A stretch of DNA of 64,000 bases from Halomarina rubra (GCF_023699475.1 NZ_JALXFV010000003.1:754154-818153), one strand, 5' to 3'; counted from the first letter of the stretch, positions 1 to 64,000 are shown. Notes: generated by a model from the sequence alone, not told the origin. Numbers and translations: made by a program.

Positions 1-2874
1 GACCTCCCGATAGATGATACGTTGGTGAGGTATCCAACTGTTCAACAGCACGAAGTTATGCGATGACGTTACGTAGTCCCGCCATTCTTTGAGCATATCG
101 GATATCTGTGGGTAAATAGCTCCATCTGTTCGCTCCACTGCTGAAACTAGCCATGAAACCATAGCAGGCTGATTAGGTGCTAATTCCACCCCATGTTGAT
201 TCCGAATGGATATTGTCGACTCGACGACGCTACTGATAAGGCCAACAAGCTCCTGAAGATATCCAACCTCTGAATACATTCGGGCAGATTCGAAGAGGTG
301 GCCTTCAGCACTCTGAAGGTATCTCCTCGTAAGATTCGAATCATCTGAATCTCTGGCCGCACTCAGAAAGGCCGCGGTATGGTATTCGTAAACTGTCCCT
401 CGATCATAACTGGACCCCTCGTGACTGTTAATAGTGAATCGGACGTCACATAGCACAGAATAAGCTGCACAGTACTTGTCTTGCTTAATAAGTACACCTG
501 CCTTATTGTCCAAAGCGTATGCACCGGCAACCTCGTCTCCGGTATCGTCGTAGAGGGATGCAGCCACCTCAAACCAGTGAATCGCAAATTCTTGATATTG
601 GCTTTGTGACTCTGAGTCTAAGCCCACCTGATTAGAGAGGCCGCGACAGCACACGCCTAATTCATCGGCTGCTTCTGCTTGTATGGACAAGGAATCTGTG
701 GTTGAGAAAGCTTCGTATAAATTGTCAAATGCTGAATAAGTTTCTTGATTTAGTCGATTGAGAATACCTTCGTGGAGCGCCAACAATGAGTCATCCCACG
801 TGGATTGATACTCTTCAATTGTATTCGAAATCTCATTCAGTTGTAAAACACGGTTCCCATATGTGCCGATTGCTGCAATTTCGTATAAGCGAAGGAGTTG
901 TTCTTGCTCCTCATCACTGAGTGAGTCCATTACCTCTCGAGTCTGGTCGAGACGAGTTCTGAAATAGTCGTTGAGCGTCGTCCACAATGACCCATCAGAA
1001 ACGCCCAGAATTGAATCTCCATGTTCAACCAATATTTCGAGTGCTGAATCGACACTTGTAGCCAGCCAATAGTGAAATTCAGCCTCGCGGAGATAGTGTT
1101 CTTTCTTGTCATCTCTTACCTTTTCAACCCAGTGTCCGAATACGTCTCCAATCGTCTCACTAACGTCTGATTCATCGCAATCTACCACCTCTGAGGGAAT
1201 ATCGTAATTAAGACGGATGTATCCTCGATGCTCTTGAATCAACTCCGAGTCAACAAGGGCTGATACCCCATCCCCTCCAAACGTCTTGTTTAACTCGACC
1301 ACGACGTCATACGGCTTTGAATATCGCATGATTGACAGCGCTGATAGCGTCTGCCGATCTCCTTTAGATAGATTTCCCAATTGGCTATTCATCCACTGCA
1401 TGGATTTCGTGCCCTGTTGGTTGAGATCAACATTCGTCACATGGCTTGGTTTGCCGAACAGAAAAGGCAAATCGGCCATGACCACGACATTTCCATTGTT
1501 CACATGAGACTGGGTAGTAATGATTTCGTGCACAAGCTGAACGAACTTCATCGAGAATTCTGAATCAGCACCATTCGGAAGGCGGTCAAAAATAATAGTC
1601 CCACCCTCCCCAAGATATCGCTCTAGAATATCATCGTTGTCCTCAAATTCTCTCAGCGACAAACCACTGCTAGATGCGGCCTGCTTCAGCTCAGCAGCAA
1701 ATTCTACTCCAATTGATGTCTGGTGACCTCGGACATCGATATAGCAATAATCTGAAATTTCTTCATGTTCTAAAACGTAGCTAATCGCCTCTGACTGTGC
1801 CATAGACCCTCCATTGTGGCACCATACCGCTGCACCATCACTGAGGTGAGTCCGAATTTGATCTGCAATCGGTATCACACCTGGGACAATACCACTTTTC
1901 AGGGGTGGGCGTTGGCGAATCTGTCCAGAAGACCCTCTAAATGCCTCGAACACATTACGAATCTCTCTGGAAACTCCGAAGGGAGATGGTGCGGGCAAAG
2001 ACAGACCCAATCTGTCAAACAAGTCAATGAGAAATTCGTGAGCTGGAATTCTCGACTTCGAGTCCTCTGGCTCAATCACATAGAATGGCACGTCTGCCTC
2101 ATCTGCATCCTGCTTAAATCGTGCTAACTGGTCTACCCAGTCAATTTGGCTGTATCCCACCCACCATACTCCCTCTGACAATCCTCTATCCCTTTTTGCA
2201 GCCTGACGAAGCAAAGACATAACAGATTCGTCATGGCCGCCATAGCCGAGGACGACCAACCCTCGTCCGTCAAGCAAAGGGAGGAGCTTCCTCTTCATAT
2301 TCTCGTTTACCCTCTGCGTCATTTCATCAGACATGTTTGCGAGATCGTCGTACAGAAAATCCCCGTGCAGCTTAATCACGGAAGAGTTGGCGTCTTGGAG
2401 GTCCCGGGGATCTATCTGGTCATCAGTGTGATACACTTGATGCGTTCGCTCACAATTCATGCTGAATGCGATTTCCAGGAGGTGGTCGAAATTTGTCGTC
2501 AACACGTTATCGCAGTAGCCAGACTCAACGAGTTCTGCAATCAAGTAGTGAGAACCAATTGCTGATTCTCCCCAGCGTCCTGGATAATTACCGCTAAGTG
2601 GCGGTACTCCTGCAATCCATTCTTCGATCAGAGCTCTCCGAATTCGCGCGTCGTCTGGCCCTCCGACTGGAGACTGTCGCCAAGCATCAGCATAGTCTGT
2701 ATCTGGTGTGATATCTGCTGAGGGGTATCGGTCACAGAGTTTTTTGACAATTTCTTGAGCACTTGGAATGCCTGCTCGCACTGAAATCCCTGCTCCGGTG
2801 AGGAAGACAATCTCAGATCCCCTGTTGAGTTTTTTTGTGAGGGTGGACCGAGGAGACTCATGAGTGTCGCTCAT
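1..2874 (-). CDS. SIR2-domain protein, partial (3' end beyond window)
   Basis: The reading frame opens with ATG at 2874 and stays open to the window edge, at least 958 residues. Residues 1-300 form a SIR2-like NAD-binding domain: TGAGIS at 26-31, TTNFD at 126-130 and KLHGD with the predicted catalytic-type His at 170. Such domains in defence proteins usually degrade NAD to kill infected cells. A region at about 350-435 resembles a STAND-type NTPase core, but the expected P-loop reads CHNGGSMAQSEA and lacks the GKT/GKS lysine; a Walker B-like IIFDRLP follows. The rest is helical and may hold TPR-like repeats. The gene stands alone behind its own promoter. The SIR2 call is firm. The STAND reading is inference, and the missing C-terminus prevents a family assignment. 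Confidence 0.8.
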   Translation of the reverse strand, partial: MSDTHESPRSTLTKKLNRGSEIVFLTGAGISVRAGIPSAQEIVKKLCDRYPSADITPDTDYADAWRQSPVGGPDDARIRRALIEEWIAGVPPLSGNYPGRWGESAIGSHYLIAELVESGYCDNVLTTNFDHLLEIAFSMNCERTHQVYHTDDQIDPRDLQDANSSVIKLHGDFLYDDLANMSDEMTQRVNENMKRKLLPLLDGRGLVVLGYGGHDESVMSLLRQAAKRDRGLSEGVWWVGYSQIDWVDQLARFKQDADEADVPFYVIEPEDSKSRIPAHEFLIDLFDRLGLSLPAPSPFGVSREIRNVFEAFRGSSGQIRQRPPLKSGIVPGVIPIADQIRTHLSDGAAVWCHNGGSMAQSEAISYVLEHEEISDYCYIDVRGHQTSIGVEFAAELKQAASSSGLSLREFEDNDDILERYLGEGGTIIFDRLPNGADSEFSMKFVQLVHEIITTQSHVNNGNVVVMADLPFLFGKPSHVTNVDLNQQGTKSMQWMNSQLGNLSKGDRQTLSALSIMRYSKPYDVVVELNKTFGGDGVSALVDSELIQEHRGYIRLNYDIPSEVVDCDESDVSETIGDVFGHWVEKVRDDKKEHYLREAEFHYWLATSVDSALEILVEHGDSILGVSDGSLWTTLNDYFRTRLDQTREVMDSLSDEEQEQLLRLYEIAAIGTYGNRVLQLNEISNTIEEYQSTWDDSLLALHEGILNRLNQETYSAFDNLYEAFSTTDSLSIQAEAADELGVCCRGLSNQVGLDSESQSQYQEFAIHWFEVAASLYDDTGDEVAGAYALDNKAGVLIKQDKYCAAYSVLCDVRFTINSHEGSSYDRGTVYEYHTAAFLSAARDSDDSNLTRRYLQSAEGHLFESARMYSEVGYLQELVGLISSVVESTISIRNQHGVELAPNQPAMVSWLVSAVERTDGAIYPQISDMLKEWRDYVTSSHNFVLLNSWIPHQRIIYREV

Positions 2875-2882
2875 TGGTACAA

Positions 2883-2905
2883 CCAAATTTGGCAACATAC
2901 TAAGC
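2883..2905 (-). promoter_or_regulatory. Promoter with palindrome for the SIR2 gene
   Basis: A TATA-like element (TTAGTATG on the minus strand) is centred about 26 bases before the ATG at 2874, the spacing expected for a leaderless haloarchaeal transcript. Between it and the start lies the perfect palindrome CCAAATTTGG at 2883-2892, well placed for a repressor. Function is inferred from position only. Confidence 0.4.
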
Positions 2906-3337
2906 ATTCTCATGGTAAAGAGCACAATCGGAGATTCTCCAACCCGACTGTGGTAGCTGCTATATTGTGGGTGGTCGTTGTGGAGCGCTCAATAGAAGCT
3001 TTCCTGAGATGACGTCTGGTGAGGAGGTATTACTGGATGGTATGAAACCTGGCCGACAATTACTCAATAGACGTTCCTGTATCTCCCTGAATTTCAATTA
3101 GACCAATACGTGCCCGACTCACTTTGTTGTACTATGGTACAGCGGCTTGGAGCCGTTCAATTCCTGTCGAAATCACTGAGATTAGTCTCAAAGTGATAGA
3201 GATTCTAATCGCTGGTAAGCGCGACCAAGAGACAGTTGCGAGTGGAATCAGACCTCTGGTAAACCGTCGGATTTGCATCCACTGCTCTTTAGTTCGCTTA
3301 TCGGGCTGGCTCTTCCCAGGCAGTTCTTGAGGACTTC
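2906..3337. other. Intergenic stretch with no gene recognised
   Basis: About 430 bases upstream of the SIR2 gene and downstream of the UDG-like gene. A 68-codon plus-strand frame at 3124-3330 has no recognisable domain and no convincing promoter. I see no RNA gene or mobile element here. Confidence 0.5.
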
Positions 3338-4216
3338 CTACAACTTAGACACCTTCATCAGGCACTCTTGAATAATTTTGCTGTAATCTGCGGATCGAAA
3401 GTCAAGGTGGTGCAACTGCACAACAGAGATATCCTGAAGATGGCCTCTATCTTTGACGCCATTGGAATCACCGTCATGAGATAGAATCTTCCCACAGACT
3501 CGGGTCGAGAATTGACTTTCGGCTACCTTCTCGAACCCTAAGCGCTTGAACATCTGCATAGACTTATCCCCCATTGAGAACGCGATTTCAGGTGAAATTG
3601 TCTTCAATTCGTCTTCGAACCAATCGATACCATGGGGTGTACGTCTGTAACGATTCCTGGGCGCTTGATGTTTGATTACGTTCGTGTAAGCGAAGTCACC
3701 GAAAAACCCCTCTTTCTCTCCGATTGGTGGATTCGACAAATCCTTCCGGTACGACTGGTATTTCTCGTAGCAAAGATAATCTCTAAAAGTCTCATCGTCG
3801 ATTACCGAGTCAAGTTCGAGTTTACCTTCTTCGAACACCTCGTTTACAGCGCATATTAGTGATTTTAGATTGTGCTTTCCACCGTTATAAAGATAATTTG
3901 AAATTGTGGTGCGAGAATGGTCAACGAGTGTTTGGATGTCGAAGTCGTTCGACTCATCACCTAATTTGAAGTGGGACGGATGGACACCATCCGTGTGGGT
4001 GCCCGGCTTCAGATCGGGATTCGTTTGCACTAGCAAATAGTCACGAGGACCACTCGAGTGAACTCGAAACATACCTCTCATCTTTATTCTCCCATAGTTT
4101 GGGTGAACATCACGTGTGTTCAGTTGATCCCTAAAATACTCGTCAGCGTATTCGTATTCTTGCAGAGGATGATTCTCAATTGCTTGCCGGTGAATGCTGC
4201 GGAGCCTTTCGTCCAT
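3338..4216 (-). CDS. Uracil-DNA-glycosylase-like protein
   Basis: This 292-residue protein has the look of the uracil-DNA glycosylase superfamily in its second half. A segment near residue 178 (DFAYTNVIKH) resembles the conserved UDG core strand. A helix of the type SPEIAFSMGDKSM near 215 matches the 'P-x-V-I-hydrophobic-G' motif. A VVQLHHLD stretch near the C-terminus occupies the place of the UDG HP-S/T motif. The N-terminal 120 residues are not recognised. It lies 88 bases downstream of the Cap15-like gene on the same strand, so it may be a late gene of the CBASS-type operon, where base-processing enzymes are known companions. Catalytic residues are not clear, so it may be an inactive or nucleotide-binding relative. 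Confidence 0.45.
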   Translation of the reverse strand: MDERLRSIHRQAIENHPLQEYEYADEYFRDQLNTRDVHPNYGRIKMRGMFRVHSSGPRDYLLVQTNPDLKPGTHTDGVHPSHFKLGDESNDFDIQTLVDHSRTTISNYLYNGGKHNLKSLICAVNEVFEEGKLELDSVIDDETFRDYLCYEKYQSYRKDLSNPPIGEKEGFFGDFAYTNVIKHQAPRNRYRRTPHGIDWFEDELKTISPEIAFSMGDKSMQMFKRLGFEKVAESQFSTRVCGKILSHDGDSNGVKDRGHLQDISVVQLHHLDFRSADYSKIIQECLMKVSKL

Positions 4217-4304
4217 GACTGAACGGTAATTTCCTAATATATGCCACTACTGATATTCTGTACTAGAAAAATATCTTTGGGAATGATTTATCTTCTCAGT
4301 TGTT

Positions 4305-4949
4305 TCAATCGGAACTAAACTTCATCCCTCCGTGGTTCTCGCGCTTTGGTCCGGTGTAATACACTCCTTCCAATGTCTCTATCTTCCCCTCTGGGTTGTA
4401 CTCTAGATTCGCCGTGCCGTAGTGGAGTCGCATTGCATCCGGTGTTTCCATACCTGGGTTGTTCTCGTATTGGTAACTCAGCGTTGGCCAGCGCGAATCT
4501 TCGACGAGGAGTGTACCGCCTTCACTCATGGACGACGACTGCTCTGTCGAGAGGTCGACCTGCATTCGCCACCATTGCTGGGTGATGGTGAGCGTAGCTC
4601 TGACCTTAGTGTACTCGCTCTCCTCGTCGTTCTCTACGTGAATCGCCGACTCAGGGATTTCACCATTGTACGATGTCTTCAGGTATCCCTCCCACTCGCC
4701 GTTCAGGTCCGGGGTTTTGACGATTCCCAAGCGCTGGAAAACCTTCCACCGCCAGAGATACCGATTCCAAGCAAGGAATAGCCCGGCGAATACCGCCCCG
4801 AATGATGGGATGAGGACCGCTGCTGTGTACCCTTCGACAACGAATCGAGAAAGCAGGCCTTCCCCGAGTTGAATAACGATGAGGCTGAGTGCACCCAGTA
4901 GACCGAGTACCTTCAGCCGCCGATCGCTATCGATAGAGTATGTGTGCAT
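4305..4949 (-). CDS. cap15: Cap15-like CBASS effector, membrane-bound cyclic nucleotide receptor
   Basis: 214 residues with two predicted membrane helices (about 13-34 and 40-62), then a soluble beta-rich domain starting at the motif TPDLNGEWEGY (79-89) and ending with a GVYYTGPKRENHGG segment. This two-helix plus beta-barrel plan is that of Cap15, the minimal STING-like effector that oligomerises in the membrane on binding a cyclic dinucleotide and damages the cell envelope. It starts 12 bases after the CD-NTase stop codon with a purine-rich GGGGAGA directly before the ATG, so the two genes are almost certainly co-transcribed. The partner makes the receptor call much stronger than the sequence alone. 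Exact ligand unknown. Confidence 0.75.
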   Translation of the reverse strand: MHTYSIDSDRRLKVLGLLGALSLIVIQLGEGLLSRFVVEGYTAAVLIPSFGAVFAGLFLAWNRYLWRWKVFQRLGIVKTPDLNGEWEGYLKTSYNGEIPESAIHVENDEESEYTKVRATLTITQQWWRMQVDLSTEQSSSMSEGGTLLVEDSRWPTLSYQYENNPGMETPDAMRLHYGTANLEYNPEGKIETLEGVYYTGPKRENHGGMKFSSD

Positions 4950-4961
4950 TCTCCCCTTTAC

Positions 4962-6185
4962 TCAGTTGTAGTAATTCTGGTAGAGCCACACGAGCTCACC
5001 GACGAACCGTCTCGCATCACGCTCGTTCCACCGCGTCGAATCCCGGCCAAACAGTGGTTGTTTTCCGTGCTGCGTCGTGAACGACGAGAGATCGTTCCGA
5101 TTGGCGTGGAGGTAGTTCACGATTCGGACGAACCGTTCCTGTGGGTCATCGACGAACGCCTCGTCAGGAACGTTCGAGAGAAGGCCAGCGATGAAGTACG
5201 ACGGCGCATCGTCTTTGGAGAAGCGGCCCTTGTGAACGAGGTTCTGCCGCGCTCGCTTGATCATCCGAACGGACTTCCGGTAGTTGCCCCCGGTAGCCTT
5301 GTTCTTCGCAGCCCCTGCTTGGTAATGCTGCTCTGGTGCGTTGGTGATCTCTTCGCCCGACTTCGAGCGGAACCACAGCTCTTGCTCTTCATCAGGTGAT
5401 TTGTAGCGCTGGCACACCACGACGTCGGCGTCAATCTGGAGCGTCGAGTCCGAGGCGTGGACCTTGATGGCCTTGTCATCGACGACGACCGCGTCGTCTC
5501 CATAGCGTTCACGAAGTGCAGCGATGACGTCGTCTTTGAACTGCTCGTAACTGTAGTCCGTTGGCTGTCCGTCCTCGTTTACTCCCTCTGTGTTCCGTAG
5601 GAGCCGGTTGCTGTCCCTCCGATGCGGACTCGTGAGTTGGATGACGATGTCGACGTCACTGTTCCCGTGGATATTGGTGTGGTTCTTGTACGACCCCTGG
5701 AGGAAGACACGGAATTCGATGTCGTCTCTATCAAGGTGCGAACTGTTCGTGAGAGCACGCGAAAGCGCGTCTTTCGTTCGCTTTGGCGAGGAAGACGGCC
5801 CAGACTTCGACCACTGCTCAAGCTTCGACGGCGGGATACCAGTACCCTCCGTGGATAGCTTCTCGTCGTCAGTACTCAGGATTCCTCCAAGGAGTGTCGA
5901 AACGAGTCCGTCATCCTCATCAGAATCGTCTCCCTCGGCCACACCGGTCGGCTCAGAGACCGCAGGGCCCGAGGCAGACACACCTGCGGAGCCTCCACCG
6001 CCAACGCCACCGCTCGAATGTGTCTCGGAGTCGTCGCTCTCCTCGGCCTGCCCATCCTTTTCTGGCGACGAAACCCCCGGGACTTCGTCGAGCTCACGCT
6101 GATCTGGGTCCTTGAGATCCTCGGGGAGGCGGTCATTTGCAGTGTCGGTACTGGCGTCTGATGAATTATTCCTGTAACTACCCAT
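4962..6185 (-). CDS. CD-NTase (cGAS/DncV-like nucleotidyltransferase) of CBASS
   Basis: 407 residues from the ATG at 6185. The core shows the nucleotidyltransferase signature: GSY at 164-166, metal-binding aspartates DVD at 177-179 and a third carboxylate in LQIDADVV (252 or 254). These enzymes make cyclic oligonucleotides on infection to activate an effector, here the Cap15-like protein just downstream. The first 110 residues are very acidic, Ser/Gly-rich and probably disordered, an unusual extension that may be a haloarchaeal adaptation or a regulatory tail. Longer in-frame starts exist up to 6398, but the one chosen overlaps the upstream stop codon (6178-6180) by a few bases, typical of translational coupling, and the longer version would overlap the upstream gene by over 200 bases. 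Confidence 0.85.
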   Translation of the reverse strand: MGSYRNNSSDASTDTANDRLPEDLKDPDQRELDEVPGVSSPEKDGQAEESDDSETHSSGGVGGGGSAGVSASGPAVSEPTGVAEGDDSDEDDGLVSTLLGGILSTDDEKLSTEGTGIPPSKLEQWSKSGPSSSPKRTKDALSRALTNSSHLDRDDIEFRVFLQGSYKNHTNIHGNSDVDIVIQLTSPHRRDSNRLLRNTEGVNEDGQPTDYSYEQFKDDVIAALRERYGDDAVVVDDKAIKVHASDSTLQIDADVVVCQRYKSPDEEQELWFRSKSGEEITNAPEQHYQAGAAKNKATGGNYRKSVRMIKRARQNLVHKGRFSKDDAPSYFIAGLLSNVPDEAFVDDPQERFVRIVNYLHANRNDLSSFTTQHGKQPLFGRDSTRWNERDARRFVGELVWLYQNYYN

Positions 6186-7047
6186 GGACTGCCTCCTGTG
6201 AGAACTGCTGAAGTGAGAGCTGGTTGTATCCTGTTCCGACAGCCTCGGAAATCTCTGCGCGAAGTGCACGGAGTCGACGGTGTGCCTCCTCAATGGGTGT
6301 GTCAAGGAACTCGGTTTCACGAAGCCACACGTATCGCCCTGCTGCGGCGACGACAGAGGCGGGAAGACCTTCGAGATATCGCGGTGAACCGAGCCCAATC
6401 AGGACGATCCCCGTTGGATCACATACCGCGTCGATAGTTCGGAGCCACTCACGGCATTGTCGAATCTGGTTACCTGCTTTCGGGCCGAAGAACTGACCGA
6501 CATACACACCGACATAGCCGTCGGCGAGCGGCTCGATGTGGTCGTAGCAGTAGCGGAGCTCGTCTGCATACACTCCCTTGAGCAGTGGGAGAACCCGAGT
6601 CTGGCACTCTGCTTCGTGAAGCAACGTCGCAACACGCCTGACCCCGTGGATGTAGTCCTCTAAGTTCTGTGCCCGTATCTCAGGGTCCATGTCTCCATCT
6701 TTGTAGGTTGGGACGTCGAACGGCAGATACCAGTGGGGATTGACCGCCCGGACGGGGGTGAGTTCTTCCTTGAGGCTGAGTGTCTTGAGATACTCATCTG
6801 GTACGGTCGATGTCGCAACCAGCGGGCGCTCGGGTGAGACTGCCAGCACGTCCTCGACGGTGGTTCCCGCGCTCTGGAGGCGAACAAGTTCGGGGTGATC
6901 GATCATCAGTCCATCAGCGGTATCCGATGGTGCGAATACCTCGGGTACACCCTCTCGTGTGAGCCTGACCCGACTGTAGAACCCACCCGGTGGATGCGTC
7001 TGCTGAGTATTCTGGTTACGGCTATTTCGGCCTCCCTCACCGCTCAT
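6178..7047 (-). CDS. TGT-like TIM-barrel protein, first gene of CBASS operon (Cap10-like candidate)
   Basis: 289 residues. The second half reads like a tRNA-guanine transglycosylase-type TIM barrel: a LPLLKGVYADEL strand-helix near 155, DGYVGVYVGQFFG near 177, and a late GIVLIGLGSPRYL followed by an alanine-rich helix. Type IV CBASS loci, common in archaea, are known to carry TGT-like (Cap10) and QueC-like (Cap9) nucleotide-modifying enzymes, so this is a plausible Cap10 relative. No QueC partner is visible. The start is set by a strong Shine-Dalgarno sequence (GGAGGT about 8 bases before ATG at 7047). It overlaps the CD-NTase start. Family assignment is by eye; a different TIM-barrel enzyme remains possible. 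Confidence 0.5.
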   Translation of the reverse strand: MSGEGGRNSRNQNTQQTHPPGGFYSRVRLTREGVPEVFAPSDTADGLMIDHPELVRLQSAGTTVEDVLAVSPERPLVATSTVPDEYLKTLSLKEELTPVRAVNPHWYLPFDVPTYKDGDMDPEIRAQNLEDYIHGVRRVATLLHEAECQTRVLPLLKGVYADELRYCYDHIEPLADGYVGVYVGQFFGPKAGNQIRQCREWLRTIDAVCDPTGIVLIGLGSPRYLEGLPASVVAAAGRYVWLRETEFLDTPIEEAHRRLRALRAEISEAVGTGYNQLSLQQFSQEAVHG

Positions 7048-7512
7048 TGGAGACCTCCATTGACCCGATAGATGGGTCTCGTGCTGTGCTACTCGTTGCT
7101 GGACACAGGATGCGTCGCTGAGTCATTTGGGCTTGCTCTGTTCCCTGTGCTTTTTCGGACGAGGCCGATGGTTTCTGGCTGCCTCGAATTTATCGGGGAA
7201 CGAGTACGTCTTGCGTGTCAATCAATATTAAACTAGGGGTGGTCTACAGCGCGGCAGACCTCCTATCGGTAGAATCCAGTCGATTCCCTCAACCCCAAAA
7301 CTGAGCGTAATCAGGAATTCGCTCGCTCATCGGGTGAAGGTTGCGGATATTGAGGACAATATGGACCTGAAACGGTTGGATTCTGTGCCTGAGTCGGTGC
7401 TGGGGAAACAAATGATGTACCACGATGCGTGGACACGTTTACACCAACGTCCTTGTCTGTGGTTAGTGCCTAAAGCCGCCAATTCGTATCATGGGTGCCC
7501 CCTTTAGCTGAC
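7048..7512. other. Intergenic stretch upstream of the CBASS operon
   Basis: It holds the Shine-Dalgarno of the TGT-like gene at its left edge and, on the minus strand, an AT-rich TTTAATATT element near 7224-7232 that could be the operon's box A. That would imply a leader of about 150 bases. The rest carries no convincing gene; short frames around 7360-7510 show no recognisable domain. Confidence 0.4.
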
Positions 7513-8286
7513 TTAAGAATCAGATAGTGATGAACTTGCAGAATTTTTTGGTGGCCACCAGGGGACTCGCTCGTTGTGCTTCTTCAGATATTTAGCAGAC
7601 GGTGGTTCATCAGGCCACTCCAACGTCTCGTTGCCGCAGAGAAATTGCTCAAGTGATGGGTTCTGGTTGGCTAGTCCTGGTCTGGCGATGACCTCGTACG
7701 ATTCTGTAAACGTCCACATCTGCAGGTCGAAAGCTCGATGGTGGGTATAGCAGAGTAGCAACCCGTTGTCTGGGTCACCACGCAACTCCTCAAATTCGCT
7801 CCAGGGCAGGATGTGGCCTGCCTGTAACAAGCCTGGTGTTGAAATATCGCAAAGTAGGCACGAATCGTCGTACCGGTCGCGGAGTGCCGCACGGAAATCT
7901 GCTTGTCCACTTCGACTCTTTGTTTCGGTAGACGAATCTCCAGTATTGATGCGTGTTTTTTCACCACCGGCGCTTGAATCGTCCTTCGGCGAGTGAAGTC
8001 GTTCTTTAGCCCGGTCTGCTTCGTACGCAAGCTCTTTCTCGTTACCGTAGAAGTCCTCCCAGATTTCTCGGCACCCCTCACTGAGGTGGCTCATCCCTTT
8101 TGAGCCCTGGGGGTCCAGGTACCGATAGTTCGATAGTCGTAGTGCGATGGAACTTGGTGTTCGACCAGTCATTTCGGCAGTCTCCTGAACTGTTGGGTCG
8201 CTCTTATCCACGACAATCCCTGGCGTGTTGAGGTACAAGTCAAGTGTAACTAGGTACTCATCACGTGTCCACGTGTTCCCCGGCAT
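7513..8286 (-). CDS. HNH endonuclease with N-terminal helix-turn-helix-like domain
   Basis: 257 residues. The last half holds an HNH domain: a zinc-ribbon CLLC at about 143-146, then QAGHILPWSEF and LCYTHHRAFD, giving the His-Asn-His metal centre. The N-terminal 100 residues include a helix-turn-helix-like stretch (ETAEMTGRTPSSIALRLSN), a combination common in haloarchaeal restriction-like HNH proteins. It would cut DNA, perhaps at modified sites. It sits between the CBASS operon and a divergent CBS-HEPN gene and has no methyltransferase beside it, so a stand-alone type IV-like restriction role is possible. Target unknown. Confidence 0.8.
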   Translation of the reverse strand: MPGNTWTRDEYLVTLDLYLNTPGIVVDKSDPTVQETAEMTGRTPSSIALRLSNYRYLDPQGSKGMSHLSEGCREIWEDFYGNEKELAYEADRAKERLHSPKDDSSAGGEKTRINTGDSSTETKSRSGQADFRAALRDRYDDSCLLCDISTPGLLQAGHILPWSEFEELRGDPDNGLLLCYTHHRAFDLQMWTFTESYEVIARPGLANQNPSLEQFLCGNETLEWPDEPPSAKYLKKHNERVPWWPPKNSASSSLSDS

Positions 8287-8432
8287 ACTGTAGCAGAATG
8301 TTGTTCAACTAATCAATCCAATCATGTTCGGCTGGTAAAAAGCCAGAGGTCTAGATTCGAACGGTAGTGTTCCAAACGACTACTCAACATTTGACTGCTA
8401 GGAACCATCGAGGGGGTTGGTGATTCTGCACA

Positions 8433-8439
8433 TTCTATA
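8433..8439 (+). promoter_or_regulatory. TATA box of the CBS-HEPN gene
   Basis: TTCTATA lies 24-30 bases before the ATG at 8463, the classical spacing for a leaderless haloarchaeal promoter. A GGAG at 8448-8451 could alternatively serve as a weak ribosome binding site. Confidence 0.4.
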
Positions 8440-8462
8440 CTCTGTCCGGAGATAACTGGTGT

Positions 8463-9398
8463 ATGGAGCTATCAAGTTTCACTGCCAAACAGATTGCGTC
8501 GGAAGCTGACTGCTCCACTCGTGAGGGGTATGAGTCAGAATTGGATTACTACCAGCAACGAGAATACACTTACATTCCCATGCCTGAAGACGGCCGTTAC
8601 TACCATGTAGGAATGGGTGAACTCTGTGAGATAGACTCAAATCAGTATGTGGAACCAGACACCGAGATACTCACGGTATTCTCTATCCTTGAGAAGTACG
8701 ATTTCGCCCTAATCGATTGGTACGAAAACTTGGTCACAGGAGATTCTGCAGTTTACATCGCAGATCAACTGGACGGTGCTGACGCGTCAGAACTTGCGAT
8801 GGAGGTGCTTGAAGATGCCGAGGCTGTCAGAGAACGATACCCAGATGATGACGTTATTGATGATTTTATATTCGCAATCAAGTCAACCAATGAGCTCCGA
8901 TACTCTATTATCACTCTTGCAGATGTGAACAAACGAAGAGCCAGAGAGTTATTTTACCGGGTATTCTCGGAGTTTGAGGTTCTGCTATCCACTTTGGTTG
9001 AGAATGAGTATCCCGACTCCACTTCTCTTTTCTACGACGCGAGCCCGGAGGCAATTGGTCGCTGGCAAAAGTCAAAGATTGACGACCTGGTCGTCCATAT
9101 CTCGGAGCATATGTACCTGAGCACTCTGATGGATATCGTCGGAAAATCCCAGTCCCTCCGACGAGAGTTCGGCTACGAGTCTCGTAGTCAGTTCAAAAAG
9201 GACCTAGGTGGGCTGATTCAACTCAGAAACCGGATTATGCACCCTACGAAGACCCTCGTCCACGATACTGAAGACCTCTCAAAAACCATCTCCAGACTCC
9301 AGCGCGCTATCAACGCTGTTGACGAATTCCACCGTGACGAAACAGAATCGGAGTTCCCAATTCCAGATGCGGGAACGAAGCTTTTGTATAGCGGTTGA
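8463..9398 (+). CDS. CBS-like domain plus HEPN ribonuclease-type protein
   Basis: 311 residues. The N-terminal half resembles CBS modules (a strand-helix unit around VEPDTEILTVFSILEKYDFA near 62-81 and a second unit near 170). The C-terminal half is helical and carries the HEPN signature R-x4-H as RNRIMH at 255-260. HEPN proteins with this motif are mostly metal-independent RNases used in abortive infection and toxin systems. A CBS region suggests control by an adenosine nucleotide. No antitoxin-like partner lies next to it. The same CBS-HEPN layout recurs at 30677-32131 fused to a methyltransferase-like domain. The HEPN motif is seen directly; the CBS call is weaker. Confidence 0.6.
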   Translation: MELSSFTAKQIASEADCSTREGYESELDYYQQREYTYIPMPEDGRYYHVGMGELCEIDSNQYVEPDTEILTVFSILEKYDFALIDWYENLVTGDSAVYIADQLDGADASELAMEVLEDAEAVRERYPDDDVIDDFIFAIKSTNELRYSIITLADVNKRRARELFYRVFSEFEVLLSTLVENEYPDSTSLFYDASPEAIGRWQKSKIDDLVVHISEHMYLSTLMDIVGKSQSLRREFGYESRSQFKKDLGGLIQLRNRIMHPTKTLVHDTEDLSKTISRLQRAINAVDEFHRDETESEFPIPDAGTKLLYSG

Positions 9399-9563
9399 TT
9401 AGATCGCAATCTTATTCGATACTGATGTATAATGGACACTAAAACAACATATGTGTTATGTGGAAATTCCCCGGGGAATAATCCGTTCGTTGAGTGAGTC
9501 TGTGACATGCTCAACCCCGAGTCGTAACGTATTCAAAGGGACACCGGATACTAGCGAATGCGT

Positions 9564-9636
9564 GTCCGGGTTGGGGTAATGGTCATCCTTCAGCCTTGTG
9601 GAGGCTGAGACGCGGGTTCGATTCTCGCACCCGGAC
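9564..9636 (+). tRNA. tRNA-His (anticodon GTG)
   Basis: A full cloverleaf can be drawn. The acceptor stem 9565-9571 pairs with 9629-9635, plus the extra G at 9564 facing discriminator C at 9636, a hallmark of tRNA-His. The anticodon stem CAGCC/GGCTG encloses the loop TTGTGGA with anticodon GTG at 9598-9600. The T arm GCGGG/CTCGC has the loop TTCGATT. CCA is not encoded. No copy of the 3' end was noticed elsewhere in the window, so I cannot show that it served as an attachment site, although it borders the defence island. Confidence 0.93.
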
Positions 9637-9707
9637 TCAATATTCTGGCAAAATTTCCAGAAACAAACCGAATTTTGTTCTGTTTGTCTATGCCTGTCCT
9701 TCTCGTA

Positions 9708-10451
9708 CTAATCCGAAGCCTCTGATCGCGTTGGATTATCTGCCGGCTGATCACTAACGCCGATAAGTAATCTGAGCTTCTCCCGCTTGATCTTGTCAAA
9801 ATCGGCCTTTCGGTGGCACCCCGGACAAAGCGAGATGACGTTCTCGATAAAGTGGGCGTCCGTGACATCATAGCCTTCAGCGTTGACGAAAACACGAACT
9901 GGGATGATGTGGTGGACATCTGGATTGCGACCGAGGGCCTCGTCGGTCGCACCACAGCACCGACACTGGTGTTCATCTCGTTCAAGAGCAGCCTGCCTGA
10001 TTGCTGCCCATCCAGGTCCGTATGGGCCTGTGTCACCTCCTTTCCAGTTCGGATGCCCCGAACCAGTAAATGCATCTGAAAGCCACTGACGTCTGCAGGG
10101 CTCGCTGCACGTGACGACGCCGCTATCTGGAATGTTGCTCGGGTAGCGCTTGACAGCAGAATCACAAACTGCACAGCTGAGGATGCGTTTTCCACCCTTC
10201 CACCTGTGGTGGTCGGGTCCTTCCAAACATGGGGTCGTTTGCCACGACTCGTTCTGAACGCACTCAGAACAGTACCGGCCGGGTTTCTCTGATGGATAGT
10301 AGCTGAACCGAGCGGTGCAGATTTCACACGTTGCAATCATCCCACCGTGGCCGGATGGAAGACGGGTTCCATGATGCTCGGAATGGTGGATTAACATCTG
10401 CTGCTCTGAGTCGAAGGGATGCTCACACGTTGGGCACGGCAGACCACTCAT
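9708..10451 (-). CDS. Zinc-finger HNH endonuclease
   Basis: 247 residues from the ATG at 10451 (an upstream in-frame start at 10619 would add 56 residues with no domain, across a hairpin). It begins with a C2H2-like finger (CPTCEHPF...HHSEHH), has further CxxC pairs, two WKGG motifs of the NUMOD3 type (near HHRWKGG and HPNWKGG), and a C-terminal HNH domain with CRCCGA, DVHHIIPVRVF, an ENV turn and CPGCHRKAD. This layout is common in homing-type and defence HNH nucleases of haloarchaea. It lies directly downstream of tRNA-His on the opposite strand. Target unknown. Confidence 0.8.
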   Translation of the reverse strand: MSGLPCPTCEHPFDSEQQMLIHHSEHHGTRLPSGHGGMIATCEICTARFSYYPSEKPGRYCSECVQNESWQTTPCLEGPDHHRWKGGKRILSCAVCDSAVKRYPSNIPDSGVVTCSEPCRRQWLSDAFTGSGHPNWKGGDTGPYGPGWAAIRQAALERDEHQCRCCGATDEALGRNPDVHHIIPVRVFVNAEGYDVTDAHFIENVISLCPGCHRKADFDKIKREKLRLLIGVSDQPADNPTRSEASD

Positions 10452-10553
10452 TGGCTGCCTCCGAGGCAAAGGGGATGTTTCGCTATTCTCGCTGTTGACG
10501 TTACTAGCTGCTGGTGGTAGTACTGAACGAACATCGGTACACAGGCCCGCCCA

Positions 10554-10582
10554 TGCGCGCCTGCACCCCCTGCAGGCGCGCA
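10554..10582. repeat. Perfect 12-bp GC-rich inverted repeat
   Basis: TGCGCGCCTGCA at 10554-10565 is mirrored exactly at 10571-10582 around a CCCCC loop. It lies in the divergent intergenic region, about 100 bases from the HNH start and 87 from the start at 10669. No T-run follows on either side, so a terminator is unlikely. A protein-binding site or a structured leader is more plausible. Confidence 0.85.
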
Positions 10583-10668
10583 CATAAATCTGGCCGTGAA
10601 GCCAGTAACGAACCAACACAGTCGCCAGTCGCTGGAACTATATCGAACATACAGAGACTCTATTAGCA

Positions 10669-11661
10669 ATGGATTTCCCAGCAGAACGAGATGATACGCC
10701 CAAAGTGTGGAGGCTTCGATCAGGTTACCTTGAGAACTGGCCCGACTGGAAGGACCACGATATTGTCTCGGTCGGGTGGGATATCGGCGCAATCAGAGGG
10801 GACGTCTCCGACGAACCTGCGATATCTGACGGGTGCGACTCGCTTGATGAAGTCGAGAGTGAAGTCAACCGACTGATCGAAGAGAGATATGCTGATGACG
10901 AAGACGACGACGTAAGCCTTGCGTACGGTGCGGTGAAGACAGTAACGGCGACCCGAAGCGATCGGTACTTCGCTCCTGGTGATTACGTCATCGTGTTTGG
11001 GCACAAGATTCGCGGACAACCCGTCATCCATGGGGTGGCTCGTCTCAAAGAGTATGTTGGTAACAAGCACCCTATCTCGAAGGAGAGCCACCCGTACCAA
11101 TGGGAGGTTGAATACTTAGCCAAAGGGCCAGTCCGGAAGCACGACCTATCGGAGAAGTTCGACGGGGGGAGTCTGAATCTATTCCTTCGCCCGACACTCT
11201 GGAGGTTCCGTGATGCGAAGGAAGAGGACGTCAAAGAACTCGCGAGGGAGATTGGTGATTTAGTCGGTGAGAAGAAGGACATCTCGCTCTCCCAGTCGTA
11301 CTTCGACTACAAGGAAATTGACATGCAGCGATACCTCGGCGACAACATCAACCTGCTGCCGTATGATATCCAGAAGACAACTCCTGAATTCTGTATCGAC
11401 GACGACAACAGAGCAGATTTCTACTGTGAGCTGACCGACGGCGAGACGCTTATCGTTGAGACCAAACAGCATCATGCGACCACCGACAACTTGGACCAGC
11501 TCAATGGATACATTGAGGCCCATCGGAAGGAAACAGGTAAAGATGCACAAGGGTGCCTGATTGCTCCTGGTTTTGTCCAGGAAACCATAGACAAGGCAGA
11601 TAATCATGACATATTGTGTCTGCGGTTCGTCCCACATGCTGAGTTGGAACCTCTCCACTAA
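10669..11661 (+). CDS. Mrr/NucS-like PD-(D/E)XK nuclease with N-terminal sensor-like domain
   Basis: 330 residues. The C-terminal 110 residues carry the nuclease core: RADFYCEL near 248 supplies the aspartate, and LIVETKQ near 262-268 gives the E-x-K pair, followed by a LNGYIEAHRKETG helix, as in NucS and Mrr-type enzymes. The N-terminal 180 residues contain a WRLRSGYLENWPDW start and a DYVIVFGHK strand that resemble small base-sensing (EVE/PUA-like) modules found in modification-dependent restriction enzymes. It precedes the first GHKL cassette on the same strand with a 200-base gap containing a separate promoter. A modification-dependent nuclease is the best guess. Confidence 0.65.
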   Translation: MDFPAERDDTPKVWRLRSGYLENWPDWKDHDIVSVGWDIGAIRGDVSDEPAISDGCDSLDEVESEVNRLIEERYADDEDDDVSLAYGAVKTVTATRSDRYFAPGDYVIVFGHKIRGQPVIHGVARLKEYVGNKHPISKESHPYQWEVEYLAKGPVRKHDLSEKFDGGSLNLFLRPTLWRFRDAKEEDVKELAREIGDLVGEKKDISLSQSYFDYKEIDMQRYLGDNINLLPYDIQKTTPEFCIDDDNRADFYCELTDGETLIVETKQHHATTDNLDQLNGYIEAHRKETGKDAQGCLIAPGFVQETIDKADNHDILCLRFVPHAELEPLH

Positions 11662-11820
11662 TCATCGGGCTTGCCCTGCGTTTCGACTTCTTGGAGGGGG
11701 AATTTCTCATCGAAAACGTGCTCAATTTGCCACTAACCAATTTGAGCTTTAATGTCCGGCTGTAGACTTCACTACAGGAGCCGGTCGCGATGGTATCTCT
11801 CATCTATACAATCGTACTTT

Positions 11821-11826
11821 TTTATA
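11821..11826 (+). promoter_or_regulatory. TATA box of GHKL cassette 1
   Basis: TTTATA, part of a longer T-rich run, lies 37-42 bases before the ATG at 11863, which would give a short leader. It supports independent transcription of the three-gene cassette from the upstream nuclease gene. Confidence 0.45.
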
Positions 11827-11862
11827 CATCGGTGCCCCACGTGCGAGACAAGGACTAATCAT

Positions 11863-13803
11863 ATGCCCTCAGAATCTGCTCGACCGGAGGACTGGTGGTT
11901 CAAAGAACAACCACCAGGACAATCTCACAGCCCAGGGCTGCTGCAGAAGAAGACCCTCGATAGAAGCTTGGAGACCTTCGTCAAGGAAGTTCTCCAGAAT
12001 ATCAATGACGCGGGTCTTGATAACGACTCCCCCGTTGAGGTCACCTTTCGTCTACTCGAATTTGATGAACCTAGTGAAGTGTTCAAGAACGCCATCTGTT
12101 GGGACTCTCTCCTGGAACACGTCCGCGCAGCGAAGGAAGAACAGGATGGGCCTGGATTGGACGACTATATTGACTACCTGGACGATGGTGGGACGCTTAG
12201 GCTCCTCATCGCAGAGGAGAAGAACACGAGTGGTATCCAGGGCGATGAGGTGTCCACGGAGGGCGACTATGCAGCGCTGGTCAGAGACCCCGGGAGTAGC
12301 AACAAGAGTGGAGACACCGGTGGGAGGCATGGGTTGGGAAGTTCCGTCCTGTGGGTTGCTAGCGGTCTCCAGACGGTCCTTTTCAACTCGTACTTAGACG
12401 AAGAACTCTCGGGACAGGAGTCTCCTCGCCTAGTAGGGCGATCGTTCGTCCCGACGCACGCCACTTCAGATGGTCAGTGGTACGACAACGAAGGGTGGTT
12501 TGGTTCTCCGACGGGTATCGAAAATCCTGATTTGGAGCGACCCGAGTCGGTATGGGGGGACGTCGCTGAGGGGTTGGCTGAGGAGCTATCGTTGAATCGC
12601 CCAGGGGAAGCGGGGACGAGTACGATGGTGGTCGGCTTCCGAGACCCCTCCGACCCGTCAATGGAGGAACAACCTTCCCCCGCGGAGATAGCGGATACGT
12701 TTGAGGAAACTACTGCTGATTACTTCTGGCCCGCGATAAGCCGTGGAGAGCTTGAAGTGCATCTCAATATGGCTGGAGACGTCCGCCACATCACCGATGA
12801 AACGATTCGCGATCACGAGAGGGTCGCACCCTTTATCGCGTGTTACGAGAACCGCGAAGGGGCTGCTGATTCGCTGAACGGCCCAGGGAGCGTCGCGAAC
12901 ATAGAGTTTGAGTACGAGATTCAGAGTCGGAAGGACAGCGAGACGCCAGCCTCCGGGCCTGTCTCACTCGCCGCGCGGCGTGCATATCCTGGTGAGGAGG
13001 AGCGGGTTGGAGAGATTGCACTCTTCCGTGGGTCGGGAATGGTGGTCCAGTACAAACCTGGTCATCATCTCGGGTTTTCCGAAAAGTTCCACGGCGTGCT
13101 CGCATGTGGGAACGCTCGGCCAGGGATGGAAGACGAACCGACTGATGAGGACAGTGCCATCGACAAGTTCCTAGCGATGGCCGAACCGCCTGCTCACGAC
13201 GATTGGATTGGTGAGAAGAACGACGAACTCAAAGGGACATATGAGTCGGGGTGTGTGAAGTGCATTAAGCGACTGAAGAAGCAACTGCTCCGAAAACATT
13301 TATCGAAGCTCCTCTACGGGGCACGCGAGAGTACCGGGCAGTCGTATCGTCCGTCTCGAGATATCGTACCGAAGATAGCACGCTCAAATGGGAGAGAAAC
13401 GAGTCGCTCCACTCCCAGCCTCGCAGCTCCCTTCGATTGGGAGGTGACCGACTCAACGGTTGACCGGAACCGATGGACGTTCCGTGGTTGGATCGAACCG
13501 ACAATTAACGGTTCCAATCGTGTGGCAGAGTGGAGCGTTATTGTGGAGATGGCGGCGATGTTCGAAGACAACCGCGAAGCGTCGAAGATACCGGTTGACG
13601 AGGTACGCATCGATTCGGCTAGCAGTGATGGCCGCGTTGACGACGGACGAGGTGTGATCAAGGCTACAGAGGACTCTGGTAGGATTTGGTTCGACATCCG
13701 ATCAAAGGTGTTCGCAGACCGTGATCCGAGATTGGGCGATGTGGGTGAGACGAAATTCAAAATCGTTGATGGTTCCATCACCGTTGAGGAGGTGTCCTCA
13801 TGA
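11863..13803 (+). CDS. GHKL (Bergerat-fold) ATPase, gene A of cassette copy 1
   Basis: 646 residues from the ATG at 11863. The first 200 residues carry GHKL ATPase motifs: the N-box EVLQNIND with Glu42, Asn46 and Asp49, a degenerate second motif (RLLIAEEKNTSG near 125) and a glycine-rich lid GGRHGLGSSVLW near 170. The family includes MutL, Hsp90 and MORC-type ATPases, some of which occur in restriction-modification loci. The remaining 400 residues are not recognised. It is clearly paralogous to the protein at 34690-36597. The second motif has Glu where the paralogue has Asp (VVEDRNTTG), which may weaken ATP binding. Its stop overlaps the next start as ATGA. Role in defence is inferred from context. 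Confidence 0.7.
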   Translation: MPSESARPEDWWFKEQPPGQSHSPGLLQKKTLDRSLETFVKEVLQNINDAGLDNDSPVEVTFRLLEFDEPSEVFKNAICWDSLLEHVRAAKEEQDGPGLDDYIDYLDDGGTLRLLIAEEKNTSGIQGDEVSTEGDYAALVRDPGSSNKSGDTGGRHGLGSSVLWVASGLQTVLFNSYLDEELSGQESPRLVGRSFVPTHATSDGQWYDNEGWFGSPTGIENPDLERPESVWGDVAEGLAEELSLNRPGEAGTSTMVVGFRDPSDPSMEEQPSPAEIADTFEETTADYFWPAISRGELEVHLNMAGDVRHITDETIRDHERVAPFIACYENREGAADSLNGPGSVANIEFEYEIQSRKDSETPASGPVSLAARRAYPGEEERVGEIALFRGSGMVVQYKPGHHLGFSEKFHGVLACGNARPGMEDEPTDEDSAIDKFLAMAEPPAHDDWIGEKNDELKGTYESGCVKCIKRLKKQLLRKHLSKLLYGARESTGQSYRPSRDIVPKIARSNGRETSRSTPSLAAPFDWEVTDSTVDRNRWTFRGWIEPTINGSNRVAEWSVIVEMAAMFEDNREASKIPVDEVRIDSASSDGRVDDGRGVIKATEDSGRIWFDIRSKVFADRDPRLGDVGETKFKIVDGSITVEEVSS

Positions 13804-14810
13804 AGGAGATTCGACTGAACAAGAGCATGTCCTACCGGACGTACCCCCACCGGTGCGAACCGGGATCGTTGGACTTCACTGTCAGGGAATACTCACTCAA
13901 CGGTGAATCAACGAGCGAGGTGGACGGCGACCGCCTAATTGACGTGACGGAGTACGAGGGATGGGAGACGCTCTCGTTGGAACTTGAGGTAACGATTCCA
14001 GAGGGGCTTCTAGGGAAGGTGTTCCCAGAGTTTGGGGAGATTCCGGGGATGCTCGCCGTTACCGTACACTGCCGTGACACCTACCTTCGTGATCGGTTGG
14101 TGTTGCGACGGGACCCAATTAGCTCCGGAACGTATTCTAAGACGTGGGAGTTCAACGCTCAGGAGGTGACCGGGTCGATTGACTTGCGTCCGCTTCTTCT
14201 CCGGACGACCGATGCCGAGGACTCCGGTGCTTATGCCACCGATGCTGGGGTGTTCGTAGCTGACGGAGAGAGGTGGCGTGTAGAGCTCAATGACGATAGC
14301 GGCGAAGGCGAGGATTTGTTCGATATTCGCGGGACCGAATTCAGTTCGAAGCGTGAATCCAATCCAGCTAGTCGCTTCCCCGCAAAAGACCGGCTATACT
14401 ATCTCGATCTTGAATCGGATGCCGAGATTCCCGTCCTATGGCTGAACGAGGACCACGAAGAGGTTGTGCCGTTGCTCCAGAGCCCTGAGGGGCAATACGA
14501 GAAGCTGACATCGGAATTGGCGTGGAATCAGGTGATGACACCCGTTTGGACTCGACTCATTACCATCGCAGCGACACAGTACGATTCAGACGACGAGGAG
14601 TGGCCGTTGGATTGGCAAGGGGCCGTCTTTGACAAGCTGCACGATGCGTTCTACGAGGACCATAGCCCGGAGAAGGCTGCCGAACGGCTGCAAGAAGAAC
14701 TCTCCGAGTCTATTGAAATTGCCACCAAGAGAATTGATGATGCCGTACAGGCACTGCTTGACCCAGCCGAATACTACACGAAACACGTGCGAACTCTTTC
14801 AGATAAATGA
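13800..14810 (+). CDS. Unrecognised protein, gene B of GHKL cassette copy 1
   Basis: 336 residues, mostly beta-strand-like in the first two thirds and helical at the end (an acidic helix region from about 270). I do not recognise the family. It is paralogous to 33683-34693: both begin with an SYPYR/TYPHR-type motif, share VTVHCRDTYLRDR versus VTIRCRETIYRDR near residue 80-95, and share the DGLYYLD/DRLYYLD segment near 200. It overlaps the ATPase gene by ATGA at the front and the third gene by ATGA at the back, so all three proteins are probably made in fixed ratio as a complex. No catalytic motif is visible. Confidence 0.6.
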   Translation: MKEIRLNKSMSYRTYPHRCEPGSLDFTVREYSLNGESTSEVDGDRLIDVTEYEGWETLSLELEVTIPEGLLGKVFPEFGEIPGMLAVTVHCRDTYLRDRLVLRRDPISSGTYSKTWEFNAQEVTGSIDLRPLLLRTTDAEDSGAYATDAGVFVADGERWRVELNDDSGEGEDLFDIRGTEFSSKRESNPASRFPAKDRLYYLDLESDAEIPVLWLNEDHEEVVPLLQSPEGQYEKLTSELAWNQVMTPVWTRLITIAATQYDSDDEEWPLDWQGAVFDKLHDAFYEDHSPEKAAERLQEELSESIEIATKRIDDAVQALLDPAEYYTKHVRTLSDK

Positions 14811-15547
14811 CCCAGACGAAGCTGATGAGATTGAACCACGAAGCGAGACAGTTGTTGGACGACAAAGCATTCCTCAATGGTGGGGAGGGTAGAGTATACT
14901 TCGACGAGACAGAACTTGAGCAGTACACTCAGCCTACAGACCATACTGCAGACCTGGACATCTTGGAAGACCGCCTCCGGAAGATTGTCGAGGACCACGA
15001 CGAGTATGCTGGGGAGATGGATAAGGAGGCAGCTGTTGCTGTTCATGAGGAAATCGACCTGACTCGTAGCGCTGCGAGCGATTCTGGGATGTGGAACGAC
15101 CTCGCAATGCGGAGATTCCCTTGGTTCGTCCGTCACAGGTGGAGGTACGAGAGCGAAACGGGCATGAAGAAGAAGTTCTGGACCTATGGAGCCGCGCTCG
15201 ACTCTGCTTCGAGTACCTTCGAACGCCTCTGGTGGATTGCGGAGCTGACACAGGAGGACGGTTGTTACAAGAACACGAGGAAAGTATTCGAGAGTCGTCG
15301 ATTCTGCTTCATGATGTTCGACACCCAGATTGGTCGATACAAACCCGCAGCGCTCGCATGTCTTGATGCTCTCTATGACGATGAGGGTGAATCGTTCGCG
15401 TCCAACGAGGTCATTGATGCGACAATTAAGCGTCTTCGTCGAGCCGGCACTACGATTCCACTCGAAGGAAGGACCAAGACCGAGTTAACCGATATCGTCC
15501 AGAGCATCCGTGCGGATGTTGAATCGAATACCGAAGCCGGTCTGTAG
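14807..15547 (+). CDS. Unrecognised helical protein, gene C of GHKL cassette copy 1
   Basis: 246 residues, predicted mainly helical. It is paralogous to 32934-33683. The shared core runs from a VHEEIDLTR/VHRRLDISR motif through RFPWFVRHRWRYE versus EFPEFVRYRWEFN to the nearly identical RLWWIAELT at about 145-153 and an RYKPAALAC/RYRPAAVAC helix. No nuclease or nucleotide-binding motif is visible. It closes the three-gene operon. I cannot name the family. A structural or adaptor role with the ATPase is inference. Confidence 0.6.
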   Translation: MTQTKLMRLNHEARQLLDDKAFLNGGEGRVYFDETELEQYTQPTDHTADLDILEDRLRKIVEDHDEYAGEMDKEAAVAVHEEIDLTRSAASDSGMWNDLAMRRFPWFVRHRWRYESETGMKKKFWTYGAALDSASSTFERLWWIAELTQEDGCYKNTRKVFESRRFCFMMFDTQIGRYKPAALACLDALYDDEGESFASNEVIDATIKRLRRAGTTIPLEGRTKTELTDIVQSIRADVESNTEAGL

Positions 15548-15772
15548 CCTATGATGGTCTCCTGATGGTCTTCTCTACGGTGAAACCCCAGAACTCGCCG
15601 TTTGATGATATCCCCGATGTCTGGCGGTACTTCGCTGCCGGTTATTTGGCCCAAGTTCGTGGTTCCGAGATGTTCGTATATTCCGGCAAATTTACCTCCC
15701 TCGGGCGAAAATTTGTATTAAAGACTCTTGTTGGGATGAAATGACCAGATTTTGTTCCTCATCGCGTTTGCA

Positions 15773-17596
15773 TCACACTGCGCTCGTCTCAATATCGGAA
15801 AATTCTATCCAGATATTAACGCACTCGTTCACCAGTTCTTCATGTCGCTGTTTGAGTCGTTTTGGCGTCCAACTATCATGCCGAGCCAGGTCGTTCGTGA
15901 TTTGGAAGTCGCTCTTCTTTTCGAAGTACTCGAGATATTTTTTCGGAAATGGTCGATTTCCGGCCTTGTAGTTCTTCCGACCATCTAGAAGGACTAGATT
16001 TCCAAGTCTGTTCGTCCACTTCTCGCGCTCAAGTTCGTCGCTGAAGCGCTGCATCCAGTATCCACTGGTCGGGTTTTGGGGAAGGATATGCTCAACATTG
16101 ATGTTCTGACCATACTGGATTTTGACGTTCTTGTTGTCGTAGCGCTCCATATTGATGCGCATCAGGACGTACTTCGGCCACTGATAGTTCCCTTTTCTAT
16201 AAAAGTTCCTGAGGTTCAGCGCTTCTTCAAACTCAGTTTGATCTGCTTGGAGACCGTCGCAGAGATTTTCTGATTCTAATGCTTCACGTGGGCCGTCGGC
16301 AGAATCAATATCCTTGAGTATACTGTATATCCGTGAGTATCGATCACTGCTCGAACTACCGGTCAACCAATCAACCGTGAGGCGCCGTTCAAGCTGGCAG
16401 ATGAATCTGAACAGGAGTCCCTCATCATCAAACCGCTTGTCAAACTGTATTAACGCCACTACCCATTCGTCTGACGGGTAGAAATCACGCATCACTGATA
16501 TGAGGTTTGCATAGTAGACATTCTTGGATTCATCGTCTGCTTCTAGTATAGCGTCGTACACACGCTTTCGATGAACGTCAAAGACCTGTTCCAATTCGTT
16601 GACGAAGTCGCTTCCACGGTAGTCCGGGTTCTTGCTGAAGACATCTGTGAACTCATCGTAAATGGACTTCTGCGACTTGTTCTTCACTAGGATGTGTCGC
16701 ATGTATCCTATGAATCGTTCAAGGCCTTCGTTCCCGACCTCTTCTTCCATGTCTTCCCACTTCCGCTGGTAGTCGTCGCGGTCTGAATCGGGTATCTGGC
16801 TGAGGTTCTCACTCTTTAGCAAGTCTGCATTATTGAGCGGCATCCCTCGAGCGTTGGTAACGTTGAACAAGCGGAATGCTGAGCTCAACGAATCGGTCAT
16901 GATTCGCACCATCACGACTAGTTGGGGTATGAATGCAGCGAGAGAGGTGAGGTCATTTCCGTTGTCCTCCCATTGTTTCAATCGTTCGTCAAAGGTCGCG
17001 ACGGCTTGGAGGATGTTCTGTTGTGGTTCCGTATCACCCTCCGCCGGATTCCGCGGGCTGAGGGTTGCTCCCTGGGTTAGTACATTTTTTTCGAAGAATG
17101 CTTGGTCTCGATTTCGGATTCGGAGCCTGACGGAACCCTCTTGTCCTTTGGCGAAATCCTCTTCCTCCTGGACGAAGCGATCTAGCGAAGTTGCCCAACC
17201 TGAATGTTTGAGTCTGTCTCTGAGGACACAGAGTAAGATGGCAACCGAAGTCAATCGTTGCTGCCCATCTATTACGTCAAACCGATTCCCGGTGGATCCC
17301 CCTCGATTCAGAATGATACTCCCCAAGAAGTACGGCTCATATGAATCCCTTCGTGATTTGTTGAGCTTGTGGCTCTCATTCAGCAAATTCCCATATAATT
17401 CGCTGTTAGACTCGTACGCATCTGTTAGATCGTCAACGAGGTCTACGAAGTTTTCTTCAGTCCAGGAGAAGGGTCGTTGGAACTTTGGAATCTGATAGAG
17501 GTAGTCCTCTCCGTAGAGTTTATGAACGAACTCCTCTTCGGCATCTATTTGAGCTCCACTCACTATGAACGTTTGAGTGTCCTGTTGGCGTATCAA
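15773..17596 (-). CDS. GmrSD-like DUF262/DUF1524 restriction protein
   Basis: 607 residues. The N-terminal DUF262 (ParB/Srx-like) domain shows IPKFQRPFSW near 36-45 and the diagnostic DVIDGQQRLTS near 105-115. The C-terminal DUF1524 domain has an HNH-type motif NVEHILPQNP near 500, RLGNLVLLDGRKN near 530 and a final basic helix. Enzymes with this architecture (GmrSD, BrxU, SspE) use NTP through the first domain and cut phage DNA carrying modified bases or act with phosphorothioation. No dnd or ssp genes are present here, so a GmrSD-type modification-dependent role is favoured. It converges on the end of GHKL cassette 1, about 225 bases away. Confidence 0.85.
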   Translation of the reverse strand: MIRQQDTQTFIVSGAQIDAEEEFVHKLYGEDYLYQIPKFQRPFSWTEENFVDLVDDLTDAYESNSELYGNLLNESHKLNKSRRDSYEPYFLGSIILNRGGSTGNRFDVIDGQQRLTSVAILLCVLRDRLKHSGWATSLDRFVQEEEDFAKGQEGSVRLRIRNRDQAFFEKNVLTQGATLSPRNPAEGDTEPQQNILQAVATFDERLKQWEDNGNDLTSLAAFIPQLVVMVRIMTDSLSSAFRLFNVTNARGMPLNNADLLKSENLSQIPDSDRDDYQRKWEDMEEEVGNEGLERFIGYMRHILVKNKSQKSIYDEFTDVFSKNPDYRGSDFVNELEQVFDVHRKRVYDAILEADDESKNVYYANLISVMRDFYPSDEWVVALIQFDKRFDDEGLLFRFICQLERRLTVDWLTGSSSSDRYSRIYSILKDIDSADGPREALESENLCDGLQADQTEFEEALNLRNFYRKGNYQWPKYVLMRINMERYDNKNVKIQYGQNINVEHILPQNPTSGYWMQRFSDELEREKWTNRLGNLVLLDGRKNYKAGNRPFPKKYLEYFEKKSDFQITNDLARHDSWTPKRLKQRHEELVNECVNIWIEFSDIETSAV

Positions 17597-17772
17597 TCCT
17601 TCGAGAATACTATTTGGTACAGTTGGAAAAATACTACTTGAGGCCGATTGATACCAACCTTTTTCGGACCTATCCTAAACAATACCATTTATCCTCACGG
17701 GATTAAGGTGGTCAATAGAACAGGACGTAGGCGATACTTGCCACCCCTGGACGCAATATTAAACCCAAATCC

Positions 17773-18327
17773 ATGCGTCAATTACTGGCCGACCCAGCGA
17801 TACACCTGCTGGACGCCGTAGGTAACGATTTAGAGGGGGAGTATGTCCGAACCGTACACAAGCGACAAACGACGACACTACTGAATAACTAGAAGTCTGG
17901 AGAACGCTACATATCGATCTCTGACAGCATGTGCGAGGTGTTTAACGACTAGCTCGTCAACCAGCGAATAGACGTGACTGACGGCAACGGTTGCCAACCA
18001 CTGCTGGCATTTATACACGGCCTTCTCCACCACAGCACGATTCAGCATATCGTCTACAAATTGACCTGCTCGTGCGTGTACACCGACGAGCATCCACACG
18101 ACCGTGACATCAATACTTGCGAAGTCGCCGACCGCGTGTCGGCCTCCCGTTGTCCGTCCAGTCGGCCACCCCACGGTGTCCACCGAGGAGCCATCACGTA
18201 CTGGCTGTCGAAGGACGTGCCTGAACGGGTCGTCAGCGACCGAGCGAACGTCAGTCCGAACGTAATCAAGAAGCACTACGATCAGCGTGGTGAGCGAAAC
18301 AAAAGGGGGCAGGGAGTGGCTTCTTGA
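17773..18327 (+). pseudogene. Decayed tyrosine recombinase (phage/plasmid-type integrase), C-terminal part
   Basis: A single frame from 17773 to 18327 matches the catalytic half of haloarchaeal XerC/D-like integrases. GEYVRTVHKRQ is followed by ERYISISDS, then a C-H-C-like linker (CVYTDEHPHDRDINTCE), then HGVHRGAITYWL and ERVVSDRANVSP ending in IKKHYDQR with the nucleophile tyrosine. The frame is broken by two TAG codons at 17890-17892 and 17950-17952, and the conserved HxxR box reads HGVH, so the catalytic arginine is lost. The N-terminal domain is absent. It is a scar of an integrated element between the GmrSD-like gene and the DISARM operon. Confidence 0.75.
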
Positions 18328-18450
18328 GGGACGTGTAAATCAATTAACGCCCACTGTGGAGTGACGCGGAACGGTCGCTCGGCAGGAAAACACAGTGGGT
18401 GTACTTCGACGTAAGGTGTACAGAATGATAGCGGGAGAGTTGAGCGTTAC

Positions 18451-20382
18451 TCACCGGGTGAATCGCCGAGTCAGAACGAACACCAGCAAGGCGAAGAACA
18501 AGACCCCTCCTGCTGTCTCGAAAGTGGCGACGACCTCACCCACCAGTCCAACGTCGAAAGGACCGTAACCGAGACCGGTGAAGGCCGATAGACTGAACTG
18601 GGAACCGTGACCGATCGCCTGTAGCAATCCTGTTTCGGTGTAAGTGAGACTCCCATACCGTTCGTGAGTGAGTCCGAGGGCTGGGTACAATACACCGAGA
18701 CCGAACACCAAGAAGCCCGCCCAGACAAGCAGCGTCTTGAACGATTCACCATAGCCACACGAGAGTCTTGAGGCGCAATTGACCGTCCAACCCCACCAAT
18801 TCCCGAGCCTCCGATGGTTCCGACGCTCCATCGCCTTTCGGTTGAGGAAGTAGCGACGCGACGCAGCAGAGTACGCGTTGCCTTCCATTACGGCCTCCAG
18901 CGTCTGGTACACCGACATCGCTTTCTCGACGGGCGCTGGCTCCGACACGACACCCTCCGGACACGGTTGTTCGGACCGCTCGTCGTAAATCACGTAACGC
19001 TCGTCCGAATCGTCGTGAAACCGAGTATCACCGCCGATTCGTGCGGACTGGAGGATCGTGCCGTACAACGCGGCGTCAATCAGCGACGCTCCGAAGAGTT
19101 CCGCCTCGCTGAACGCGACGCGTTCGAGATTCGCACCCTCAAAGTCGGCGTCACTGGCTTTCACGTCGGACATTACTGCACTACTGACGTCCGCTCCTGA
19201 GAACTTTGCGTCGTTCAGTCTACTACCGGTGAACCGGGCGTCTTCAAGCTCTACATTCTGAAATTTCGCGTCGGAGAGCGTAGAATTCGAGAAATCGAGA
19301 CCTTCTGCTGACTGTTCACGGAAGTCCCCTCGGGTCACATCCGAACTGAGGAACGTCACATTGTCCAATTCTGGATTTGTTAGATTCGCGCCACGGAGGT
19401 CGCAGTTTCTGAACGTAGTTCCGTCCAGGTGCACACCGGCTATCGTCGTCTCTCTCAGGTCGCACCGATCCAACGAGAGTCGCTCAAACTGGTCTCCAGC
19501 ACTTGTCTCGATATTTCGCAAGTCGGTACGTTCGAAGTGTGCACCAGTGAGCTTTGTGCCACGGAAATCTGCTCTCCTCATCTGGGCACCTACAAACTCA
19601 GCCCCCGCAACCGTCGCGTCCGAAAGCGTGGCGCCGTTCATCGTAGCTCCACTGAATTTGCACTCGGTGAGGTTCCCGCTCAACGTGGCCCCGGACAGAT
19701 CTGCACCTGTGAAGTCAGCCCTGTCGAGTTCGGCCCCAGTGAAGTCCGTGTTGACTAGGTTCGCACCTCTAAAGTCAACGTCCTGCAACTCCGCGCCTGT
19801 AAATGTGGTACCGATCGAACCAGAGTCGCTCGAGAGGTTGGTATGAGAGAGATCGGCGCCCCTGAGTTTAGCTCGATCAAGGCGTAAGCGCCCGTGGTCT
19901 TCGCCGGAGAAGTCCTGCTTCCGGGCATCTATCTGGTCGGACGACTTTGAGATGTCTTTCAGCGACAAGGACCTCTCGTCAGAGGACGATGCGTTCGTAT
20001 CCTCAGGTCGTTCCTCAACGAGGGAGAATTCTTCTTCTGCCTCGCCAAGGCGTCTCTTGACGAACCGCTCCGTGTACTCGTCCACGGCGCCACCAGAAGC
20101 GAGATCGTCACAATAGACGGAGCCTTCGACATTTGCTTGAGACACAACGTCGAAGGGTTTCACCCGAAACGAAGAATCACCCTCACCCCCAAAGCTGTCC
20201 GAGTTGTCTGAGTCGGCGGTACTCTGAATCCTGAATGGGCCGAAGACGAGCCCATCCTGCTCCGAGAACACCACCGCTGAATCACCAACTTTGGCGTCGT
20301 AATTGTCGGAGCCTTCGACGACGCCGGTTTCGACGATGCTCCCCACGAAGTCGTCACCACCGAGGAACACCCACAAGGTCAT
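18451..20382 (-). CDS. Pentapeptide-repeat protein with C-terminal ion-channel domain
   Basis: 643 residues. Residues about 1-60 look like a small beta domain (WVFLGGDDF, a GDSAVVFSEQDG strand). From about 155 to 470 run many A(D/N)LxX pentapeptide repeats forming a right-handed beta helix (for example DFRGAN, DFTGAE, DRADF). The last 120 residues hold two membrane helices (LLVWAGFLVFGLGVLY near 550 and GGVLFFALLVFVLT at the end) with a pore-like TGLGYG segment between, as in two-helix potassium-type channels. It lies 88 bases downstream of drmC on the same strand and probably belongs to the DISARM transcript. An effector that depolarises the membrane is an attractive inference; a housekeeping channel is the alternative. 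Confidence 0.75.
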   Translation of the reverse strand: MTLWVFLGGDDFVGSIVETGVVEGSDNYDAKVGDSAVVFSEQDGLVFGPFRIQSTADSDNSDSFGGEGDSSFRVKPFDVVSQANVEGSVYCDDLASGGAVDEYTERFVKRRLGEAEEEFSLVEERPEDTNASSSDERSLSLKDISKSSDQIDARKQDFSGEDHGRLRLDRAKLRGADLSHTNLSSDSGSIGTTFTGAELQDVDFRGANLVNTDFTGAELDRADFTGADLSGATLSGNLTECKFSGATMNGATLSDATVAGAEFVGAQMRRADFRGTKLTGAHFERTDLRNIETSAGDQFERLSLDRCDLRETTIAGVHLDGTTFRNCDLRGANLTNPELDNVTFLSSDVTRGDFREQSAEGLDFSNSTLSDAKFQNVELEDARFTGSRLNDAKFSGADVSSAVMSDVKASDADFEGANLERVAFSEAELFGASLIDAALYGTILQSARIGGDTRFHDDSDERYVIYDERSEQPCPEGVVSEPAPVEKAMSVYQTLEAVMEGNAYSAASRRYFLNRKAMERRNHRRLGNWWGWTVNCASRLSCGYGESFKTLLVWAGFLVFGLGVLYPALGLTHERYGSLTYTETGLLQAIGHGSQFSLSAFTGLGYGPFDVGLVGEVVATFETAGGVLFFALLVFVLTRRFTR

Positions 20383-20470
20383 GTAGTGGCGGTCGTGTCA
20401 ACCACAGTTGTGACTTTCTTTTCACTGCTGGTAGAGAGATCGGCCAGTCTTTGGAAGGTGGCAGAAGAAC

Positions 20471-21376
20471 TCACCCGATCGGCATCTTGACCCGTCTCGA
20501 ACATCGGTACACCTCGTCGAAGACCGCTGCCACGTCTTTCACAGGAGGTCCCCGGAGTTTCACACCGAGTTCGAAGTTCGATGTGAGACTGGTAGCTGTG
20601 AAATTCGCACTTCCTACGTAGGCTACGGTGTCGTCTACGACGACGATTTTTGCGTGGGTCGCAGTTGTCTGATACCCCGCGTCGTCCAACTCGTACAGCT
20701 CTCTGACATTGAACAGGTAACGCTGGTCGGTGCTCAGGCTGTGATACATCTCGTTCAGCACCGTGCGGTGTTCTGCGTGGTCAGTCTCTCTGGTGAGGAG
20801 CCTCGTCTCAACCCCCTTCCGTGGGAGCGCGACTACGTCTCTGAGGATTCGTTGGCCAGCATCGAAGTACGGATTGGCAATCCTGACGGACTGCTTCGCC
20901 TCAAGAAGCATACTTCGTAGCCTGGGAGCGAGGGGACCGATACGTGGCCCAGACAGACGGGAGGTGTCGAATTTAGCAGGCACAGTTGCCAATATTTCCA
21001 CGACGGTTTCGTCCTCGCCATCTGTTCTCGCCCGCTGCTCCAGTACGCGTGTGGCGACCAACTGTTGGTACAGAACGTCGGTCGCCTGTTCCACCCGTAT
21101 CTGGTACTCGGAGTGTCGGAGCGAGCTGCCAGAGGTCGTCCTCGTTGCCGCATCGTTCAACAACAGCCCGATGAGGAAGGCTTCTTGCTCCGTTGAGTCC
21201 ACTTGCACGTCGTCGAGACTCTCGAATAACTCGGTCCCCTTCCCTACCCAGACGTCTACGCTCTGATCGGCGAACCACTCCCAGAACGACGCGACGCGGT
21301 CAGTGTCTCGAAGCACTTCCGCGATCGAGAAGTCTTCACACGCTGAGGCACCGTCCTTGGCGTGGTCAGATCCCAT
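20471..21376 (-). CDS. drmC: DISARM DrmC, phospholipase-D-family protein
   Basis: 301 residues from the ATG at 21376, which overlaps the drmB stop by 11 bases. A longer frame to 21505 would run far into drmB and is rejected. A PLD active-site motif stands near residue 250: THAKIVVVDD then GSANFTATS, the HxK(x4)D...GSxN pattern. A less conserved first half-site lies near residue 165 (IANPYFD). DrmC is a PLD-like protein of the DISARM core and can be dispensable for some phages. Only one clear HKD motif is visible, so activity would need a dimer. Gene order drmA-drmB-drmC supports the name. Confidence 0.85.
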   Translation of the reverse strand: MGSDHAKDGASACEDFSIAEVLRDTDRVASFWEWFADQSVDVWVGKGTELFESLDDVQVDSTEQEAFLIGLLLNDAATRTTSGSSLRHSEYQIRVEQATDVLYQQLVATRVLEQRARTDGEDETVVEILATVPAKFDTSRLSGPRIGPLAPRLRSMLLEAKQSVRIANPYFDAGQRILRDVVALPRKGVETRLLTRETDHAEHRTVLNEMYHSLSTDQRYLFNVRELYELDDAGYQTTATHAKIVVVDDTVAYVGSANFTATSLTSNFELGVKLRGPPVKDVAAVFDEVYRCSRRVKMPIG

Positions 21377-23267
21377 CTTCTGCGATATCCCAGAACGCCG
21401 GAACGTGTTCGCCGTCACCCGTGAGTACCCTCCGATCCAGTGTGTTGTTGAAGAATTCGCAAGTGAACTCACTAACGTGCATGCAAGCGTGGCACGCAGC
21501 ACCACCCTCGCTGTCCATACAGGCGGGGTCGTAGATGCACTGTCCTGCGTGCTCCTTGGCGCGATCGACCCAGTTGTGCAATCTGGTCTTGAACAGAGTG
21601 AACATCCCCCCCAGCGCGAAGTGTTCCATGCTCTCGGCGTACAGCACGATAGCTGGAACGGTAGGGAGGATCAGTTCGGAGATGCTGTCAGAATCCAGCC
21701 CACACTGCTCGCTCGCCGTTCCCATCAATGCGTGGCTCGCCGTGTGGAGCAACCGGTACACCTGTTCTGTCGTCTCATCTTCGATATCTGTGAATGGATT
21801 CTCGACTTCTGTCGGGTCTACGTTCTCCAAGAACCACCGCTTGAGTTCGACCTCGTCGTCCAAGTCGGGTGCATCGGCCCCGCTCAGTTCACCTGCCTCA
21901 AGTAACCACTCAACGATGGCGGCTCGGTCGACCTCTAATACGATTGCTTCGGACGGTGAGCGATCACCGAAGACGGTTAGCGAGTCACTTGAGCCAACCG
22001 AGTCGAACTCTCGGAGTTCAACTCGACGAGCGTCGGGTTCGTCACGGCTGTATCCGTAGACGACCGAAAGCAGTGGAAAGCTGTCTACTACCCATGCGTT
22101 GGTTACCTTCAAATCGTCCAGCAGATCACGGTAGAGGCCCGCTTGTCGGTACCGTCTAACGAATTCTTTGTCGTCGACGAACTCGCCGAGAGACCGTGGT
22201 ACGGGGTGACGATCGATGCTTCGAACCTCGGCAGGGTCACCTTCGTAGCCGTCGGTCGCTCTCATGAAGGTGAACAACTCGTGAGCGATTCTAGCGTAGC
22301 GTCGGGAGTCGTCTGGGAGGTTAACATATTGCTCGTTCTGTTTCACGATCTCGACCCGACCAGGTACGTTCGAAGCGGCGTCACCGAGGGCGCCGATGAT
22401 CTTCTCAGCAGTTTCGGGAGGGACGTCCTTCAGCTCCTCCTCGATTGAGGCCAACTGGTCTTCGTCGATACCTGCGCGAGTGGCAACTTCTTCGAGTGTG
22501 ACGCCCTCTAGAGAGAGGTCAAGCCTTCCGAGGTGAGCGTGCATGAGAATTCTGGCCCAGTCCTCGTCGTACCTCAGGTCTCGACCGTCTACACCTACCG
22601 GAGGGATGTCTACCATCACTTCCCGGTGTGGATAGTAGACAGAGCCGCTCTGAAGCGGCCTGGCACTCTTCACCCAGTCTCCACACCGGCTGCACTGCCC
22701 CTGTAGGCCTTTCGTGGCTTGACGGCACTTTCGACATCTGAACGAGAACGTAGTCATGTCGTCGGGGTCACCACGTTTCAAGTAGACGTCGTCCCAGCTG
22801 TGTCCCGACTTGTTGCACGGGCTTGGCTCGATGTTCGTCACGGCGCCACAGTCGTGAACGAGAACGAACTGGATCTGCTTGAGCCGCCCGTCACAACCCG
22901 TTTGCTGACAAAACCCGTTGGTGCTACCGAGGTGCTTGAGACTCTTCGGACGGAAGACACCCTTACAGTCGCGGCAAACCATCGTCTGAGGGAAGAAGTC
23001 ACCCTGAACTTCGGTTGGACGATACATCTCTATGACAGTGTTGTCGAGATCGTTCCAGGGAGGGGTGTCGCTGTTTTTGAACTCTGAGATAGCTCCGGCG
23101 ATTCGGTTCGCCACCCGTCGTCCGTCTACGGAGTCCATTCGCTCCGTCTTCCAGTCGTCAACCTGCATTGAGAACCCTTCCTGCCCGTAGCTGAAGATTG
23201 CTCCAGGCGTGAAAGACCCGAGTACTTGTGCCATGCCGCGCCGCATCTCTGCGTTACTCTCTTGCAT
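21366..23267 (-). CDS. drmB: DISARM DrmB, DUF1998 protein
   Basis: 633 residues. It begins with a conserved AQVLGSFTPGAIFSY start, then a cysteine-rich middle (CRDCKGVF, CQQTGC, CRKCRQATKG, CSRCGDW near 100-210) that should bind zinc. It ends with the DUF1998 signature, a cluster of cysteines (CIYDPAC, CHACMHVSEFTCEFFN) near 585-615. DrmB pairs with the DrmA helicase; the complex recognises and loads on phage DNA ends or forks lacking self methylation. The start ATG shares its A with the stop codon of drmA (TGATG), so translation is coupled. Confidence 0.88.
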   Translation of the reverse strand: MQESNAEMRRGMAQVLGSFTPGAIFSYGQEGFSMQVDDWKTERMDSVDGRRVANRIAGAISEFKNSDTPPWNDLDNTVIEMYRPTEVQGDFFPQTMVCRDCKGVFRPKSLKHLGSTNGFCQQTGCDGRLKQIQFVLVHDCGAVTNIEPSPCNKSGHSWDDVYLKRGDPDDMTTFSFRCRKCRQATKGLQGQCSRCGDWVKSARPLQSGSVYYPHREVMVDIPPVGVDGRDLRYDEDWARILMHAHLGRLDLSLEGVTLEEVATRAGIDEDQLASIEEELKDVPPETAEKIIGALGDAASNVPGRVEIVKQNEQYVNLPDDSRRYARIAHELFTFMRATDGYEGDPAEVRSIDRHPVPRSLGEFVDDKEFVRRYRQAGLYRDLLDDLKVTNAWVVDSFPLLSVVYGYSRDEPDARRVELREFDSVGSSDSLTVFGDRSPSEAIVLEVDRAAIVEWLLEAGELSGADAPDLDDEVELKRWFLENVDPTEVENPFTDIEDETTEQVYRLLHTASHALMGTASEQCGLDSDSISELILPTVPAIVLYAESMEHFALGGMFTLFKTRLHNWVDRAKEHAGQCIYDPACMDSEGGAACHACMHVSEFTCEFFNNTLDRRVLTGDGEHVPAFWDIAEDGI

Positions 23268-26200
23268 CAGTGGTCACCCTGCTTCAACGACTCTACTACG
23301 TACGTGGAGTACCTGTTCGGGACGATGTCGACCTGACGGTCGATATCCCTGAGACTGTTCATCGGTCCGTGCTCGTCGTCGCTATCGCCTTCTACTACGT
23401 TGGCGATGAACTCACCTCGGCCGTCCTTCGAGAGCGGATCGTCCAAGAGTCGATCCCAGACTTTGTCGAACTGGTCTTCGATTCGGTCTCGGTAGAGGTT
23501 CATACCGTGAATATCCGCCCACTCGGTCTCCTGTTCCTCCGTCACCGAGTACGCCCGCAGAACGAAGTCGAGAGCGTCTCGTCTAGTGATGAGGTCTGCC
23601 TCAAAGGCTTCGTTGAAACCGTCGAACATGTACAGCCTCTTCTCGGTTTGTCCTTCGAGTACGAAGTCGTAGTACTGTAGGAACAGGCCGACGATTACCC
23701 CAGGCATCGTCCGGTCGATGGCGAACTGCGCCCAGCGCTCCAACGGAGTCGCCTCGACGAGCAGGTCTTGGTAGCGGTGGTAGTGCTCGAACCGGGTGTA
23801 GTGAGATCGGTCACGAGCGCGCATCGCGTCGAACAACACGAATACTGAACCGGAATGCTTCCGACCGACGCGGGAGTACGCTTGAATGTACTCGGCAGTG
23901 TTCCTCGGCATCCCGAAGAACGAGATGAAGTTCAGCTTGTTGACGTCGACACCGTGTGAGATCATGCTCGTAGCGATCACGATGTCGATGGGTCGTACCG
24001 GGTCGTCGGCTTCGAGACGAGAGAGCGAGTCTCTGACGACGTCCATGTCCGTCTCCCCCGTCAGAGCCACGGACCGCAATGTGTGATAGGGGTCACCGAA
24101 GGCCTCCAGCTGCTCATTGATCATCTGTTGGACGGTTCGTTGGAGCATGTCACTCCTAGTCTTCGCAATATTGTACGAGACCTGTACTTCGTACTGCTTG
24201 AGCAGCTTCTTGAGGAGTTCGTGGCGGTCTGGTTCAGACTCGGGGAAGTCGAGGGGCCCACCGACGACGGATTCGTTGAGTTCGTGGATCGCATCTTCGA
24301 GTTCCGAGAGGTCAGCCTGGAGTTCCTGTACGATCATCGCTCGCTCTCTGATGATCGAGTTTATCGCTAACGTTCTCGAGATCGTCCGAGGAATCGCACC
24401 GATCATTCGTCGCCCGAGTTCGTGTGGGTCCTCGTAGGCGTAGAACGACTGATGAAGCCGAGGGCCAGCAGTCGGGAAGGTGTTGGAGTCGCGCCAGTAC
24501 AGCGCGTTCACCTGATTCTGCGCACCCTTGATCGTCGCCGTCGCCGCGACGACCTTCATGTTCCACCGCCCGTCCGTGTACCGGTTGATCAGTTCTTGAA
24601 TGAACGTCTCGTAGTGAGAGTCGAAGGCCCCGAACTCCTCACGGAGCAAGTGGAGTTCGTCCTGAATGAGGATCGATGGGGGGTCGGTCGTCTCGACAGA
24701 CTCCAAGTTCTGATTGTCGCATTGGAACTGTGAGCCGTAGCTGTTGCCGTCTGCAACGAGGCACTCGGACTCGCCCGTATAGCCGTGCTTCGGGCAGTAG
24801 TTCTTCACCTGACCGAAGAGCGACCGCATCCGACGTTGCCACCCCACGATAGCGATCTTGTCGATCGTACTGACGACGAACGTCGGTGTGTATCGGTACA
24901 CCTCTTCGTCGGTGATGTAGATCGGCAGCTCGGCGGTCTCTCCACCTTGTTCCTGTACTTCTGGGCAGTCGGAGTTGGTGCACTCGTGGACGATACGCAT
25001 TCTGTCCAGATCGCCCGTCAACTCTACCGTACCGTCCTCCTCGCAGAACGGACAGTCTGGAACCGTCAGCCACTCGTCTTGTAGATCCGAGTCCTCCTTC
25101 GCCAGCTCAACGTTGTTGGTGTCCGAGCCAGAATAGCTCTTGTCGTAGGTCTTGTTCGGAGTGTTCTGCTGTCCGACGAAGTACCCGACACTGAACCCGT
25201 CACCACCCATCTCGTCGTGGTTACGACGAACGACTTCGGCTCGACACAACACGTCCGTGATGCGTTGGAGTTGCTGGAGTGAGAGGAGTCGAAGGGGGAA
25301 CTTGGTAAGTGCCGTCATCCCGTGGTTCTTGCCCCGCAGCCGGTCGTGGAACGCGGTCATGACGACCAGCCCGAGATACGCCTCGGTCTTTCCACCACCC
25401 GTCGGGAAGTAGATCACGTCGGCCACGTCAAGCGACGTATCGATATCGCGCTCTGGGTCGGCTTGTTCAACGATGTCTGGGATGGACATGACGATGAAGA
25501 CTATCTGGAAGAGTCGCCACTTTTCGTACTTGTCACCGAGCGAGTCGAACGTCTCGTTGAGTGCTCTGAAAGCCGCTTGGACACGCTCGTCGGACTGAAT
25601 GAGTTCACGACCCTGCTGGAACCGGTCACGTTCTCCGGCGAACTCTTCGAGGGTTTCTTCGAACTTCTCGGCTGCTTCGTCCGTTTTGTCGCCTGCTAGG
25701 ATATCCCCTCGGACGTCTCGGTACTGTTTGAGGGCAATCTCCATCTCGTCTTGGATGTTCTCAAGTACCGAGTCAATGTCTCCGTGAGCGAGTTCCTTGA
25801 ACGGTGCTTCGATCGTGCCTCGGGAGTTGGTCTCCCTAGAGTGGTACTTGGGCTGTTGGTAAATCGGGACCGAGTTCGTTCGGAGTCCAGTGACGGGGTC
25901 GCTTCCGATACGCTCCACCGAACAGTTCTCACCGATCCCGTAGATGTTCCCGTCGTACTGGTAGTGGTCTCTGATCTCTTCGGAAGGGAACGAACGGAAC
26001 ACCGGGGACTCCGCCGTCACCGATAGACCTGCGTCGTAGAGGTGTGCTTGCCAGTCGTTGTCGGGTTTAGTGTCGGTTTCGATGGACTCTCCGTGCGTGT
26101 TCACGAGGCTGATCGAAACCGAGATGTTGCCGTCGTCTCGTTGCCGTGCCACCACACGGACTTTCGCACGCCAGAGGGCGGGCTTCGGCTGGTCGCTGAA

Positions 26201-26980
26201 GTTGTCTGCGAGGTGTTCTTCGAACGCCTCTTCGTCTGTCAGGGCCTCACCTGGGACTTCTTCGGCGTCCCACTCGTTGACCCCCGACGCAGGTTCACAC
26301 AGTACTCTATCTGCCCGAGCGTACTCGTTTCGCGCCTCGTCGAACGTTGCGGTCAGTGAGTACTCCTCAACCTGTCGCAGCCTAGCAGCGTCTCTGAGAT
26401 CCGTCCCAGAGATAGATACCGTTTCGAAGTCGGGGTCAAGACGTTCGTAGACCGAGAGCATGGTCTGGTCTTCTAACGAGCTCGTTCCACCGTCGGCCAT
26501 GGCTTCCCGCTCTTCCGGCGTCATGGCCGCGTCGTCGTATCGACCTGATCCGACTTCACCGAACCTCTCTTGTTCGTTGTACGTCGGGAGTCGCTGGTAG
26601 AACAGTTTGGCCTGAGGTGTTACTTCGATATCGATCCCACTGATGTCGTCCGGATCCACCTGGAATTTCAGCCCGATAGAGAACGGGGAAACGTCTTTGG
26701 CGAAGTTCTGGAAACTGTCGTCCTCTTCTTGCGCCTCTCGATATCGATACTGGTCGGCGAGTACTCCTGCGAAACACCGACGACTGGGGGTGTTCCCGTA
26801 CAACGTCGCTTGTCGAGGACCGCGCCCGGTGATGTGGTTGATGAGTCGCTCGGAGATGACGTGGTCCACAGCTTGGTGCCGTCGGTACTCTGGGTCGGAT
26901 TCGATCTCGTAGGCGCCGTCTGGTGGACGAGTGTACTCGGGCGCCCCACGTGGTGGGATGGTCTCGAACCGAGGTTCCAT
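23267..26980 (-). CDS. drmA: DISARM DrmA, SF2 helicase
   Basis: 1237 residues. Helicase motifs occur in order: Walker A YFPTGGGKTEAYLGL near 525, a zinc-ribbon insertion with CPFCEEDG and CTNSDC near 650-690, the DELH box (LIQDELHLLREE) near 772, motif V region ATSMISHGVDVNKLN near 1005, and motif VI EYIQAYSRVGRKHSG near 1035. Large helicases of this type with DUF1998 and PLD partners define DISARM, which blocks incoming unmethylated DNA. The 500-residue N-terminal region is not recognisable by motif. It is followed immediately by drmB, and preceded after 72 bases by the drmE candidate. Confidence 0.88.
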   Translation of the reverse strand: MEPRFETIPPRGAPEYTRPPDGAYEIESDPEYRRHQAVDHVISERLINHITGRGPRQATLYGNTPSRRCFAGVLADQYRYREAQEEDDSFQNFAKDVSPFSIGLKFQVDPDDISGIDIEVTPQAKLFYQRLPTYNEQERFGEVGSGRYDDAAMTPEEREAMADGGTSSLEDQTMLSVYERLDPDFETVSISGTDLRDAARLRQVEEYSLTATFDEARNEYARADRVLCEPASGVNEWDAEEVPGEALTDEEAFEEHLADNFSDQPKPALWRAKVRVVARQRDDGNISVSISLVNTHGESIETDTKPDNDWQAHLYDAGLSVTAESPVFRSFPSEEIRDHYQYDGNIYGIGENCSVERIGSDPVTGLRTNSVPIYQQPKYHSRETNSRGTIEAPFKELAHGDIDSVLENIQDEMEIALKQYRDVRGDILAGDKTDEAAEKFEETLEEFAGERDRFQQGRELIQSDERVQAAFRALNETFDSLGDKYEKWRLFQIVFIVMSIPDIVEQADPERDIDTSLDVADVIYFPTGGGKTEAYLGLVVMTAFHDRLRGKNHGMTALTKFPLRLLSLQQLQRITDVLCRAEVVRRNHDEMGGDGFSVGYFVGQQNTPNKTYDKSYSGSDTNNVELAKEDSDLQDEWLTVPDCPFCEEDGTVELTGDLDRMRIVHECTNSDCPEVQEQGGETAELPIYITDEEVYRYTPTFVVSTIDKIAIVGWQRRMRSLFGQVKNYCPKHGYTGESECLVADGNSYGSQFQCDNQNLESVETTDPPSILIQDELHLLREEFGAFDSHYETFIQELINRYTDGRWNMKVVAATATIKGAQNQVNALYWRDSNTFPTAGPRLHQSFYAYEDPHELGRRMIGAIPRTISRTLAINSIIRERAMIVQELQADLSELEDAIHELNESVVGGPLDFPESEPDRHELLKKLLKQYEVQVSYNIAKTRSDMLQRTVQQMINEQLEAFGDPYHTLRSVALTGETDMDVVRDSLSRLEADDPVRPIDIVIATSMISHGVDVNKLNFISFFGMPRNTAEYIQAYSRVGRKHSGSVFVLFDAMRARDRSHYTRFEHYHRYQDLLVEATPLERWAQFAIDRTMPGVIVGLFLQYYDFVLEGQTEKRLYMFDGFNEAFEADLITRRDALDFVLRAYSVTEEQETEWADIHGMNLYRDRIEDQFDKVWDRLLDDPLSKDGRGEFIANVVEGDSDDEHGPMNSLRDIDRQVDIVPNRYSTYVVESLKQGDH

Positions 26981-27052
26981 ACCACGTCGGCGAACGGTCA
27001 GTGGTTAAGTCTTGTTCTCTGGTGGAAATTACACCTCAGAGAGTACGTTCAG

Positions 27053-30000
27053 TCAGTCGTCAAGGTCGGTCACGTCTTCGATGCTCTTGACCTCGTGCCG
27101 TGAACTCTGAGAAAGCAATCGCTCGGCTTCGGGGCCTCCTCGCGCGAGATCTTTCGCCACACTGCTTCGGATTTCCCGTCCCTGGCTGATGTGTGCCCCT
27201 CGAATCTGTCTGAGTCCCTTGTCGACGAGAGCACCTCGTTCCCCAGTCAGTTCAGGTCTGTCGAACGCCGACCCGACGAGTTGGATGTCTCGAACGTCTC
27301 TCGGCCCCATCGTCAGGCTGGGGTCACGGGCTAAGTCCAACGCATCGTCGGCGGCGAGAACGGACTCGAACCAGTGCCGAATACGGTTCTCGCCACGCTC
27401 GACACCTGCATCCTTGACGGCCCAGACGATGTACTCTAAAGAGTCTTCATGGTCGATCTCCTCAGCTTCGAAGTCCCGCTCAACTTCGCGCACGATGTCT
27501 CGTAGGGTATCGTACCAGACACGGAGTTGGTCGGTTACCTTTCCCCCTTCGAAGTCGTCGTACTGGTCGTCGAGCCATTCGTCCCAAAGCTGGTACCAGA
27601 GGCCGTCATCGATGACCAAGATGGTGGATCCAGTGGCCAGCTCCGACGGAGACACCCACTTGTAGGTGGTGTCGACACCACGGCTGTGAGCCACCTTCTC
27701 TTCTACCAATAGGGTAGAGCCAGAGTCGCGGTACAGGACGCCTTCCGACGTATCGATACGGAACGACTGCTGTTCGTAGTCGTCGTAGCGATCTTCGTCG
27801 TGTGCGTACTCAGTGTCCATCCTCAGTTCGTCGAGGCTCGCTGCGAAGCTCTCCTGCGTTGCTCTCGCTTGCTCTGGCTCCGAGTCAGCTGGCTCGAAAG
27901 ACCCGGAGTCGTCTTCTGAACCGACACCGTAGACGTTGACGTCTGGATACGGGATCGGCTGCGACTCTGTGGCTTGGAACGCTCGATTGACTTTGTCTAC
28001 GAACCGTCTGAGCCGTCGGTCGATCATCCCTCGCCACCGACCGCTGTAGGTCAAGACGGTGACCTCGTCGGGCGCTGGGTGGAGTAAGAACCCTGCTTGT
28101 TGACTCCGCTGAGGACCGACGACGAGGAGTTCGTCACAGTCGGAGATAAACCTGACAGAGTCGCGGTCGACGATTTGAATTCGCCCTGGTCTGAACGCGT
28201 CTTCACGGACTTCTCTGTCGGACACGAGCCGCTCCTCAAGAACTCTTCGCCAAGCAGGTGTGGGTGTGTACACCGCGATAGACCTCCTCTCTTTCTCGGC
28301 GTCAGAGACGCGCTCACAGACCGCCTCGTAGAGCGTGTTGCGCTGTTCGAGTGCCCGGAGGAGGTACTCCAATTGTTCGTGAACGTCGGAGGTACCAGCA
28401 CGAGCCAACATGTCGACACCTCGTTTGAACTCGTCAAACTCGGTTACGAACTCGTCCATCGTCCACGACCGCTGGCCTCGTTTGCTCTTGCGACGTTTGT
28501 CCAGAACCCACCGGTCGTACTCATCCGCCAGCACGGGGAGCCTCTCGAACCGCTGTAGGTACGAAAACGAGCGCCAGCCGGCGTGTTCGGCCCCGAAGTC
28601 CAAGAGATCAGTCGCTGCTTCGTAGCCCTCGTTGAGGTGCTCCTCGATCGGTCCGGCGTCAACGGCCTCGATACGCACCTCACGACCAGTCCCGAGAGAC
28701 GACAAGTCTCGATCTCCTTCGAGCGGGAACTCGCTGCGCTGCTCCGACTCTTCGGACGACTCGTCGATTACGTCACGGACAGTCCGTGTATCGGGGAGAA
28801 CTCCCGCGCTCGGAACGTCGGGCGGACAGTACTGTGGCACACGGTTGCCGTCGTACTGGTGCTTCGTGTAGAGGCTGTACATCGGGCAGACGAGCTCGTC
28901 CGACGCACTGGTGATATCGTCAACGACGTCCTCGTCTTCCTCCGTAACTCGTGAGTGGAAATTGAAGAGGGTCGGCCCTGCACCTTCGATAGGGTTCAGC
29001 TCGTCAGCGCTGGAGACCAGGACGAGCGTCGACGGACCTGGTGGACCCCCCATGCACTTCTGCTCCCCCTGGGAGACGTAGCTGTGAGGAAGAATCTCGT
29101 CGAGTGGTATCACCTTCTGCTCGGAACCGTTTCGAAGTGGCTCGGGGACTTCGACTCCGTACCTTTCATACTCCTCTCGTACGTCCCCCTTCCCGCCCCA
29201 CTGTGTCGAAGTACCTTTGGTGTAGAGAGCGGTGTCGGTGCCATCAGCTACTCCCTCAAACAGCACCGAAACGGCGCACGCCACAGTCGTTCGGGGCCGG
29301 AAAGACGGCCAGAACACAGGGACAGTTCGACCCTCAACCGCTGCCCGTCGTAGTCCAGTCAAGAGAGACTGACCGAGTGTACCTGTAGTGAGAGCCAGCC
29401 ACTCGTTCTGTGACCTGTACTTGAGAACGTCCAGCGTCTCGGACAACCAGAGGAGGGCCGGCTCCCCGCCGGTAGCCCTCAGTAGCGATTGGAGGTACTC
29501 TTCGGTGCTCGTCGAAGTGGACGAGGCGTAGACTCTCACCACCTCCTGTGCCTGCTTGGTGAGCGCTCCGTCCACCGCTAATTCGGCAATTTCGTCGATA
29601 GAGTCGCTGAGGAGGGTCGGACGATGTACCGCGGCGGCTCCGGAGAACTTTAGACCTCTGCGGCGAGTGGACTCGTCGTCACTCTCAAGCCACTCCAAGT
29701 ATCGTGTAGCGGCTTGTCTCACGGTGTCACCCTCTACCCCCGTACGAAGTAGCGTATCGAAGGCGTTGACAGCAGCCGACGTTCGTTCCTCCGTGGCTCC
29801 TTCGTCAATGTCGACCGCTTCAGTGAGGGTAGATATCGACAAGTCGTCTCGCGCTGAGGTTCGGAGTATCCGCACGAACGCGTCACCGACCAGTTCGCCG
29901 TTCGGTCCCTCCAGTAGGTCGAACATATCCCGCTCACGTTGTACCAAGAACGCCGGCTGGTACCTTGCAAGAAAGAGGAGTGCCTCCGCCACGTCAGAGT

Positions 30001-30532
30001 CGTCTGCGGTCTCTCCCGAACTGAGCTCCGTCAAGATCGATTCAACACCGGCTTCGAATCCACGCTCAATGGCCACCTTGACAGAGTCGACTTCCGTCTC
30101 GTACCGGTCGTCAAGGGCCTCCAGCGCCTCCAGGTCGCCTGTCGAACCGAGAGCGTGGGCTAGTGGCGCCCTCACCTCGGGACCTTCTTCGTCCAGCGAG
30201 CGAAGGAGCGTTCGCGGGGTATCTACCACACCTGCACCCACCGCTCGTGGGCATTCTTGCGCCCACTCGGTCAGTAGGTTCTTCGCCTTCAGTCTAGTCA
30301 ACGCGTTGCTCCCGCTGGCGATGTTCACTAGCTCTCTCGAAAACCGACAGACATCGTCGGAGTCGACACTCGCCGATTCGAGTTGACATAGGGCGTCGTA
30401 CTGTCTCTCTTCGGACTGTAACTCACCAAGTAGCCCGCCACTCTCGTTGAAGCCTTCGCTCAACAGAATCCCCCCATCAGCCACCCACCCTGAGCTGTCA
30501 ACACTTTGCAGTGCCCGAAGTGGTGTTCTCAA
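27053..30532 (-). CDS. Large protein upstream of drmA, DrmE candidate
   Basis: 1159 residues if the TTG at 30532 is the start; inner GTG or TTG starts are also possible because no ATG lies near the front. The first 300 residues contain helical repeats of HEAT type (RAPLAHALGSTGDLEALEAL). A middle region has WGGKGDV and CMGGPPGPSTLVLVSS, and the last third holds RSIAVYTPTPAWRRVL and DELLVVGPQRS, strands suggestive of a helicase-like or Rossmann core without a P-loop. Class 2 DISARM loci carry a poorly characterised drmE before drmA, and this gene sits in that place, so the name is positional. It could equally be a new DISARM accessory scaffold. Confidence 0.5.
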   Translation of the reverse strand: MRTPLRALQSVDSSGWVADGGILLSEGFNESGGLLGELQSEERQYDALCQLESASVDSDDVCRFSRELVNIASGSNALTRLKAKNLLTEWAQECPRAVGAGVVDTPRTLLRSLDEEGPEVRAPLAHALGSTGDLEALEALDDRYETEVDSVKVAIERGFEAGVESILTELSSGETADDSDVAEALLFLARYQPAFLVQRERDMFDLLEGPNGELVGDAFVRILRTSARDDLSISTLTEAVDIDEGATEERTSAAVNAFDTLLRTGVEGDTVRQAATRYLEWLESDDESTRRRGLKFSGAAAVHRPTLLSDSIDEIAELAVDGALTKQAQEVVRVYASSTSTSTEEYLQSLLRATGGEPALLWLSETLDVLKYRSQNEWLALTTGTLGQSLLTGLRRAAVEGRTVPVFWPSFRPRTTVACAVSVLFEGVADGTDTALYTKGTSTQWGGKGDVREEYERYGVEVPEPLRNGSEQKVIPLDEILPHSYVSQGEQKCMGGPPGPSTLVLVSSADELNPIEGAGPTLFNFHSRVTEEDEDVVDDITSASDELVCPMYSLYTKHQYDGNRVPQYCPPDVPSAGVLPDTRTVRDVIDESSEESEQRSEFPLEGDRDLSSLGTGREVRIEAVDAGPIEEHLNEGYEAATDLLDFGAEHAGWRSFSYLQRFERLPVLADEYDRWVLDKRRKSKRGQRSWTMDEFVTEFDEFKRGVDMLARAGTSDVHEQLEYLLRALEQRNTLYEAVCERVSDAEKERRSIAVYTPTPAWRRVLEERLVSDREVREDAFRPGRIQIVDRDSVRFISDCDELLVVGPQRSQQAGFLLHPAPDEVTVLTYSGRWRGMIDRRLRRFVDKVNRAFQATESQPIPYPDVNVYGVGSEDDSGSFEPADSEPEQARATQESFAASLDELRMDTEYAHDEDRYDDYEQQSFRIDTSEGVLYRDSGSTLLVEEKVAHSRGVDTTYKWVSPSELATGSTILVIDDGLWYQLWDEWLDDQYDDFEGGKVTDQLRVWYDTLRDIVREVERDFEAEEIDHEDSLEYIVWAVKDAGVERGENRIRHWFESVLAADDALDLARDPSLTMGPRDVRDIQLVGSAFDRPELTGERGALVDKGLRQIRGAHISQGREIRSSVAKDLARGGPEAERLLSQSSRHEVKSIEDVTDLDD

Positions 30533-30676
30533 ATAAAATTACTCCTATAGATTCACCGTAGCAGAGTTTCGTCCCGTTGGGTTCTCCCACGTGAGCACGC
30601 GGGTCACTGAGTCAACCCGTCATGGACTGACAATCGCTAAGTACGATCAGATGCCTCATTACTCAAGACTCATCAG

Positions 30677-32131
30677 ATGGCTGAGAACGATTCGTCACGA
30701 GGACTCGCCGACGTGATGGTAAGCCACCTCTTTGCTAACAGGGACGCAACCCGACTTGACAGGGTTCTGTACCCCGGTTGTGGAGATGGCGAACTCGTCA
30801 GGGCGGTACATGATTACTGTGAAGGGACGACGTTCGGATACACCCCAAAGAGTGTCGTAGTAGACACCGACGTAAGCGATAGTCTTCCGGACCGTTATCC
30901 AGACGTAGAAACCCACGAAGTCGATTTCTTGGGGGAGGGTTTGAACTTCGGTCGGAAGTTCGACTACGTACTCTGTGATCCACCGAAAGTGTCGTGGACA
31001 ACACTCTCACGCGAACAACGGCGGGCATACGCTACTAATTCCGCATTGGTGACTACCGACGACGACCCCGTCGGCCCGAGGTCTGACTTCCTATTCATAG
31101 AGCAATCACTTCGCCACCTATCTAACCGTGGTCGAGCGGTGTTCCTCACGGACGAGAAGTACAAGGACGACCCAACAGCGAGTCGACTAAGAGAGTCACT
31201 ATCTAAGCGTGTACAGGACGTCGTAGACGTCACTCAGCACGTACCATCCGGGTCTGAGAGCGTGGTGACAGTACTTGACAACAGATTCGGACCCCTATCT
31301 GATCCCCCGTTCAAATACGAACCTGCTCAACACGAGGCGCTGCTCAACGTTCGAATTGAGGAGGACCAACCTTTCACCGCTCGTGCGACGATGACCGAAG
31401 ATCCTGTGAGTTACGGTCCGGATGAGTCTTCGACCGCTGCGTACATTGACCTGATGCAAGACGACTACGACGCAGGGCTCGTTCGTAGTGAGGAAGGGAG
31501 TTCCGGTGTGAGCGGGTACGTCTCCCGTGAGTCGCTTCGTCTTGGAAGCGACCAACCAGTCAGTGAGTGTCAAAAGCGCCTCACAGGTCGTGTGACGATA
31601 CCGGGAGACGCACACATCTCGGACGTTGTCGAACGTCTGGGCCGGGAGCGATTTCTCTTCGTCGAGAACGTCACCGGGGTTGAGGGAGTGGTAACTCGAT
31701 TTGACCTCAATCGGCTTCCAGTGTACCTCCACCTGTACGACTGCTTCTCCGAGTTCGAAATCGGTCTGAGGAACTTCGTCAGAGAGAACGTGAGCGATTG
31801 GCGGGAGCGGGGCGACGTACGTGTCGGAACAACCCCCACGACCGACTTAGTCAGTGACGAACTGACTACAGCGCAGTTGAGTGACCTCATCGAAATCGTT
31901 GAGGAGAGCGGAGTTCGATCGGAGCTCGGCTTGGAGTACTCGGACAGTTCGATCGACGACTTACGCAAGCTTCGTAATGCGGTCGCCCACTACAATCCGA
32001 TCGTCCACACGATGGGCGACACCCCCACGTGGGACGAAGCTCGTCGTGGAGCGCCACAGTTGGCCTCCGAGTACGCGCTCCTACAGAGCTCAATTTCGGA
32101 GTTGGGAGAGTATGCACCGGCGATACACTGA
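30677..32131 (+). CDS. Methyltransferase-like, CBS-like and HEPN domain fusion
   Basis: 484 residues with three parts. Residues 25-210 look like an SAM-dependent adenine methyltransferase: motif I VLYPGCGDGE at 30-39 and a motif IV variant DPPK at 101-104 (the usual form is NPPY/DPPY, so the catalytic aromatic is missing). Residues about 290-350 resemble a CBS unit ending in GVVTRFDLNRLPV. The C-terminal helices carry the HEPN motif R-x4-H as RNAVAH at 433-438. The CBS-HEPN part matches the plan of the protein at 8463-9398. It is divergent from the DISARM operon with about 145 bases between them. A methylation-blind SAM sensor driving an RNase is one model. Confidence 0.6.
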   Translation: MAENDSSRGLADVMVSHLFANRDATRLDRVLYPGCGDGELVRAVHDYCEGTTFGYTPKSVVVDTDVSDSLPDRYPDVETHEVDFLGEGLNFGRKFDYVLCDPPKVSWTTLSREQRRAYATNSALVTTDDDPVGPRSDFLFIEQSLRHLSNRGRAVFLTDEKYKDDPTASRLRESLSKRVQDVVDVTQHVPSGSESVVTVLDNRFGPLSDPPFKYEPAQHEALLNVRIEEDQPFTARATMTEDPVSYGPDESSTAAYIDLMQDDYDAGLVRSEEGSSGVSGYVSRESLRLGSDQPVSECQKRLTGRVTIPGDAHISDVVERLGRERFLFVENVTGVEGVVTRFDLNRLPVYLHLYDCFSEFEIGLRNFVRENVSDWRERGDVRVGTTPTTDLVSDELTTAQLSDLIEIVEESGVRSELGLEYSDSSIDDLRKLRNAVAHYNPIVHTMGDTPTWDEARRGAPQLASEYALLQSSISELGEYAPAIH

Positions 32132-32286
32132 GATCAGCATTCCCGGTCCGGAATTCTGAGTGTTCTCACGTACGTTGTGACAGCGCTCCATTGACAATCT
32201 CGGGGAGCTCCGATTCGACCTCGGACAGGCTCCAATCCGGTGCGCTAGCGTCCAAGTATTAGTGCGGGGCTGACGAATATGACCGA

Positions 32287-32931
32287 GTGAGTGAGACCGC
32301 GATTCGTTTTCGAGAAGACCTCATGACGTGGGCGAAGGGGGAGATCAGAGAGTACCCGTGGCGAGCCCCGGACGCATCTCTCTACGAAGTTTTCGTAGCA
32401 GAGTTCTTCCTCACTCAAACACCCGCCGACAACGTCGCTGACGTGTATCCAGAGTTTCTGGACGAATTCGACTCACTGGCAACTATCGACGAATCCCACG
32501 AAGACGAGCTGGTGGCTGCGATTGAGCCACTCGGCTTCCACAACATGCGTGCCGAGGCCCTAAAACGAATTGCTACCAACCACGACGAACTGCCAACAGA
32601 GCCAGAGCGATTACGATCCCTTCCTAGAGTAGGGCCGTACGTCGCCAACGCGACGCTCTGTTTCGCACTGAAACGCCGGATACCGATTGTCGACAGGAAC
32701 GTCGTTCGCGTCTACGAGAGGGTGTTCGGGGACGCTTTCCCTCAAAGCGATAGTGCACGAGAAGCGTTCGCTGAAGAGATGCTACCTGCGACGGGCGAAG
32801 AGGCACGAACGTACAATCTCGCACTGCTAGACTTCGGAGCACTCGTTTGTCACAAACGAAGTCCCGACTGCCCGGTGTGTTTCGCGTCGGGCTACTGTGA
32901 ATACGCGGTCGGATTGGCAGAGGATCAGTGA
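32287..32931 (+). CDS. HhH-GPD base-excision glycosylase, MutY/MIG-like
   Basis: 214 residues from GTG at 32287. A VAEFFLTQT helix near residue 35-43 matches the MutY substrate-binding helix. The helix-hairpin-helix reads LPRVGPYVANA at 112-122, the catalytic aspartate is D136 in IVDRNVVRV, and a 4Fe-4S cluster is formed by C188-x6-C195-x2-C198-x5-C204. At the position of the Nth lysine it has Tyr118, as in the T:G-mismatch thymine glycosylase MIG of Methanothermobacter, which protects against deaminated 5-methylcytosine. Two C5-cytosine methyltransferases within 8 kb fit that role. An adenine glycosylase (MutY) is the alternative. Confidence 0.75.
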   Translation: MSETAIRFREDLMTWAKGEIREYPWRAPDASLYEVFVAEFFLTQTPADNVADVYPEFLDEFDSLATIDESHEDELVAAIEPLGFHNMRAEALKRIATNHDELPTEPERLRSLPRVGPYVANATLCFALKRRIPIVDRNVVRVYERVFGDAFPQSDSAREAFAEEMLPATGEEARTYNLALLDFGALVCHKRSPDCPVCFASGYCEYAVGLAEDQ

Positions 32932-32933
32932 TT

Positions 32934-33683
32934 TCAGTCAGTGGTGCCCTGGTTCTGTATGTCCGTAACGAGATCCTGAATCAATCTCCCCAGTTCAGCC
33001 TCATCCATCCCTTCCAGCTGTCGGGTTGAGAAAACACGGTTCAATCTGAGGGTCACCTCTTCGGCGACTTCTGTCGACTCATCAACCAACTTGGCGCAGC
33101 AAGCGACGGCAGCAGGACGGTATCGAGCGAACCAACGATCGAAAATCTTGTTAGCGAGCGTCTGCTTCTGGAGGACTTCTTCGGTCAGCGAATAGTCGTC
33201 ACCATCGTGCGTGAGTTCTGCGATCCACCACAACCGGTGTAGCGCGTTGGAGTAGATATCCGTCCCGGCACCGAGGAACTTCTCGCGCATCGCCGTCTCC
33301 GTGTTGAACTCCCAGCGGTAGCGCACGAACTCTGGGAATTCGACGACGGCGAGGTAGTGCCACACACCAGGGTCAGCGGCGATGCGACGGGAGATGTCCA
33401 GTCGACGGTGTACCGCAGGAGCAGCAGCGGCGTCAATAGTTGAGTCGTATTGGTCGTACGAGTCCACGACCGCCTGAAGATCCGCTCGGAGTCCTTGTAG
33501 TTCGACATGGACATCAGATGTGTGTTCGTCAACGTACTGACCGACCTCGTCGGCGTACGTCCGCTCACCGCGGAGGAACGCCGGGTCAACCAATCGTCGT
33601 CCCTCACTAGTCAGAGTTCGCAGCGGTGTCCCCGTGTTGTCTGCCAGCCGTCCGTCGTCGGTGTCTACGTCTCCACTTGACAT
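32934..33683 (-). CDS. Unrecognised helical protein, gene C of GHKL cassette copy 2
   Basis: 249 residues, paralogue of 14807-15547, with the shared RLWWIAELT core near 137-145 and RYRPAAVAC near 175. Identity is patchy outside this core, so the two copies diverged long ago and are not a recent duplication. The start ATG shares a base with the preceding stop (TGATG). It converges on the glycosylase gene with only 2 bases between the stop codons. No known domain is visible. Confidence 0.6.
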   Translation of the reverse strand: MSSGDVDTDDGRLADNTGTPLRTLTSEGRRLVDPAFLRGERTYADEVGQYVDEHTSDVHVELQGLRADLQAVVDSYDQYDSTIDAAAAPAVHRRLDISRRIAADPGVWHYLAVVEFPEFVRYRWEFNTETAMREKFLGAGTDIYSNALHRLWWIAELTHDGDDYSLTEEVLQKQTLANKIFDRWFARYRPAAVACCAKLVDESTEVAEEVTLRLNRVFSTRQLEGMDEAELGRLIQDLVTDIQNQGTTD

Positions 33684-34693
33684 CAGATGCGAAGTCCTTC
33701 TTCCATGAGGTTGATCAACTGCTCTCGCTGTCGCAGGTACCGCTGTAGCACTCTGTCGATTCGTTGCATCACTTCCGGCACCGTCGTTGGGTCTTTGAGG
33801 TCACGCTTGAGCCTGCGTGACGCTGCGTGTATGTCGTCAATTCCGTAGAGGTCACGGGCGAAGATTCGCAGCACTGTCGACTGCCAGTCGTACTGTGGTC
33901 GACCGGTACTGTCGACGGCGACACCCGCGTGGAGTATCAGCTGCGACCACACACCGTACTGAATCTGGTCGAACACGACGTCACGCATCCTCGCTTCGGC
34001 TCCGACTGACCCCTCGCTCTGGAGGACTCCGACGACACGGTTGTGTTCGCCGTTCACCACGATGAGTGGGTCGCTCGGATCACCCATGTCGAGGTAGTAG
34101 AGCCCATCTTTGGGGAGCCGAGGCGACGTCGAGAACGACTCCACTCGTACGTCCAGTCCGGTCTCGCCATCGGCATCGGCCTCCCCGTCTACGAGCATCG
34201 TCCACGGTCGGGCGCTTGCGAGGCGTGCGTGTGTAGACGACGCGTAACTACCGTCGTCCGTAGACTGGTCGGCAGCGCCGCGCGTCAAGTACGGCTTTAG
34301 TTCGACCTCACCGCGGAAACCGTCCCTCTGGAGTTCGAGTTCGACCTCGTAGGTCTTCGGTTCGACCGTCTCCGACTGTACCATCCACCTGTCACGGTAG
34401 ATCGTCTCACGGCATCGAATCGTGACGTACAGCGAGCCGGGGGGCGAGTCTCGTTCACTCTCCGGGTACACCGCGTCGACGACACTACTCGGGAGTTCGA
34501 CCGTGCCGACGATCCGGCATCGCTCCCAATCGTCGGTCGGGAACGCCCACCGACGGTTGGCGCGGCTGACGTTGACGTCCACTCGTTCCTCACCGTCGAG
34601 CAACACCGCCTGGACGTCGAAGACCAACCCGTCGGCTCGGTAGGGGTACGGGAGGGCGGAGCGGCTGATACGTTGCGGCGATCGCTCGCTCAC
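33683..34693 (-). CDS. Unrecognised beta-rich protein, gene B of GHKL cassette copy 2
   Basis: 336 residues, exactly the length of its paralogue at 13800-14810. Shared blocks include VTIRCRETIYRDRW near 100, a DLRP/ELKPYLTR turn near 145, DGLYYLDMGD near 205, VGVLQSEGS near 225 and a helical tail. The tail lacks the long acidic run of copy 1. It overlaps the ATPase gene by ATGA. The function is unknown; the constant gene order suggests a complex with the neighbours. Confidence 0.6.
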   Translation of the reverse strand: MSERSPQRISRSALPYPYRADGLVFDVQAVLLDGEERVDVNVSRANRRWAFPTDDWERCRIVGTVELPSSVVDAVYPESERDSPPGSLYVTIRCRETIYRDRWMVQSETVEPKTYEVELELQRDGFRGEVELKPYLTRGAADQSTDDGSYASSTHARLASARPWTMLVDGEADADGETGLDVRVESFSTSPRLPKDGLYYLDMGDPSDPLIVVNGEHNRVVGVLQSEGSVGAEARMRDVVFDQIQYGVWSQLILHAGVAVDSTGRPQYDWQSTVLRIFARDLYGIDDIHAASRRLKRDLKDPTTVPEVMQRIDRVLQRYLRQREQLINLMEEGLRI

Positions 34694-36597
34694 GACTCGT
34701 CCTCCACGGCGATGGTCGCCTCCAGTTCCAGACGCGTCTCGCCGACCAGGTCGGCGTCGTCGATGCCGAGCGACACGGAGCGGCCTTCGAACGTCACTAC
34801 GCCGGTACTCTCTGACGCGACGAGTGCCGCGCTCTCGTCGGTGAACTCCGTGTCGACGGAGTCGCTGTCGGTGGACAGCGATTCGAGTTCGACTCTTCGG
34901 TCTGCACGCCCGTCCTCACCGAGAGTGACGAGCGAGACTTCCGAGCGCCATCCGGTGTGTTCGACGAGAGGCTCGACGGTCCCGTCGACCACCCAACGTC
35001 CGTCGTCGAACCGAGTGCTCGCGTCCAGCGAGAAGGCTTCCTCCGAACCGTTCCCGAGGCGCATCCGACGACCCTCACCGTGGACGGGGAACTTGTCCCC
35101 GAGACGGTCGATCCGACCGGTCCCACCATGGAGGGGGCGGGAGACGAGGTTTCGGAGTCCTTCACGTACGTCGTCGAACATCCGTTCGAGAGCGCTCCTG
35201 AACCCGTACTTGTACTGCTCGCGGAGGTTCTCCGTCGAGTGCCACTCGTCGTGTGTCGGCGGTTCGGCGAACCGGAGGAACCGGTCGACTTCCCGGTCAC
35301 CTAGGTCTGGAGCTCCTTCAGCACGAGCCGAACCGGCTGCGAGGACGGCGTGGAAGTTTCGGTCCCCGAATGCGACTCGGCGCTGGTCGAGGTACTTGAC
35401 GACCATCCCCGACCCGCGGAACAACGCCACGTGGTTGACGAGCGTCTCGTCGTCGGTCGGCCCAGTGAGACGGGCGGCGAGTCGGACGGAACCGTCGGAC
35501 GTCGGCGATCCGTCGGTCCGTCTCGGAATCTCGATCGGGAAGTCGTAACCGGCGACGTCTCCCGGTGCCTCCAGTTCCTCGTTGTCGGCGTAGCGATCGG
35601 CGTAACACTCTACGAACGGCCTGATCGTCTCGGCCTCACCCAGGTCCGCTCGAGTCGTTCCAGAGGAAGTCTCGACGGTCACTCGCAAGTCGCCCCGGTA
35701 CATCGCCGGCCAGAAGTACTTGATAGCGGCCTCCACGAACTCGTCTGAGAGCGTCTCCAACGTGGGTTCGGCGTCTCGTGTCGGGTCCCTGAACCCAGCG
35801 ATGAGTACACTCGTCCCGCTCACGCGAGGGCGGTCGACGTGAAGCCGTTCGGCGAGCGCTCTCGCCTCTCGGCCACGTACCGAGGAGGGACGGACCCCCG
35901 TCTCGGTCTCCTCGGGGACACAGAGCCACCCTGCGCCCTGGTAGTCCTGGTCTCCATCGCCGAACGTGTGTGTCGGGAGTTTCGCCCGCCCGATGAGCCG
36001 CGTCGTCTGTGGGTGTTCGATGGTGTCACCGATAGGGTTCGAGTTGAACACGACAGTAGACGCTCCCGAGAAGGTCCATAGGACCGACTTTCCCACACCG
36101 TACGATCCTCCGGCGTTCTCTCCGCGTTTGTTGCTGTACAGTTCGTCCCGGACGAGGGCGGCGTAGTTCGAGTCCTCGCCCCAGCCACCGGTGAGCCCGG
36201 TCGTGTTTCGGTCCTCGACCACGAGGAGTCGTAGCGACGGCTCCTCGTCTTCCGGGTCGTCGAGGCGTTCGAGCAACTCTGCGTACTGGTCACCTCGGCC
36301 CGATTCGACGACCGACTGTAGCCGTGGATGGAGCCCCTCGCCCCACCCGAGTGCCTTCAGGAATTCTTTGAGGGCGTCACCCTCCAGGTCGACGAAGCGG
36401 AAGGTGACCTCCACGGTTTCGTCGTCGATCCCCTGGTCGTTGGCATTCTGGAGTACCTCCCTCACGAACGTCTCGGTATCGTGGTCGACCGCGTGCTTCG
36501 TCGGGTCTCCCCCGTACCGAGGTGCACCGGGACCACCGTGGAAGAAGAACCACTCGGCGCCGGCACCCGCGACGACCTCTTCGTTCACGCTACTCAT
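34690..36597 (-). CDS. GHKL (Bergerat-fold) ATPase, gene A of cassette copy 2
   Basis: 635 residues. The N-box REVLQNANDQG has Glu47, Asn51 and Asp54. The second motif is VVEDRNTTGLTGG near 130 and the lid is GGSYGVGKSVLW near 163-174. All three are closer to active GHKL ATPases than in copy 1. A block around ALFRGSGMVVKYLDQ near 405 is shared with copy 1 (ALFRGSGMVVQYKP). MORC- and MutL-like GHKL ATPases are known in restriction-modification neighbourhoods with C5 methyltransferases. Here a C5 methyltransferase gene is divergent, 142 bases away. Membership of that group is an inference from motifs and context. Confidence 0.75.
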   Translation of the reverse strand: MSSVNEEVVAGAGAEWFFFHGGPGAPRYGGDPTKHAVDHDTETFVREVLQNANDQGIDDETVEVTFRFVDLEGDALKEFLKALGWGEGLHPRLQSVVESGRGDQYAELLERLDDPEDEEPSLRLLVVEDRNTTGLTGGWGEDSNYAALVRDELYSNKRGENAGGSYGVGKSVLWTFSGASTVVFNSNPIGDTIEHPQTTRLIGRAKLPTHTFGDGDQDYQGAGWLCVPEETETGVRPSSVRGREARALAERLHVDRPRVSGTSVLIAGFRDPTRDAEPTLETLSDEFVEAAIKYFWPAMYRGDLRVTVETSSGTTRADLGEAETIRPFVECYADRYADNEELEAPGDVAGYDFPIEIPRRTDGSPTSDGSVRLAARLTGPTDDETLVNHVALFRGSGMVVKYLDQRRVAFGDRNFHAVLAAGSARAEGAPDLGDREVDRFLRFAEPPTHDEWHSTENLREQYKYGFRSALERMFDDVREGLRNLVSRPLHGGTGRIDRLGDKFPVHGEGRRMRLGNGSEEAFSLDASTRFDDGRWVVDGTVEPLVEHTGWRSEVSLVTLGEDGRADRRVELESLSTDSDSVDTEFTDESAALVASESTGVVTFEGRSVSLGIDDADLVGETRLELEATIAVEDES

Positions 36598-36739
36598 ATC
36601 GTAATCCCGTGATGTACCGACGCTCGTCTCGCGTCAGGATAGTTCGTTCGGTCGGGTTCGCTAGTGGTATCGACGGACCGTTCTCGGCGCTCTGCCACTA
36701 ATGAATGATATTTGTGTCTCCACCCCGTCGACTCACGAC

Positions 36740-37849
36740 ATGAATCTCTCGGCTGTGGACCTCTTCTGCGGAGCAGGTGGGTTGACCTACGGGCTGGAAC
36801 GGGCAGGGATACCAGTCTCGGCAGGTGTCGACGTCGATCCCGACTGCAAGTACCCGTACAACACCAACACGAACGCCCGGTTCGTCCAGAGCGACGTCGA
36901 ACCGATGGCGAGACGGAACCCGGAGCGTGTGGGTTCGCTGTTCGACTTCCGGCCCGACCTGAAGGTACTCGCTGGGTGCGCCCCGTGTCAGCCGTTCTCG
37001 CCGCTGAATCACGGGACTGAGAGTTCGAGCCACGAGAAGTGGGCACTCTTGGACTCGTTCCGCCGCCTCGTTGACGACCTCGGACCGGACGTCGTCGTCA
37101 TGGAGAACGTGTACGAAGTGCGCAACCACGACGTCTACCAGGCCTTCGAAGAGGAGTTGGAGGACGAGGGGTACTTCGTCAACGACGACAACGACAAGCG
37201 GGTCTACTGTCCCGAGTACGGGATTCCACAGAAACGGAAACGGTGGGTGTTGCTCGCTTCGAAGGAGGGGCCGATCTCGCTCGGTGAGCCACCGTTCCCC
37301 GACGAAGAGGACTATCCGACGGTCAGAGAGACGATCGACCACCTCCCAGAGCTGGAGGCTGGAGAGGTCCACTCGGAACGCCGGATACACCAAGCACGAA
37401 CACTCTCGGACACCAACTTGGAGCGTATCGAACTGATGGAGCCGGGGGCCGACTGGCGAATCTGGGACAAAAAAGGGCGACCGGACCTCCTGCTGGAGTG
37501 CCACAAGAAGGAGAGCGGGAGTTCGTTCAAAGCCCCGTACAGCCGCGTTCGACCAGACGAACCAGCACCGACGATCACGACCCAGTTCTACAACTACGGG
37601 AGTGGTCGGTTCGGCCACTACGATCAAGAGCAGAAACGCGCGCTCTCGCTCCTCGAGGGGGCGATGCTACAGTCGTTCCCGGAGGACTACCAGTTCGTCC
37701 GAGAGGGCGAAGAGATGCACACGAAGAAGATGGGTCGACTCATCGGGAACGCCGTCCCACCGAAACTGGCGGAGATCATCGGCGACCGCATCGTCGAACA
37801 CGCCGCCGAGGTGGGTGGAGTGTCTCCGAAGGCCGTCGCAGACGACTGA
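36740..37849 (+). CDS. DNA (cytosine-5) methyltransferase, DrmMII candidate
   Basis: 369 residues from the ATG at 36740 (an ATG at 36701 would add 13 residues). Motif I is VDLFCGAGGLTYGL, motif IV is GCAPCQPFSPL with the catalytic Cys, motif VI is VVMENVYEV, motif VIII is IPQKRKRWV, and motifs IX-X are PAPTITTQFY and GNAVPPKLAE. It makes 5-methylcytosine in a short target; the recognition region between VIII and IX is about 100 residues. Class 2 DISARM uses such an enzyme to mark self DNA, so it may serve the DISARM operon, the adjacent GHKL cassette, or both. It is paralogous to 38981-40081. Confidence 0.92.
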   Translation: MNLSAVDLFCGAGGLTYGLERAGIPVSAGVDVDPDCKYPYNTNTNARFVQSDVEPMARRNPERVGSLFDFRPDLKVLAGCAPCQPFSPLNHGTESSSHEKWALLDSFRRLVDDLGPDVVVMENVYEVRNHDVYQAFEEELEDEGYFVNDDNDKRVYCPEYGIPQKRKRWVLLASKEGPISLGEPPFPDEEDYPTVRETIDHLPELEAGEVHSERRIHQARTLSDTNLERIELMEPGADWRIWDKKGRPDLLLECHKKESGSSFKAPYSRVRPDEPAPTITTQFYNYGSGRFGHYDQEQKRALSLLEGAMLQSFPEDYQFVREGEEMHTKKMGRLIGNAVPPKLAEIIGDRIVEHAAEVGGVSPKAVADD

Positions 37850-37899
37850 GACTCGCAGCCCCCAACAGACAGTCGAGGGGTGGGGACCCGGTAGGACTG

Positions 37900-38604
37900 C
37901 TATTCGATCTCTTCGACCGCCGCGGCGACGTTCTCGGCAGAGAGTTCGGGCACGAACTCCACTTCGAGTCGTCGTCGTACGTCGACACGCCACTGTTCGC
38001 TGACCTCTTCGGGGTGCCGATGAGCTTTGACCGTCTCCAGAACTGCGCTCTCGGTCGACGCCCCACCGATTCGGTCGATAGCCCCCGTCTCCAGGTCCTT
38101 CTTGAAGACCAGCCAGTAGATACCGTCGGTTGCGATTCCCACCAAGTGTCTGCGGTCTAAGTCCGTTCGGTACTTCGCCGAGAACCCCTCTTCGAGGTAG
38201 CTTTGGAGCTGTTCGCTACCCTCGCCGTCGTCCGGGAGGACGGACTGTGGAAGATTGCCGATTCGCTTCGCCTCGACGATGTACGGATTCTGGGCGTGAG
38301 GAGTCTCGATCGAGAAGTCTGGTTCGGACCGACCGGTAGCAGTGTACTCGCCAGGTCGTTCTCGGTGAATCGAGTACCCGAGAGCCTTGAGTCCCGGCAC
38401 GACCAGGTGCTTCTCTGTGAACGTCTCGGGCCGTTGTTCGACGATTCCACGCGTCAACTGTGTACTCGTGTCGACGACGTCGACCAACCTGCCGAGGCTG
38501 TTCCGGTCGCCGAACTCACTTACGAACCGTTCGATAGCCGACGAGAGCCGCTGTGCCGGGTACTGGTCGGTGTTGGTGATCAAGCCGTTCTGGAACCCAC
38601 CCAT
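37900..38604 (-). CDS. PD-(D/E)XK restriction-type nuclease
   Basis: 234 residues. The nuclease core is EPDFSIET followed by PYIVEAKRIG near 107-125, giving Asp and the E-x-K pair, as in type I restriction N-terminal and similar subunits. A helical N-terminus (RLSSAIERFVSEFG) and a FTEKHLVVPGLKALGY segment resemble type I/IIG helper domains. It lies downstream of the methyltransferase at 38981-40081 and a tiny membrane protein on the same strand, and could be the cutting partner of a two-component restriction-modification unit. It may alternatively serve the GHKL cassette. Confidence 0.65.
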   Translation of the reverse strand: MGGFQNGLITNTDQYPAQRLSSAIERFVSEFGDRNSLGRLVDVVDTSTQLTRGIVEQRPETFTEKHLVVPGLKALGYSIHRERPGEYTATGRSEPDFSIETPHAQNPYIVEAKRIGNLPQSVLPDDGEGSEQLQSYLEEGFSAKYRTDLDRRHLVGIATDGIYWLVFKKDLETGAIDRIGGASTESAVLETVKAHRHPEEVSEQWRVDVRRRLEVEFVPELSAENVAAAVEEIE

Positions 38605-38702
38605 AGTCGTTCGGTAGTAAATTCATTCGTGCGTTAATGTCTGTCCGTTTCGCCTCGTGCCGAGGCAACTGCTGAGTCGGCCCACGAACTCTTCGAACCG
38701 AT

Positions 38703-38882
38703 TCAGAGGTAATCACGCGACTGGCGTCCGAGTGAGAACGAGAGAATCACTGCCGTGAGGAAACAGTCGATTACCACGGGCTCGGTGTCGGTGATTCTGC
38801 CAGTCAACCTCAGCACACCCACGATCACCATGCAGGTGCTCATGGTAAGAAACAGGAGACGTTGGGCGCTGAGAGCGGCCAT
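38703..38882 (-). CDS. Small two-helix membrane protein
   Basis: 59 residues from the ATG at 38882 (a longer start at 38963 adds an arginine-rich stretch without features). Two hydrophobic segments are visible: LLFLTMSTCMVIVGVL at 9-24 and VVIDCFLTAVILSFSL at 36-51. It sits between a methyltransferase and a nuclease gene on the same strand. The function is unknown. It could be a small membrane effector or a chance frame. Confidence 0.4.
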   Translation of the reverse strand: MAALSAQRLLFLTMSTCMVIVGVLRLTGRITDTEPVVIDCFLTAVILSFSLGRQSRDYL

Positions 38883-38980
38883 ACCTCTAGTACGGAGGGG
38901 CGAAACGTAGATGCTCCGACGATAGTGCAGTCCACTCCGAACACGGCTGGGACGGCACGACACTATTTTCAGGGTCGCTC

Positions 38981-40081
38981 TTAGAAGTCGGCCAACATCG
39001 ACTGGTGTTCGGCGCCGTCGATCAGGCAGAGGATCCTCTCCCCGATGGCTTCCCCGAGCTTCGGTGGGACGGCGTTCCCGATGAGAACTCCGGACTTCCG
39101 AATACCAACGTCGTCGATATCCTCGAAGAACCGGTAATCCTCCGGGAACGTTTGGATGAGGGCACCCTCACGGAGCGAAATTGCGCGGTACTGGCTCTCG
39201 TCGTAGTGGCCGAACCGACCGCTACCGAGGTTGTAGAACTGGGTCGTGATCGTCGGAGCTGGCTCGTCGGGTTCCATTCGACCGTACACTGCGTCGTACG
39301 ACTTTCCGGTGTCCTCCCTGTGGCAGTCCAAGACCAACCTATCTGGCCAATCGCGCCACGTTCCGCCCGGCTTCGACTTTCTGATGCGTCGGAGGTTCGT
39401 CTCGGACAACTCACGAGCAGTGTGAAGCTGGTCGTCTGGATGGGTCTGGCCCGCCTGAATTTCGGGAAGGTGATCGATCGTCCGCTCCACCGTCAAGTGC
39501 TTTCGCTTCCGCGGGGACCGATGCGAGGGAATCAAGTCTGGAATCACCTCACGCGCAGCGAGGGTAACCCAGCGGCGTCTCGTCTGAGGGATGTCGAACT
39601 TTGGGCAGTAGACGCTACGGTTCTGCGGGAAGTTGAGTTGGTACCCCCAGTCGACCATGTCCTGTTCGAACGACTGGTAGATTTCCGCGTGGTACACCTC
39701 GTGGACGTTCTCCATCACCACGTAGTCGGGTTCGATGTGGCGAACCAGGTCCTTGAACGCGTCCAGCAGGGGGTAGCTCTCGTGATCGGAACTATCCTCA
39801 CCGTGCGTGAGCGGAGAGAAGGGCTGGCAGGGCGGACAACCAGCTAAGAGCTTGTACTCTGCGTCGTCGTCGAACAGTTCGTCGATGACCTCTGGGGACT
39901 CTCGTGCGACCTCCTTCAGGTCGTACTGGTGAAATTCCGCGTCGTTGTTCGTCTCGTAGGGGTACTCGCACGCCTCCTCGTAGTCGACACCCGCCTCGAC
40001 GGAGATGCCTGCGCTCTCCAGTCCGCAGGTGAGGCCACCTGCCCCACAGAAGAGATCAACGGCAGAGACGCGATTCGTCAC
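38981..40081 (-). CDS. DNA (cytosine-5) methyltransferase, second paralogue
   Basis: 366 residues. Motif I is VDLFCGAGGLTCGL, the catalytic motif is GCPPCQPFSPL, then VVMENVHEV, IPQTRRRWV, PAPTITTQFY and GNAVPPKLGE. It is closely related to 36740-37849, including parts of the variable region (RTIDHLPEIQAGQTH), so the two may recognise related targets. It probably forms an operon with the small membrane protein and the PD-(D/E)XK nuclease downstream. Which methyltransferase belongs to DISARM cannot be decided from order alone. Confidence 0.92.
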   Translation of the reverse strand: MTNRVSAVDLFCGAGGLTCGLESAGISVEAGVDYEEACEYPYETNNDAEFHQYDLKEVARESPEVIDELFDDDAEYKLLAGCPPCQPFSPLTHGEDSSDHESYPLLDAFKDLVRHIEPDYVVMENVHEVYHAEIYQSFEQDMVDWGYQLNFPQNRSVYCPKFDIPQTRRRWVTLAAREVIPDLIPSHRSPRKRKHLTVERTIDHLPEIQAGQTHPDDQLHTARELSETNLRRIRKSKPGGTWRDWPDRLVLDCHREDTGKSYDAVYGRMEPDEPAPTITTQFYNLGSGRFGHYDESQYRAISLREGALIQTFPEDYRFFEDIDDVGIRKSGVLIGNAVPPKLGEAIGERILCLIDGAEHQSMLADF

Positions 40082-40799
40082 GATACCACCCTACAATTGA
40101 ACACGTATAATTGAACCGCAAGCCCGTCCAATGCCGTGACCGTTCCTCTCGGCGTCCCAGTCATAGCGCTGCAGAGCACCCTACCCACTGACTGAGCTCG
40201 GCACAGGTCCGGTTTCGAATCTTCACCGACATCAACTGGAAGCTGCATTGAGCTGTGTCTCTATCCCGTGGTGTCATATTGGTCGTTCCCCCGTGGCTTT
40301 CCCACAGGTCAGCCAAGAAGAACTCAAAGTATCGGTCACCTATCGCTGTAGGTGCTTCAGAATCCCTTCCTGGCCGGACATACCCCTCGGTTCGCTGGCT
40401 CACAATTCAACGCTTCGACATCCGGACGGCGCAGTTAACGCGCAACTCTCCTGTGTCGTGGCTCGGTAACACTTACGCATGAAATAGCGCCAACATGGGA
40501 ATAGAGGTTCACATCTCGATAATGGAGTATATCGAACAAAGCCTGATGCCGTAATATAACTGCAAAATTAGTCCCGGTGGCTTCAGTCCCTCCGTCAGCT
40601 AGACAGTGAAGTCGTGTTCTTTGTGTGGCCACACACTGCGCAAGTCGTGCTCTTTGATACTCGTGATCTCACCGTCTATCTATTCGGAGTATAGTCATTG
40701 AATCGCTACTACCTTTTTGCGCCCACTACTCGCTATTGAAACGGAGACTGATAATATATTGAGGTAAGAATATGCGTCAGTGTCTGTTCAATATCATCA
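40082..40799. other. Long intergenic stretch with no gene recognised
   Basis: About 720 bases between the second methyltransferase and the ADP-ribosylglycohydrolase remnant. Short overlapping frames at 40161-40482 on both strands have no recognisable domain. The sequence is less GC-rich than its flanks and may be decayed mobile DNA. AT-rich ATAATATATT at 40751-40760 could be a promoter element for the gene at 40800. Confidence 0.4.
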
Positions 40800-41713
40800 A
40801 TGAACGAGGACAGAGCCGCTGGAGTATTGTTGGGTCTCGCGTGTGGTGATGCTCTGGGTCGGCCGATCGAGTTTATGTGGCCAGCAGCAATCGAGCGTGA
40901 GCACGGCACCGTCACGGAGATGTTGGGCTACGGGACGCACGGGCAGCCAGCCGGAACGATTACCGACGACACTGAGATGGCGCTGTGCATCGTCGGAGTC
41001 TCGTTGAACAGGATCGGTTTGACCCCAACGACATCGCTCGGCGATTCATCGAATGGTACGACAGCGGCCCGTTCGACATCGGCGGCATGACTGCCCAGTC
41101 GATCCGGTTGCTCAAGCAAGACACCCCTTGGGATGAGGCGGGTCAGCGAGTTTGGGAGCAGAGCTACGAGGGTGGGAACGCAGGCAACGGGAGCGTCATG
41201 CGGTGTGCGCCACACGCGATTGCGTTTGGTGAGGTCCTGGAAACGCTTGAACGGGTCAGTCGACAGTCTTCACAGATCACGCACGCTGACCCGCGGTGTA
41301 CGGCTGGGTGTGCGGTATTGAACACGACGATTGCTGGATTGCTCAATGACGTGAGCGACCCACTGGGGCGGGCACTCTCTGAAGTGGATTCAATTCCGGA
41401 CGAACTCTTCGATGCATTGATGACGATATCTGAGGGTCACAACCCTCGGAACCTCGAGAACACGGGCTACGTGGTGACGACACTCCAGGCAGGGCTCTAT
41501 CACGGACTGACCGCGACATCGGCTGAGAAGGCTATCGTGACTGCGGTGAACATGGGTGGAGACACTGATACTATCGGTGCCGTCGCCGGTGCCGTTGCTG
41601 GGGCTCGGTTCGGTGCAAATGCGCTTCCCGAACACTGGGTTAAAGAACTCGATTGCCGTGAAGAACTCGCCAGCCTGGCACCAACACTTGCGACACGGCA
41701 AATCCAGACGTAG
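40800..41713 (+). pseudogene. ADP-ribosylglycohydrolase (DraG family), frameshifted
   Basis: Two frames join into one DraG-type protein of about 300 residues. The first gives GLACGDALGRPIEF and the metal-binding TDDTEM. The second gives GNAGNGSVMRCAPHA, MGGDTDTIGAVAGAVAGA and a normal C-terminus. The shift lies at about 40992-40996 (GTCGGAGTC). One base missing after GTC explains it, because the conserved order LCIV then RSLVEQDRF is restored. Everything else is intact, so the break is recent or a sequencing error. The family removes ADP-ribose from proteins or nucleic acids. In this island it could have been an antidote or an effector of an ADP-ribosylation system. Confidence 0.8.
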
Positions 41714-41746
41714 CCTGTCTCAAATCGACGAACCTACTGAAAGCGG

Positions 41747-42922
41747 TTACTGGCGGTCAGCCGCCTCTCGACAGTGTTCGACGAACTCTGTGACGATGTG
41801 CTGGAACTGTTCGAGGTTATCGCCACGGGTCACCACCTCAAAGGGGGCCTTTGGTTCTCCCTCAGGGACCCCATCCAATGAACCGAAGGCGGCTTCGTAG
41901 TCGTCGTACGCTTTCGGGTCCCAGGGAACTGGTGAGGCTGCTGGGTTATCATTGTCGAGGGGCATCTTCGCCGTCCACACTTTGAGATGGCCACTGACGT
42001 TCGCTGTGAATACGCTTGGCCGACCGCTGTGATCCCCTTGGTGAGCTGCGACTCGAAGCCCGAAGTTTGCGTTCTTCGCTCCTCCGATGCTGACCTCGTC
42101 ACCGAGTTCCTTCGAGAACTCGTAGAGATGTTCGAACGAATCAGCCACCTCACGAGTGATCGCTCCGTTCGCCACTTTCTGCTCTAAGTCCTCGTACAAC
42201 TCTGCCTCTGTCTGGACGTATTCACTCCCACTTCGAGTCGTCGATGACGACGTGGAAGCCTTCGCTTCCTCGGTTTGGCCGTGCAGTCGAGGGACGAAGA
42301 CTGACTCTTCGTCACTCGTATACTGAACGACCTCGATGGCCAGCACTTCGACGTCCTGCATCGCTTCGTTCAGAAACTCGACGACGCGCTTCAGTTCACT
42401 TGGAACGTCGTCAGCGACAAAGACGAGGCGTATCTTCTTCGAGCGAAGATTCTTCTCGACTGTATCCCAGAAATCGTCTACTGAACCATCACCAACCACC
42501 TCTGAAAGCATCTCTTCTGGGTCTAAGCCACGCTCGTCACACGTCTCGATGAATCGCTCGCTGAGCGTCTCTGCATCCCAGTAGATGCTCGCGTGGGCCA
42601 CATAGTCGAGCATCTGTCCCACGACTCGCCGTCGAATCTCTGTGTTCTCACTCCGTTTCACCTCGACGATGGTAGGGACACCGTTCTGATCGACGAAGAG
42701 GTGGTCTGCTGACCAGCGCTCACTCCCACCTTCCTTATCCGGGACCGACTTCTCGCGGCCGATCAATGCCCACCGGTCGATCCCTTCCTCAGACATTTGC
42801 CCACCTGCGAGCAAGCGCGGGTGGGTCGCAAGTCGCTCTTGAAGCACTCGCTCGTACTCGTACGGCTGCTCGGTCATTTCGACGAGCCGCTCCCCCTGCT
42901 TGAGATAGATCGCGTCATTCAT
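41747..42922 (-). CDS. PD-(D/E)XK nuclease-like protein
   Basis: 391 residues. A nuclease-like core lies near residues 70-95: RWSADHLFVDQ, then PTIVEVKRS, giving Asp and the E-x-K pair, followed by RRRVVGQMLDYVAHA, as in archaeal NucS/DUF91-like and NERD-like proteins. A second alpha/beta unit (IRLVFVADDVPSEL) follows, then a Ser/Thr linker near 228 and a C-terminal domain of unknown type. It is divergent from the AddAB-like operon with about 100 bases between starts. It may be a repair or restriction factor. Activity is not established. Confidence 0.55.
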   Translation of the reverse strand: MNDAIYLKQGERLVEMTEQPYEYERVLQERLATHPRLLAGGQMSEEGIDRWALIGREKSVPDKEGGSERWSADHLFVDQNGVPTIVEVKRSENTEIRRRVVGQMLDYVAHASIYWDAETLSERFIETCDERGLDPEEMLSEVVGDGSVDDFWDTVEKNLRSKKIRLVFVADDVPSELKRVVEFLNEAMQDVEVLAIEVVQYTSDEESVFVPRLHGQTEEAKASTSSSTTRSGSEYVQTEAELYEDLEQKVANGAITREVADSFEHLYEFSKELGDEVSIGGAKNANFGLRVAAHQGDHSGRPSVFTANVSGHLKVWTAKMPLDNDNPAASPVPWDPKAYDDYEAAFGSLDGVPEGEPKAPFEVVTRGDNLEQFQHIVTEFVEHCREAADRQ

Positions 42923-43023
42923 CGACGTGGCTGGTAGACCAGACCCTGACGTAAATAGTCACTAGCCAGTGATAACTCCACCATCCCGTATCTACATATT
43001 ATCTGATCACACATCTTGACAGC

Positions 43024-45156
43024 ATGACCTACGGCCTCGACGGTCGGCCGTCGCTTCGGGGGGATCTTCATCTTGTACCGTTCCTCGGCGATGGGCTTGC
43101 CACTCACGCAATCCCGGCGTATAGGGGGTTGGTGGAAGAGCATGGACGATCGAACGTCCTCGTATTGAAGCGGTTCCCGACAGGGCTTGACGAGATCGCC
43201 GAGGAACTTGGTGACGCTACTGGTGCGATCGAGAAGCCACGAATCCGAGGACTCTCGGCGCATGCTCGTGATACGATTGCAGAACTCCCGTCTCCACCGC
43301 GACTGCTTACATCCAGCGAGCAGGGACTGCTACTGAGCCTGTATCTGGCAGACTACGAGTGGGAGACGCCATATCTTCAGCAAGCCGCTCAACAGGAGTC
43401 ATTCGAATCTGATGTGGGTCGCTTTGTCGCTGAGGCGACCTGGCAGGGCGGTGATATCGAGACCGACGAACCAGCACTGGCTGAACTCGCGGCGTTCAAC
43501 GATGGGTTTCACGAGTGGCTCGGTGAGAATGATCTCCTCGATCCATCAGCAGTCCTCTCGAAGGCCACAGCTGCGCTCACTGATGATGACTGTCGAAAAC
43601 GAATCCAGCAGGCATTCGACGCCGTACTGGTCTTGGAGTTCGAGGAGTTCACTCCCATCGACCGGACGTATCTCGCTCGACTGACTGAGGGTGTCGATCT
43701 CGTCTGCATGGCAGAGCGTGACAGCGCGATCCAGCGAACGTGGAACGAGCCGGGCACTATCGAGGACTATGCGACTGAACTCACGGGTCCAGACGAACAC
43801 GACACCCAGCAGCCGCTCGAACGTGATGGGGACACCTCGCTTCCCACCGCTTGTGCATCGTTTCTCGCAAGCGATCACCGCCCGGACTCGAACGAGGGCG
43901 GCTCGCTAACCGTCATCGACGAGGAGACGTTCACTGCGCAGGTGCGGACCGTCGCCGAAGAAATCGAACGGCTCCACAGAGTTGAGGGCGTCCCGTACAG
44001 TGAGTGTGCAGTCATCCTTCGAGACTCGAACGCGCCCATCGAAGATGCACTGCGGATCCTCAGAACAGCAGGGATTCCGACAGCCTCTGCAACTGTAGGC
44101 GGGCTGGTCCACGACCCCACTGCGCGGGAACTCTACGCGGTGGTCTGCTGGTGTAGTGACGATGTAGAGCGTGAATGGAGTCCGACTCGTGCACGAAGCG
44201 TTCTCGTATCTCGAAGTCCGACGATCAGTGACGAACTCCTCGAGCGAATCCAACATGCTGGTAGGACGGATGGCCTCGAAGCCGCCCTCCAGATGTGGCT
44301 GCTCGAATCTGGGCTCAAACAGCGGATTGCCGAACTGGACTCGTCAGTCGATGCGAAGACCCAGTTCCGCCACGTGAGCGACGTCCTCCAGTTAGCACGG
44401 TTCGTCGACGAGTCACCGCTCGTCGATGCTTCATGGGATGTGTTCGCGGAAGCACTCGAACGGGAGTTTCAACATGCAACCTCCGATAAGATCGCGACTG
44501 AACTCGACGTTCCAGAGGACGGTGTGCTCGTCGACGCCGTTCGAATCGCGAAGAACCTCTCTCGCGAAGCTGTGTTCCTCCTTGACGTCGTCGACGAAGA
44601 GTTCCCTGCAGACCCTGAGTTCAACTCGCTCTTCCCGACGCCACATCTTGAGGAACTCCCTGGCTATCCTGCCTTCACGGCACCAAGCCCCGAGGATGTT
44701 CACGAGACGTTCGAAACTGCCGATTCGGATGGCCGACGCCCGCTCAAGGCGTACTACGCCGAACTAAGCAGGCGAATGCTCGCGGTTGGTGCACGGACTG
44801 CCTCTGATCGTCTCTACTTCGGTACCTACAGCGAGACCGAAGGCGGGACTGGAAGTCGACTCCAGCCCTCGCGATTCCTCACTGCTATCGAAGACGAGTT
44901 TGGCGAACTGGACCGACGAGAGAGCGATGAGATCCACACCCATGGCGAGACGGTTTCGTTTGCCCTGACGCGGATCGAGGCCGCACTCGAAGAGATCCGA
45001 CTCGCGGGTGTGACCGATGAGCCAATCAACATTGATGAGGTCGAGCGTGAGTTCGGCGTGATTCAATCGCTGTTGGCGAACGACCCACCTGATGACTTAC
45101 GACAGGCAATCGAGTCTCGCACTGACTTCGCTGAGGGGGTGGTCCGTCGTGAGTAA
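43024..45156 (+). CDS. AddB-like inactivated SF1 helicase subunit
   Basis: 710 residues. The first residues (LHLVPFLGDGLATHAIPAY) stand where a P-loop should be but lack GKT. A degenerate Walker B, DAVLVLEFEEFTPID near 200, follows. The second half resembles UvrD C-terminal helicase domains: CAVILRDSNAPIEDALRIL near 325, AVFLLDVVDEEFPAD near 525, and a motif VI-like AELSRRMLAVGARTASDRLYF near 580. AddB/RexB proteins have such an inactive helicase used for DNA scanning, followed by a 4Fe-4S nuclease domain. Here that nuclease is missing and is encoded by the next, overlapping gene. Assignment by architecture; overall similarity needs a profile search. Confidence 0.6.
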   Translation: MTYGLDGRPSLRGDLHLVPFLGDGLATHAIPAYRGLVEEHGRSNVLVLKRFPTGLDEIAEELGDATGAIEKPRIRGLSAHARDTIAELPSPPRLLTSSEQGLLLSLYLADYEWETPYLQQAAQQESFESDVGRFVAEATWQGGDIETDEPALAELAAFNDGFHEWLGENDLLDPSAVLSKATAALTDDDCRKRIQQAFDAVLVLEFEEFTPIDRTYLARLTEGVDLVCMAERDSAIQRTWNEPGTIEDYATELTGPDEHDTQQPLERDGDTSLPTACASFLASDHRPDSNEGGSLTVIDEETFTAQVRTVAEEIERLHRVEGVPYSECAVILRDSNAPIEDALRILRTAGIPTASATVGGLVHDPTARELYAVVCWCSDDVEREWSPTRARSVLVSRSPTISDELLERIQHAGRTDGLEAALQMWLLESGLKQRIAELDSSVDAKTQFRHVSDVLQLARFVDESPLVDASWDVFAEALEREFQHATSDKIATELDVPEDGVLVDAVRIAKNLSREAVFLLDVVDEEFPADPEFNSLFPTPHLEELPGYPAFTAPSPEDVHETFETADSDGRRPLKAYYAELSRRMLAVGARTASDRLYFGTYSETEGGTGSRLQPSRFLTAIEDEFGELDRRESDEIHTHGETVSFALTRIEAALEEIRLAGVTDEPINIDEVEREFGVIQSLLANDPPDDLRQAIESRTDFAEGVVRRE

Positions 45157-46072
45157 GACTGGTGACGATGTGTTTGCCGTCTCGCCGTCGCGATTGGGTG
45201 TCTACGCTGACTGCCCTCGACGCTACCAGTACGATAAGGTTTGGGAGGTAGGGTCTCCGGACGAGACGCGACGATATATGGACCGGGGCTTAGCGCTCCA
45301 CGGTGCGATCGAGGATACCTGTGAAACGGTGCGTGAGGAGTCGGCTCTCACTGACGAGGAGATTCGAGAGATTGCGAGTGATGCCATCGACGCCCGGTGG
45401 GACGAGCACTCCGATAGAGACGAATACGCCTCGGAAGCGCACTACCGATACGACCGACAGCAGTGTCTCGCAGCCATCGAGGACTACTTCGATGGCGATG
45501 GACTCGAACACGCTCGGAACTCGATCGCGACCGAAGCGTGGCTCGAGTGCGAACGCGAGGGCGTTGCGCTGCACGGTCGCGTGGACAACGTCGTGAAAAC
45601 CGAAGAGGGCATCCGAATCATCGACTACAAGAGCAACCTCAAAGGGATCATCTCTGGCTATTCGAAGGACGCTGTGGTGACTCACCTGGCTGGTGAAGAT
45701 CACAACCCTCGACGCGTCAAGAGCATGTTTCAGGCGGCGACGTACATTGAGGGCGTCAAAGATCTCCCCGAGTACGAGGCAGGGATGGATGTCGAATTCA
45801 CATACTACGGCTTACTCTATGACACTGAGACCAAGGGCAGTGTCGATGGCATTCAGGTCTCTGTCCGTGGCAAAGGTCGTGATGTTGGGTGGATCTACGA
45901 GGCATACTACGACGAGATCTGGGAGCTCATCGGTGAGTACTACGACGCGATTGAGGCTGGTGACTACGAGCCGGACTCTGTCGCACTCCAGAAAGAACAC
46001 GCCTGTGAAGACTGCACGTTTCGGGCGATGTGTCCGGACTACCTCGCCGGGGGGGTGAGCGTCGATGAGTGA
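45149..46072 (+). CDS. RecB/Cas4-type nuclease with 4Fe-4S cysteines, split AddB nuclease
   Basis: 307 residues from GTG at 45149, overlapping the previous stop by 8 bases. The first Cys is in SPSRLGVYADCPRRYQY. Nuclease motifs are LHGAIEDT, LHGRVDNVV and IRIIDYKSNLKG (Asp and D-x-K). The last three Cys are in CEDCTFRAMCPDY, giving C...C-x2-C-x5-C, the 4Fe-4S pattern shared by AddB nuclease domains and Cas4. With the overlaps on both sides, the best reading is the AddB nuclease domain as a separate polypeptide. No CRISPR array or cas gene is nearby, which argues against Cas4. Confidence 0.75.
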   Translation: MSKTGDDVFAVSPSRLGVYADCPRRYQYDKVWEVGSPDETRRYMDRGLALHGAIEDTCETVREESALTDEEIREIASDAIDARWDEHSDRDEYASEAHYRYDRQQCLAAIEDYFDGDGLEHARNSIATEAWLECEREGVALHGRVDNVVKTEEGIRIIDYKSNLKGIISGYSKDAVVTHLAGEDHNPRRVKSMFQAATYIEGVKDLPEYEAGMDVEFTYYGLLYDTETKGSVDGIQVSVRGKGRDVGWIYEAYYDEIWELIGEYYDAIEAGDYEPDSVALQKEHACEDCTFRAMCPDYLAGGVSVDE

Positions 46073-49000
46073 ACAAAAGGTCTCCACTGAGGCAGTCGGG
46101 TCTGAGGAGGAATCGGAGGAGATGACTCCCCGACCAGACCAGCAAACGATCATTGACTCTGATGACTACCCCATGCGGGTGCTCGCCGGTGCCGGGACTG
46201 GAAAGACGTTCACGATGGTCCGGAAGATCGAGCGCCTCATCGAAGATGGCACCCCTCCCGACCGGATTCTGGCGCTGACGTTCACCAACAACGCTGCTGA
46301 CTCGATGCGCGAGAAATTGGTCGAGAAACTCGGATCGCGAGGCCACGATATCGAGGCGTACACGTATCACGCCATCTGTCACGAGCTACTCCAGGAGTTC
46401 GCCTACCACGCCGATCTCGATCCTCGCTACGATATTGCGACCGAAGCTGACCAGTTCGCGATCGTCTACGACGTCCTCGACGAGATGCCCTACCGGTTCA
46501 CCAAGCCGGAGGTGTTCGACCCTGATGGCTACGGGAAGGGGGCAGCCCAGCGACTGTTGGGATTCATTCCGGCGATGAAGCGCTCCGGGATCACGCCGGA
46601 GAAACTGGAGACGTATCTGGGTGAGCCAGCGGATCTGCTGGAGCTCGATGAACTAATCGAGCGGATCGAAGCAGCGGCAGACGAGCACGTCAAAGTCAGC
46701 TGGCATAAGCCCACACACGACCGGCTTGATGAGATGTGCGAGGGACTCGGCGCGCTCAAGGAAGCGATCGCGACAGAGCGTCAGTCACTCGAAACCGATG
46801 GACTGGCTGTAGACGTGCGGTCGTTCTGTTCAGAACTCGAGGCGACGTGTGACCAGCTCGCGACGCTGCTCACTGACCGGGCGGACGAAATCGTCGATGG
46901 CGACCTCAAGCCAGCGTTCAAGCTTCCTGCATATCTGTTCGGGGCGTACTCCAGCCCACCGAAAGGGATCCCCAAGGTAGGGTTCACGCTGACTGGGAAG
47001 CTCCAGTCGTTCATCGGTAACTGCCAGGTGGCGTCTGATCTCACAGCAGGGTATGCAGCGTACGAACGACGGTTGGACGAGGAGACACTGTTGGACTTCA
47101 ACGATCTCGTCATTCGAGCGAACGCGCTCCTCGATGACGAGGATGTCCGAGAGTGGGTTACCAGCCAGTGGGACTACGTCTTCTGTGATGAGTACCAGGA
47201 CACCGACACCGTTCAGTTCGAACTCGTCCAGCAGCTGGTGACTGACGACCGGTTGTTCGTCGTTGGTGATGACGACCAGGCGATCTACGAGTGGCGTGGA
47301 GCGAACATCGAGAACATCGGCTCACGGCTCTCTGCGGCCTTCGCGGATCTCACCGACGAGACGCTGGAGGAGAACTTCCGCTCTCGCCAGCCAATCCTCG
47401 ACCTCGCTAATGACGCACTCGAACACCTCGACTCACGAGGGTCGACGAAGGAGCTGGAGGCAATCGGCGAGAAACGTGATGCGACAAAGGGGGTCGTGAC
47501 GATCGATGGAGCAGAAGAGCCCGAGGACGAAGCACAGCAGATCACGAACGCGATCACACGACTGCTGGCCGGTGAGTCAGAGTTAGCCGAAAAAGAGTAC
47601 GACGCGGGTGATGTGGCGATCCTCGTCCGGAAGAACAAGCATGCCCAGCCGATCATCCGCTCGCTGGAGCGAGCTGGCGTCCCGTACGAACTCGCTGGCG
47701 ACCTCGCAGACGAATCGATTGGGGTCCAGACGGTGTTGGCGTACCTGAAAGCGCTGGCCGACCCTGGCGACGAGATTAGCCTCAATCGCGTGCTGACGAT
47801 GCGATATCGGCTTCACGATGCTGACATTGCTCGACTGAACGCGACCGAGGAGCCACTGCTCGAAGAGCTACAGTCGACACCGGCTGAGCGATTTCGTGAG
47901 CCTGAGCGCGTCGAAGCCGCTCGCGATGACTTCATGCAGCTCCTCGACCTCCGTGATACGTACTCGTTGACGCGGCTATATCGCGAGTTGAAGGACGTCA
48001 CCTCGATGGAGTGGTTCCTCTCCGAGCAAGAGCGTCGAGACCTCGCTCAGTTAGACGAACTCATCGCGTCGTTCGACGATGGGGCGATCGAGCCTGAACT
48101 CTCCAGAGAGTTCGTCGACTTCCTTCGACTCCACGGGGAGATCACAGAGAGCGCCGCGGCTTCGTCTGAAGACCAACCCGAGACCGAAGACTCGGCGGTG
48201 GACATCATGACCATCCACAAGAGCAAGGGGCTCGACTTCCCGGTCGTCGTTCTTCCACAGTTGACCGCTGGTGAGTGGTCGCCCAACGAGCGAACGTACG
48301 ACACGCTCGAACACGCCCTCTCTGGCGGGTCGGTTCTCGACACCGACTTCGCCCGTCGAGACGAGCACGAGACGCGTCGCGTATTCCACGTCGCACTCAC
48401 TCGCGCCGAAGAACTGTCGATACTCGTTGGCGCAAGTGGGGAGGGTTCCGAGGATGATGACGAGAACCTTCCAGACTCGGTTATCGAAGCGGGACTACCG
48501 GAATCGATCCCGTGGGAAGTGGGTGGTGTCGAGTTCCCGATCTGGGAGATGATTCAGAGCTGTCTTCCAGACAACTTCGATGATGGAACGGAGACGCTCG
48601 CAACACCGATGGACACTGATGGTGTCGTGACTGGAATGCACGACGGAGACACGTTGGCACGAGGCCCTGCCCGCAAGCGCGTGCTCTCACTGGCGCGCTC
48701 ACTGCTTGACGGCGATCTCGACGCCGTTGATCCGACGACTGTTGGTATCCCCGTCGAAGCGCTTGACCCACTCGATACACCAACGCTTCGTCGACGACAC
48801 AGCTACACATCGATGGACACGCTCTCGACGTGTGGGCGAAAGCACTACCTCGACCACGTGCTCTGGGCATTCGAGGATCCAACGGGCGTCAATGCTGGCG
48901 AGCGTACCACTGCGGTAGAATCCAGTAGCGGTGGTGCTTCAGTTCGTGAGATTGGTGTCCTCTTTCACGAGACTGCTGAGCGAGCTGCTATACGCGGTGC

Positions 49001-49541
49001 AGCTTCTCCTGCAGAGTGGATCGAAATCGCATCGCAACTCGCGGCCACACGCGGGCTGAATCACGCACTCGATGACGCGGTTGACTGCATCGATCGCTAT
49101 TTCGAATGCGAAGCGAGCCAGTGGGAGGTTATCACCGCAGAGCGTGAATTCACCCTCGAACTCGATGGGTTTGCTGTGACCGGTGTAATCGACGCGGTGT
49201 GTCGAACGCCGACTAACAAGCTGGTAATCCTCGATTACAAAGCCACCACGAAGAAGCGCTCTCTGGATGAAGATCTCCAGTTGCCGCTGTACGTACTGGC
49301 TTGCGAGGAACTGTTCGATGAGCCAATCAGGGAGGCTGGCTACGCCTACGTTGGCGAGGTTGGCCCAGCAGTCGAGACTCGCTCGTTTACAGATGAGGAC
49401 GTCGAGACGTCCAAGGCTCGTGTAGTCGAGCAGCTTCGTGCTGCCAACACGAGCTCATTCGAGGAGTACACCCCTGGTGAGCACTGCAAGTGGTGTCCAC
49501 ACAGGTCACTACCCTGTGCTGAGGAAGCAGAATTGGACTGA
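46065..49541 (+). CDS. AddA-like UvrD-family helicase-nuclease
   Basis: 1158 residues. Active SF1A helicase motifs: AGAGTGKTFTM near 45, LALTFTNNAADSM, YVFCDEYQDTDTVQF near 372 (Walker B), VGDDDQAIYEWRGA, ENFRSRQPIL, MTIHKSKGLDFPVV near 715 and ALTRAEELSIL. The C-terminal 230 residues form a RecB-like nuclease: LFHETAERAA, VTGVIDAVCR, LVILDYKATTKK, ending with CKWCPHRSLPC. This is the motor-nuclease subunit plan of AddA. Its start overlaps the small nuclease gene by 8 bases. Together the three genes could process DNA double-strand ends for repair or degrade invading linear DNA. Confidence 0.85.
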   Translation: MSEQKVSTEAVGSEEESEEMTPRPDQQTIIDSDDYPMRVLAGAGTGKTFTMVRKIERLIEDGTPPDRILALTFTNNAADSMREKLVEKLGSRGHDIEAYTYHAICHELLQEFAYHADLDPRYDIATEADQFAIVYDVLDEMPYRFTKPEVFDPDGYGKGAAQRLLGFIPAMKRSGITPEKLETYLGEPADLLELDELIERIEAAADEHVKVSWHKPTHDRLDEMCEGLGALKEAIATERQSLETDGLAVDVRSFCSELEATCDQLATLLTDRADEIVDGDLKPAFKLPAYLFGAYSSPPKGIPKVGFTLTGKLQSFIGNCQVASDLTAGYAAYERRLDEETLLDFNDLVIRANALLDDEDVREWVTSQWDYVFCDEYQDTDTVQFELVQQLVTDDRLFVVGDDDQAIYEWRGANIENIGSRLSAAFADLTDETLEENFRSRQPILDLANDALEHLDSRGSTKELEAIGEKRDATKGVVTIDGAEEPEDEAQQITNAITRLLAGESELAEKEYDAGDVAILVRKNKHAQPIIRSLERAGVPYELAGDLADESIGVQTVLAYLKALADPGDEISLNRVLTMRYRLHDADIARLNATEEPLLEELQSTPAERFREPERVEAARDDFMQLLDLRDTYSLTRLYRELKDVTSMEWFLSEQERRDLAQLDELIASFDDGAIEPELSREFVDFLRLHGEITESAAASSEDQPETEDSAVDIMTIHKSKGLDFPVVVLPQLTAGEWSPNERTYDTLEHALSGGSVLDTDFARRDEHETRRVFHVALTRAEELSILVGASGEGSEDDDENLPDSVIEAGLPESIPWEVGGVEFPIWEMIQSCLPDNFDDGTETLATPMDTDGVVTGMHDGDTLARGPARKRVLSLARSLLDGDLDAVDPTTVGIPVEALDPLDTPTLRRRHSYTSMDTLSTCGRKHYLDHVLWAFEDPTGVNAGERTTAVESSSGGASVREIGVLFHETAERAAIRGAASPAEWIEIASQLAATRGLNHALDDAVDCIDRYFECEASQWEVITAEREFTLELDGFAVTGVIDAVCRTPTNKLVILDYKATTKKRSLDEDLQLPLYVLACEELFDEPIREAGYAYVGEVGPAVETRSFTDEDVETSKARVVEQLRAANTSSFEEYTPGEHCKWCPHRSLPCAEEAELD

Positions 49542-49558
49542 GAGCAGAGTGCTCACTG

Positions 49559-50410
49559 TCACACTGTAAAGTCAGCAACGATCGGTGCGTGGTCGCTGCA
49601 GTCCAATCCCGCAGAATCGTAGAAGCAGCGCCGGGCATCCAGTGACTGTGACGCGAAGACGTGGTCGAATCGTTTACTCTTCCAGCTGGTATCTCGTTGG
49701 TCGATCTCCCCGTACCCGTTGATGGCTCGAAACACGTCTTCCATGTTGAGATGGCCCAGCCCTTTGAGAAGCGAGAGCTCCGCATTCACCCAGCGCTGTC
49801 GTATCTCTGGCTGTTTCTTGTATCCAAACGGGATGGCTTGCCCATCACGAAGCTCGTCGTCCGGGGTATTGAAATCCCCCGCCAGAATCCGTGTACAAGG
49901 GCCTGAATCGCTGAGACGGTTGTACACTGTCTCGAAGATCTTGATCTTCTCCTCACCCCACATGCTGCCTGGGACTGCACGGACGTTCCACAACTCGATT
50001 TCTTGGTCAACCGTGGTGAGTCGAGTGGGAAGGATTTTCTCGGGGAAGCTGGTTGGGGCGTGGGTGAAGTCACCCTTCGCGAGTTGGTCGGTAATTGACT
50101 CGTCTTCTCTGATGAGATTCCACTCACTCCTCACGGCTGTGAGATGGCCATTGTCGTGACCGATGTTGTCGTGGGGTGGAACTGACGAGTCAGCAAGCGC
50201 TGCTGCCCAGTCACAGCTATGTTTGATTTCCCCGATTCCGAGATCTTCCAACCCCTGCTTCCAGACGTCAACCCATTGTTGGTCAGCTCCGTATCGCACC
50301 TCCTGTAGCAAGATGATATCTGGGTCGATCGCTTCGAGTACCTCGAGCTGGTCATCGATTCTTCCTGCACTGTTCGCGGACTTATTCACATTCCAGGAGA
50401 CGACTCGCAT
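49559..50410 (-). CDS. Endonuclease/exonuclease/phosphatase (EEP) family protein
   Basis: 283 residues. It starts with VVSWNVNKS, then IILLQEVRYG with the metal-binding Glu near 37, RILAGDFNTPDDE near 170, and ends with RFDHVFASQ and CSDHAPIVADF, the complete EEP (Mg-dependent hydrolase) set. No signal peptide is seen, so it should be cytoplasmic. Substrate may be DNA, RNA, or a phosphate ester. It converges on the AddA-like gene (17 bases apart). Confidence 0.85.
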   Translation of the reverse strand: MRVVSWNVNKSANSAGRIDDQLEVLEAIDPDIILLQEVRYGADQQWVDVWKQGLEDLGIGEIKHSCDWAAALADSSVPPHDNIGHDNGHLTAVRSEWNLIREDESITDQLAKGDFTHAPTSFPEKILPTRLTTVDQEIELWNVRAVPGSMWGEEKIKIFETVYNRLSDSGPCTRILAGDFNTPDDELRDGQAIPFGYKKQPEIRQRWVNAELSLLKGLGHLNMEDVFRAINGYGEIDQRDTSWKSKRFDHVFASQSLDARRCFYDSAGLDCSDHAPIVADFTV

Positions 50411-50671
50411 TGATCTTCAGAGATATTCGTGGCTGTCGTGACAGTTCTTCGGGTGATCTGGTGAATGCGGGTCCAGCCCATACTGTGTGTCGATGGTAAC
50501 TAAGTTCGAACCAGAGTGATCCTACGTGCCCGTAGAGGCTTATTGAGTGCCCTCCAATCTTACTGGGTATAGCGCACAAATAGTTCTGACAGACTTGATC
50601 TGGGGCTCCGGCTGATAACAATGGCACAAGACCTGAGTGATAAGTTTCCTGAGTAGATAGAAACCGGAAAG

Positions 50672-51904
50672 ATGGCTGCTCTCGCCGAACCCACCGTTCT
50701 CGCCGCTGCTAAGGATGCCCTCTACCCCGACATCTCGAATCAGCCGAGTCACTATGCTGTCACGGAGACGCAGTTCACGCAAACCCAGTGGGGCAGTTGG
50801 CCGATTCCCGAATCGGTTCGTGATAGACTCGCACCATTCAACACAATCAGGCTGTCTTCGGGTGAACCAGACCTCCTCGGTGTTGGGATGCCATCAACAG
50901 ACGTCCTCAATGCAGAAGCAGCCAAGACACCTGTAGTTGCCATCGAGGCCAAGGGGAGCAACTTGCACCCAGCAAAGGCAGACATCGGCCGTGGTATCGA
51001 ACAAGCTCACTCACATCTTCCGGAGGTGAACCTCGCCTACGTGGCTGCTCCGATGCAGAGCATCACTCCGACTGCCCGCTCTCTTGCTCGGGACCTGAAC
51101 ATCGGTGTGATTGGCGTCGAGTCGGACGATTCTGTCACGTTCGTTGAACCCGCTCGCATCTCTGGGGCGGGAGAGTTTTCTACTGGTGTTGAAGCGATTC
51201 GATTTCAGGCCAGTACGCACGGATTGACGGAGGGGAGCTTCCCGCTGAATCATCCCAAGAACTACCTCGGCTATGCACTCGCGCTCGCTGCTGACGGAGA
51301 AACCGAGACCGTCTACGCCGAGAACATCGTCGACGACCCGGGTGGAGGACGGCGTGGTGCAATCATCTTGGGACTCATCGATGCGAGAGAAGACGGAGAA
51401 TACCTCACACATGCTGGTGCTGAGGTCGTTCGATTTGGGCAGGCGCAGTGCGGTAGTGTCGATGCCGCGCTGACGCAGTTCGACGACTGGGCTGGGAAGC
51501 GGATGCGGTTCACCAGATATGCTCCACGGTGGGCACAACTCGCTCGCAGTGTGACGATGGGGTACGAGCCAACGAAGCTCATCGTTGATGCACTTGAGTC
51601 TCTTCACCGAGATGGGATGGCGGCTCCTACCTTCCCACAGTTGGTCAAACGGGCCTGTGATCTGAATCAGCCGCTCGGCGTAGAGGTGTTCTTCACACAG
51701 GGGCGACGCGATGACGTACTCACCCCGGACGGCGAGATTGACCAGTCCCAGATGGACGACCCAGACGTGTACAAATCGGGATCGTACTTTCAGTACAAAG
51801 CGCAGCTGTTCCACGTCGGTCTGGTGACGACCCGTGGGACAGACGATGGCGAGGAAGCTGTCTCAGATACGTGGCAACTCGAACACCCGCTCGGGACTCT
51901 CTGA
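50672..51904 (+). CDS. Protein with PD-(D/E)XK-like N-terminal domain
   Basis: 410 residues. Near residues 65-95 a nuclease-like core is visible: GEPDLLGVG then PVVAIEAKGSNL (E-x-K), followed by GRGIEQAHSHLPEVNLAYVAAP as in restriction-type nucleases that link the core to a helix and strand. The second half contains a helical region (LVKRACDLNQPLG) that could be a winged helix. I do not recognise the full protein. It is probably monocistronic. DNA cleavage is plausible because of the motif; no partner methyltransferase is adjacent. Confidence 0.5.
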   Translation: MAALAEPTVLAAAKDALYPDISNQPSHYAVTETQFTQTQWGSWPIPESVRDRLAPFNTIRLSSGEPDLLGVGMPSTDVLNAEAAKTPVVAIEAKGSNLHPAKADIGRGIEQAHSHLPEVNLAYVAAPMQSITPTARSLARDLNIGVIGVESDDSVTFVEPARISGAGEFSTGVEAIRFQASTHGLTEGSFPLNHPKNYLGYALALAADGETETVYAENIVDDPGGGRRGAIILGLIDAREDGEYLTHAGAEVVRFGQAQCGSVDAALTQFDDWAGKRMRFTRYAPRWAQLARSVTMGYEPTKLIVDALESLHRDGMAAPTFPQLVKRACDLNQPLGVEVFFTQGRRDDVLTPDGEIDQSQMDDPDVYKSGSYFQYKAQLFHVGLVTTRGTDDGEEAVSDTWQLEHPLGTL

Positions 51905-52034
51905 AACCCTTTGATATCGATCTCATATCGGTGGTAGCTTACTTCTGAGTAGGCGGAGAACAGAGTCGGCCACCCAGTGTTCTATGTCTCTACTCCTTCA
52001 CGGGTGGATGCAAAGCGCGTCGTTGAAGCAGGAA

Positions 52035-52057
52035 GCCCCGAGGCTTGACCTTGGGGC
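52035..52057 (+). mobile_element. IS200/IS605-type terminal hairpin scar
   Basis: GCCCCGAGG and CCTTGGGGC pair around a CTTGA loop, preceded by GGAA. This is the form of the right-end hairpin (and 3' end of the guide RNA) left by IS200/IS605-family elements in haloarchaea. No tnpA or tnpB gene is adjacent, so it is a remnant. The flanking 51905-52287 holds no other gene. Confidence 0.5.
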
Positions 52058-52258
52058 AGGTTCACAGACGGAGCACGCCGAGTGGGATAAAGCATGACTC
52101 CTAGGCGGTTCACCAATGTATCAGAATCGCCGACTGATGTCTGGATGCCTGATTCATAATATTCTAGCCATATAAGATGGAGGCTGAAATGCTGGTTTTA
52201 GGCCATCTAAGGTGGGAAAACTGTCGGCAGTCCCTAGAATATATAAGATATAAGAACA

Positions 52259-52264
52259 TTTATA
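52259..52264 (+). promoter_or_regulatory. TATA box of the orphan gene at 52288
   Basis: TTTATA lies 24-29 bases before the ATG at 52288, the expected leaderless spacing, in an AT-rich tract (AATATATAAGATATAAG precedes it). It decides the start against an upstream ATG at 52177. Confidence 0.5.
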
Positions 52265-52287
52265 GCGGGGTAGGCGACCTGCTCCAT

Positions 52288-53397
52288 ATGGAGTCAATCA
52301 ACAGTACCGGAATTTGGGAGAATGTGAAACAGGACTTCAAAACAGAGGTTCGTTGGGGCTTGTCTCACGGCGTCTCACGTTGTATCCGGATTGCTACAGA
52401 AGGTATGCCACGTCAAAGACAGAATAAGCTGAAGGGTCAAGCGTTGCGTGCATCGCCCTGTCTCATCAACGGATTTGAGTTCACAAGGTCATTCTCTAAG
52501 GGAATCCCGGTTGGACACTTCTCCACGTTAAGGACGTCTCACGAGCATGCGAACCCTCCCGAACTTCTCACCTTTTTTCGTAATCTCGAGATTCCGTCAC
52601 AGCCTGTCGTGTTCAATACGGATGAACATCAGAAATCGTTCACAGCGATTGAAAGAGGACTCCACGAGCTTGTAATCAGTTCTGGTGGATGGTCAGATGA
52701 CTGGTTCTCTATCCAAAATGGTGGTAGTTTATTCACTGGAACCGGTATGAAAGACTTCCTCGGATTGCTCCGCCCGTTTCCATCTTATAACCCAAGTTCG
52801 TCACCTAGCAAGACACAGAGTATCCACGGGCAATTCATTATCCGTCTGTGTAACAATGAGTATCTAATATTCAATGTTGAGCAAGATGGGTGTTCGAATG
52901 AGGAATATCGGACACAAATCACGTTCCTAACTGATGGTCATCCGCTAGACGGCCAACGCTACAGAGAGTATGCTGCCGGGTTTGGCCTCTACGGCCTCTC
53001 TAATGGGAAAGACCACCAATTCGATATACGAACAATCACTCCCAAGGAGGATATTCCACTTCAGATTAACCATTCACTGGACGGTAGGAGATCGCTCAGC
53101 GGTAGATTTCAGGTGGCCGGTTTCACCACCGAAAATCCACTTTGGGAGCCTGAAGAACTCAGCAACAATGCCAGTAGACGGCCTCATAACTGTCTTGATG
53201 AGGGTTTCAGTTCGAACCGAATCTATCGCGAGATCAAATCCTCTACATTTGTATGCGTATGGTTTGAGACTCCCCGCTCGGAACTGGCCAAAGAGCCGTA
53301 CCGGCTAAAAACGATTAAAATACAGGATCTGGCTCCAATTCTTGGTAATCGGGGATCAATCAACGTCCATATGACTGTTGCCAGTCGCGACTCGTAG
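52288..53397 (+). CDS. Unrecognised orphan protein
   Basis: 369 residues from the ATG at 52288, chosen because a TATA box sits 24-29 bases upstream; the same frame is open back to 52177. The protein is less acidic than its neighbours and the DNA is visibly richer in A/T, both signs of foreign origin. It has a basic stretch (GMPRQRQNKLKG) near 55, no membrane helices and no motif I can name. Its last 60 residues contain SSTFVCVWFETPRSELAKEPY. It lies between an IS scar and the sulfhydrylase gene. Confidence 0.55.
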   Translation: MESINSTGIWENVKQDFKTEVRWGLSHGVSRCIRIATEGMPRQRQNKLKGQALRASPCLINGFEFTRSFSKGIPVGHFSTLRTSHEHANPPELLTFFRNLEIPSQPVVFNTDEHQKSFTAIERGLHELVISSGGWSDDWFSIQNGGSLFTGTGMKDFLGLLRPFPSYNPSSSPSKTQSIHGQFIIRLCNNEYLIFNVEQDGCSNEEYRTQITFLTDGHPLDGQRYREYAAGFGLYGLSNGKDHQFDIRTITPKEDIPLQINHSLDGRRSLSGRFQVAGFTTENPLWEPEELSNNASRRPHNCLDEGFSSNRIYREIKSSTFVCVWFETPRSELAKEPYRLKTIKIQDLAPILGNRGSINVHMTVASRDS

Positions 53398-53644
53398 TCC
53401 TGCCAATCTAGCAATCCTGACTCGAAACGCTATTCTCCCGAACTACCGTGATACCCGACGATGCGGTCTGTCGTGTGGTCTTCATCCGTGACGAAAATGA
53501 CAGACTCTGACAACTCGCCATACGGTGCTCAGTAATACTGAGCCACGGCGCGCTTGCTGCTATGAATGTTCGAGTCCCTCTCTACTCGGTGAACACTAAT
53601 GTTCACTCTCCGGTTCTGGCCTGTCTCCGGTAAAGTCTATCCGA

Positions 53645-53667
53645 ACCCGGATACCTATTATCCGGGT
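53645..53667 (+). promoter_or_regulatory. Inverted-repeat operator over the metY promoter
   Basis: ACCCGGAT (53645-53652) and ATCCGGGT (53660-53667) form a perfect 8-bp inverted repeat, with a related GTCCGGGT at 53675-53682 just before the ATG. A TATTAT element at 53656-53661 lies 22-27 bases before the start, inside the repeat, so a bound regulator would block TBP. Function inferred. Confidence 0.55.
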
Positions 53668-53682
53668 CTCTGTGGTCCGGGT

Positions 53683-54978
53683 ATGAGCGACGATACCAAC
53701 GACCGAAGAATCGCGACTGACTCGCTACACGCAGGGCAAGAACCCGACCCAGCGACCGGAGCTCGGGCGCCGCCGCTGTACCAGACTACGTCCTACGTCT
53801 TCGACGACGCTGAAGATGCGGCCGCGCAGTTCGCCCTCGAAGAGCCGGGTTACATCTACTCCCGATTGATGAACCCGACGCTCGAGACACTTCAGGAACG
53901 CCTCGCCGCCCTCGAGGGTGGTGTTGGCGCCGTTGCCACGGCCTCTGGGATGGCCGCGCTCGACCTCACTACCTTCCTGCTCGCCGAGGCCGGGGACAAC
54001 ATCGTCACCGCCGCCTCACTGTACGGCGGTACCTACACGTACTTCACCCACTCCGTCGAGCGGCGTGGCATCTCGACCCGATTCGTCGAGACGCTCGATT
54101 ACGACGGGTACGAGGAAGCAATCGACGACGACACCGCGTACGTCCACTTAGAGACGATCGGGAATCCCGCACTGGACACGCCTGATATCGAGAGAATCGC
54201 CGATATCGCCCACGAGCACGGGGTCCCGCTCTTCGTCGATAACACGTTCGCCACGCCAGCTCTCTGTCGACCGCTCGAGCATGGCGCTGACCTGGTCTGG
54301 AACTCGACGACGAAGTGGCTCCACGGGTCTGGGACGACTGTGGGTGGAGTCGTCGTCGACGGCGGGTCGTTCCCGTGGGCTGACCACGCTGAGAAGTACC
54401 CAGAAATCGCCCAGAGCAATCCCGCGTATCACGGCGTCAACTTCGCCGAAACGTTTGGTGAGGCGGCGTTCACGTACGCGGCGATTGCTCGTGGGCTGCG
54501 TGATTTGGGTAACCAACAATCGCCATTCGACGCCTGGCAGACCATCCAGGGGCTCGAGACCCTCCCACTTCGGATGGAGCGCCACTGCGAGAACGCGATG
54601 GTGGTCGCCGAATTCCTCCAGGCGCATGATGCCGTCTCGTGGGTGAACTACCCTGGCCTCGAGTCCCACCCGACCCACGACAACGCAAGTACGTATCTGG
54701 ACGGTGGCTATGGTGGGATGATCACTTTCGGACTGGAGGGCGGGTACGACGCCGCCCGGCAGACGGTCGAGTCGACAGAACTCGCGAGCATGCTCGCCAA
54801 CGTTGGCGACGCCAAGACGCTCATCATCCACCCGGCCAGTACGACTCACCAGCAACTCACTGATGAAGAGAAGGAAGCCTCTGGTGTGACCAACGACCTC
54901 GTGCGGCTCTCGGTCGGTATCGAAGACCCTGGCGCAATCATCGACGACCTCGAAGCGGCGATCGACGCCGCCACCTGA
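53683..54978 (+). CDS. metY: O-acetylhomoserine aminocarboxypropyltransferase (sulfhydrylase)
   Basis: 431 residues from the ATG at 53683. A PLP-dependent Cys/Met metabolism enzyme: an opening segment DSLHAGQEPDPATGARAPPLYQ, then YSRLMNPTLETLQERLAALEGG, the PLP-binding lysine in NSTTKWLHGSGT near 208, and a late HPASTTHQQLTDEE with VRLSVGIED. The length fits O-acetylhomoserine sulfhydrylases rather than the shorter cystathionine gamma-synthases. It makes homocysteine from O-acetylhomoserine and sulfide in the cytoplasm. No metX is adjacent. It is the only clear metabolic gene in the window. An inverted repeat over its promoter suggests regulation by sulfur or methionine supply. Confidence 0.9.
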   Translation: MSDDTNDRRIATDSLHAGQEPDPATGARAPPLYQTTSYVFDDAEDAAAQFALEEPGYIYSRLMNPTLETLQERLAALEGGVGAVATASGMAALDLTTFLLAEAGDNIVTAASLYGGTYTYFTHSVERRGISTRFVETLDYDGYEEAIDDDTAYVHLETIGNPALDTPDIERIADIAHEHGVPLFVDNTFATPALCRPLEHGADLVWNSTTKWLHGSGTTVGGVVVDGGSFPWADHAEKYPEIAQSNPAYHGVNFAETFGEAAFTYAAIARGLRDLGNQQSPFDAWQTIQGLETLPLRMERHCENAMVVAEFLQAHDAVSWVNYPGLESHPTHDNASTYLDGGYGGMITFGLEGGYDAARQTVESTELASMLANVGDAKTLIIHPASTTHQQLTDEEKEASGVTNDLVRLSVGIEDPGAIIDDLEAAIDAAT

Positions 54979-55002
54979 GATTACAGATTGCCAAGGTGGA
55001 AG

Positions 55003-55022
55003 CCCACGACTTCAGTCGTGGG
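55003..55022 (+). mobile_element. IS200/IS605-type terminal hairpin scar
   Basis: CCCACGAC-TTCA-GTCGTGGG, a perfect 8-bp stem with a 4-base loop, preceded by GGAAG and followed by AGGAAG. This is a very common right-end sequence of TnpB-carrying IS200/IS605 elements in haloarchaea. No transposase or tnpB gene remains. Confidence 0.65.
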
Positions 55023-55145
55023 AGGAAGCCGTCGGCGCTGGCCACAGACCACACTCACTCACCGACTGACGGCAACCGTAGCGTTCTGCCCGTGGCACCT
55101 CCTCTTCCCCGACGCCTTCGAACGCGTGCAGAGCGTAGTACGAGC

Positions 55146-55415
55146 ATGGCTCCCATCGAGTTGCTTGGGGTGACGTTCCTCGGGAGCGTGGTTGCGGTGC
55201 TCTTCGGCGTGCTCTCATGGGCGCTGTCGGAACAGGCACAGCATTACGAATCGACTGAACCACCACGCCGATTGCTCCTCGCCGAGCGGGTGTTGACCGG
55301 ACTGATGTTCCTCTCGTTTCTCGTCGGTGCTGGTGCGCTCATCGCCTACTGCGCGATGGTGTTCGCCGACATCTCCGAAGTGTCGTGGCAAATCACCAGC
55401 ACGCCCCCGACATGA
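55146..55415 (+). CDS. Small two-helix membrane protein
   Basis: 89 residues from the ATG at 55146 (the frame is open further back through the IS scar, which is why the inner start is preferred). Two membrane helices: LLGVTFLGSVVAVLFGVLSW at 6-25 and VLTGLMFLSFLVGAGALIAY from about 52, with a short charged loop between (YESTEPPRRLLLAER). It is a single gene of unknown function between metY and the orc1 region. Confidence 0.5.
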   Translation: MAPIELLGVTFLGSVVAVLFGVLSWALSEQAQHYESTEPPRRLLLAERVLTGLMFLSFLVGAGALIAYCAMVFADISEVSWQITSTPPT

Positions 55416-55562
55416 GTTGGTGACCAATTTCTCCGATTGCGAGAGCTGGCCTATACTCCGTTCACGCGATGAAACGTCTGTAGGCTATTCGACTGCGGCT
55501 GGTGTCTCTCACGTGTCTTCACCAACTTGAGTTTCGTCGAGGTTGCTCCATCTAAGGGGAGA

Positions 55563-55584
55563 CCCACCCCGTTTGCAAGAAGAG
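55563..55584 (-). repeat. ORB-like origin repeat, left cluster copy 1
   Basis: Read on the minus strand it is CTCTTCTTGCAAACGGGG followed by TGGG, matching the repeats at 58.2-58.6 kb (consensus CTCAtnTTGCAnAnGGGGT) in the opposite orientation. It lies in the 430-base gap 55416-55845, which holds no gene. Confidence 0.6.
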
Positions 55585-55743
55585 CTGGCAGTTGAGAGTG
55601 GGACGGGGAGACCACCCAACATATCGACGTTCTTGCTAGATCACGCCTCTCGGCTGCCGTTGGCCAGTTAGATTGTCTGTTGTGAGTAGTCTTGATGCCA
55701 CTCTCCTCCAGCATTATCTCCTTCACGTCGAAACTCTCACCTG

Positions 55744-55766
55744 CCCCACCCCGTGCGCAACATGAG
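55744..55766 (-). repeat. ORB-like origin repeat, left cluster copy 2
   Basis: Read on the minus strand it is CTCATGTTGCGCACGGGG followed by TGGGG, 180 bases from the first left copy. It agrees with the right-hand cluster in all core positions except a G for A after TTGC. Confidence 0.65.
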
Positions 55767-55845
55767 CTAGCTATCGAGTTTGCCAGTTACCGCTGACGAA
55801 CCGGTGGTGGCGTACGACGAACTCTCCTCACGAAATCACTCGTCT

Positions 55846-56412
55846 CTACTTGATCCGAACGTCGATCAACTCCCCTATCTCGTGAGTCGGAGAGCTGTAT
55901 TGGATGTGAAAGTTCGAGTTATACGATCGCTCATGGCATTCCTGGGTCCGCTCAACATTGACGACGACCGTTGGCAGACCATCCCACGGCGGGAGCACCT
56001 CCTCTTGGCGACCTTCTTCGATCGCTTGTTCCATCTCCTCATTCGACAGTTCGGGCGCTTCGTCTACCCACTCCCGCGAAGCCCACACCTCAACCATACT
56101 GTAGTCGGGGGATTCGCCAACTGGTTCGGTGTACACAACTGAGAGGTTGATTCCTACGCGGTCGAGTTCGTCCAGTCCGACTTCCGCGAAGCACATGAGG
56201 GCCCCTTCCGGGTCCTCTACTCTGGCGTGTTGTATCGTCGCGTTCAGGGTCGCCTTTGGGAGTGTGTCGCTTTGGTAGGATCGTCCATCGTACTTGCCAG
56301 TGGGTACACTGATTGGCTCCCCAAAGCGGAACACTACATCGCGTCCTTCTGCAAAGCAGAGGGTCTGAATAATCGAAGCCGCCCTCGCAGAGTCGTCGGC
56401 TGTGTTGTTCAT
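55846..56412 (-). CDS. Unrecognised protein, second gene of a DUF2080-like operon
   Basis: 188 residues, acidic, with beta-rich N-terminus and a helical segment (ELSNEEMEQAIEEGRQEE) near 120-137. No known domain recognised. Its ATG overlaps the stop codon of the 50-residue AbrB/DUF2080-like gene as ATGA, so the two are translated together. Such coupling of a tiny DNA-binding protein with a larger partner recalls toxin-antitoxin modules, but no toxin fold can be seen here. It lies between the left ORB-like repeats and orc1, so a replication or partition role is also possible. Confidence 0.55.
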   Translation of the reverse strand: MNNTADDSARAASIIQTLCFAEGRDVVFRFGEPISVPTGKYDGRSYQSDTLPKATLNATIQHARVEDPEGALMCFAEVGLDELDRVGINLSVVYTEPVGESPDYSMVEVWASREWVDEAPELSNEEMEQAIEEGRQEEVLPPWDGLPTVVVNVERTQECHERSYNSNFHIQYSSPTHEIGELIDVRIK

Positions 56413-56561
56413 TCTTCTTCTGGGGTGGGCTCTGAGGTACGGACGACTTTCACGTCGGCTCCACGCCAGCGTTTCGGGACGGTGACGTGAGCGCTGTTGC
56501 CAAATGGTTTGACCTCCCCATCAAGCACTTCTTCGCCCTCAATCTCGAAGCGATTTGCCAT
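56409..56561 (-). CDS. DUF2080/AbrB-like small DNA-binding protein
   Basis: 50 residues. The N-terminal part (NRFEIEGEEVLDGEV, then VKPFGNSAHVTVPKRWRGADVKV) is a swapped-hairpin AbrB/SpoVT-like fold and matches the DUF2080 proteins often found with haloarchaeal transposases. Here no transposase is adjacent. Instead the gene overlaps a 188-residue partner by ATGA. It probably binds its own promoter, which carries two AAGTATAT copies 11 bases apart. Confidence 0.7.
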   Translation of the reverse strand: MANRFEIEGEEVLDGEVKPFGNSAHVTVPKRWRGADVKVVRTSEPTPEEE

Positions 56562-56569
56562 ACCTTTGT

Positions 56570-56588
56570 ATATACTTTAGATATACTT
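56570..56588 (-). promoter_or_regulatory. Promoter with tandem AAGTATAT repeats
   Basis: AAGTATAT occurs on the minus strand at 56581-56588 and again at 56570-56577, exactly 11 bases apart. The distal copy sits 20-27 bases before the ATG at 56561 and can act as box A. The proximal copy, one helical turn away, may bind the AbrB-like product. Confidence 0.45.
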
Positions 56589-56642
56589 AGCTTTGCCGGG
56601 GGATGGGCAATATTCCGAAGGATTCGCTCGCTCGTCCGCAGA

Positions 56643-58010
56643 CTAGAATCTGCTCAGATGTGTTCGGACCGTCTCTCGAACCAGGTTGTCATCGTCATCT
56701 AAGGTGGCCTGGAACCGCTCGTCTTTGTCTGCGAGCGTCTCAACCATGACGTCTGCTGAGAGGTTGTGGAAGACGTATTCTGCGAACACGCCACGTTCGT
56801 TCCCTCTGCCTTTTCGGTTTATCTCAATGACCTCGTATGTGCTTAGCTCTCGCATCCATCGGAGGAAGCTGTGTTTCGAGCGCTGCTCGATGCCGTTGTA
56901 CTCGGTGAACCACTTGTATAGGCTGTGTGCGACCGGAGCTGGTGCCGACCGCTCATTGAGCCATTCTGAGCGTCCCAGTTGCTCTTGACCATACGAGTTC
57001 ACAATCGCGGTCGCAAAGAGCGAGACCTGCTTTTGGAACGAAACGTTCTCGATGACGTCGATAATGTAGTTCTTCTCGACTTGATTCTTCGCTGCCTCGG
57101 CGTGGGCTGTCGAGACTGACTGGTCTTCACGGCGATTGGCGATGTTCCCTGCTTCACGAAGGAGGTCGATTGCGAACCGTGCGTCTCCTTCTCCTTGTGC
57201 AGCAATGGCTGCGGTGTAGGGAATCACCTCCTCTTCGAGCGTCCCTTCGTGGAATGCATCCTGCCGATGATTGAGAATCTCTTGTAGCTCGGGGGCGTTG
57301 TAGTCTGCAAACCCGACCTCTGTTGGATTGAACGTGCTGGCCGTTCGGGAGTTCAGGCCACTCATCAGTGTGTTCGGGCTGTTGGTCGTCACGATGAGGG
57401 TAATCGTGCTGTCCATCTTTCCGATTCGCTTGGCTCGTGAGAGCTTGTACAGGATATCTGAGAACGCTGGTGCCTCATCGTTGTTCCGGCTGTCACCGAC
57501 GAGCAGGTCCAATTCGTCGAGCACGATAACGCCGATATCGAGGTGTTCGTTGACGATTTCGAATAGCCGGTCGTAGCGTGAACTGGTCGAAACGCCAGCT
57601 TTTGACGTCAGATTCAATCCGAGCGATAACTCGTACTCGTGGACTATCTGGTGAATCGCCTCGTGCTCGGACTTCTTGTGCTTCCCGTTGATTTCGACGA
57701 AGTCCATCCGGATGTCGCGCTCTTGAGCGATTTTGATTGCCTTCGTCGCGACTGTGCCCGCGATGAGTGTCTTCCCGGTTCCCGATGGTCCCCGGAGCAG
57801 CATGTCTTCCGGCTGGTCACCGTGGAGTGCTGGTTTTATGACGTTGATGACCTTCGTGAGCTGCTCGTCCCGACCAACGATTCGATCCTCGTCGACGATT
57901 GTATCGGGCTCAATGAGGTCCTTGTCTCTGAACACGGTGTGATAGTCACTGGAGAGCTGCTCGGAGATGGAGAGTTGGGCCGAGTCTTGTTGTTCTGAAT
58001 CCTCCGCCAT
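56643..58010 (-). CDS. orc1: Orc1/Cdc6-family replication initiator
   Basis: 455 residues. AAA+ motifs: Walker A LLRGPSGTGKT near 72-82, Walker B IGVIVLDELDLLVG near 158-171, sensor 1 LIVTTNSPN near 205, and a sensor 2 region ARFAIDLLREAGN near 285 with the conserved Arg. A winged-helix domain follows from about 310 to 420. It binds origin recognition boxes and loads the MCM helicase. Repeats of ORB type lie just upstream (58172-58563) and beyond its 3' side (55563-55766), supporting a functional origin here. A leaderless or short-leader start at ATG 58010 is consistent with the AT-rich sequence upstream. Confidence 0.92.
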   Translation of the reverse strand: MAEDSEQQDSAQLSISEQLSSDYHTVFRDKDLIEPDTIVDEDRIVGRDEQLTKVINVIKPALHGDQPEDMLLRGPSGTGKTLIAGTVATKAIKIAQERDIRMDFVEINGKHKKSEHEAIHQIVHEYELSLGLNLTSKAGVSTSSRYDRLFEIVNEHLDIGVIVLDELDLLVGDSRNNDEAPAFSDILYKLSRAKRIGKMDSTITLIVTTNSPNTLMSGLNSRTASTFNPTEVGFADYNAPELQEILNHRQDAFHEGTLEEEVIPYTAAIAAQGEGDARFAIDLLREAGNIANRREDQSVSTAHAEAAKNQVEKNYIIDVIENVSFQKQVSLFATAIVNSYGQEQLGRSEWLNERSAPAPVAHSLYKWFTEYNGIEQRSKHSFLRWMRELSTYEVIEINRKGRGNERGVFAEYVFHNLSADVMVETLADKDERFQATLDDDDNLVRETVRTHLSRF

Positions 58011-58171
58011 GATTATGGTATGGTTCTCATATTGTAATAAACTTCGGATGCGACTGCAATATGAGTTGTGTCGTCTACATTTGTGAGTAGACGATGACGC
58101 TGACTGTCTCTGTAACTCGTGGAAGGAATGGCAGGAAGTGTGTGCACTCTCGAGACAGACTCCAACATCTG

Positions 58172-58563
58172 CTCATCTTGCAAACGGGGTTCGAGTTGTC
58201 CAGTACTGGTCCTCCTCTCACTTTGCAGGGTGTCTCTCCTGGTGGCTGTCTCACAACTCACCGACCAATCGTGGAAGCAATCCTCTTGTTCGGGGCTCAA
58301 TTTGCACACGGGGTGAGGGTACCTGATTCAGGTCTGCTAATGCCGTGTGATCAAGGAGATGCTGACGGCACCGCAGTACACCGATTGCTCATCTTGCAGA
58401 TGGGGTCCCTAAGTGAAGCGCCCCGCAGCTATTCTGCAAAATACGGGAGAGAGGACCTCAAAACGAGCGTCCGTACTACGAGCTCAAATTGCAGATGGGG
58501 TGTGTGTCTCCGGTATTGGTACCGACCCAGCTCACCAGTAGCTCATGTTGCACGGGGGGTCTG
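58172..58563 (+). repeat. Cluster of six ORB-like direct repeats, candidate replication origin
   Basis: Copies begin at 58172, 58217 (short, degenerate), 58296, 58388, 58483 and 58542, all in the same orientation, with consensus CTCAtnTTGCAnAnGGGGT. Spacing varies (45-124 bases), so it is not a CRISPR array. The G-run after a TTGCA core resembles origin recognition boxes bound by Orc1. The gap 58011-58653 between the orc1 gene and the divergent HNH gene holds no protein gene. An AT-richer stretch at 58575-58640 could be the unwinding element. Confidence 0.75.
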
Positions 58564-58653
58564 TCACTCCGTCTCGTATTGAAATTCTTTCTGCAACCCA
58601 AATAGTACGACTCGACGACAAGATCTAATTACCCATTCTCGCTACCACGAACG

Positions 58654-59643
58654 ATGGCCGACGACCGAATTCGAAGCATCGTTCCGATGTTTGGGGGAGC
58701 GACGCAGTACGTCGAGACTGTTGATGCGATTCTCGAGTACGTCGAAGACGTTCACCCCTCGACCGACGATCTGGTCGGCTGGCACCGGGGAACGTTCGAG
58801 CGTGTCTCGAAGGCAGACTCGATCCTTCGCCGAGTTCGCTACCTCCAGAATGTCGGGCTACTCACAGAGGATAACGACCACTGGCGACTCGGGGATGCTG
58901 GCGAAGAGTATGTCACCGACGACGACTGTGAGACGCTCGCTCGAATCATGCTGGAACGGAACGTCGGCCTCCGAAGTCTTCTCTACGCGCTCACTGCTGG
59001 CCCGATGACCATCGACGAGATCGATGAGCAGCAACTCGATTCACACCCGGTCCTCGGCTGGACTCGTGGCCAGTTGGACATGCCAAAGCAGCGGGCGAAC
59101 TGGCTTCGGAGCCTGGGCTACGTCGAACGAGATGGCGATTCCTATCGACTCACTGACGATGGTCGACTGTTCACAGAGACGATTCTCAACGAGTGGTCTG
59201 CCTCGCCGACTCCACAGAACGACGCCAACTCGATTACTGCTCGCACGTACGAGATGACCACACAGGCTCGGTACGTTGACCCTGAGTTTAGACAGACAGT
59301 CCTTTCACGCTACGATAGTGAGTGTCCAGTCTCGGGAGTTGACCACGAGGGACTCTTGGACATTGCACACGTCCTCTCGTGGAGCGACTATCCCGATTAT
59401 CGTACGGACCTCACCAACGTCGTAGCGTTGAGCAAGACCCATCATGCGGCGTTTGACCGAGAGCTGTTCACGCTTGATGGCGATTACCGACTACACGTCG
59501 CTCCGGCGTTCAGGACAGAGAGCCCGGTACTCCAGCAGACGATTCTTGACCAGGCAGGTGAGCGTCTCCCAATTGAAGACGGGCATCTCGACAGTAGGTA
59601 CCTCAATCAGTACAACGAATCGTTGGCGTGGTATCCACAGTGA
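58654..59643 (+). CDS. Winged-helix HNH endonuclease
   Basis: 329 residues. Two winged-helix-like units occupy the first 180 residues (DSILRRVRYLQNVGLLTEDN near 55-74; a second WLRSLGYVERDGDSYRLTDDG near 149-169). The C-terminal HNH domain has FRQTVLSRYDSECPVSG, LDIAHVLSWSDYP with the His pair, and SKTHHAAFDRELF near 265. This plan is common in haloarchaeal restriction-type HNH nucleases, and one zinc Cys of the usual CxxC is absent (CPVSG). It starts directly after the origin repeats. Likely a stand-alone DNA nuclease. Confidence 0.8.
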   Translation: MADDRIRSIVPMFGGATQYVETVDAILEYVEDVHPSTDDLVGWHRGTFERVSKADSILRRVRYLQNVGLLTEDNDHWRLGDAGEEYVTDDDCETLARIMLERNVGLRSLLYALTAGPMTIDEIDEQQLDSHPVLGWTRGQLDMPKQRANWLRSLGYVERDGDSYRLTDDGRLFTETILNEWSASPTPQNDANSITARTYEMTTQARYVDPEFRQTVLSRYDSECPVSGVDHEGLLDIAHVLSWSDYPDYRTDLTNVVALSKTHHAAFDRELFTLDGDYRLHVAPAFRTESPVLQQTILDQAGERLPIEDGHLDSRYLNQYNESLAWYPQ

Positions 59644-59795
59644 ACTACCCCGCCCTACTCGCTCGGTTTTGCCTCGCTCGTTGAGGGTGGGGCTTAGCGC
59701 CTATAATCAGCTAATGCAACGAGAGTGCTGTTAGCCCGAAAAACGATTCAATAGGCCGCGAAAATCTACTTGCCAGTGTAACCGTCACCGCGGGT

Positions 59796-60335
59796 ATGGA
59801 TGGGACTCAACAGGAACTGACCGAAGCGATTACACAAGCTATTCATGGCGAGGAACTCGCATCGACGACTGCCTGCGACATCTGTGCACAGCCACTTGAC
59901 ATCAACACCCCCGTCCAGTACGATGTAATGCGTTTTAGCAGTGAAGCGAAACGGAGACTACCATTTTCCTCTCACAGCTGGATAGCCGATGCCGCCCGTT
60001 GCGATGACTGCACGATTCAGGCACTCGGCCCCACAACGCAGTGGCTCGATGAAGCGCTCATCAAGGTCAACGTAACGGAGTCTGGGGGGATTCCACTCAT
60101 TGACTGTACAGATATCAGAATAATCGACGTTTCCCCTAGCAATGATGGCTACGGTCCGCCGATGGTTGACCTCGGAATGGTGTATCGGCGAAGCGATTTC
60201 GGACTGTTTCGGTGGATGCGAGTGAGGGAGGCTCTTCGCCGTAACCCTCCCTCGTCGTTCGAATGGTGCGTTCTTCGAGAATGCGTCAATCAGTCAGACG
60301 ATGTCCCACCGAGCGTGTCCCGACTAATCAGTTGA
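59796..60335 (+). CDS. Unrecognised zinc-binding protein
   Basis: 179 residues. A CDIC at 27-30 and a CDDC at about 69-72 form a likely zinc site. The rest shows no motif I recognise. A DISPSND-like turn is followed by a basic helix (FRWMRVREALRRN) near 140. Single gene, converging on the SWIM protein gene (5 bases apart). Probably plasmid-borne hypothetical. Confidence 0.5.
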   Translation: MDGTQQELTEAITQAIHGEELASTTACDICAQPLDINTPVQYDVMRFSSEAKRRLPFSSHSWIADAARCDDCTIQALGPTTQWLDEALIKVNVTESGGIPLIDCTDIRIIDVSPSNDGYGPPMVDLGMVYRRSDFGLFRWMRVREALRRNPPSSFEWCVLRECVNQSDDVPPSVSRLIS

Positions 60336-60340
60336 ATCCG

Positions 60341-60838
60341 CTACTCTGAGAGTGTCGAAGACAGGTTCGAACACGGCTTTGACTCGGCGATATCGTGAAC
60401 ATCGACTCGTCGCAGTGCTTCCTGGCCACATTCCGAACACCGGTAGTACACATGTCCAGTTGGCGCACCCTGTGGGTCGAACTCGGTGTGTGGTCCGGTG
60501 ATGAGGCCTGTTGTGGAGCTCTCCAGCGCTTCGTTGTCTTGTGTCGAAGCGCTTTGCCTCACCACCTGTCCGTCCGGCCCAGGAACCGTTCTCGCTGTGA
60601 TTTCCATATCCACACGCCGAAGGTGTTTACAGCCACCAACTGGCTGACGCTCCTGCCAATCGGGGCAGGTGCACGCAGGGATGCTCATATCGACATCGTA
60701 GATGCGACCTGAGGCGACGCGAACCTCGTACAGACCACCAGTCCGTCGGAGTGAGATGGCCATTGATTCAGTTCGGGCACGGCGTGATCGTGGTGGCTCT
60801 GCTGACCAGTTTCCGAGTGTAGTGCTGTTGTTCGACAT
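60341..60838 (-). CDS. SWIM zinc-finger protein
   Basis: 165 residues from the ATG at 60838, preferred to 60910 because this start (MSNN...) is repeated in a copy at 62388. The SWIM motif CxCxnCxH is CTCPDWQERQPVGGCKH near 57-73. A second zinc pair (YRCSECGQ) lies near 138. SWIM proteins bind DNA or protein partners and are common on haloarchaeal plasmids, often near transposon-like genes. Its upstream leader holds a 43-base sequence repeated at 62375-62417. Confidence 0.75.
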   Translation of the reverse strand: MSNNSTTLGNWSAEPPRSRRARTESMAISLRRTGGLYEVRVASGRIYDVDMSIPACTCPDWQERQPVGGCKHLRRVDMEITARTVPGPDGQVVRQSASTQDNEALESSTTGLITGPHTEFDPQGAPTGHVYYRCSECGQEALRRVDVHDIAESKPCSNLSSTLSE

Positions 60839-60866
60839 TGGTGTGCGAGTCTCCCCGCACCCGTGA
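60824..60866 (-). repeat. Leader repeat, copy A (43 bases identical to copy B)
   Basis: The segment around the start of the SWIM gene is identical over 43 bases to 62375-62417. It contains CCCCGCACCCGTGAGGGG (60854-60871), a hairpin-capable core with CCCC/GGGG ends. A related core is upstream of ardC at 63397-63423. Confidence 0.85.
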
Positions 60867-60928
60867 GGGGCCGAAAAATGGAGGGGCGATTCCACCTGCC
60901 GTCCTCTCACACTGATGTGAGGCGGACG

Positions 60929-60948
60929 CCCACGAGGTCAGTCGTGGG
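60929..60948 (+). mobile_element. IS200/IS605-type terminal hairpin scar
   Basis: CCCACGA-GGTCAG-TCGTGGG, a 7-bp stem close to the hairpin at 55003-55022 (CCCACGAC-TTCA-GTCGTGGG). It replaces the end of the gene at 60938-61123. No transposase remains. Confidence 0.5.
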
Positions 60949-61123
60949 TCGCTGACCGCGTACCAAAGCGATTGACACGAGCCACCTCAGTAATCTTGTA
61001 GACGTCCATGCGTGGTGGTCTGAACGTCTTCGTCTGCCAGTTGACGGTGGTCGGGTCACCATCGAACTCTGGAAGGTCGATGTCGAGACCATCCTCAAGG
61101 CGGACGTGGTCGTACAATCCCAT
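60938..61123 (-). pseudogene. Truncated small haloarchaeal protein
   Basis: 61 residues from the ATG at 61123. The first 47 residues (MGLYDHVRLEDGLDIDLPEF then DPTTVNWQTKT and MDVYKIT) match a widespread small haloarchaeal protein of unknown function, which normally continues further. Here the sequence switches after KITEVARVN into DNA next to an IS-type hairpin and ends in HD*, so the C-terminus is lost. It is a gene remnant cut by an insertion. Confidence 0.5.
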
Positions 61124-61323
61124 GCTCTCTGCGAGCAGTCGGATTTCTGTGGCAAATACCGTTACCCACACATGTCATGAACTGTCACGAGTGAGACCAG
61201 TAGAGCTCCGAACCTTCTCGCGCCGGAGGAGAGACAGCCAGGCGGCGTACTCTGGTCAGCACATACCACTCAGATAAGATCGGCCTCCAAAATTATTTGA
61301 GAGCAGGCGCCGTGAGATTGTGT

Positions 61324-61857
61324 ATGGGTCTCCCCGATACGGATGCATGGAAGGACAGCACCCGAGGTCGAGAGCGGGTGAAGCTGGTCGTCGAAGTACT
61401 TGAGGAACCACGGAGCGTGAGCGAGATTGCAGACCGTGCTGATGTGGGATGGGAAACCGCGAAAAGCGAACTGGAGAATTTGGTTGAAGCCAACGCTGCT
61501 CGCGAGTTCGGTTCCGAAGGCTCACTCACGTATGCTCCTGACCCACGTGAGACCTTCTTTGCACAGATTAGAGATCACATGCAGGAGTATACCACCAACG
61601 AGTTAGAAGCCCAGTTAACTGAGCACAAAGAGCGACTCGAAGAGTTGGAAGCTGAGTTCGATGTTGGTACCGCACAGGAGTATCGGGAACACCTGGCCGA
61701 TGATGGACTGTCGGCCGACGAACTGCGCGAGATTCGCAATGTCGCCGCAACCTGGGAGGCGCTGGAACTCGAGTACAGGGTGGTGAAGCACGCACTCGGC
61801 ATCAGCTACGACACTCAACGGTTCACCGATGTGAACGACGACTACGTGCCTGCCTGA
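61324..61857 (+). CDS. Winged-helix regulator of haloarchaeal plasmid type
   Basis: 177 residues from the ATG at 61324 (an upstream in-frame start at 61297 has no better signal). A winged-helix unit spans about 20-70 (VLEEPRSVSEIADRADVGWE then SELENLVEANAAREFG). A coiled-coil stretch (ELEAQLTEHKERLEELEAEF) follows at about 90-110. The gene is 3 bases from the next one, and this pair, a wHTH protein followed by a 160-170-residue partner, is frequent on haloarchaeal plasmids. A toxin-antitoxin-like role is possible but unproven. Confidence 0.65.
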   Translation: MGLPDTDAWKDSTRGRERVKLVVEVLEEPRSVSEIADRADVGWETAKSELENLVEANAAREFGSEGSLTYAPDPRETFFAQIRDHMQEYTTNELEAQLTEHKERLEELEAEFDVGTAQEYREHLADDGLSADELREIRNVAATWEALELEYRVVKHALGISYDTQRFTDVNDDYVPA

Positions 61858-61860
61858 TCG

Positions 61861-62364
61861 ATGGTCATCTTTCTCGCGGGCCGTTCGCGGATCAACGATC
61901 GAAGCCTACACAACCGGATCAAGAACCGGTTGCAGTCGGATGAGGTATTTGAGGAGGTCTCGCTGCAGGTGGCTAATCGACGTGACCCTGGACCGTACCG
62001 AGTCATCGCTCACACTGACCCGCGTGGCTTTCTAGAGGATGCTTCGTATCCGACAACCACAGCTCGTCTCGAGATTGGGTTCGATACGAACGCGCCAGCT
62101 GAGTACGAGTACTACTGGATCAACTGGATTGAGCCAGAGCGACAGCTGATGGTGGGATGGCATCAAGATGACGACCACGAACCTCTGGGACCCGTCCATC
62201 TCCAGGTGAATCAAGAGACACAGGCGATAGCACACACGGCCGCACACTTTGTCGATGAGCACCCGATGTCAGTACTCGATGCTCGATTGCAGCAGCTGCC
62301 AGCTGCCGTCTCTGCGATCGAATGGGATGGCAAATCTGTCATCGGAATCGAGTGGGAGACGTGA
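61861..62364 (+). CDS. Unrecognised partner of the winged-helix regulator
   Basis: 167 residues, no membrane helices, with a compact alpha/beta pattern (VIAHTDPRGFLEDASYP, then EYEYYWINWIEPERQLMVGWHQD). No catalytic motif recognised. It follows the regulator after 3 bases and is surely co-transcribed. Its 3' end abuts a duplicated leader fragment. Confidence 0.6.
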   Translation: MVIFLAGRSRINDRSLHNRIKNRLQSDEVFEEVSLQVANRRDPGPYRVIAHTDPRGFLEDASYPTTTARLEIGFDTNAPAEYEYYWINWIEPERQLMVGWHQDDDHEPLGPVHLQVNQETQAIAHTAAHFVDEHPMSVLDARLQQLPAAVSAIEWDGKSVIGIEWET

Positions 62365-62374
62365 CTGCGGTGTT

Positions 62375-62430
62375 GCTGTTGTTCGACATTGGTGTGCGAG
62401 TCTCCCCGCACCCGTGAAAGGCCGATAAAC
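62375..62430 (-). repeat. Leader repeat, copy B, without its gene
   Basis: The 43 bases 62375-62417 repeat the leader and first codons of the SWIM gene (ATG at 62388, MSNNSNTAV), but the frame ends after 16 codons. A TTTATCGGCC box at the right end follows the CCCCGCACCCGTGA core. It is a fragment left by recombination between plasmid modules. Confidence 0.75.
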
Positions 62431-62434
62431 TGAC

Positions 62435-63370
62435 CTACGTGATGCTGTTAAATCGCTTCTCGACGCTCGCGATAACCTGCTGTGCCGTCTTTGAAATCCG
62501 CTCCAATCGCTCGGTGAGTACCTCACTCTCATCATCTGCCCAGCGAGCGATGTACAGCGCTGAATTGTCGACCTCAAGTCCGAAATGGCGGCCAACGACG
62601 TAGGCGACGCTCTCGGCTTCCACCTCACGCTTCGCTCGTTCTGGCCGGGACACGGATCGGTCCATGTGCAACAGCGCGTGGGCATATTCGTGGATGAGCG
62701 TACTCGCCATGTCAGCGGCTTTGTCCGAGCGTTTCAAGAAGACGAGCGGCGCTCGCTTGCCCCGGTACTGGCAGGCACCACGGGCGTTTCCGAGCGGCCA
62801 CTCCTGCTCGTCGATCAGTCGAACCTCGACGCCCAACGCACGGGCACACTCCAGCAACCGCGCCAACAGGGGCTTTCCATCGCCGTATGCCATCGTTTCC
62901 AGTGCGGGGAGTGGCTCACCCTCGGTCTGAGATGCATCGAACACGGGCACGGGTTTGAATCCGACTACACCACGCTCCCACTCCTCGGTGGGCGTCGTTT
63001 CTCGACAGCCGCTTTCCTCGTGCCACCTGCGACTCTCATGGCAAGTCGGACAGCGCTCGGTGATGATGGGTGCCCAGATCCAGATGGCCGATTCGCCCGC
63101 TTGGACGTGCCTGTCGAACTCGGTCTGCCACGCTCTGTACCCGGCCACCTTCGTTGCATCCGGGCACTGCTGTTTGATGAGCAGCGTGTTCCGGAAGGAG
63201 TACTCGTGGAACCGACTGTGGACGTCCAACCACGCCTGGAACTCCTCGCTCGCTCTGGCCTCGTCAGTGAGTTCAGAGAGGTCACGAATCCACGACTCGA
63301 TGGTGTCGTGCATCGTATCCGGTCGGTCACTGGACTCGCGCTCGCTGACTGGGTGTGTCGTACTGGACAT
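62435..63370 (-). CDS. ardC: ArdC-like antirestriction protein with metallopeptidase motif
   Basis: 311 residues. The N-terminal ArdC-type ssDNA-binding domain has FHEYSFRNTLLIKQQCPDAT and GESAIWIWAPI near 55-100. A zinc ribbon (CPTCHESRRWHEESGC) follows. The C-terminal domain holds the HEYAH motif near 230 with a downstream Glu (EVEAESVAYVVG), the ImmA/IrrE-type Zn protease site. ArdC proteins protect incoming plasmid DNA from restriction early in transfer. Its upstream region contains copy C of the leader core (63397-63423). It supports a plasmid-derived origin for this end of the window. Confidence 0.82.
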   Translation of the reverse strand: MSSTTHPVSERESSDRPDTMHDTIESWIRDLSELTDEARASEEFQAWLDVHSRFHEYSFRNTLLIKQQCPDATKVAGYRAWQTEFDRHVQAGESAIWIWAPIITERCPTCHESRRWHEESGCRETTPTEEWERGVVGFKPVPVFDASQTEGEPLPALETMAYGDGKPLLARLLECARALGVEVRLIDEQEWPLGNARGACQYRGKRAPLVFLKRSDKAADMASTLIHEYAHALLHMDRSVSRPERAKREVEAESVAYVVGRHFGLEVDNSALYIARWADDESEVLTERLERISKTAQQVIASVEKRFNSIT

Positions 63371-63396
63371 GAGAACGCAGAACGCATCTTTGAGCG

Positions 63397-63423
63397 CCCC
63401 GCACCCGTCAGGGGTCGATAAAC
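63397..63423 (-). repeat. Leader repeat, copy C (core only)
   Basis: CCCCGCACCCGTCAGGGG, then TCGATAAAC, 27 bases upstream of the ardC ATG at 63370. On the minus strand it reads TTTATCGACC then an ACGGGTGCGGGG core. It matches the cores at 60854 and 62403 but not their flanks, so the core is what is conserved. Confidence 0.7.
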
Positions 63424-63446
63424 ACAGGCCGCGTCCACTACGGAGA

Positions 63447-64000
63447 TCAGTCTTTCACCATCTCGTTCCACAACTGCCGTATCGAATCGCGGTTCGCCCG
63501 AAGTGTTGTATCGGTGATGCCGGCTTCCGCAGCGAGGTCGTGTTGCCGAACGAGTGGACCACAGTTCTGGGAGACGAGATAGAGACACGAGGCGGCGATG
63601 CCTCCCGGATGCCGACCGTTCGCCAACCCTTCGTCCCATGCGCTCCGAGCGAGTCTCTCGCTCTTGCTGACGACCGGTTGCGGGAGGTCGAACGCCGAGG
63701 CAATGGAGGCGACGTACTCGACTGGATGTGGTGGCGGCGTTGGCAACCCCAACTCGGTGTTCATCACCGAGTACGCGTTCTTCACAGCCGACGCTGAGAC
63801 ACGCGACACGGCCACAATCTGTTGTTTCGTCCGCACCAACCGATTACACCGACAGGTGGCATAGACACTTGCTGACGCGACTGCCTCGATCGACCGCCCG
63901 ATGAGTAGTCCCACATCTTGGGCAGAGCGAAACAGCCTGCTCGCCTGCTCACGAACGCTGTCACGCAATCCCAGTGCACCAGTCATGCGCCGTATCTCTG
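63447..64000 (-). CDS. Transcription initiation factor TFB, partial (5' end beyond window)
   Basis: At least 183 residues. The frame continues past the window with EIRR before the MTGALGL, and matches TFB core: a first cyclin repeat (EQASRLFRSAQDVGLLIGRSIEAVASASVYATCR) and a second (VEYVASIASAFDL, HPGGIAASCLYLVSQ) with the late helix-turn-helix. It binds TBP-DNA and the BRE. The N-terminal zinc ribbon would lie outside. Haloarchaea have many TFBs, and plasmid-encoded ones are common. Confidence 0.88.
   Translation of the reverse strand, partial: EIRRMTGALGLRDSVREQASRLFRSAQDVGLLIGRSIEAVASASVYATCRCNRLVRTKQQIVAVSRVSASAVKNAYSVMNTELGLPTPPPHPVEYVASIASAFDLPQPVVSKSERLARSAWDEGLANGRHPGGIAASCLYLVSQNCGPLVRQHDLAAEAGITDTTLRANRDSIRQLWNEMVKD

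Follow-up and report, generated by a model that had tools for sequence, protein, structure and literature searches.

To our knowledge, no role in restriction has so far been established for the prokaryotic MORC/paraMORC ATPases. Such proteins were tied to restriction in 2008 (Iyer 2008, PMC2292703), when paraMORC2 was described as a family of GHKL proteins that carry a diagnostic ExxxH C-terminally in the S5 domain and whose restriction-modification neighbourhoods include C5 methylases, Vsr and RE-fold nucleases. The three-gene cassette A-B-C treated here, whose A gene encodes a putative member of this family, resembles paraMORC2 in the GHKL motifs, in an ExxxH towards the C-terminal side of A, and in its association with C5 methyltransferases, Vsr, RE-fold nucleases and an SFII helicase. 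It differs in its B and DUF6339 partners, in its paired occurrence and in its link to DISARM, none of which appears in the 2008 text consulted (PMC2292703). The only label for the triplet family is the PADLOC candidate PDC-M33. The existence of the triplet as a catalogued, uncharacterised candidate and the presence of paraMORC ATPases in restriction loci (PMC2292703) are already known. A literature search on DUF6339, on PDC-M33 and on DISARM with GHKL or paraMORC returned nothing relevant, and the twin arrangement, the DISARM link and the methyltransferase pairing were not found in it. As far as this search shows, what is new is the pairing of a fixed with an exchangeable triplet, each with lineage-specific methyltransferases, together with the DISARM context and the replacement of a triplet by a paraMORC-like protein.

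Two intact A-B-C triplets are present in the window, the whole 64,000-nucleotide stretch of Halomarina rubra DNA that was analysed, and their positions, gene order and lengths are as given in a preliminary description of this DNA. Copy 1 (11863-15547, plus strand), a member of the partner lineage ‘a’, consists of A (11863..13803, +, 646 residues), B (13800..14810, +, 336 residues) and C (14807..15547, +, 246 residues). Copy 2 (32934-36597, minus strand) belongs to what we term the core lineage and consists of A (34690..36597, -, 635 residues), B (33683..34693, -, 336 residues) and C (32934..33683, -, 249 residues). The ATGA junctions reported earlier are right for copy 1, whose genes are joined by two 4-base overlaps, but only roughly right for copy 2, where one overlap of 4 bases with a GTG start is followed by one of a single base. 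Near full-length BLASTP comparison of the two copies gives identities of 36% for A (E 2e-102), 29% for B (E 9e-32) and 38% for C (E 2e-49), a likeness that, judged from the alignments, is far beyond chance. These are the only two A copies in the whole genome. A recent duplication is ruled out by the 29-38% identity and by the separate lineages that the copies occupy on trees, in agreement with the earlier view of two old lineages.

Protein A had been assigned to the GHKL type, and its N box, G1, G2 and GT motifs were indeed all found, with the N-box residues and the GT motif intact. In an alignment of 22 A proteins from haloarchaea, myxobacteria, one cyanobacterium, one actinobacterium and one bacillus, residues E47, D54, G134, G164, G167, G169, G261 and T262 are invariant and N51 and D129 nearly so; a serine replaces the lysine of the G2 motif in lineage ‘a’. 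E445 and H449 of the ExxxH motif are also invariant across haloarchaea and bacteria. Searches with A returned no Pfam match and no profile match to any GHKL family, and profile comparison with a paraMORC-like alignment and with PDB sequences found nothing. We therefore identify A as a putative GHKL ATPase from its motifs only, and its fit to paraMORC2 is a motif match to the 2008 description (PMC2292703).

The preliminary description could not match the two partner proteins to a named system; all three proteins can now be placed in PDC-M33, A and C by score and B provisionally by synteny. The A proteins of copies 1 and 2 match PDC-M33A (PADLOC) with E-values of 8.6e-20 and 3.1e-23, and the C proteins match PDC-M33C with E-values of 6e-12 and 6e-16, respectively. 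C is the only one of the three that Pfam recognises, as DUF6339 (PF19866, E 8.6e-17 and 2e-21, above cut-off). Unlike their bacterial counterparts at this position, which match PDC-M33B with E-values from 8e-66 to 7e-28, the haloarchaeal B proteins fall outside this model, neither window B matching it, and their assignment is a provisional one by synteny with bacterial M33B. The AlphaFold model of core B (pLDDT 87) has an Ig-like sandwich at residues 17-170 and a helical C-terminus, and gives middling structure matches with Z about 8; by homology to this model, B of copy 1 is predicted to combine an Ig-like β-sandwich with a helical part as well. The model of core C (pLDDT 91) is all-helical and found no PDB or fold match. 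No recognisable nuclease motifs or features were seen in the models and sequences of B and C, and a nuclease role for B was rejected in view of its sandwich model and middling match.

Of 391 Halobacteria genomes, 30 carry DUF6339, and 25 of these have at least two copies, with 0.9-18 kb between neighbouring copies on one contig. Across the first 15 loci, none of the 30 triplets departs from the order A-B-C. Trees calculated for A, B and C, separately and combined, contain a core clade, which includes the triplet at 32934-36597, and spread the other triplets over several lineages. Of 34 loci, 27 have exactly one intact core member and no locus has two or more; the remaining seven, of which one lies on a short contig, are without it. 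Haloterrigena sp. H1 holds a second, degraded core copy. Triplets sharing a locus were never of the same lineage (0/29 loci, with 9.6 expected by permutation; on 12 distinct configurations the permutation mean is 4.0 and P is 0.002). These values are indicative only, as neither the permutation nor the hypergeometric test takes common descent into account. The cassettes of Halobacteria are a conserved, non-redundant pair, in which the core is nearly fixed and the partner is exchangeable from several lineages. A housekeeping role in haloarchaea is ruled out by the patchy occurrence in 30 of 391 genomes and by the location in defence loci; this rejection covers haloarchaea and does not extend to the stand-alone triplets of myxobacteria. 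No virus-borne relative of the cassettes was found in IMG/VR contigs.

The core A gene is divergent from a C5 methyltransferase gene in 27 of 28 cases. The enzymes concerned form one clade (MT1) that follows the core triplet and stands apart from MT2 and MT3. Its representative in the window, of the DrmMII type, lies at 36701..37849 (+; PF00145 E 3e-46; PDLC02651 DrmMII E 7e-154), and a second C5 DNA methyltransferase at 38981..40081 (-; PF00145 E 3e-44; DrmMII model E 1e-114) belongs to the MT2 clade, which accompanies loci with partner triplets. A different arrangement, the operon MT5 - GIY-like - A-B-C of lineage II, was found in 15 loci. MT5 is a short C5-like enzyme, assigned by motif and by homology to a phage ‘DNA methyltransferase’, its homologues being so called in mycobacteriophages and unnamed in haloviruses, and the GIY-YIG-like protein was assigned by motif; PDB profile searches with both found nothing. 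In most complete loci, an MT1 (or MT3) methyltransferase is joined by a second one, from MT2 or MT5. Locus G168 combines a single triplet with two methyltransferases, and G037 four triplets with three.

In six core-less loci, and in none of the core-bearing ones, a GHKL protein of the HATPase_c_3 type lies beside the methyltransferase. Its gene overlaps a methyltransferase gene of the MT3 clade in three of the six, and in two members the C-terminus, read by eye, resembles an RE-fold motif, as in paraMORC3. Two core-less pairs (G298 and G339) combine lineages a and e with this paraMORC-like protein. Haloarchaeal triplets travel with C5 methyltransferases. The link to C5 methyltransferases and nucleases and the restriction-like role that had been proposed from the window are supported.

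In Myxococcota, the triplet is present in 12 of 284 genomes with one copy each. Six myxobacterial loci combine it with a methyltransferase, and among these the scan confirmed Z1 in two (MzaC E 1e-93) and DUF4420 in one (MzaD E 1.5e-15), with similar-sized genes in others; in one myxobacterial locus the triplet also occurs with drmA-B-C. The 13 myxobacterial triplets include seven, the closest to the haloarchaeal ones, that have varied surroundings and no methyltransferase in the stretch examined. A methyltransferase is thus no obligatory companion of the triplet. On bacterial plasmids, a C5 methyltransferase adjoins the triplet in four of four cases, Vsr in three, and a nuclease in two (EcoRII-C in Arthrobacter, AlwI in Planococcus). 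The myxobacterial triplets thus resemble the Mza system (mzaABCDE) in adjoining Z1/DUF4420 genes, where scanned, along with methyltransferase genes. The haloarchaeal loci, in contrast, are without recognised Z1, DUF4420 or AIPR, and the GHKL protein here belongs to a three-gene form; in the window, Pfam and PADLOC recognised no Z1 or DUF4420 gene between or beside the cassettes.

Class 2 DISARM genes, drmA-B-C headed by a candidate drmE, lie between the cassettes and are flanked by the core cassette and the DrmMII-type C5 methyltransferase. This locus had not been named in the preliminary description. It comprises DrmC, a PLD nuclease (20471..21418, -; PDLC02601 E 9e-53; PF13091), DrmB (21366..23267, -; PDLC02582 E 1e-172), the DrmA helicase (23267..26980, -; PDLC02576 E 0) and a DrmE-like protein (27053..30532, -), which has no PADLOC match and matches PF24957 DrmE_C below cut-off (E 9e-4), and whose own family's profile matches a RefSeq-annotated DrmE at 7.5e-15. 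The likeness to class 2 DISARM extends to drmA, drmB, drmC, the DrmMII-type methyltransferase and, provisionally, the DrmE-like gene, all between or beside the cassettes, whereas the triplets are not DISARM genes and many DISARM loci are without them. DrmA is present in 52 of the 391 Halobacteria, and in the 14 genomes that have both DrmA and DUF6339 the two are always at most 12 kb apart. Control DISARM loci of haloarchaea without triplets mostly have a different methyltransferase of their own and no paraMORC-like protein, which sets the triplet apart from DISARM proper.

In the reading we favour, and consider reasonably likely, each A-B-C triplet would act as an ATP-driven sensor module in a restriction system that depends on C5 methylation, with two unlike modules per haloarchaeal locus, of which the core, with MT1, is nearly fixed and the second is exchangeable. 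The module logic, that is gene content, motifs, pairing, lineage exclusivity and methyltransferase linkage, is well supported; loading, clamp closure, effector activation and different specificities we infer. The methyltransferase would mark the host DNA, and dimers of A, with B and C, would load on DNA without that mark, A closing on ATP like the clamps of MutL and MORC. The loaded complex could then recruit or license a separate nuclease or helicase, one shared by both modules of a paired locus, which might be DISARM DrmAB(C) and the nearby nucleases in the window, the GIY-YIG-like protein in lineage II, and Z1 with DUF4420 in myxobacteria. A locus might hold two unlike modules in order to read two different marks, or the separate strands of an asymmetric site, and the paired unlike copies suggest two different self/non-self DNA checks per locus. 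For its activation, DrmAB of DISARM needs DNA that is unmethylated and has a 5' overhang, and it does not bind double-stranded DNA (PMC9142583), which leaves room for a duplex sensor upstream. Such a sensor would check the C5 mark and open or flag the DNA upstream of DrmAB, and given this fit each triplet may be an ATP-driven clamp or sensor for one mark that hands DNA to the helicase or nuclease of its locus. The complex loading on unmethylated or invading DNA that the preliminary description proposed is plausible. Against the favoured reading stand the myxobacterial triplets that lack a methyltransferase, the unequal numbers of triplets and methyltransferases in G168 and G037, and the haloarchaeal DISARM loci that have no triplet.

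Triplets nearly always come in pairs, a fixed member with a variable one, and a lineage is never doubled. This would also suit a heteromeric machine, with the two triplets as parts of a single system and core A bound in an obligate heterodimer to one of several alternative partner A proteins. MutL/MORC-type GHKL ATPases commonly heterodimerise, and MLH1 pairs with the alternative partners PMS1, PMS2 and MLH3. By analogy, though we find it doubtful, an archaeal parallel to MLH1 might exist as one restriction machine made of an invariant core triplet and an unlike, interchangeable GHKL partner triplet, where the partner would set target specificity and the pair would feed unmethylated DNA to DISARM. 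The obligate heterodimer is unlikely in view of the single triplets carried by bacteria, the free recombination of core and partner lineages (lineage ‘a’ occurs with cores of several subclades), the tracking of its own methyltransferase by each lineage, and the existence of one locus with a single core triplet and of the two core-less pairs.

The triplets might instead be additional DISARM genes that help DrmAB to find its targets and have no restriction activity of their own. This would account for the co-location in all genomes with both, for the independent occurrence beside DrmA-B-C in a myxobacterial locus, and for the observation that triplet-bearing DISARM loci show methyltransferases of triplet families only. 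However, DrmA was undetected in 16 of the 30 carrier genomes, DISARM also occurs without triplets, and bacterial triplets sit with type II R-M genes or with Z1/DUF4420, and we regard an accessory role as distinctly improbable. Haloarchaeal islands with triplets also hold GmrSD, ApeA, Pycsar and other unrelated defence genes, as would be the case if triplet, DISARM and the rest just shared a preferred integration site. That reading seems very improbable against the fixed divergent pair of core and MT1, the lineage-specific methyltransferases, the lineage exclusivity, and the mutual exclusion of core and paraMORC-like protein.

Whether the ATPases sense a missing mark, as the sensor-module reading holds, or form a structural part of DISARM is directly testable in culturable haloarchaea, since the loci are a natural exchange experiment, in which partners and methyltransferases are swapped around one core and a paraMORC-like protein takes the place of a whole triplet. 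The answer may also be relevant to eukaryotic MORC proteins and the way they read DNA methylation.

The preliminary description had placed nucleases or C5 methyltransferases beside each copy, and this was found to be the case. Directly upstream of the partner triplet, a gene at 10669..11661 (+) encodes a protein with a NucS_C domain (PD-(D/E)xK; PF01939 E 8e-7; weak EndoMS/NucS match in PDB sequences), a candidate effector. Downstream, between the cassettes, lies a GmrSD-type (DUF262/DUF1524) nuclease (15773..17596, -; PF03235, PF07510); none of the remaining loci in the first 15-locus set has a member of its family, and the association is not conserved. No recognised C5 methyltransferase occurs within 15 kb of copy 1. 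Copy 2 is accompanied by both methyltransferases, and an ORF between them (37900..38604, -) contains a PD-(D/E)xK-like motif, PDFSIE...YIVEAK, read by eye, which makes it a probable PD-(D/E)xK nuclease; Pfam, PADLOC, NCBIfam and PHROG gave no match for it. A further neighbour of copy 2 is an HhH-GPD DNA glycosylase at 32287..32931 (+; PF00730 E 2e-10), which matches the PADLOC type II nicking endonuclease model with E 6e-28 and the mutY model with E 2e-38, the latter below its cut-off. This glycosylase, whose family is present in 10 of the 15 loci of the first set, probably repairs deaminated m5C.

A gene located between the DISARM set (drmC-drmB-drmA-drmE-like) and the second A-B-C cassette, at 30677-32131, encodes a protein in which a methyltransferase-like N-terminal part (mad2, E = 1e-12) is combined with a CBS domain and a HEPN-like tail; the DS11 anti-phage family also matched this protein weakly. 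On the other side of the DISARM set, the 643-residue protein encoded at 18451-20382 contains pentapeptide-type repeats, and its C-terminal segment, when the sequence is judged by eye, reads like an ion-channel pore. The PADLOC candidate PDC-S11 was matched by a 391-residue protein (41747-42922, E = 1.5e-11). The window also holds a second defence-like gene set at 43024-49541, with a 710-residue protein, a Cas4-like nuclease (45092-46072) and a GajB/UvrD-like helicase of 1158 residues (46065-49541).

At several related haloarchaeal loci, two conserved unknown genes, for proteins of 335 and about 254 residues, are flanked by drmC and the core cassette, as seen in locus L023 (local positions 8938-10702), and relatives were also found in one triplet-free DISARM locus. 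Haloterrigena sp. H1 carries a second core triplet (L062, 2159-5514), which is degraded, with A split and B and C short, and which shares its contig with an intact locus.

The short C5-like methyltransferase MT5, located at 14702-15475 in the related locus L031, has homologues in the haloviruses HRPV-9, His2 and Hardyhisp2, with identities of up to 42%. These viral homologues may serve as self-marking against the defence encoded by triplet loci.
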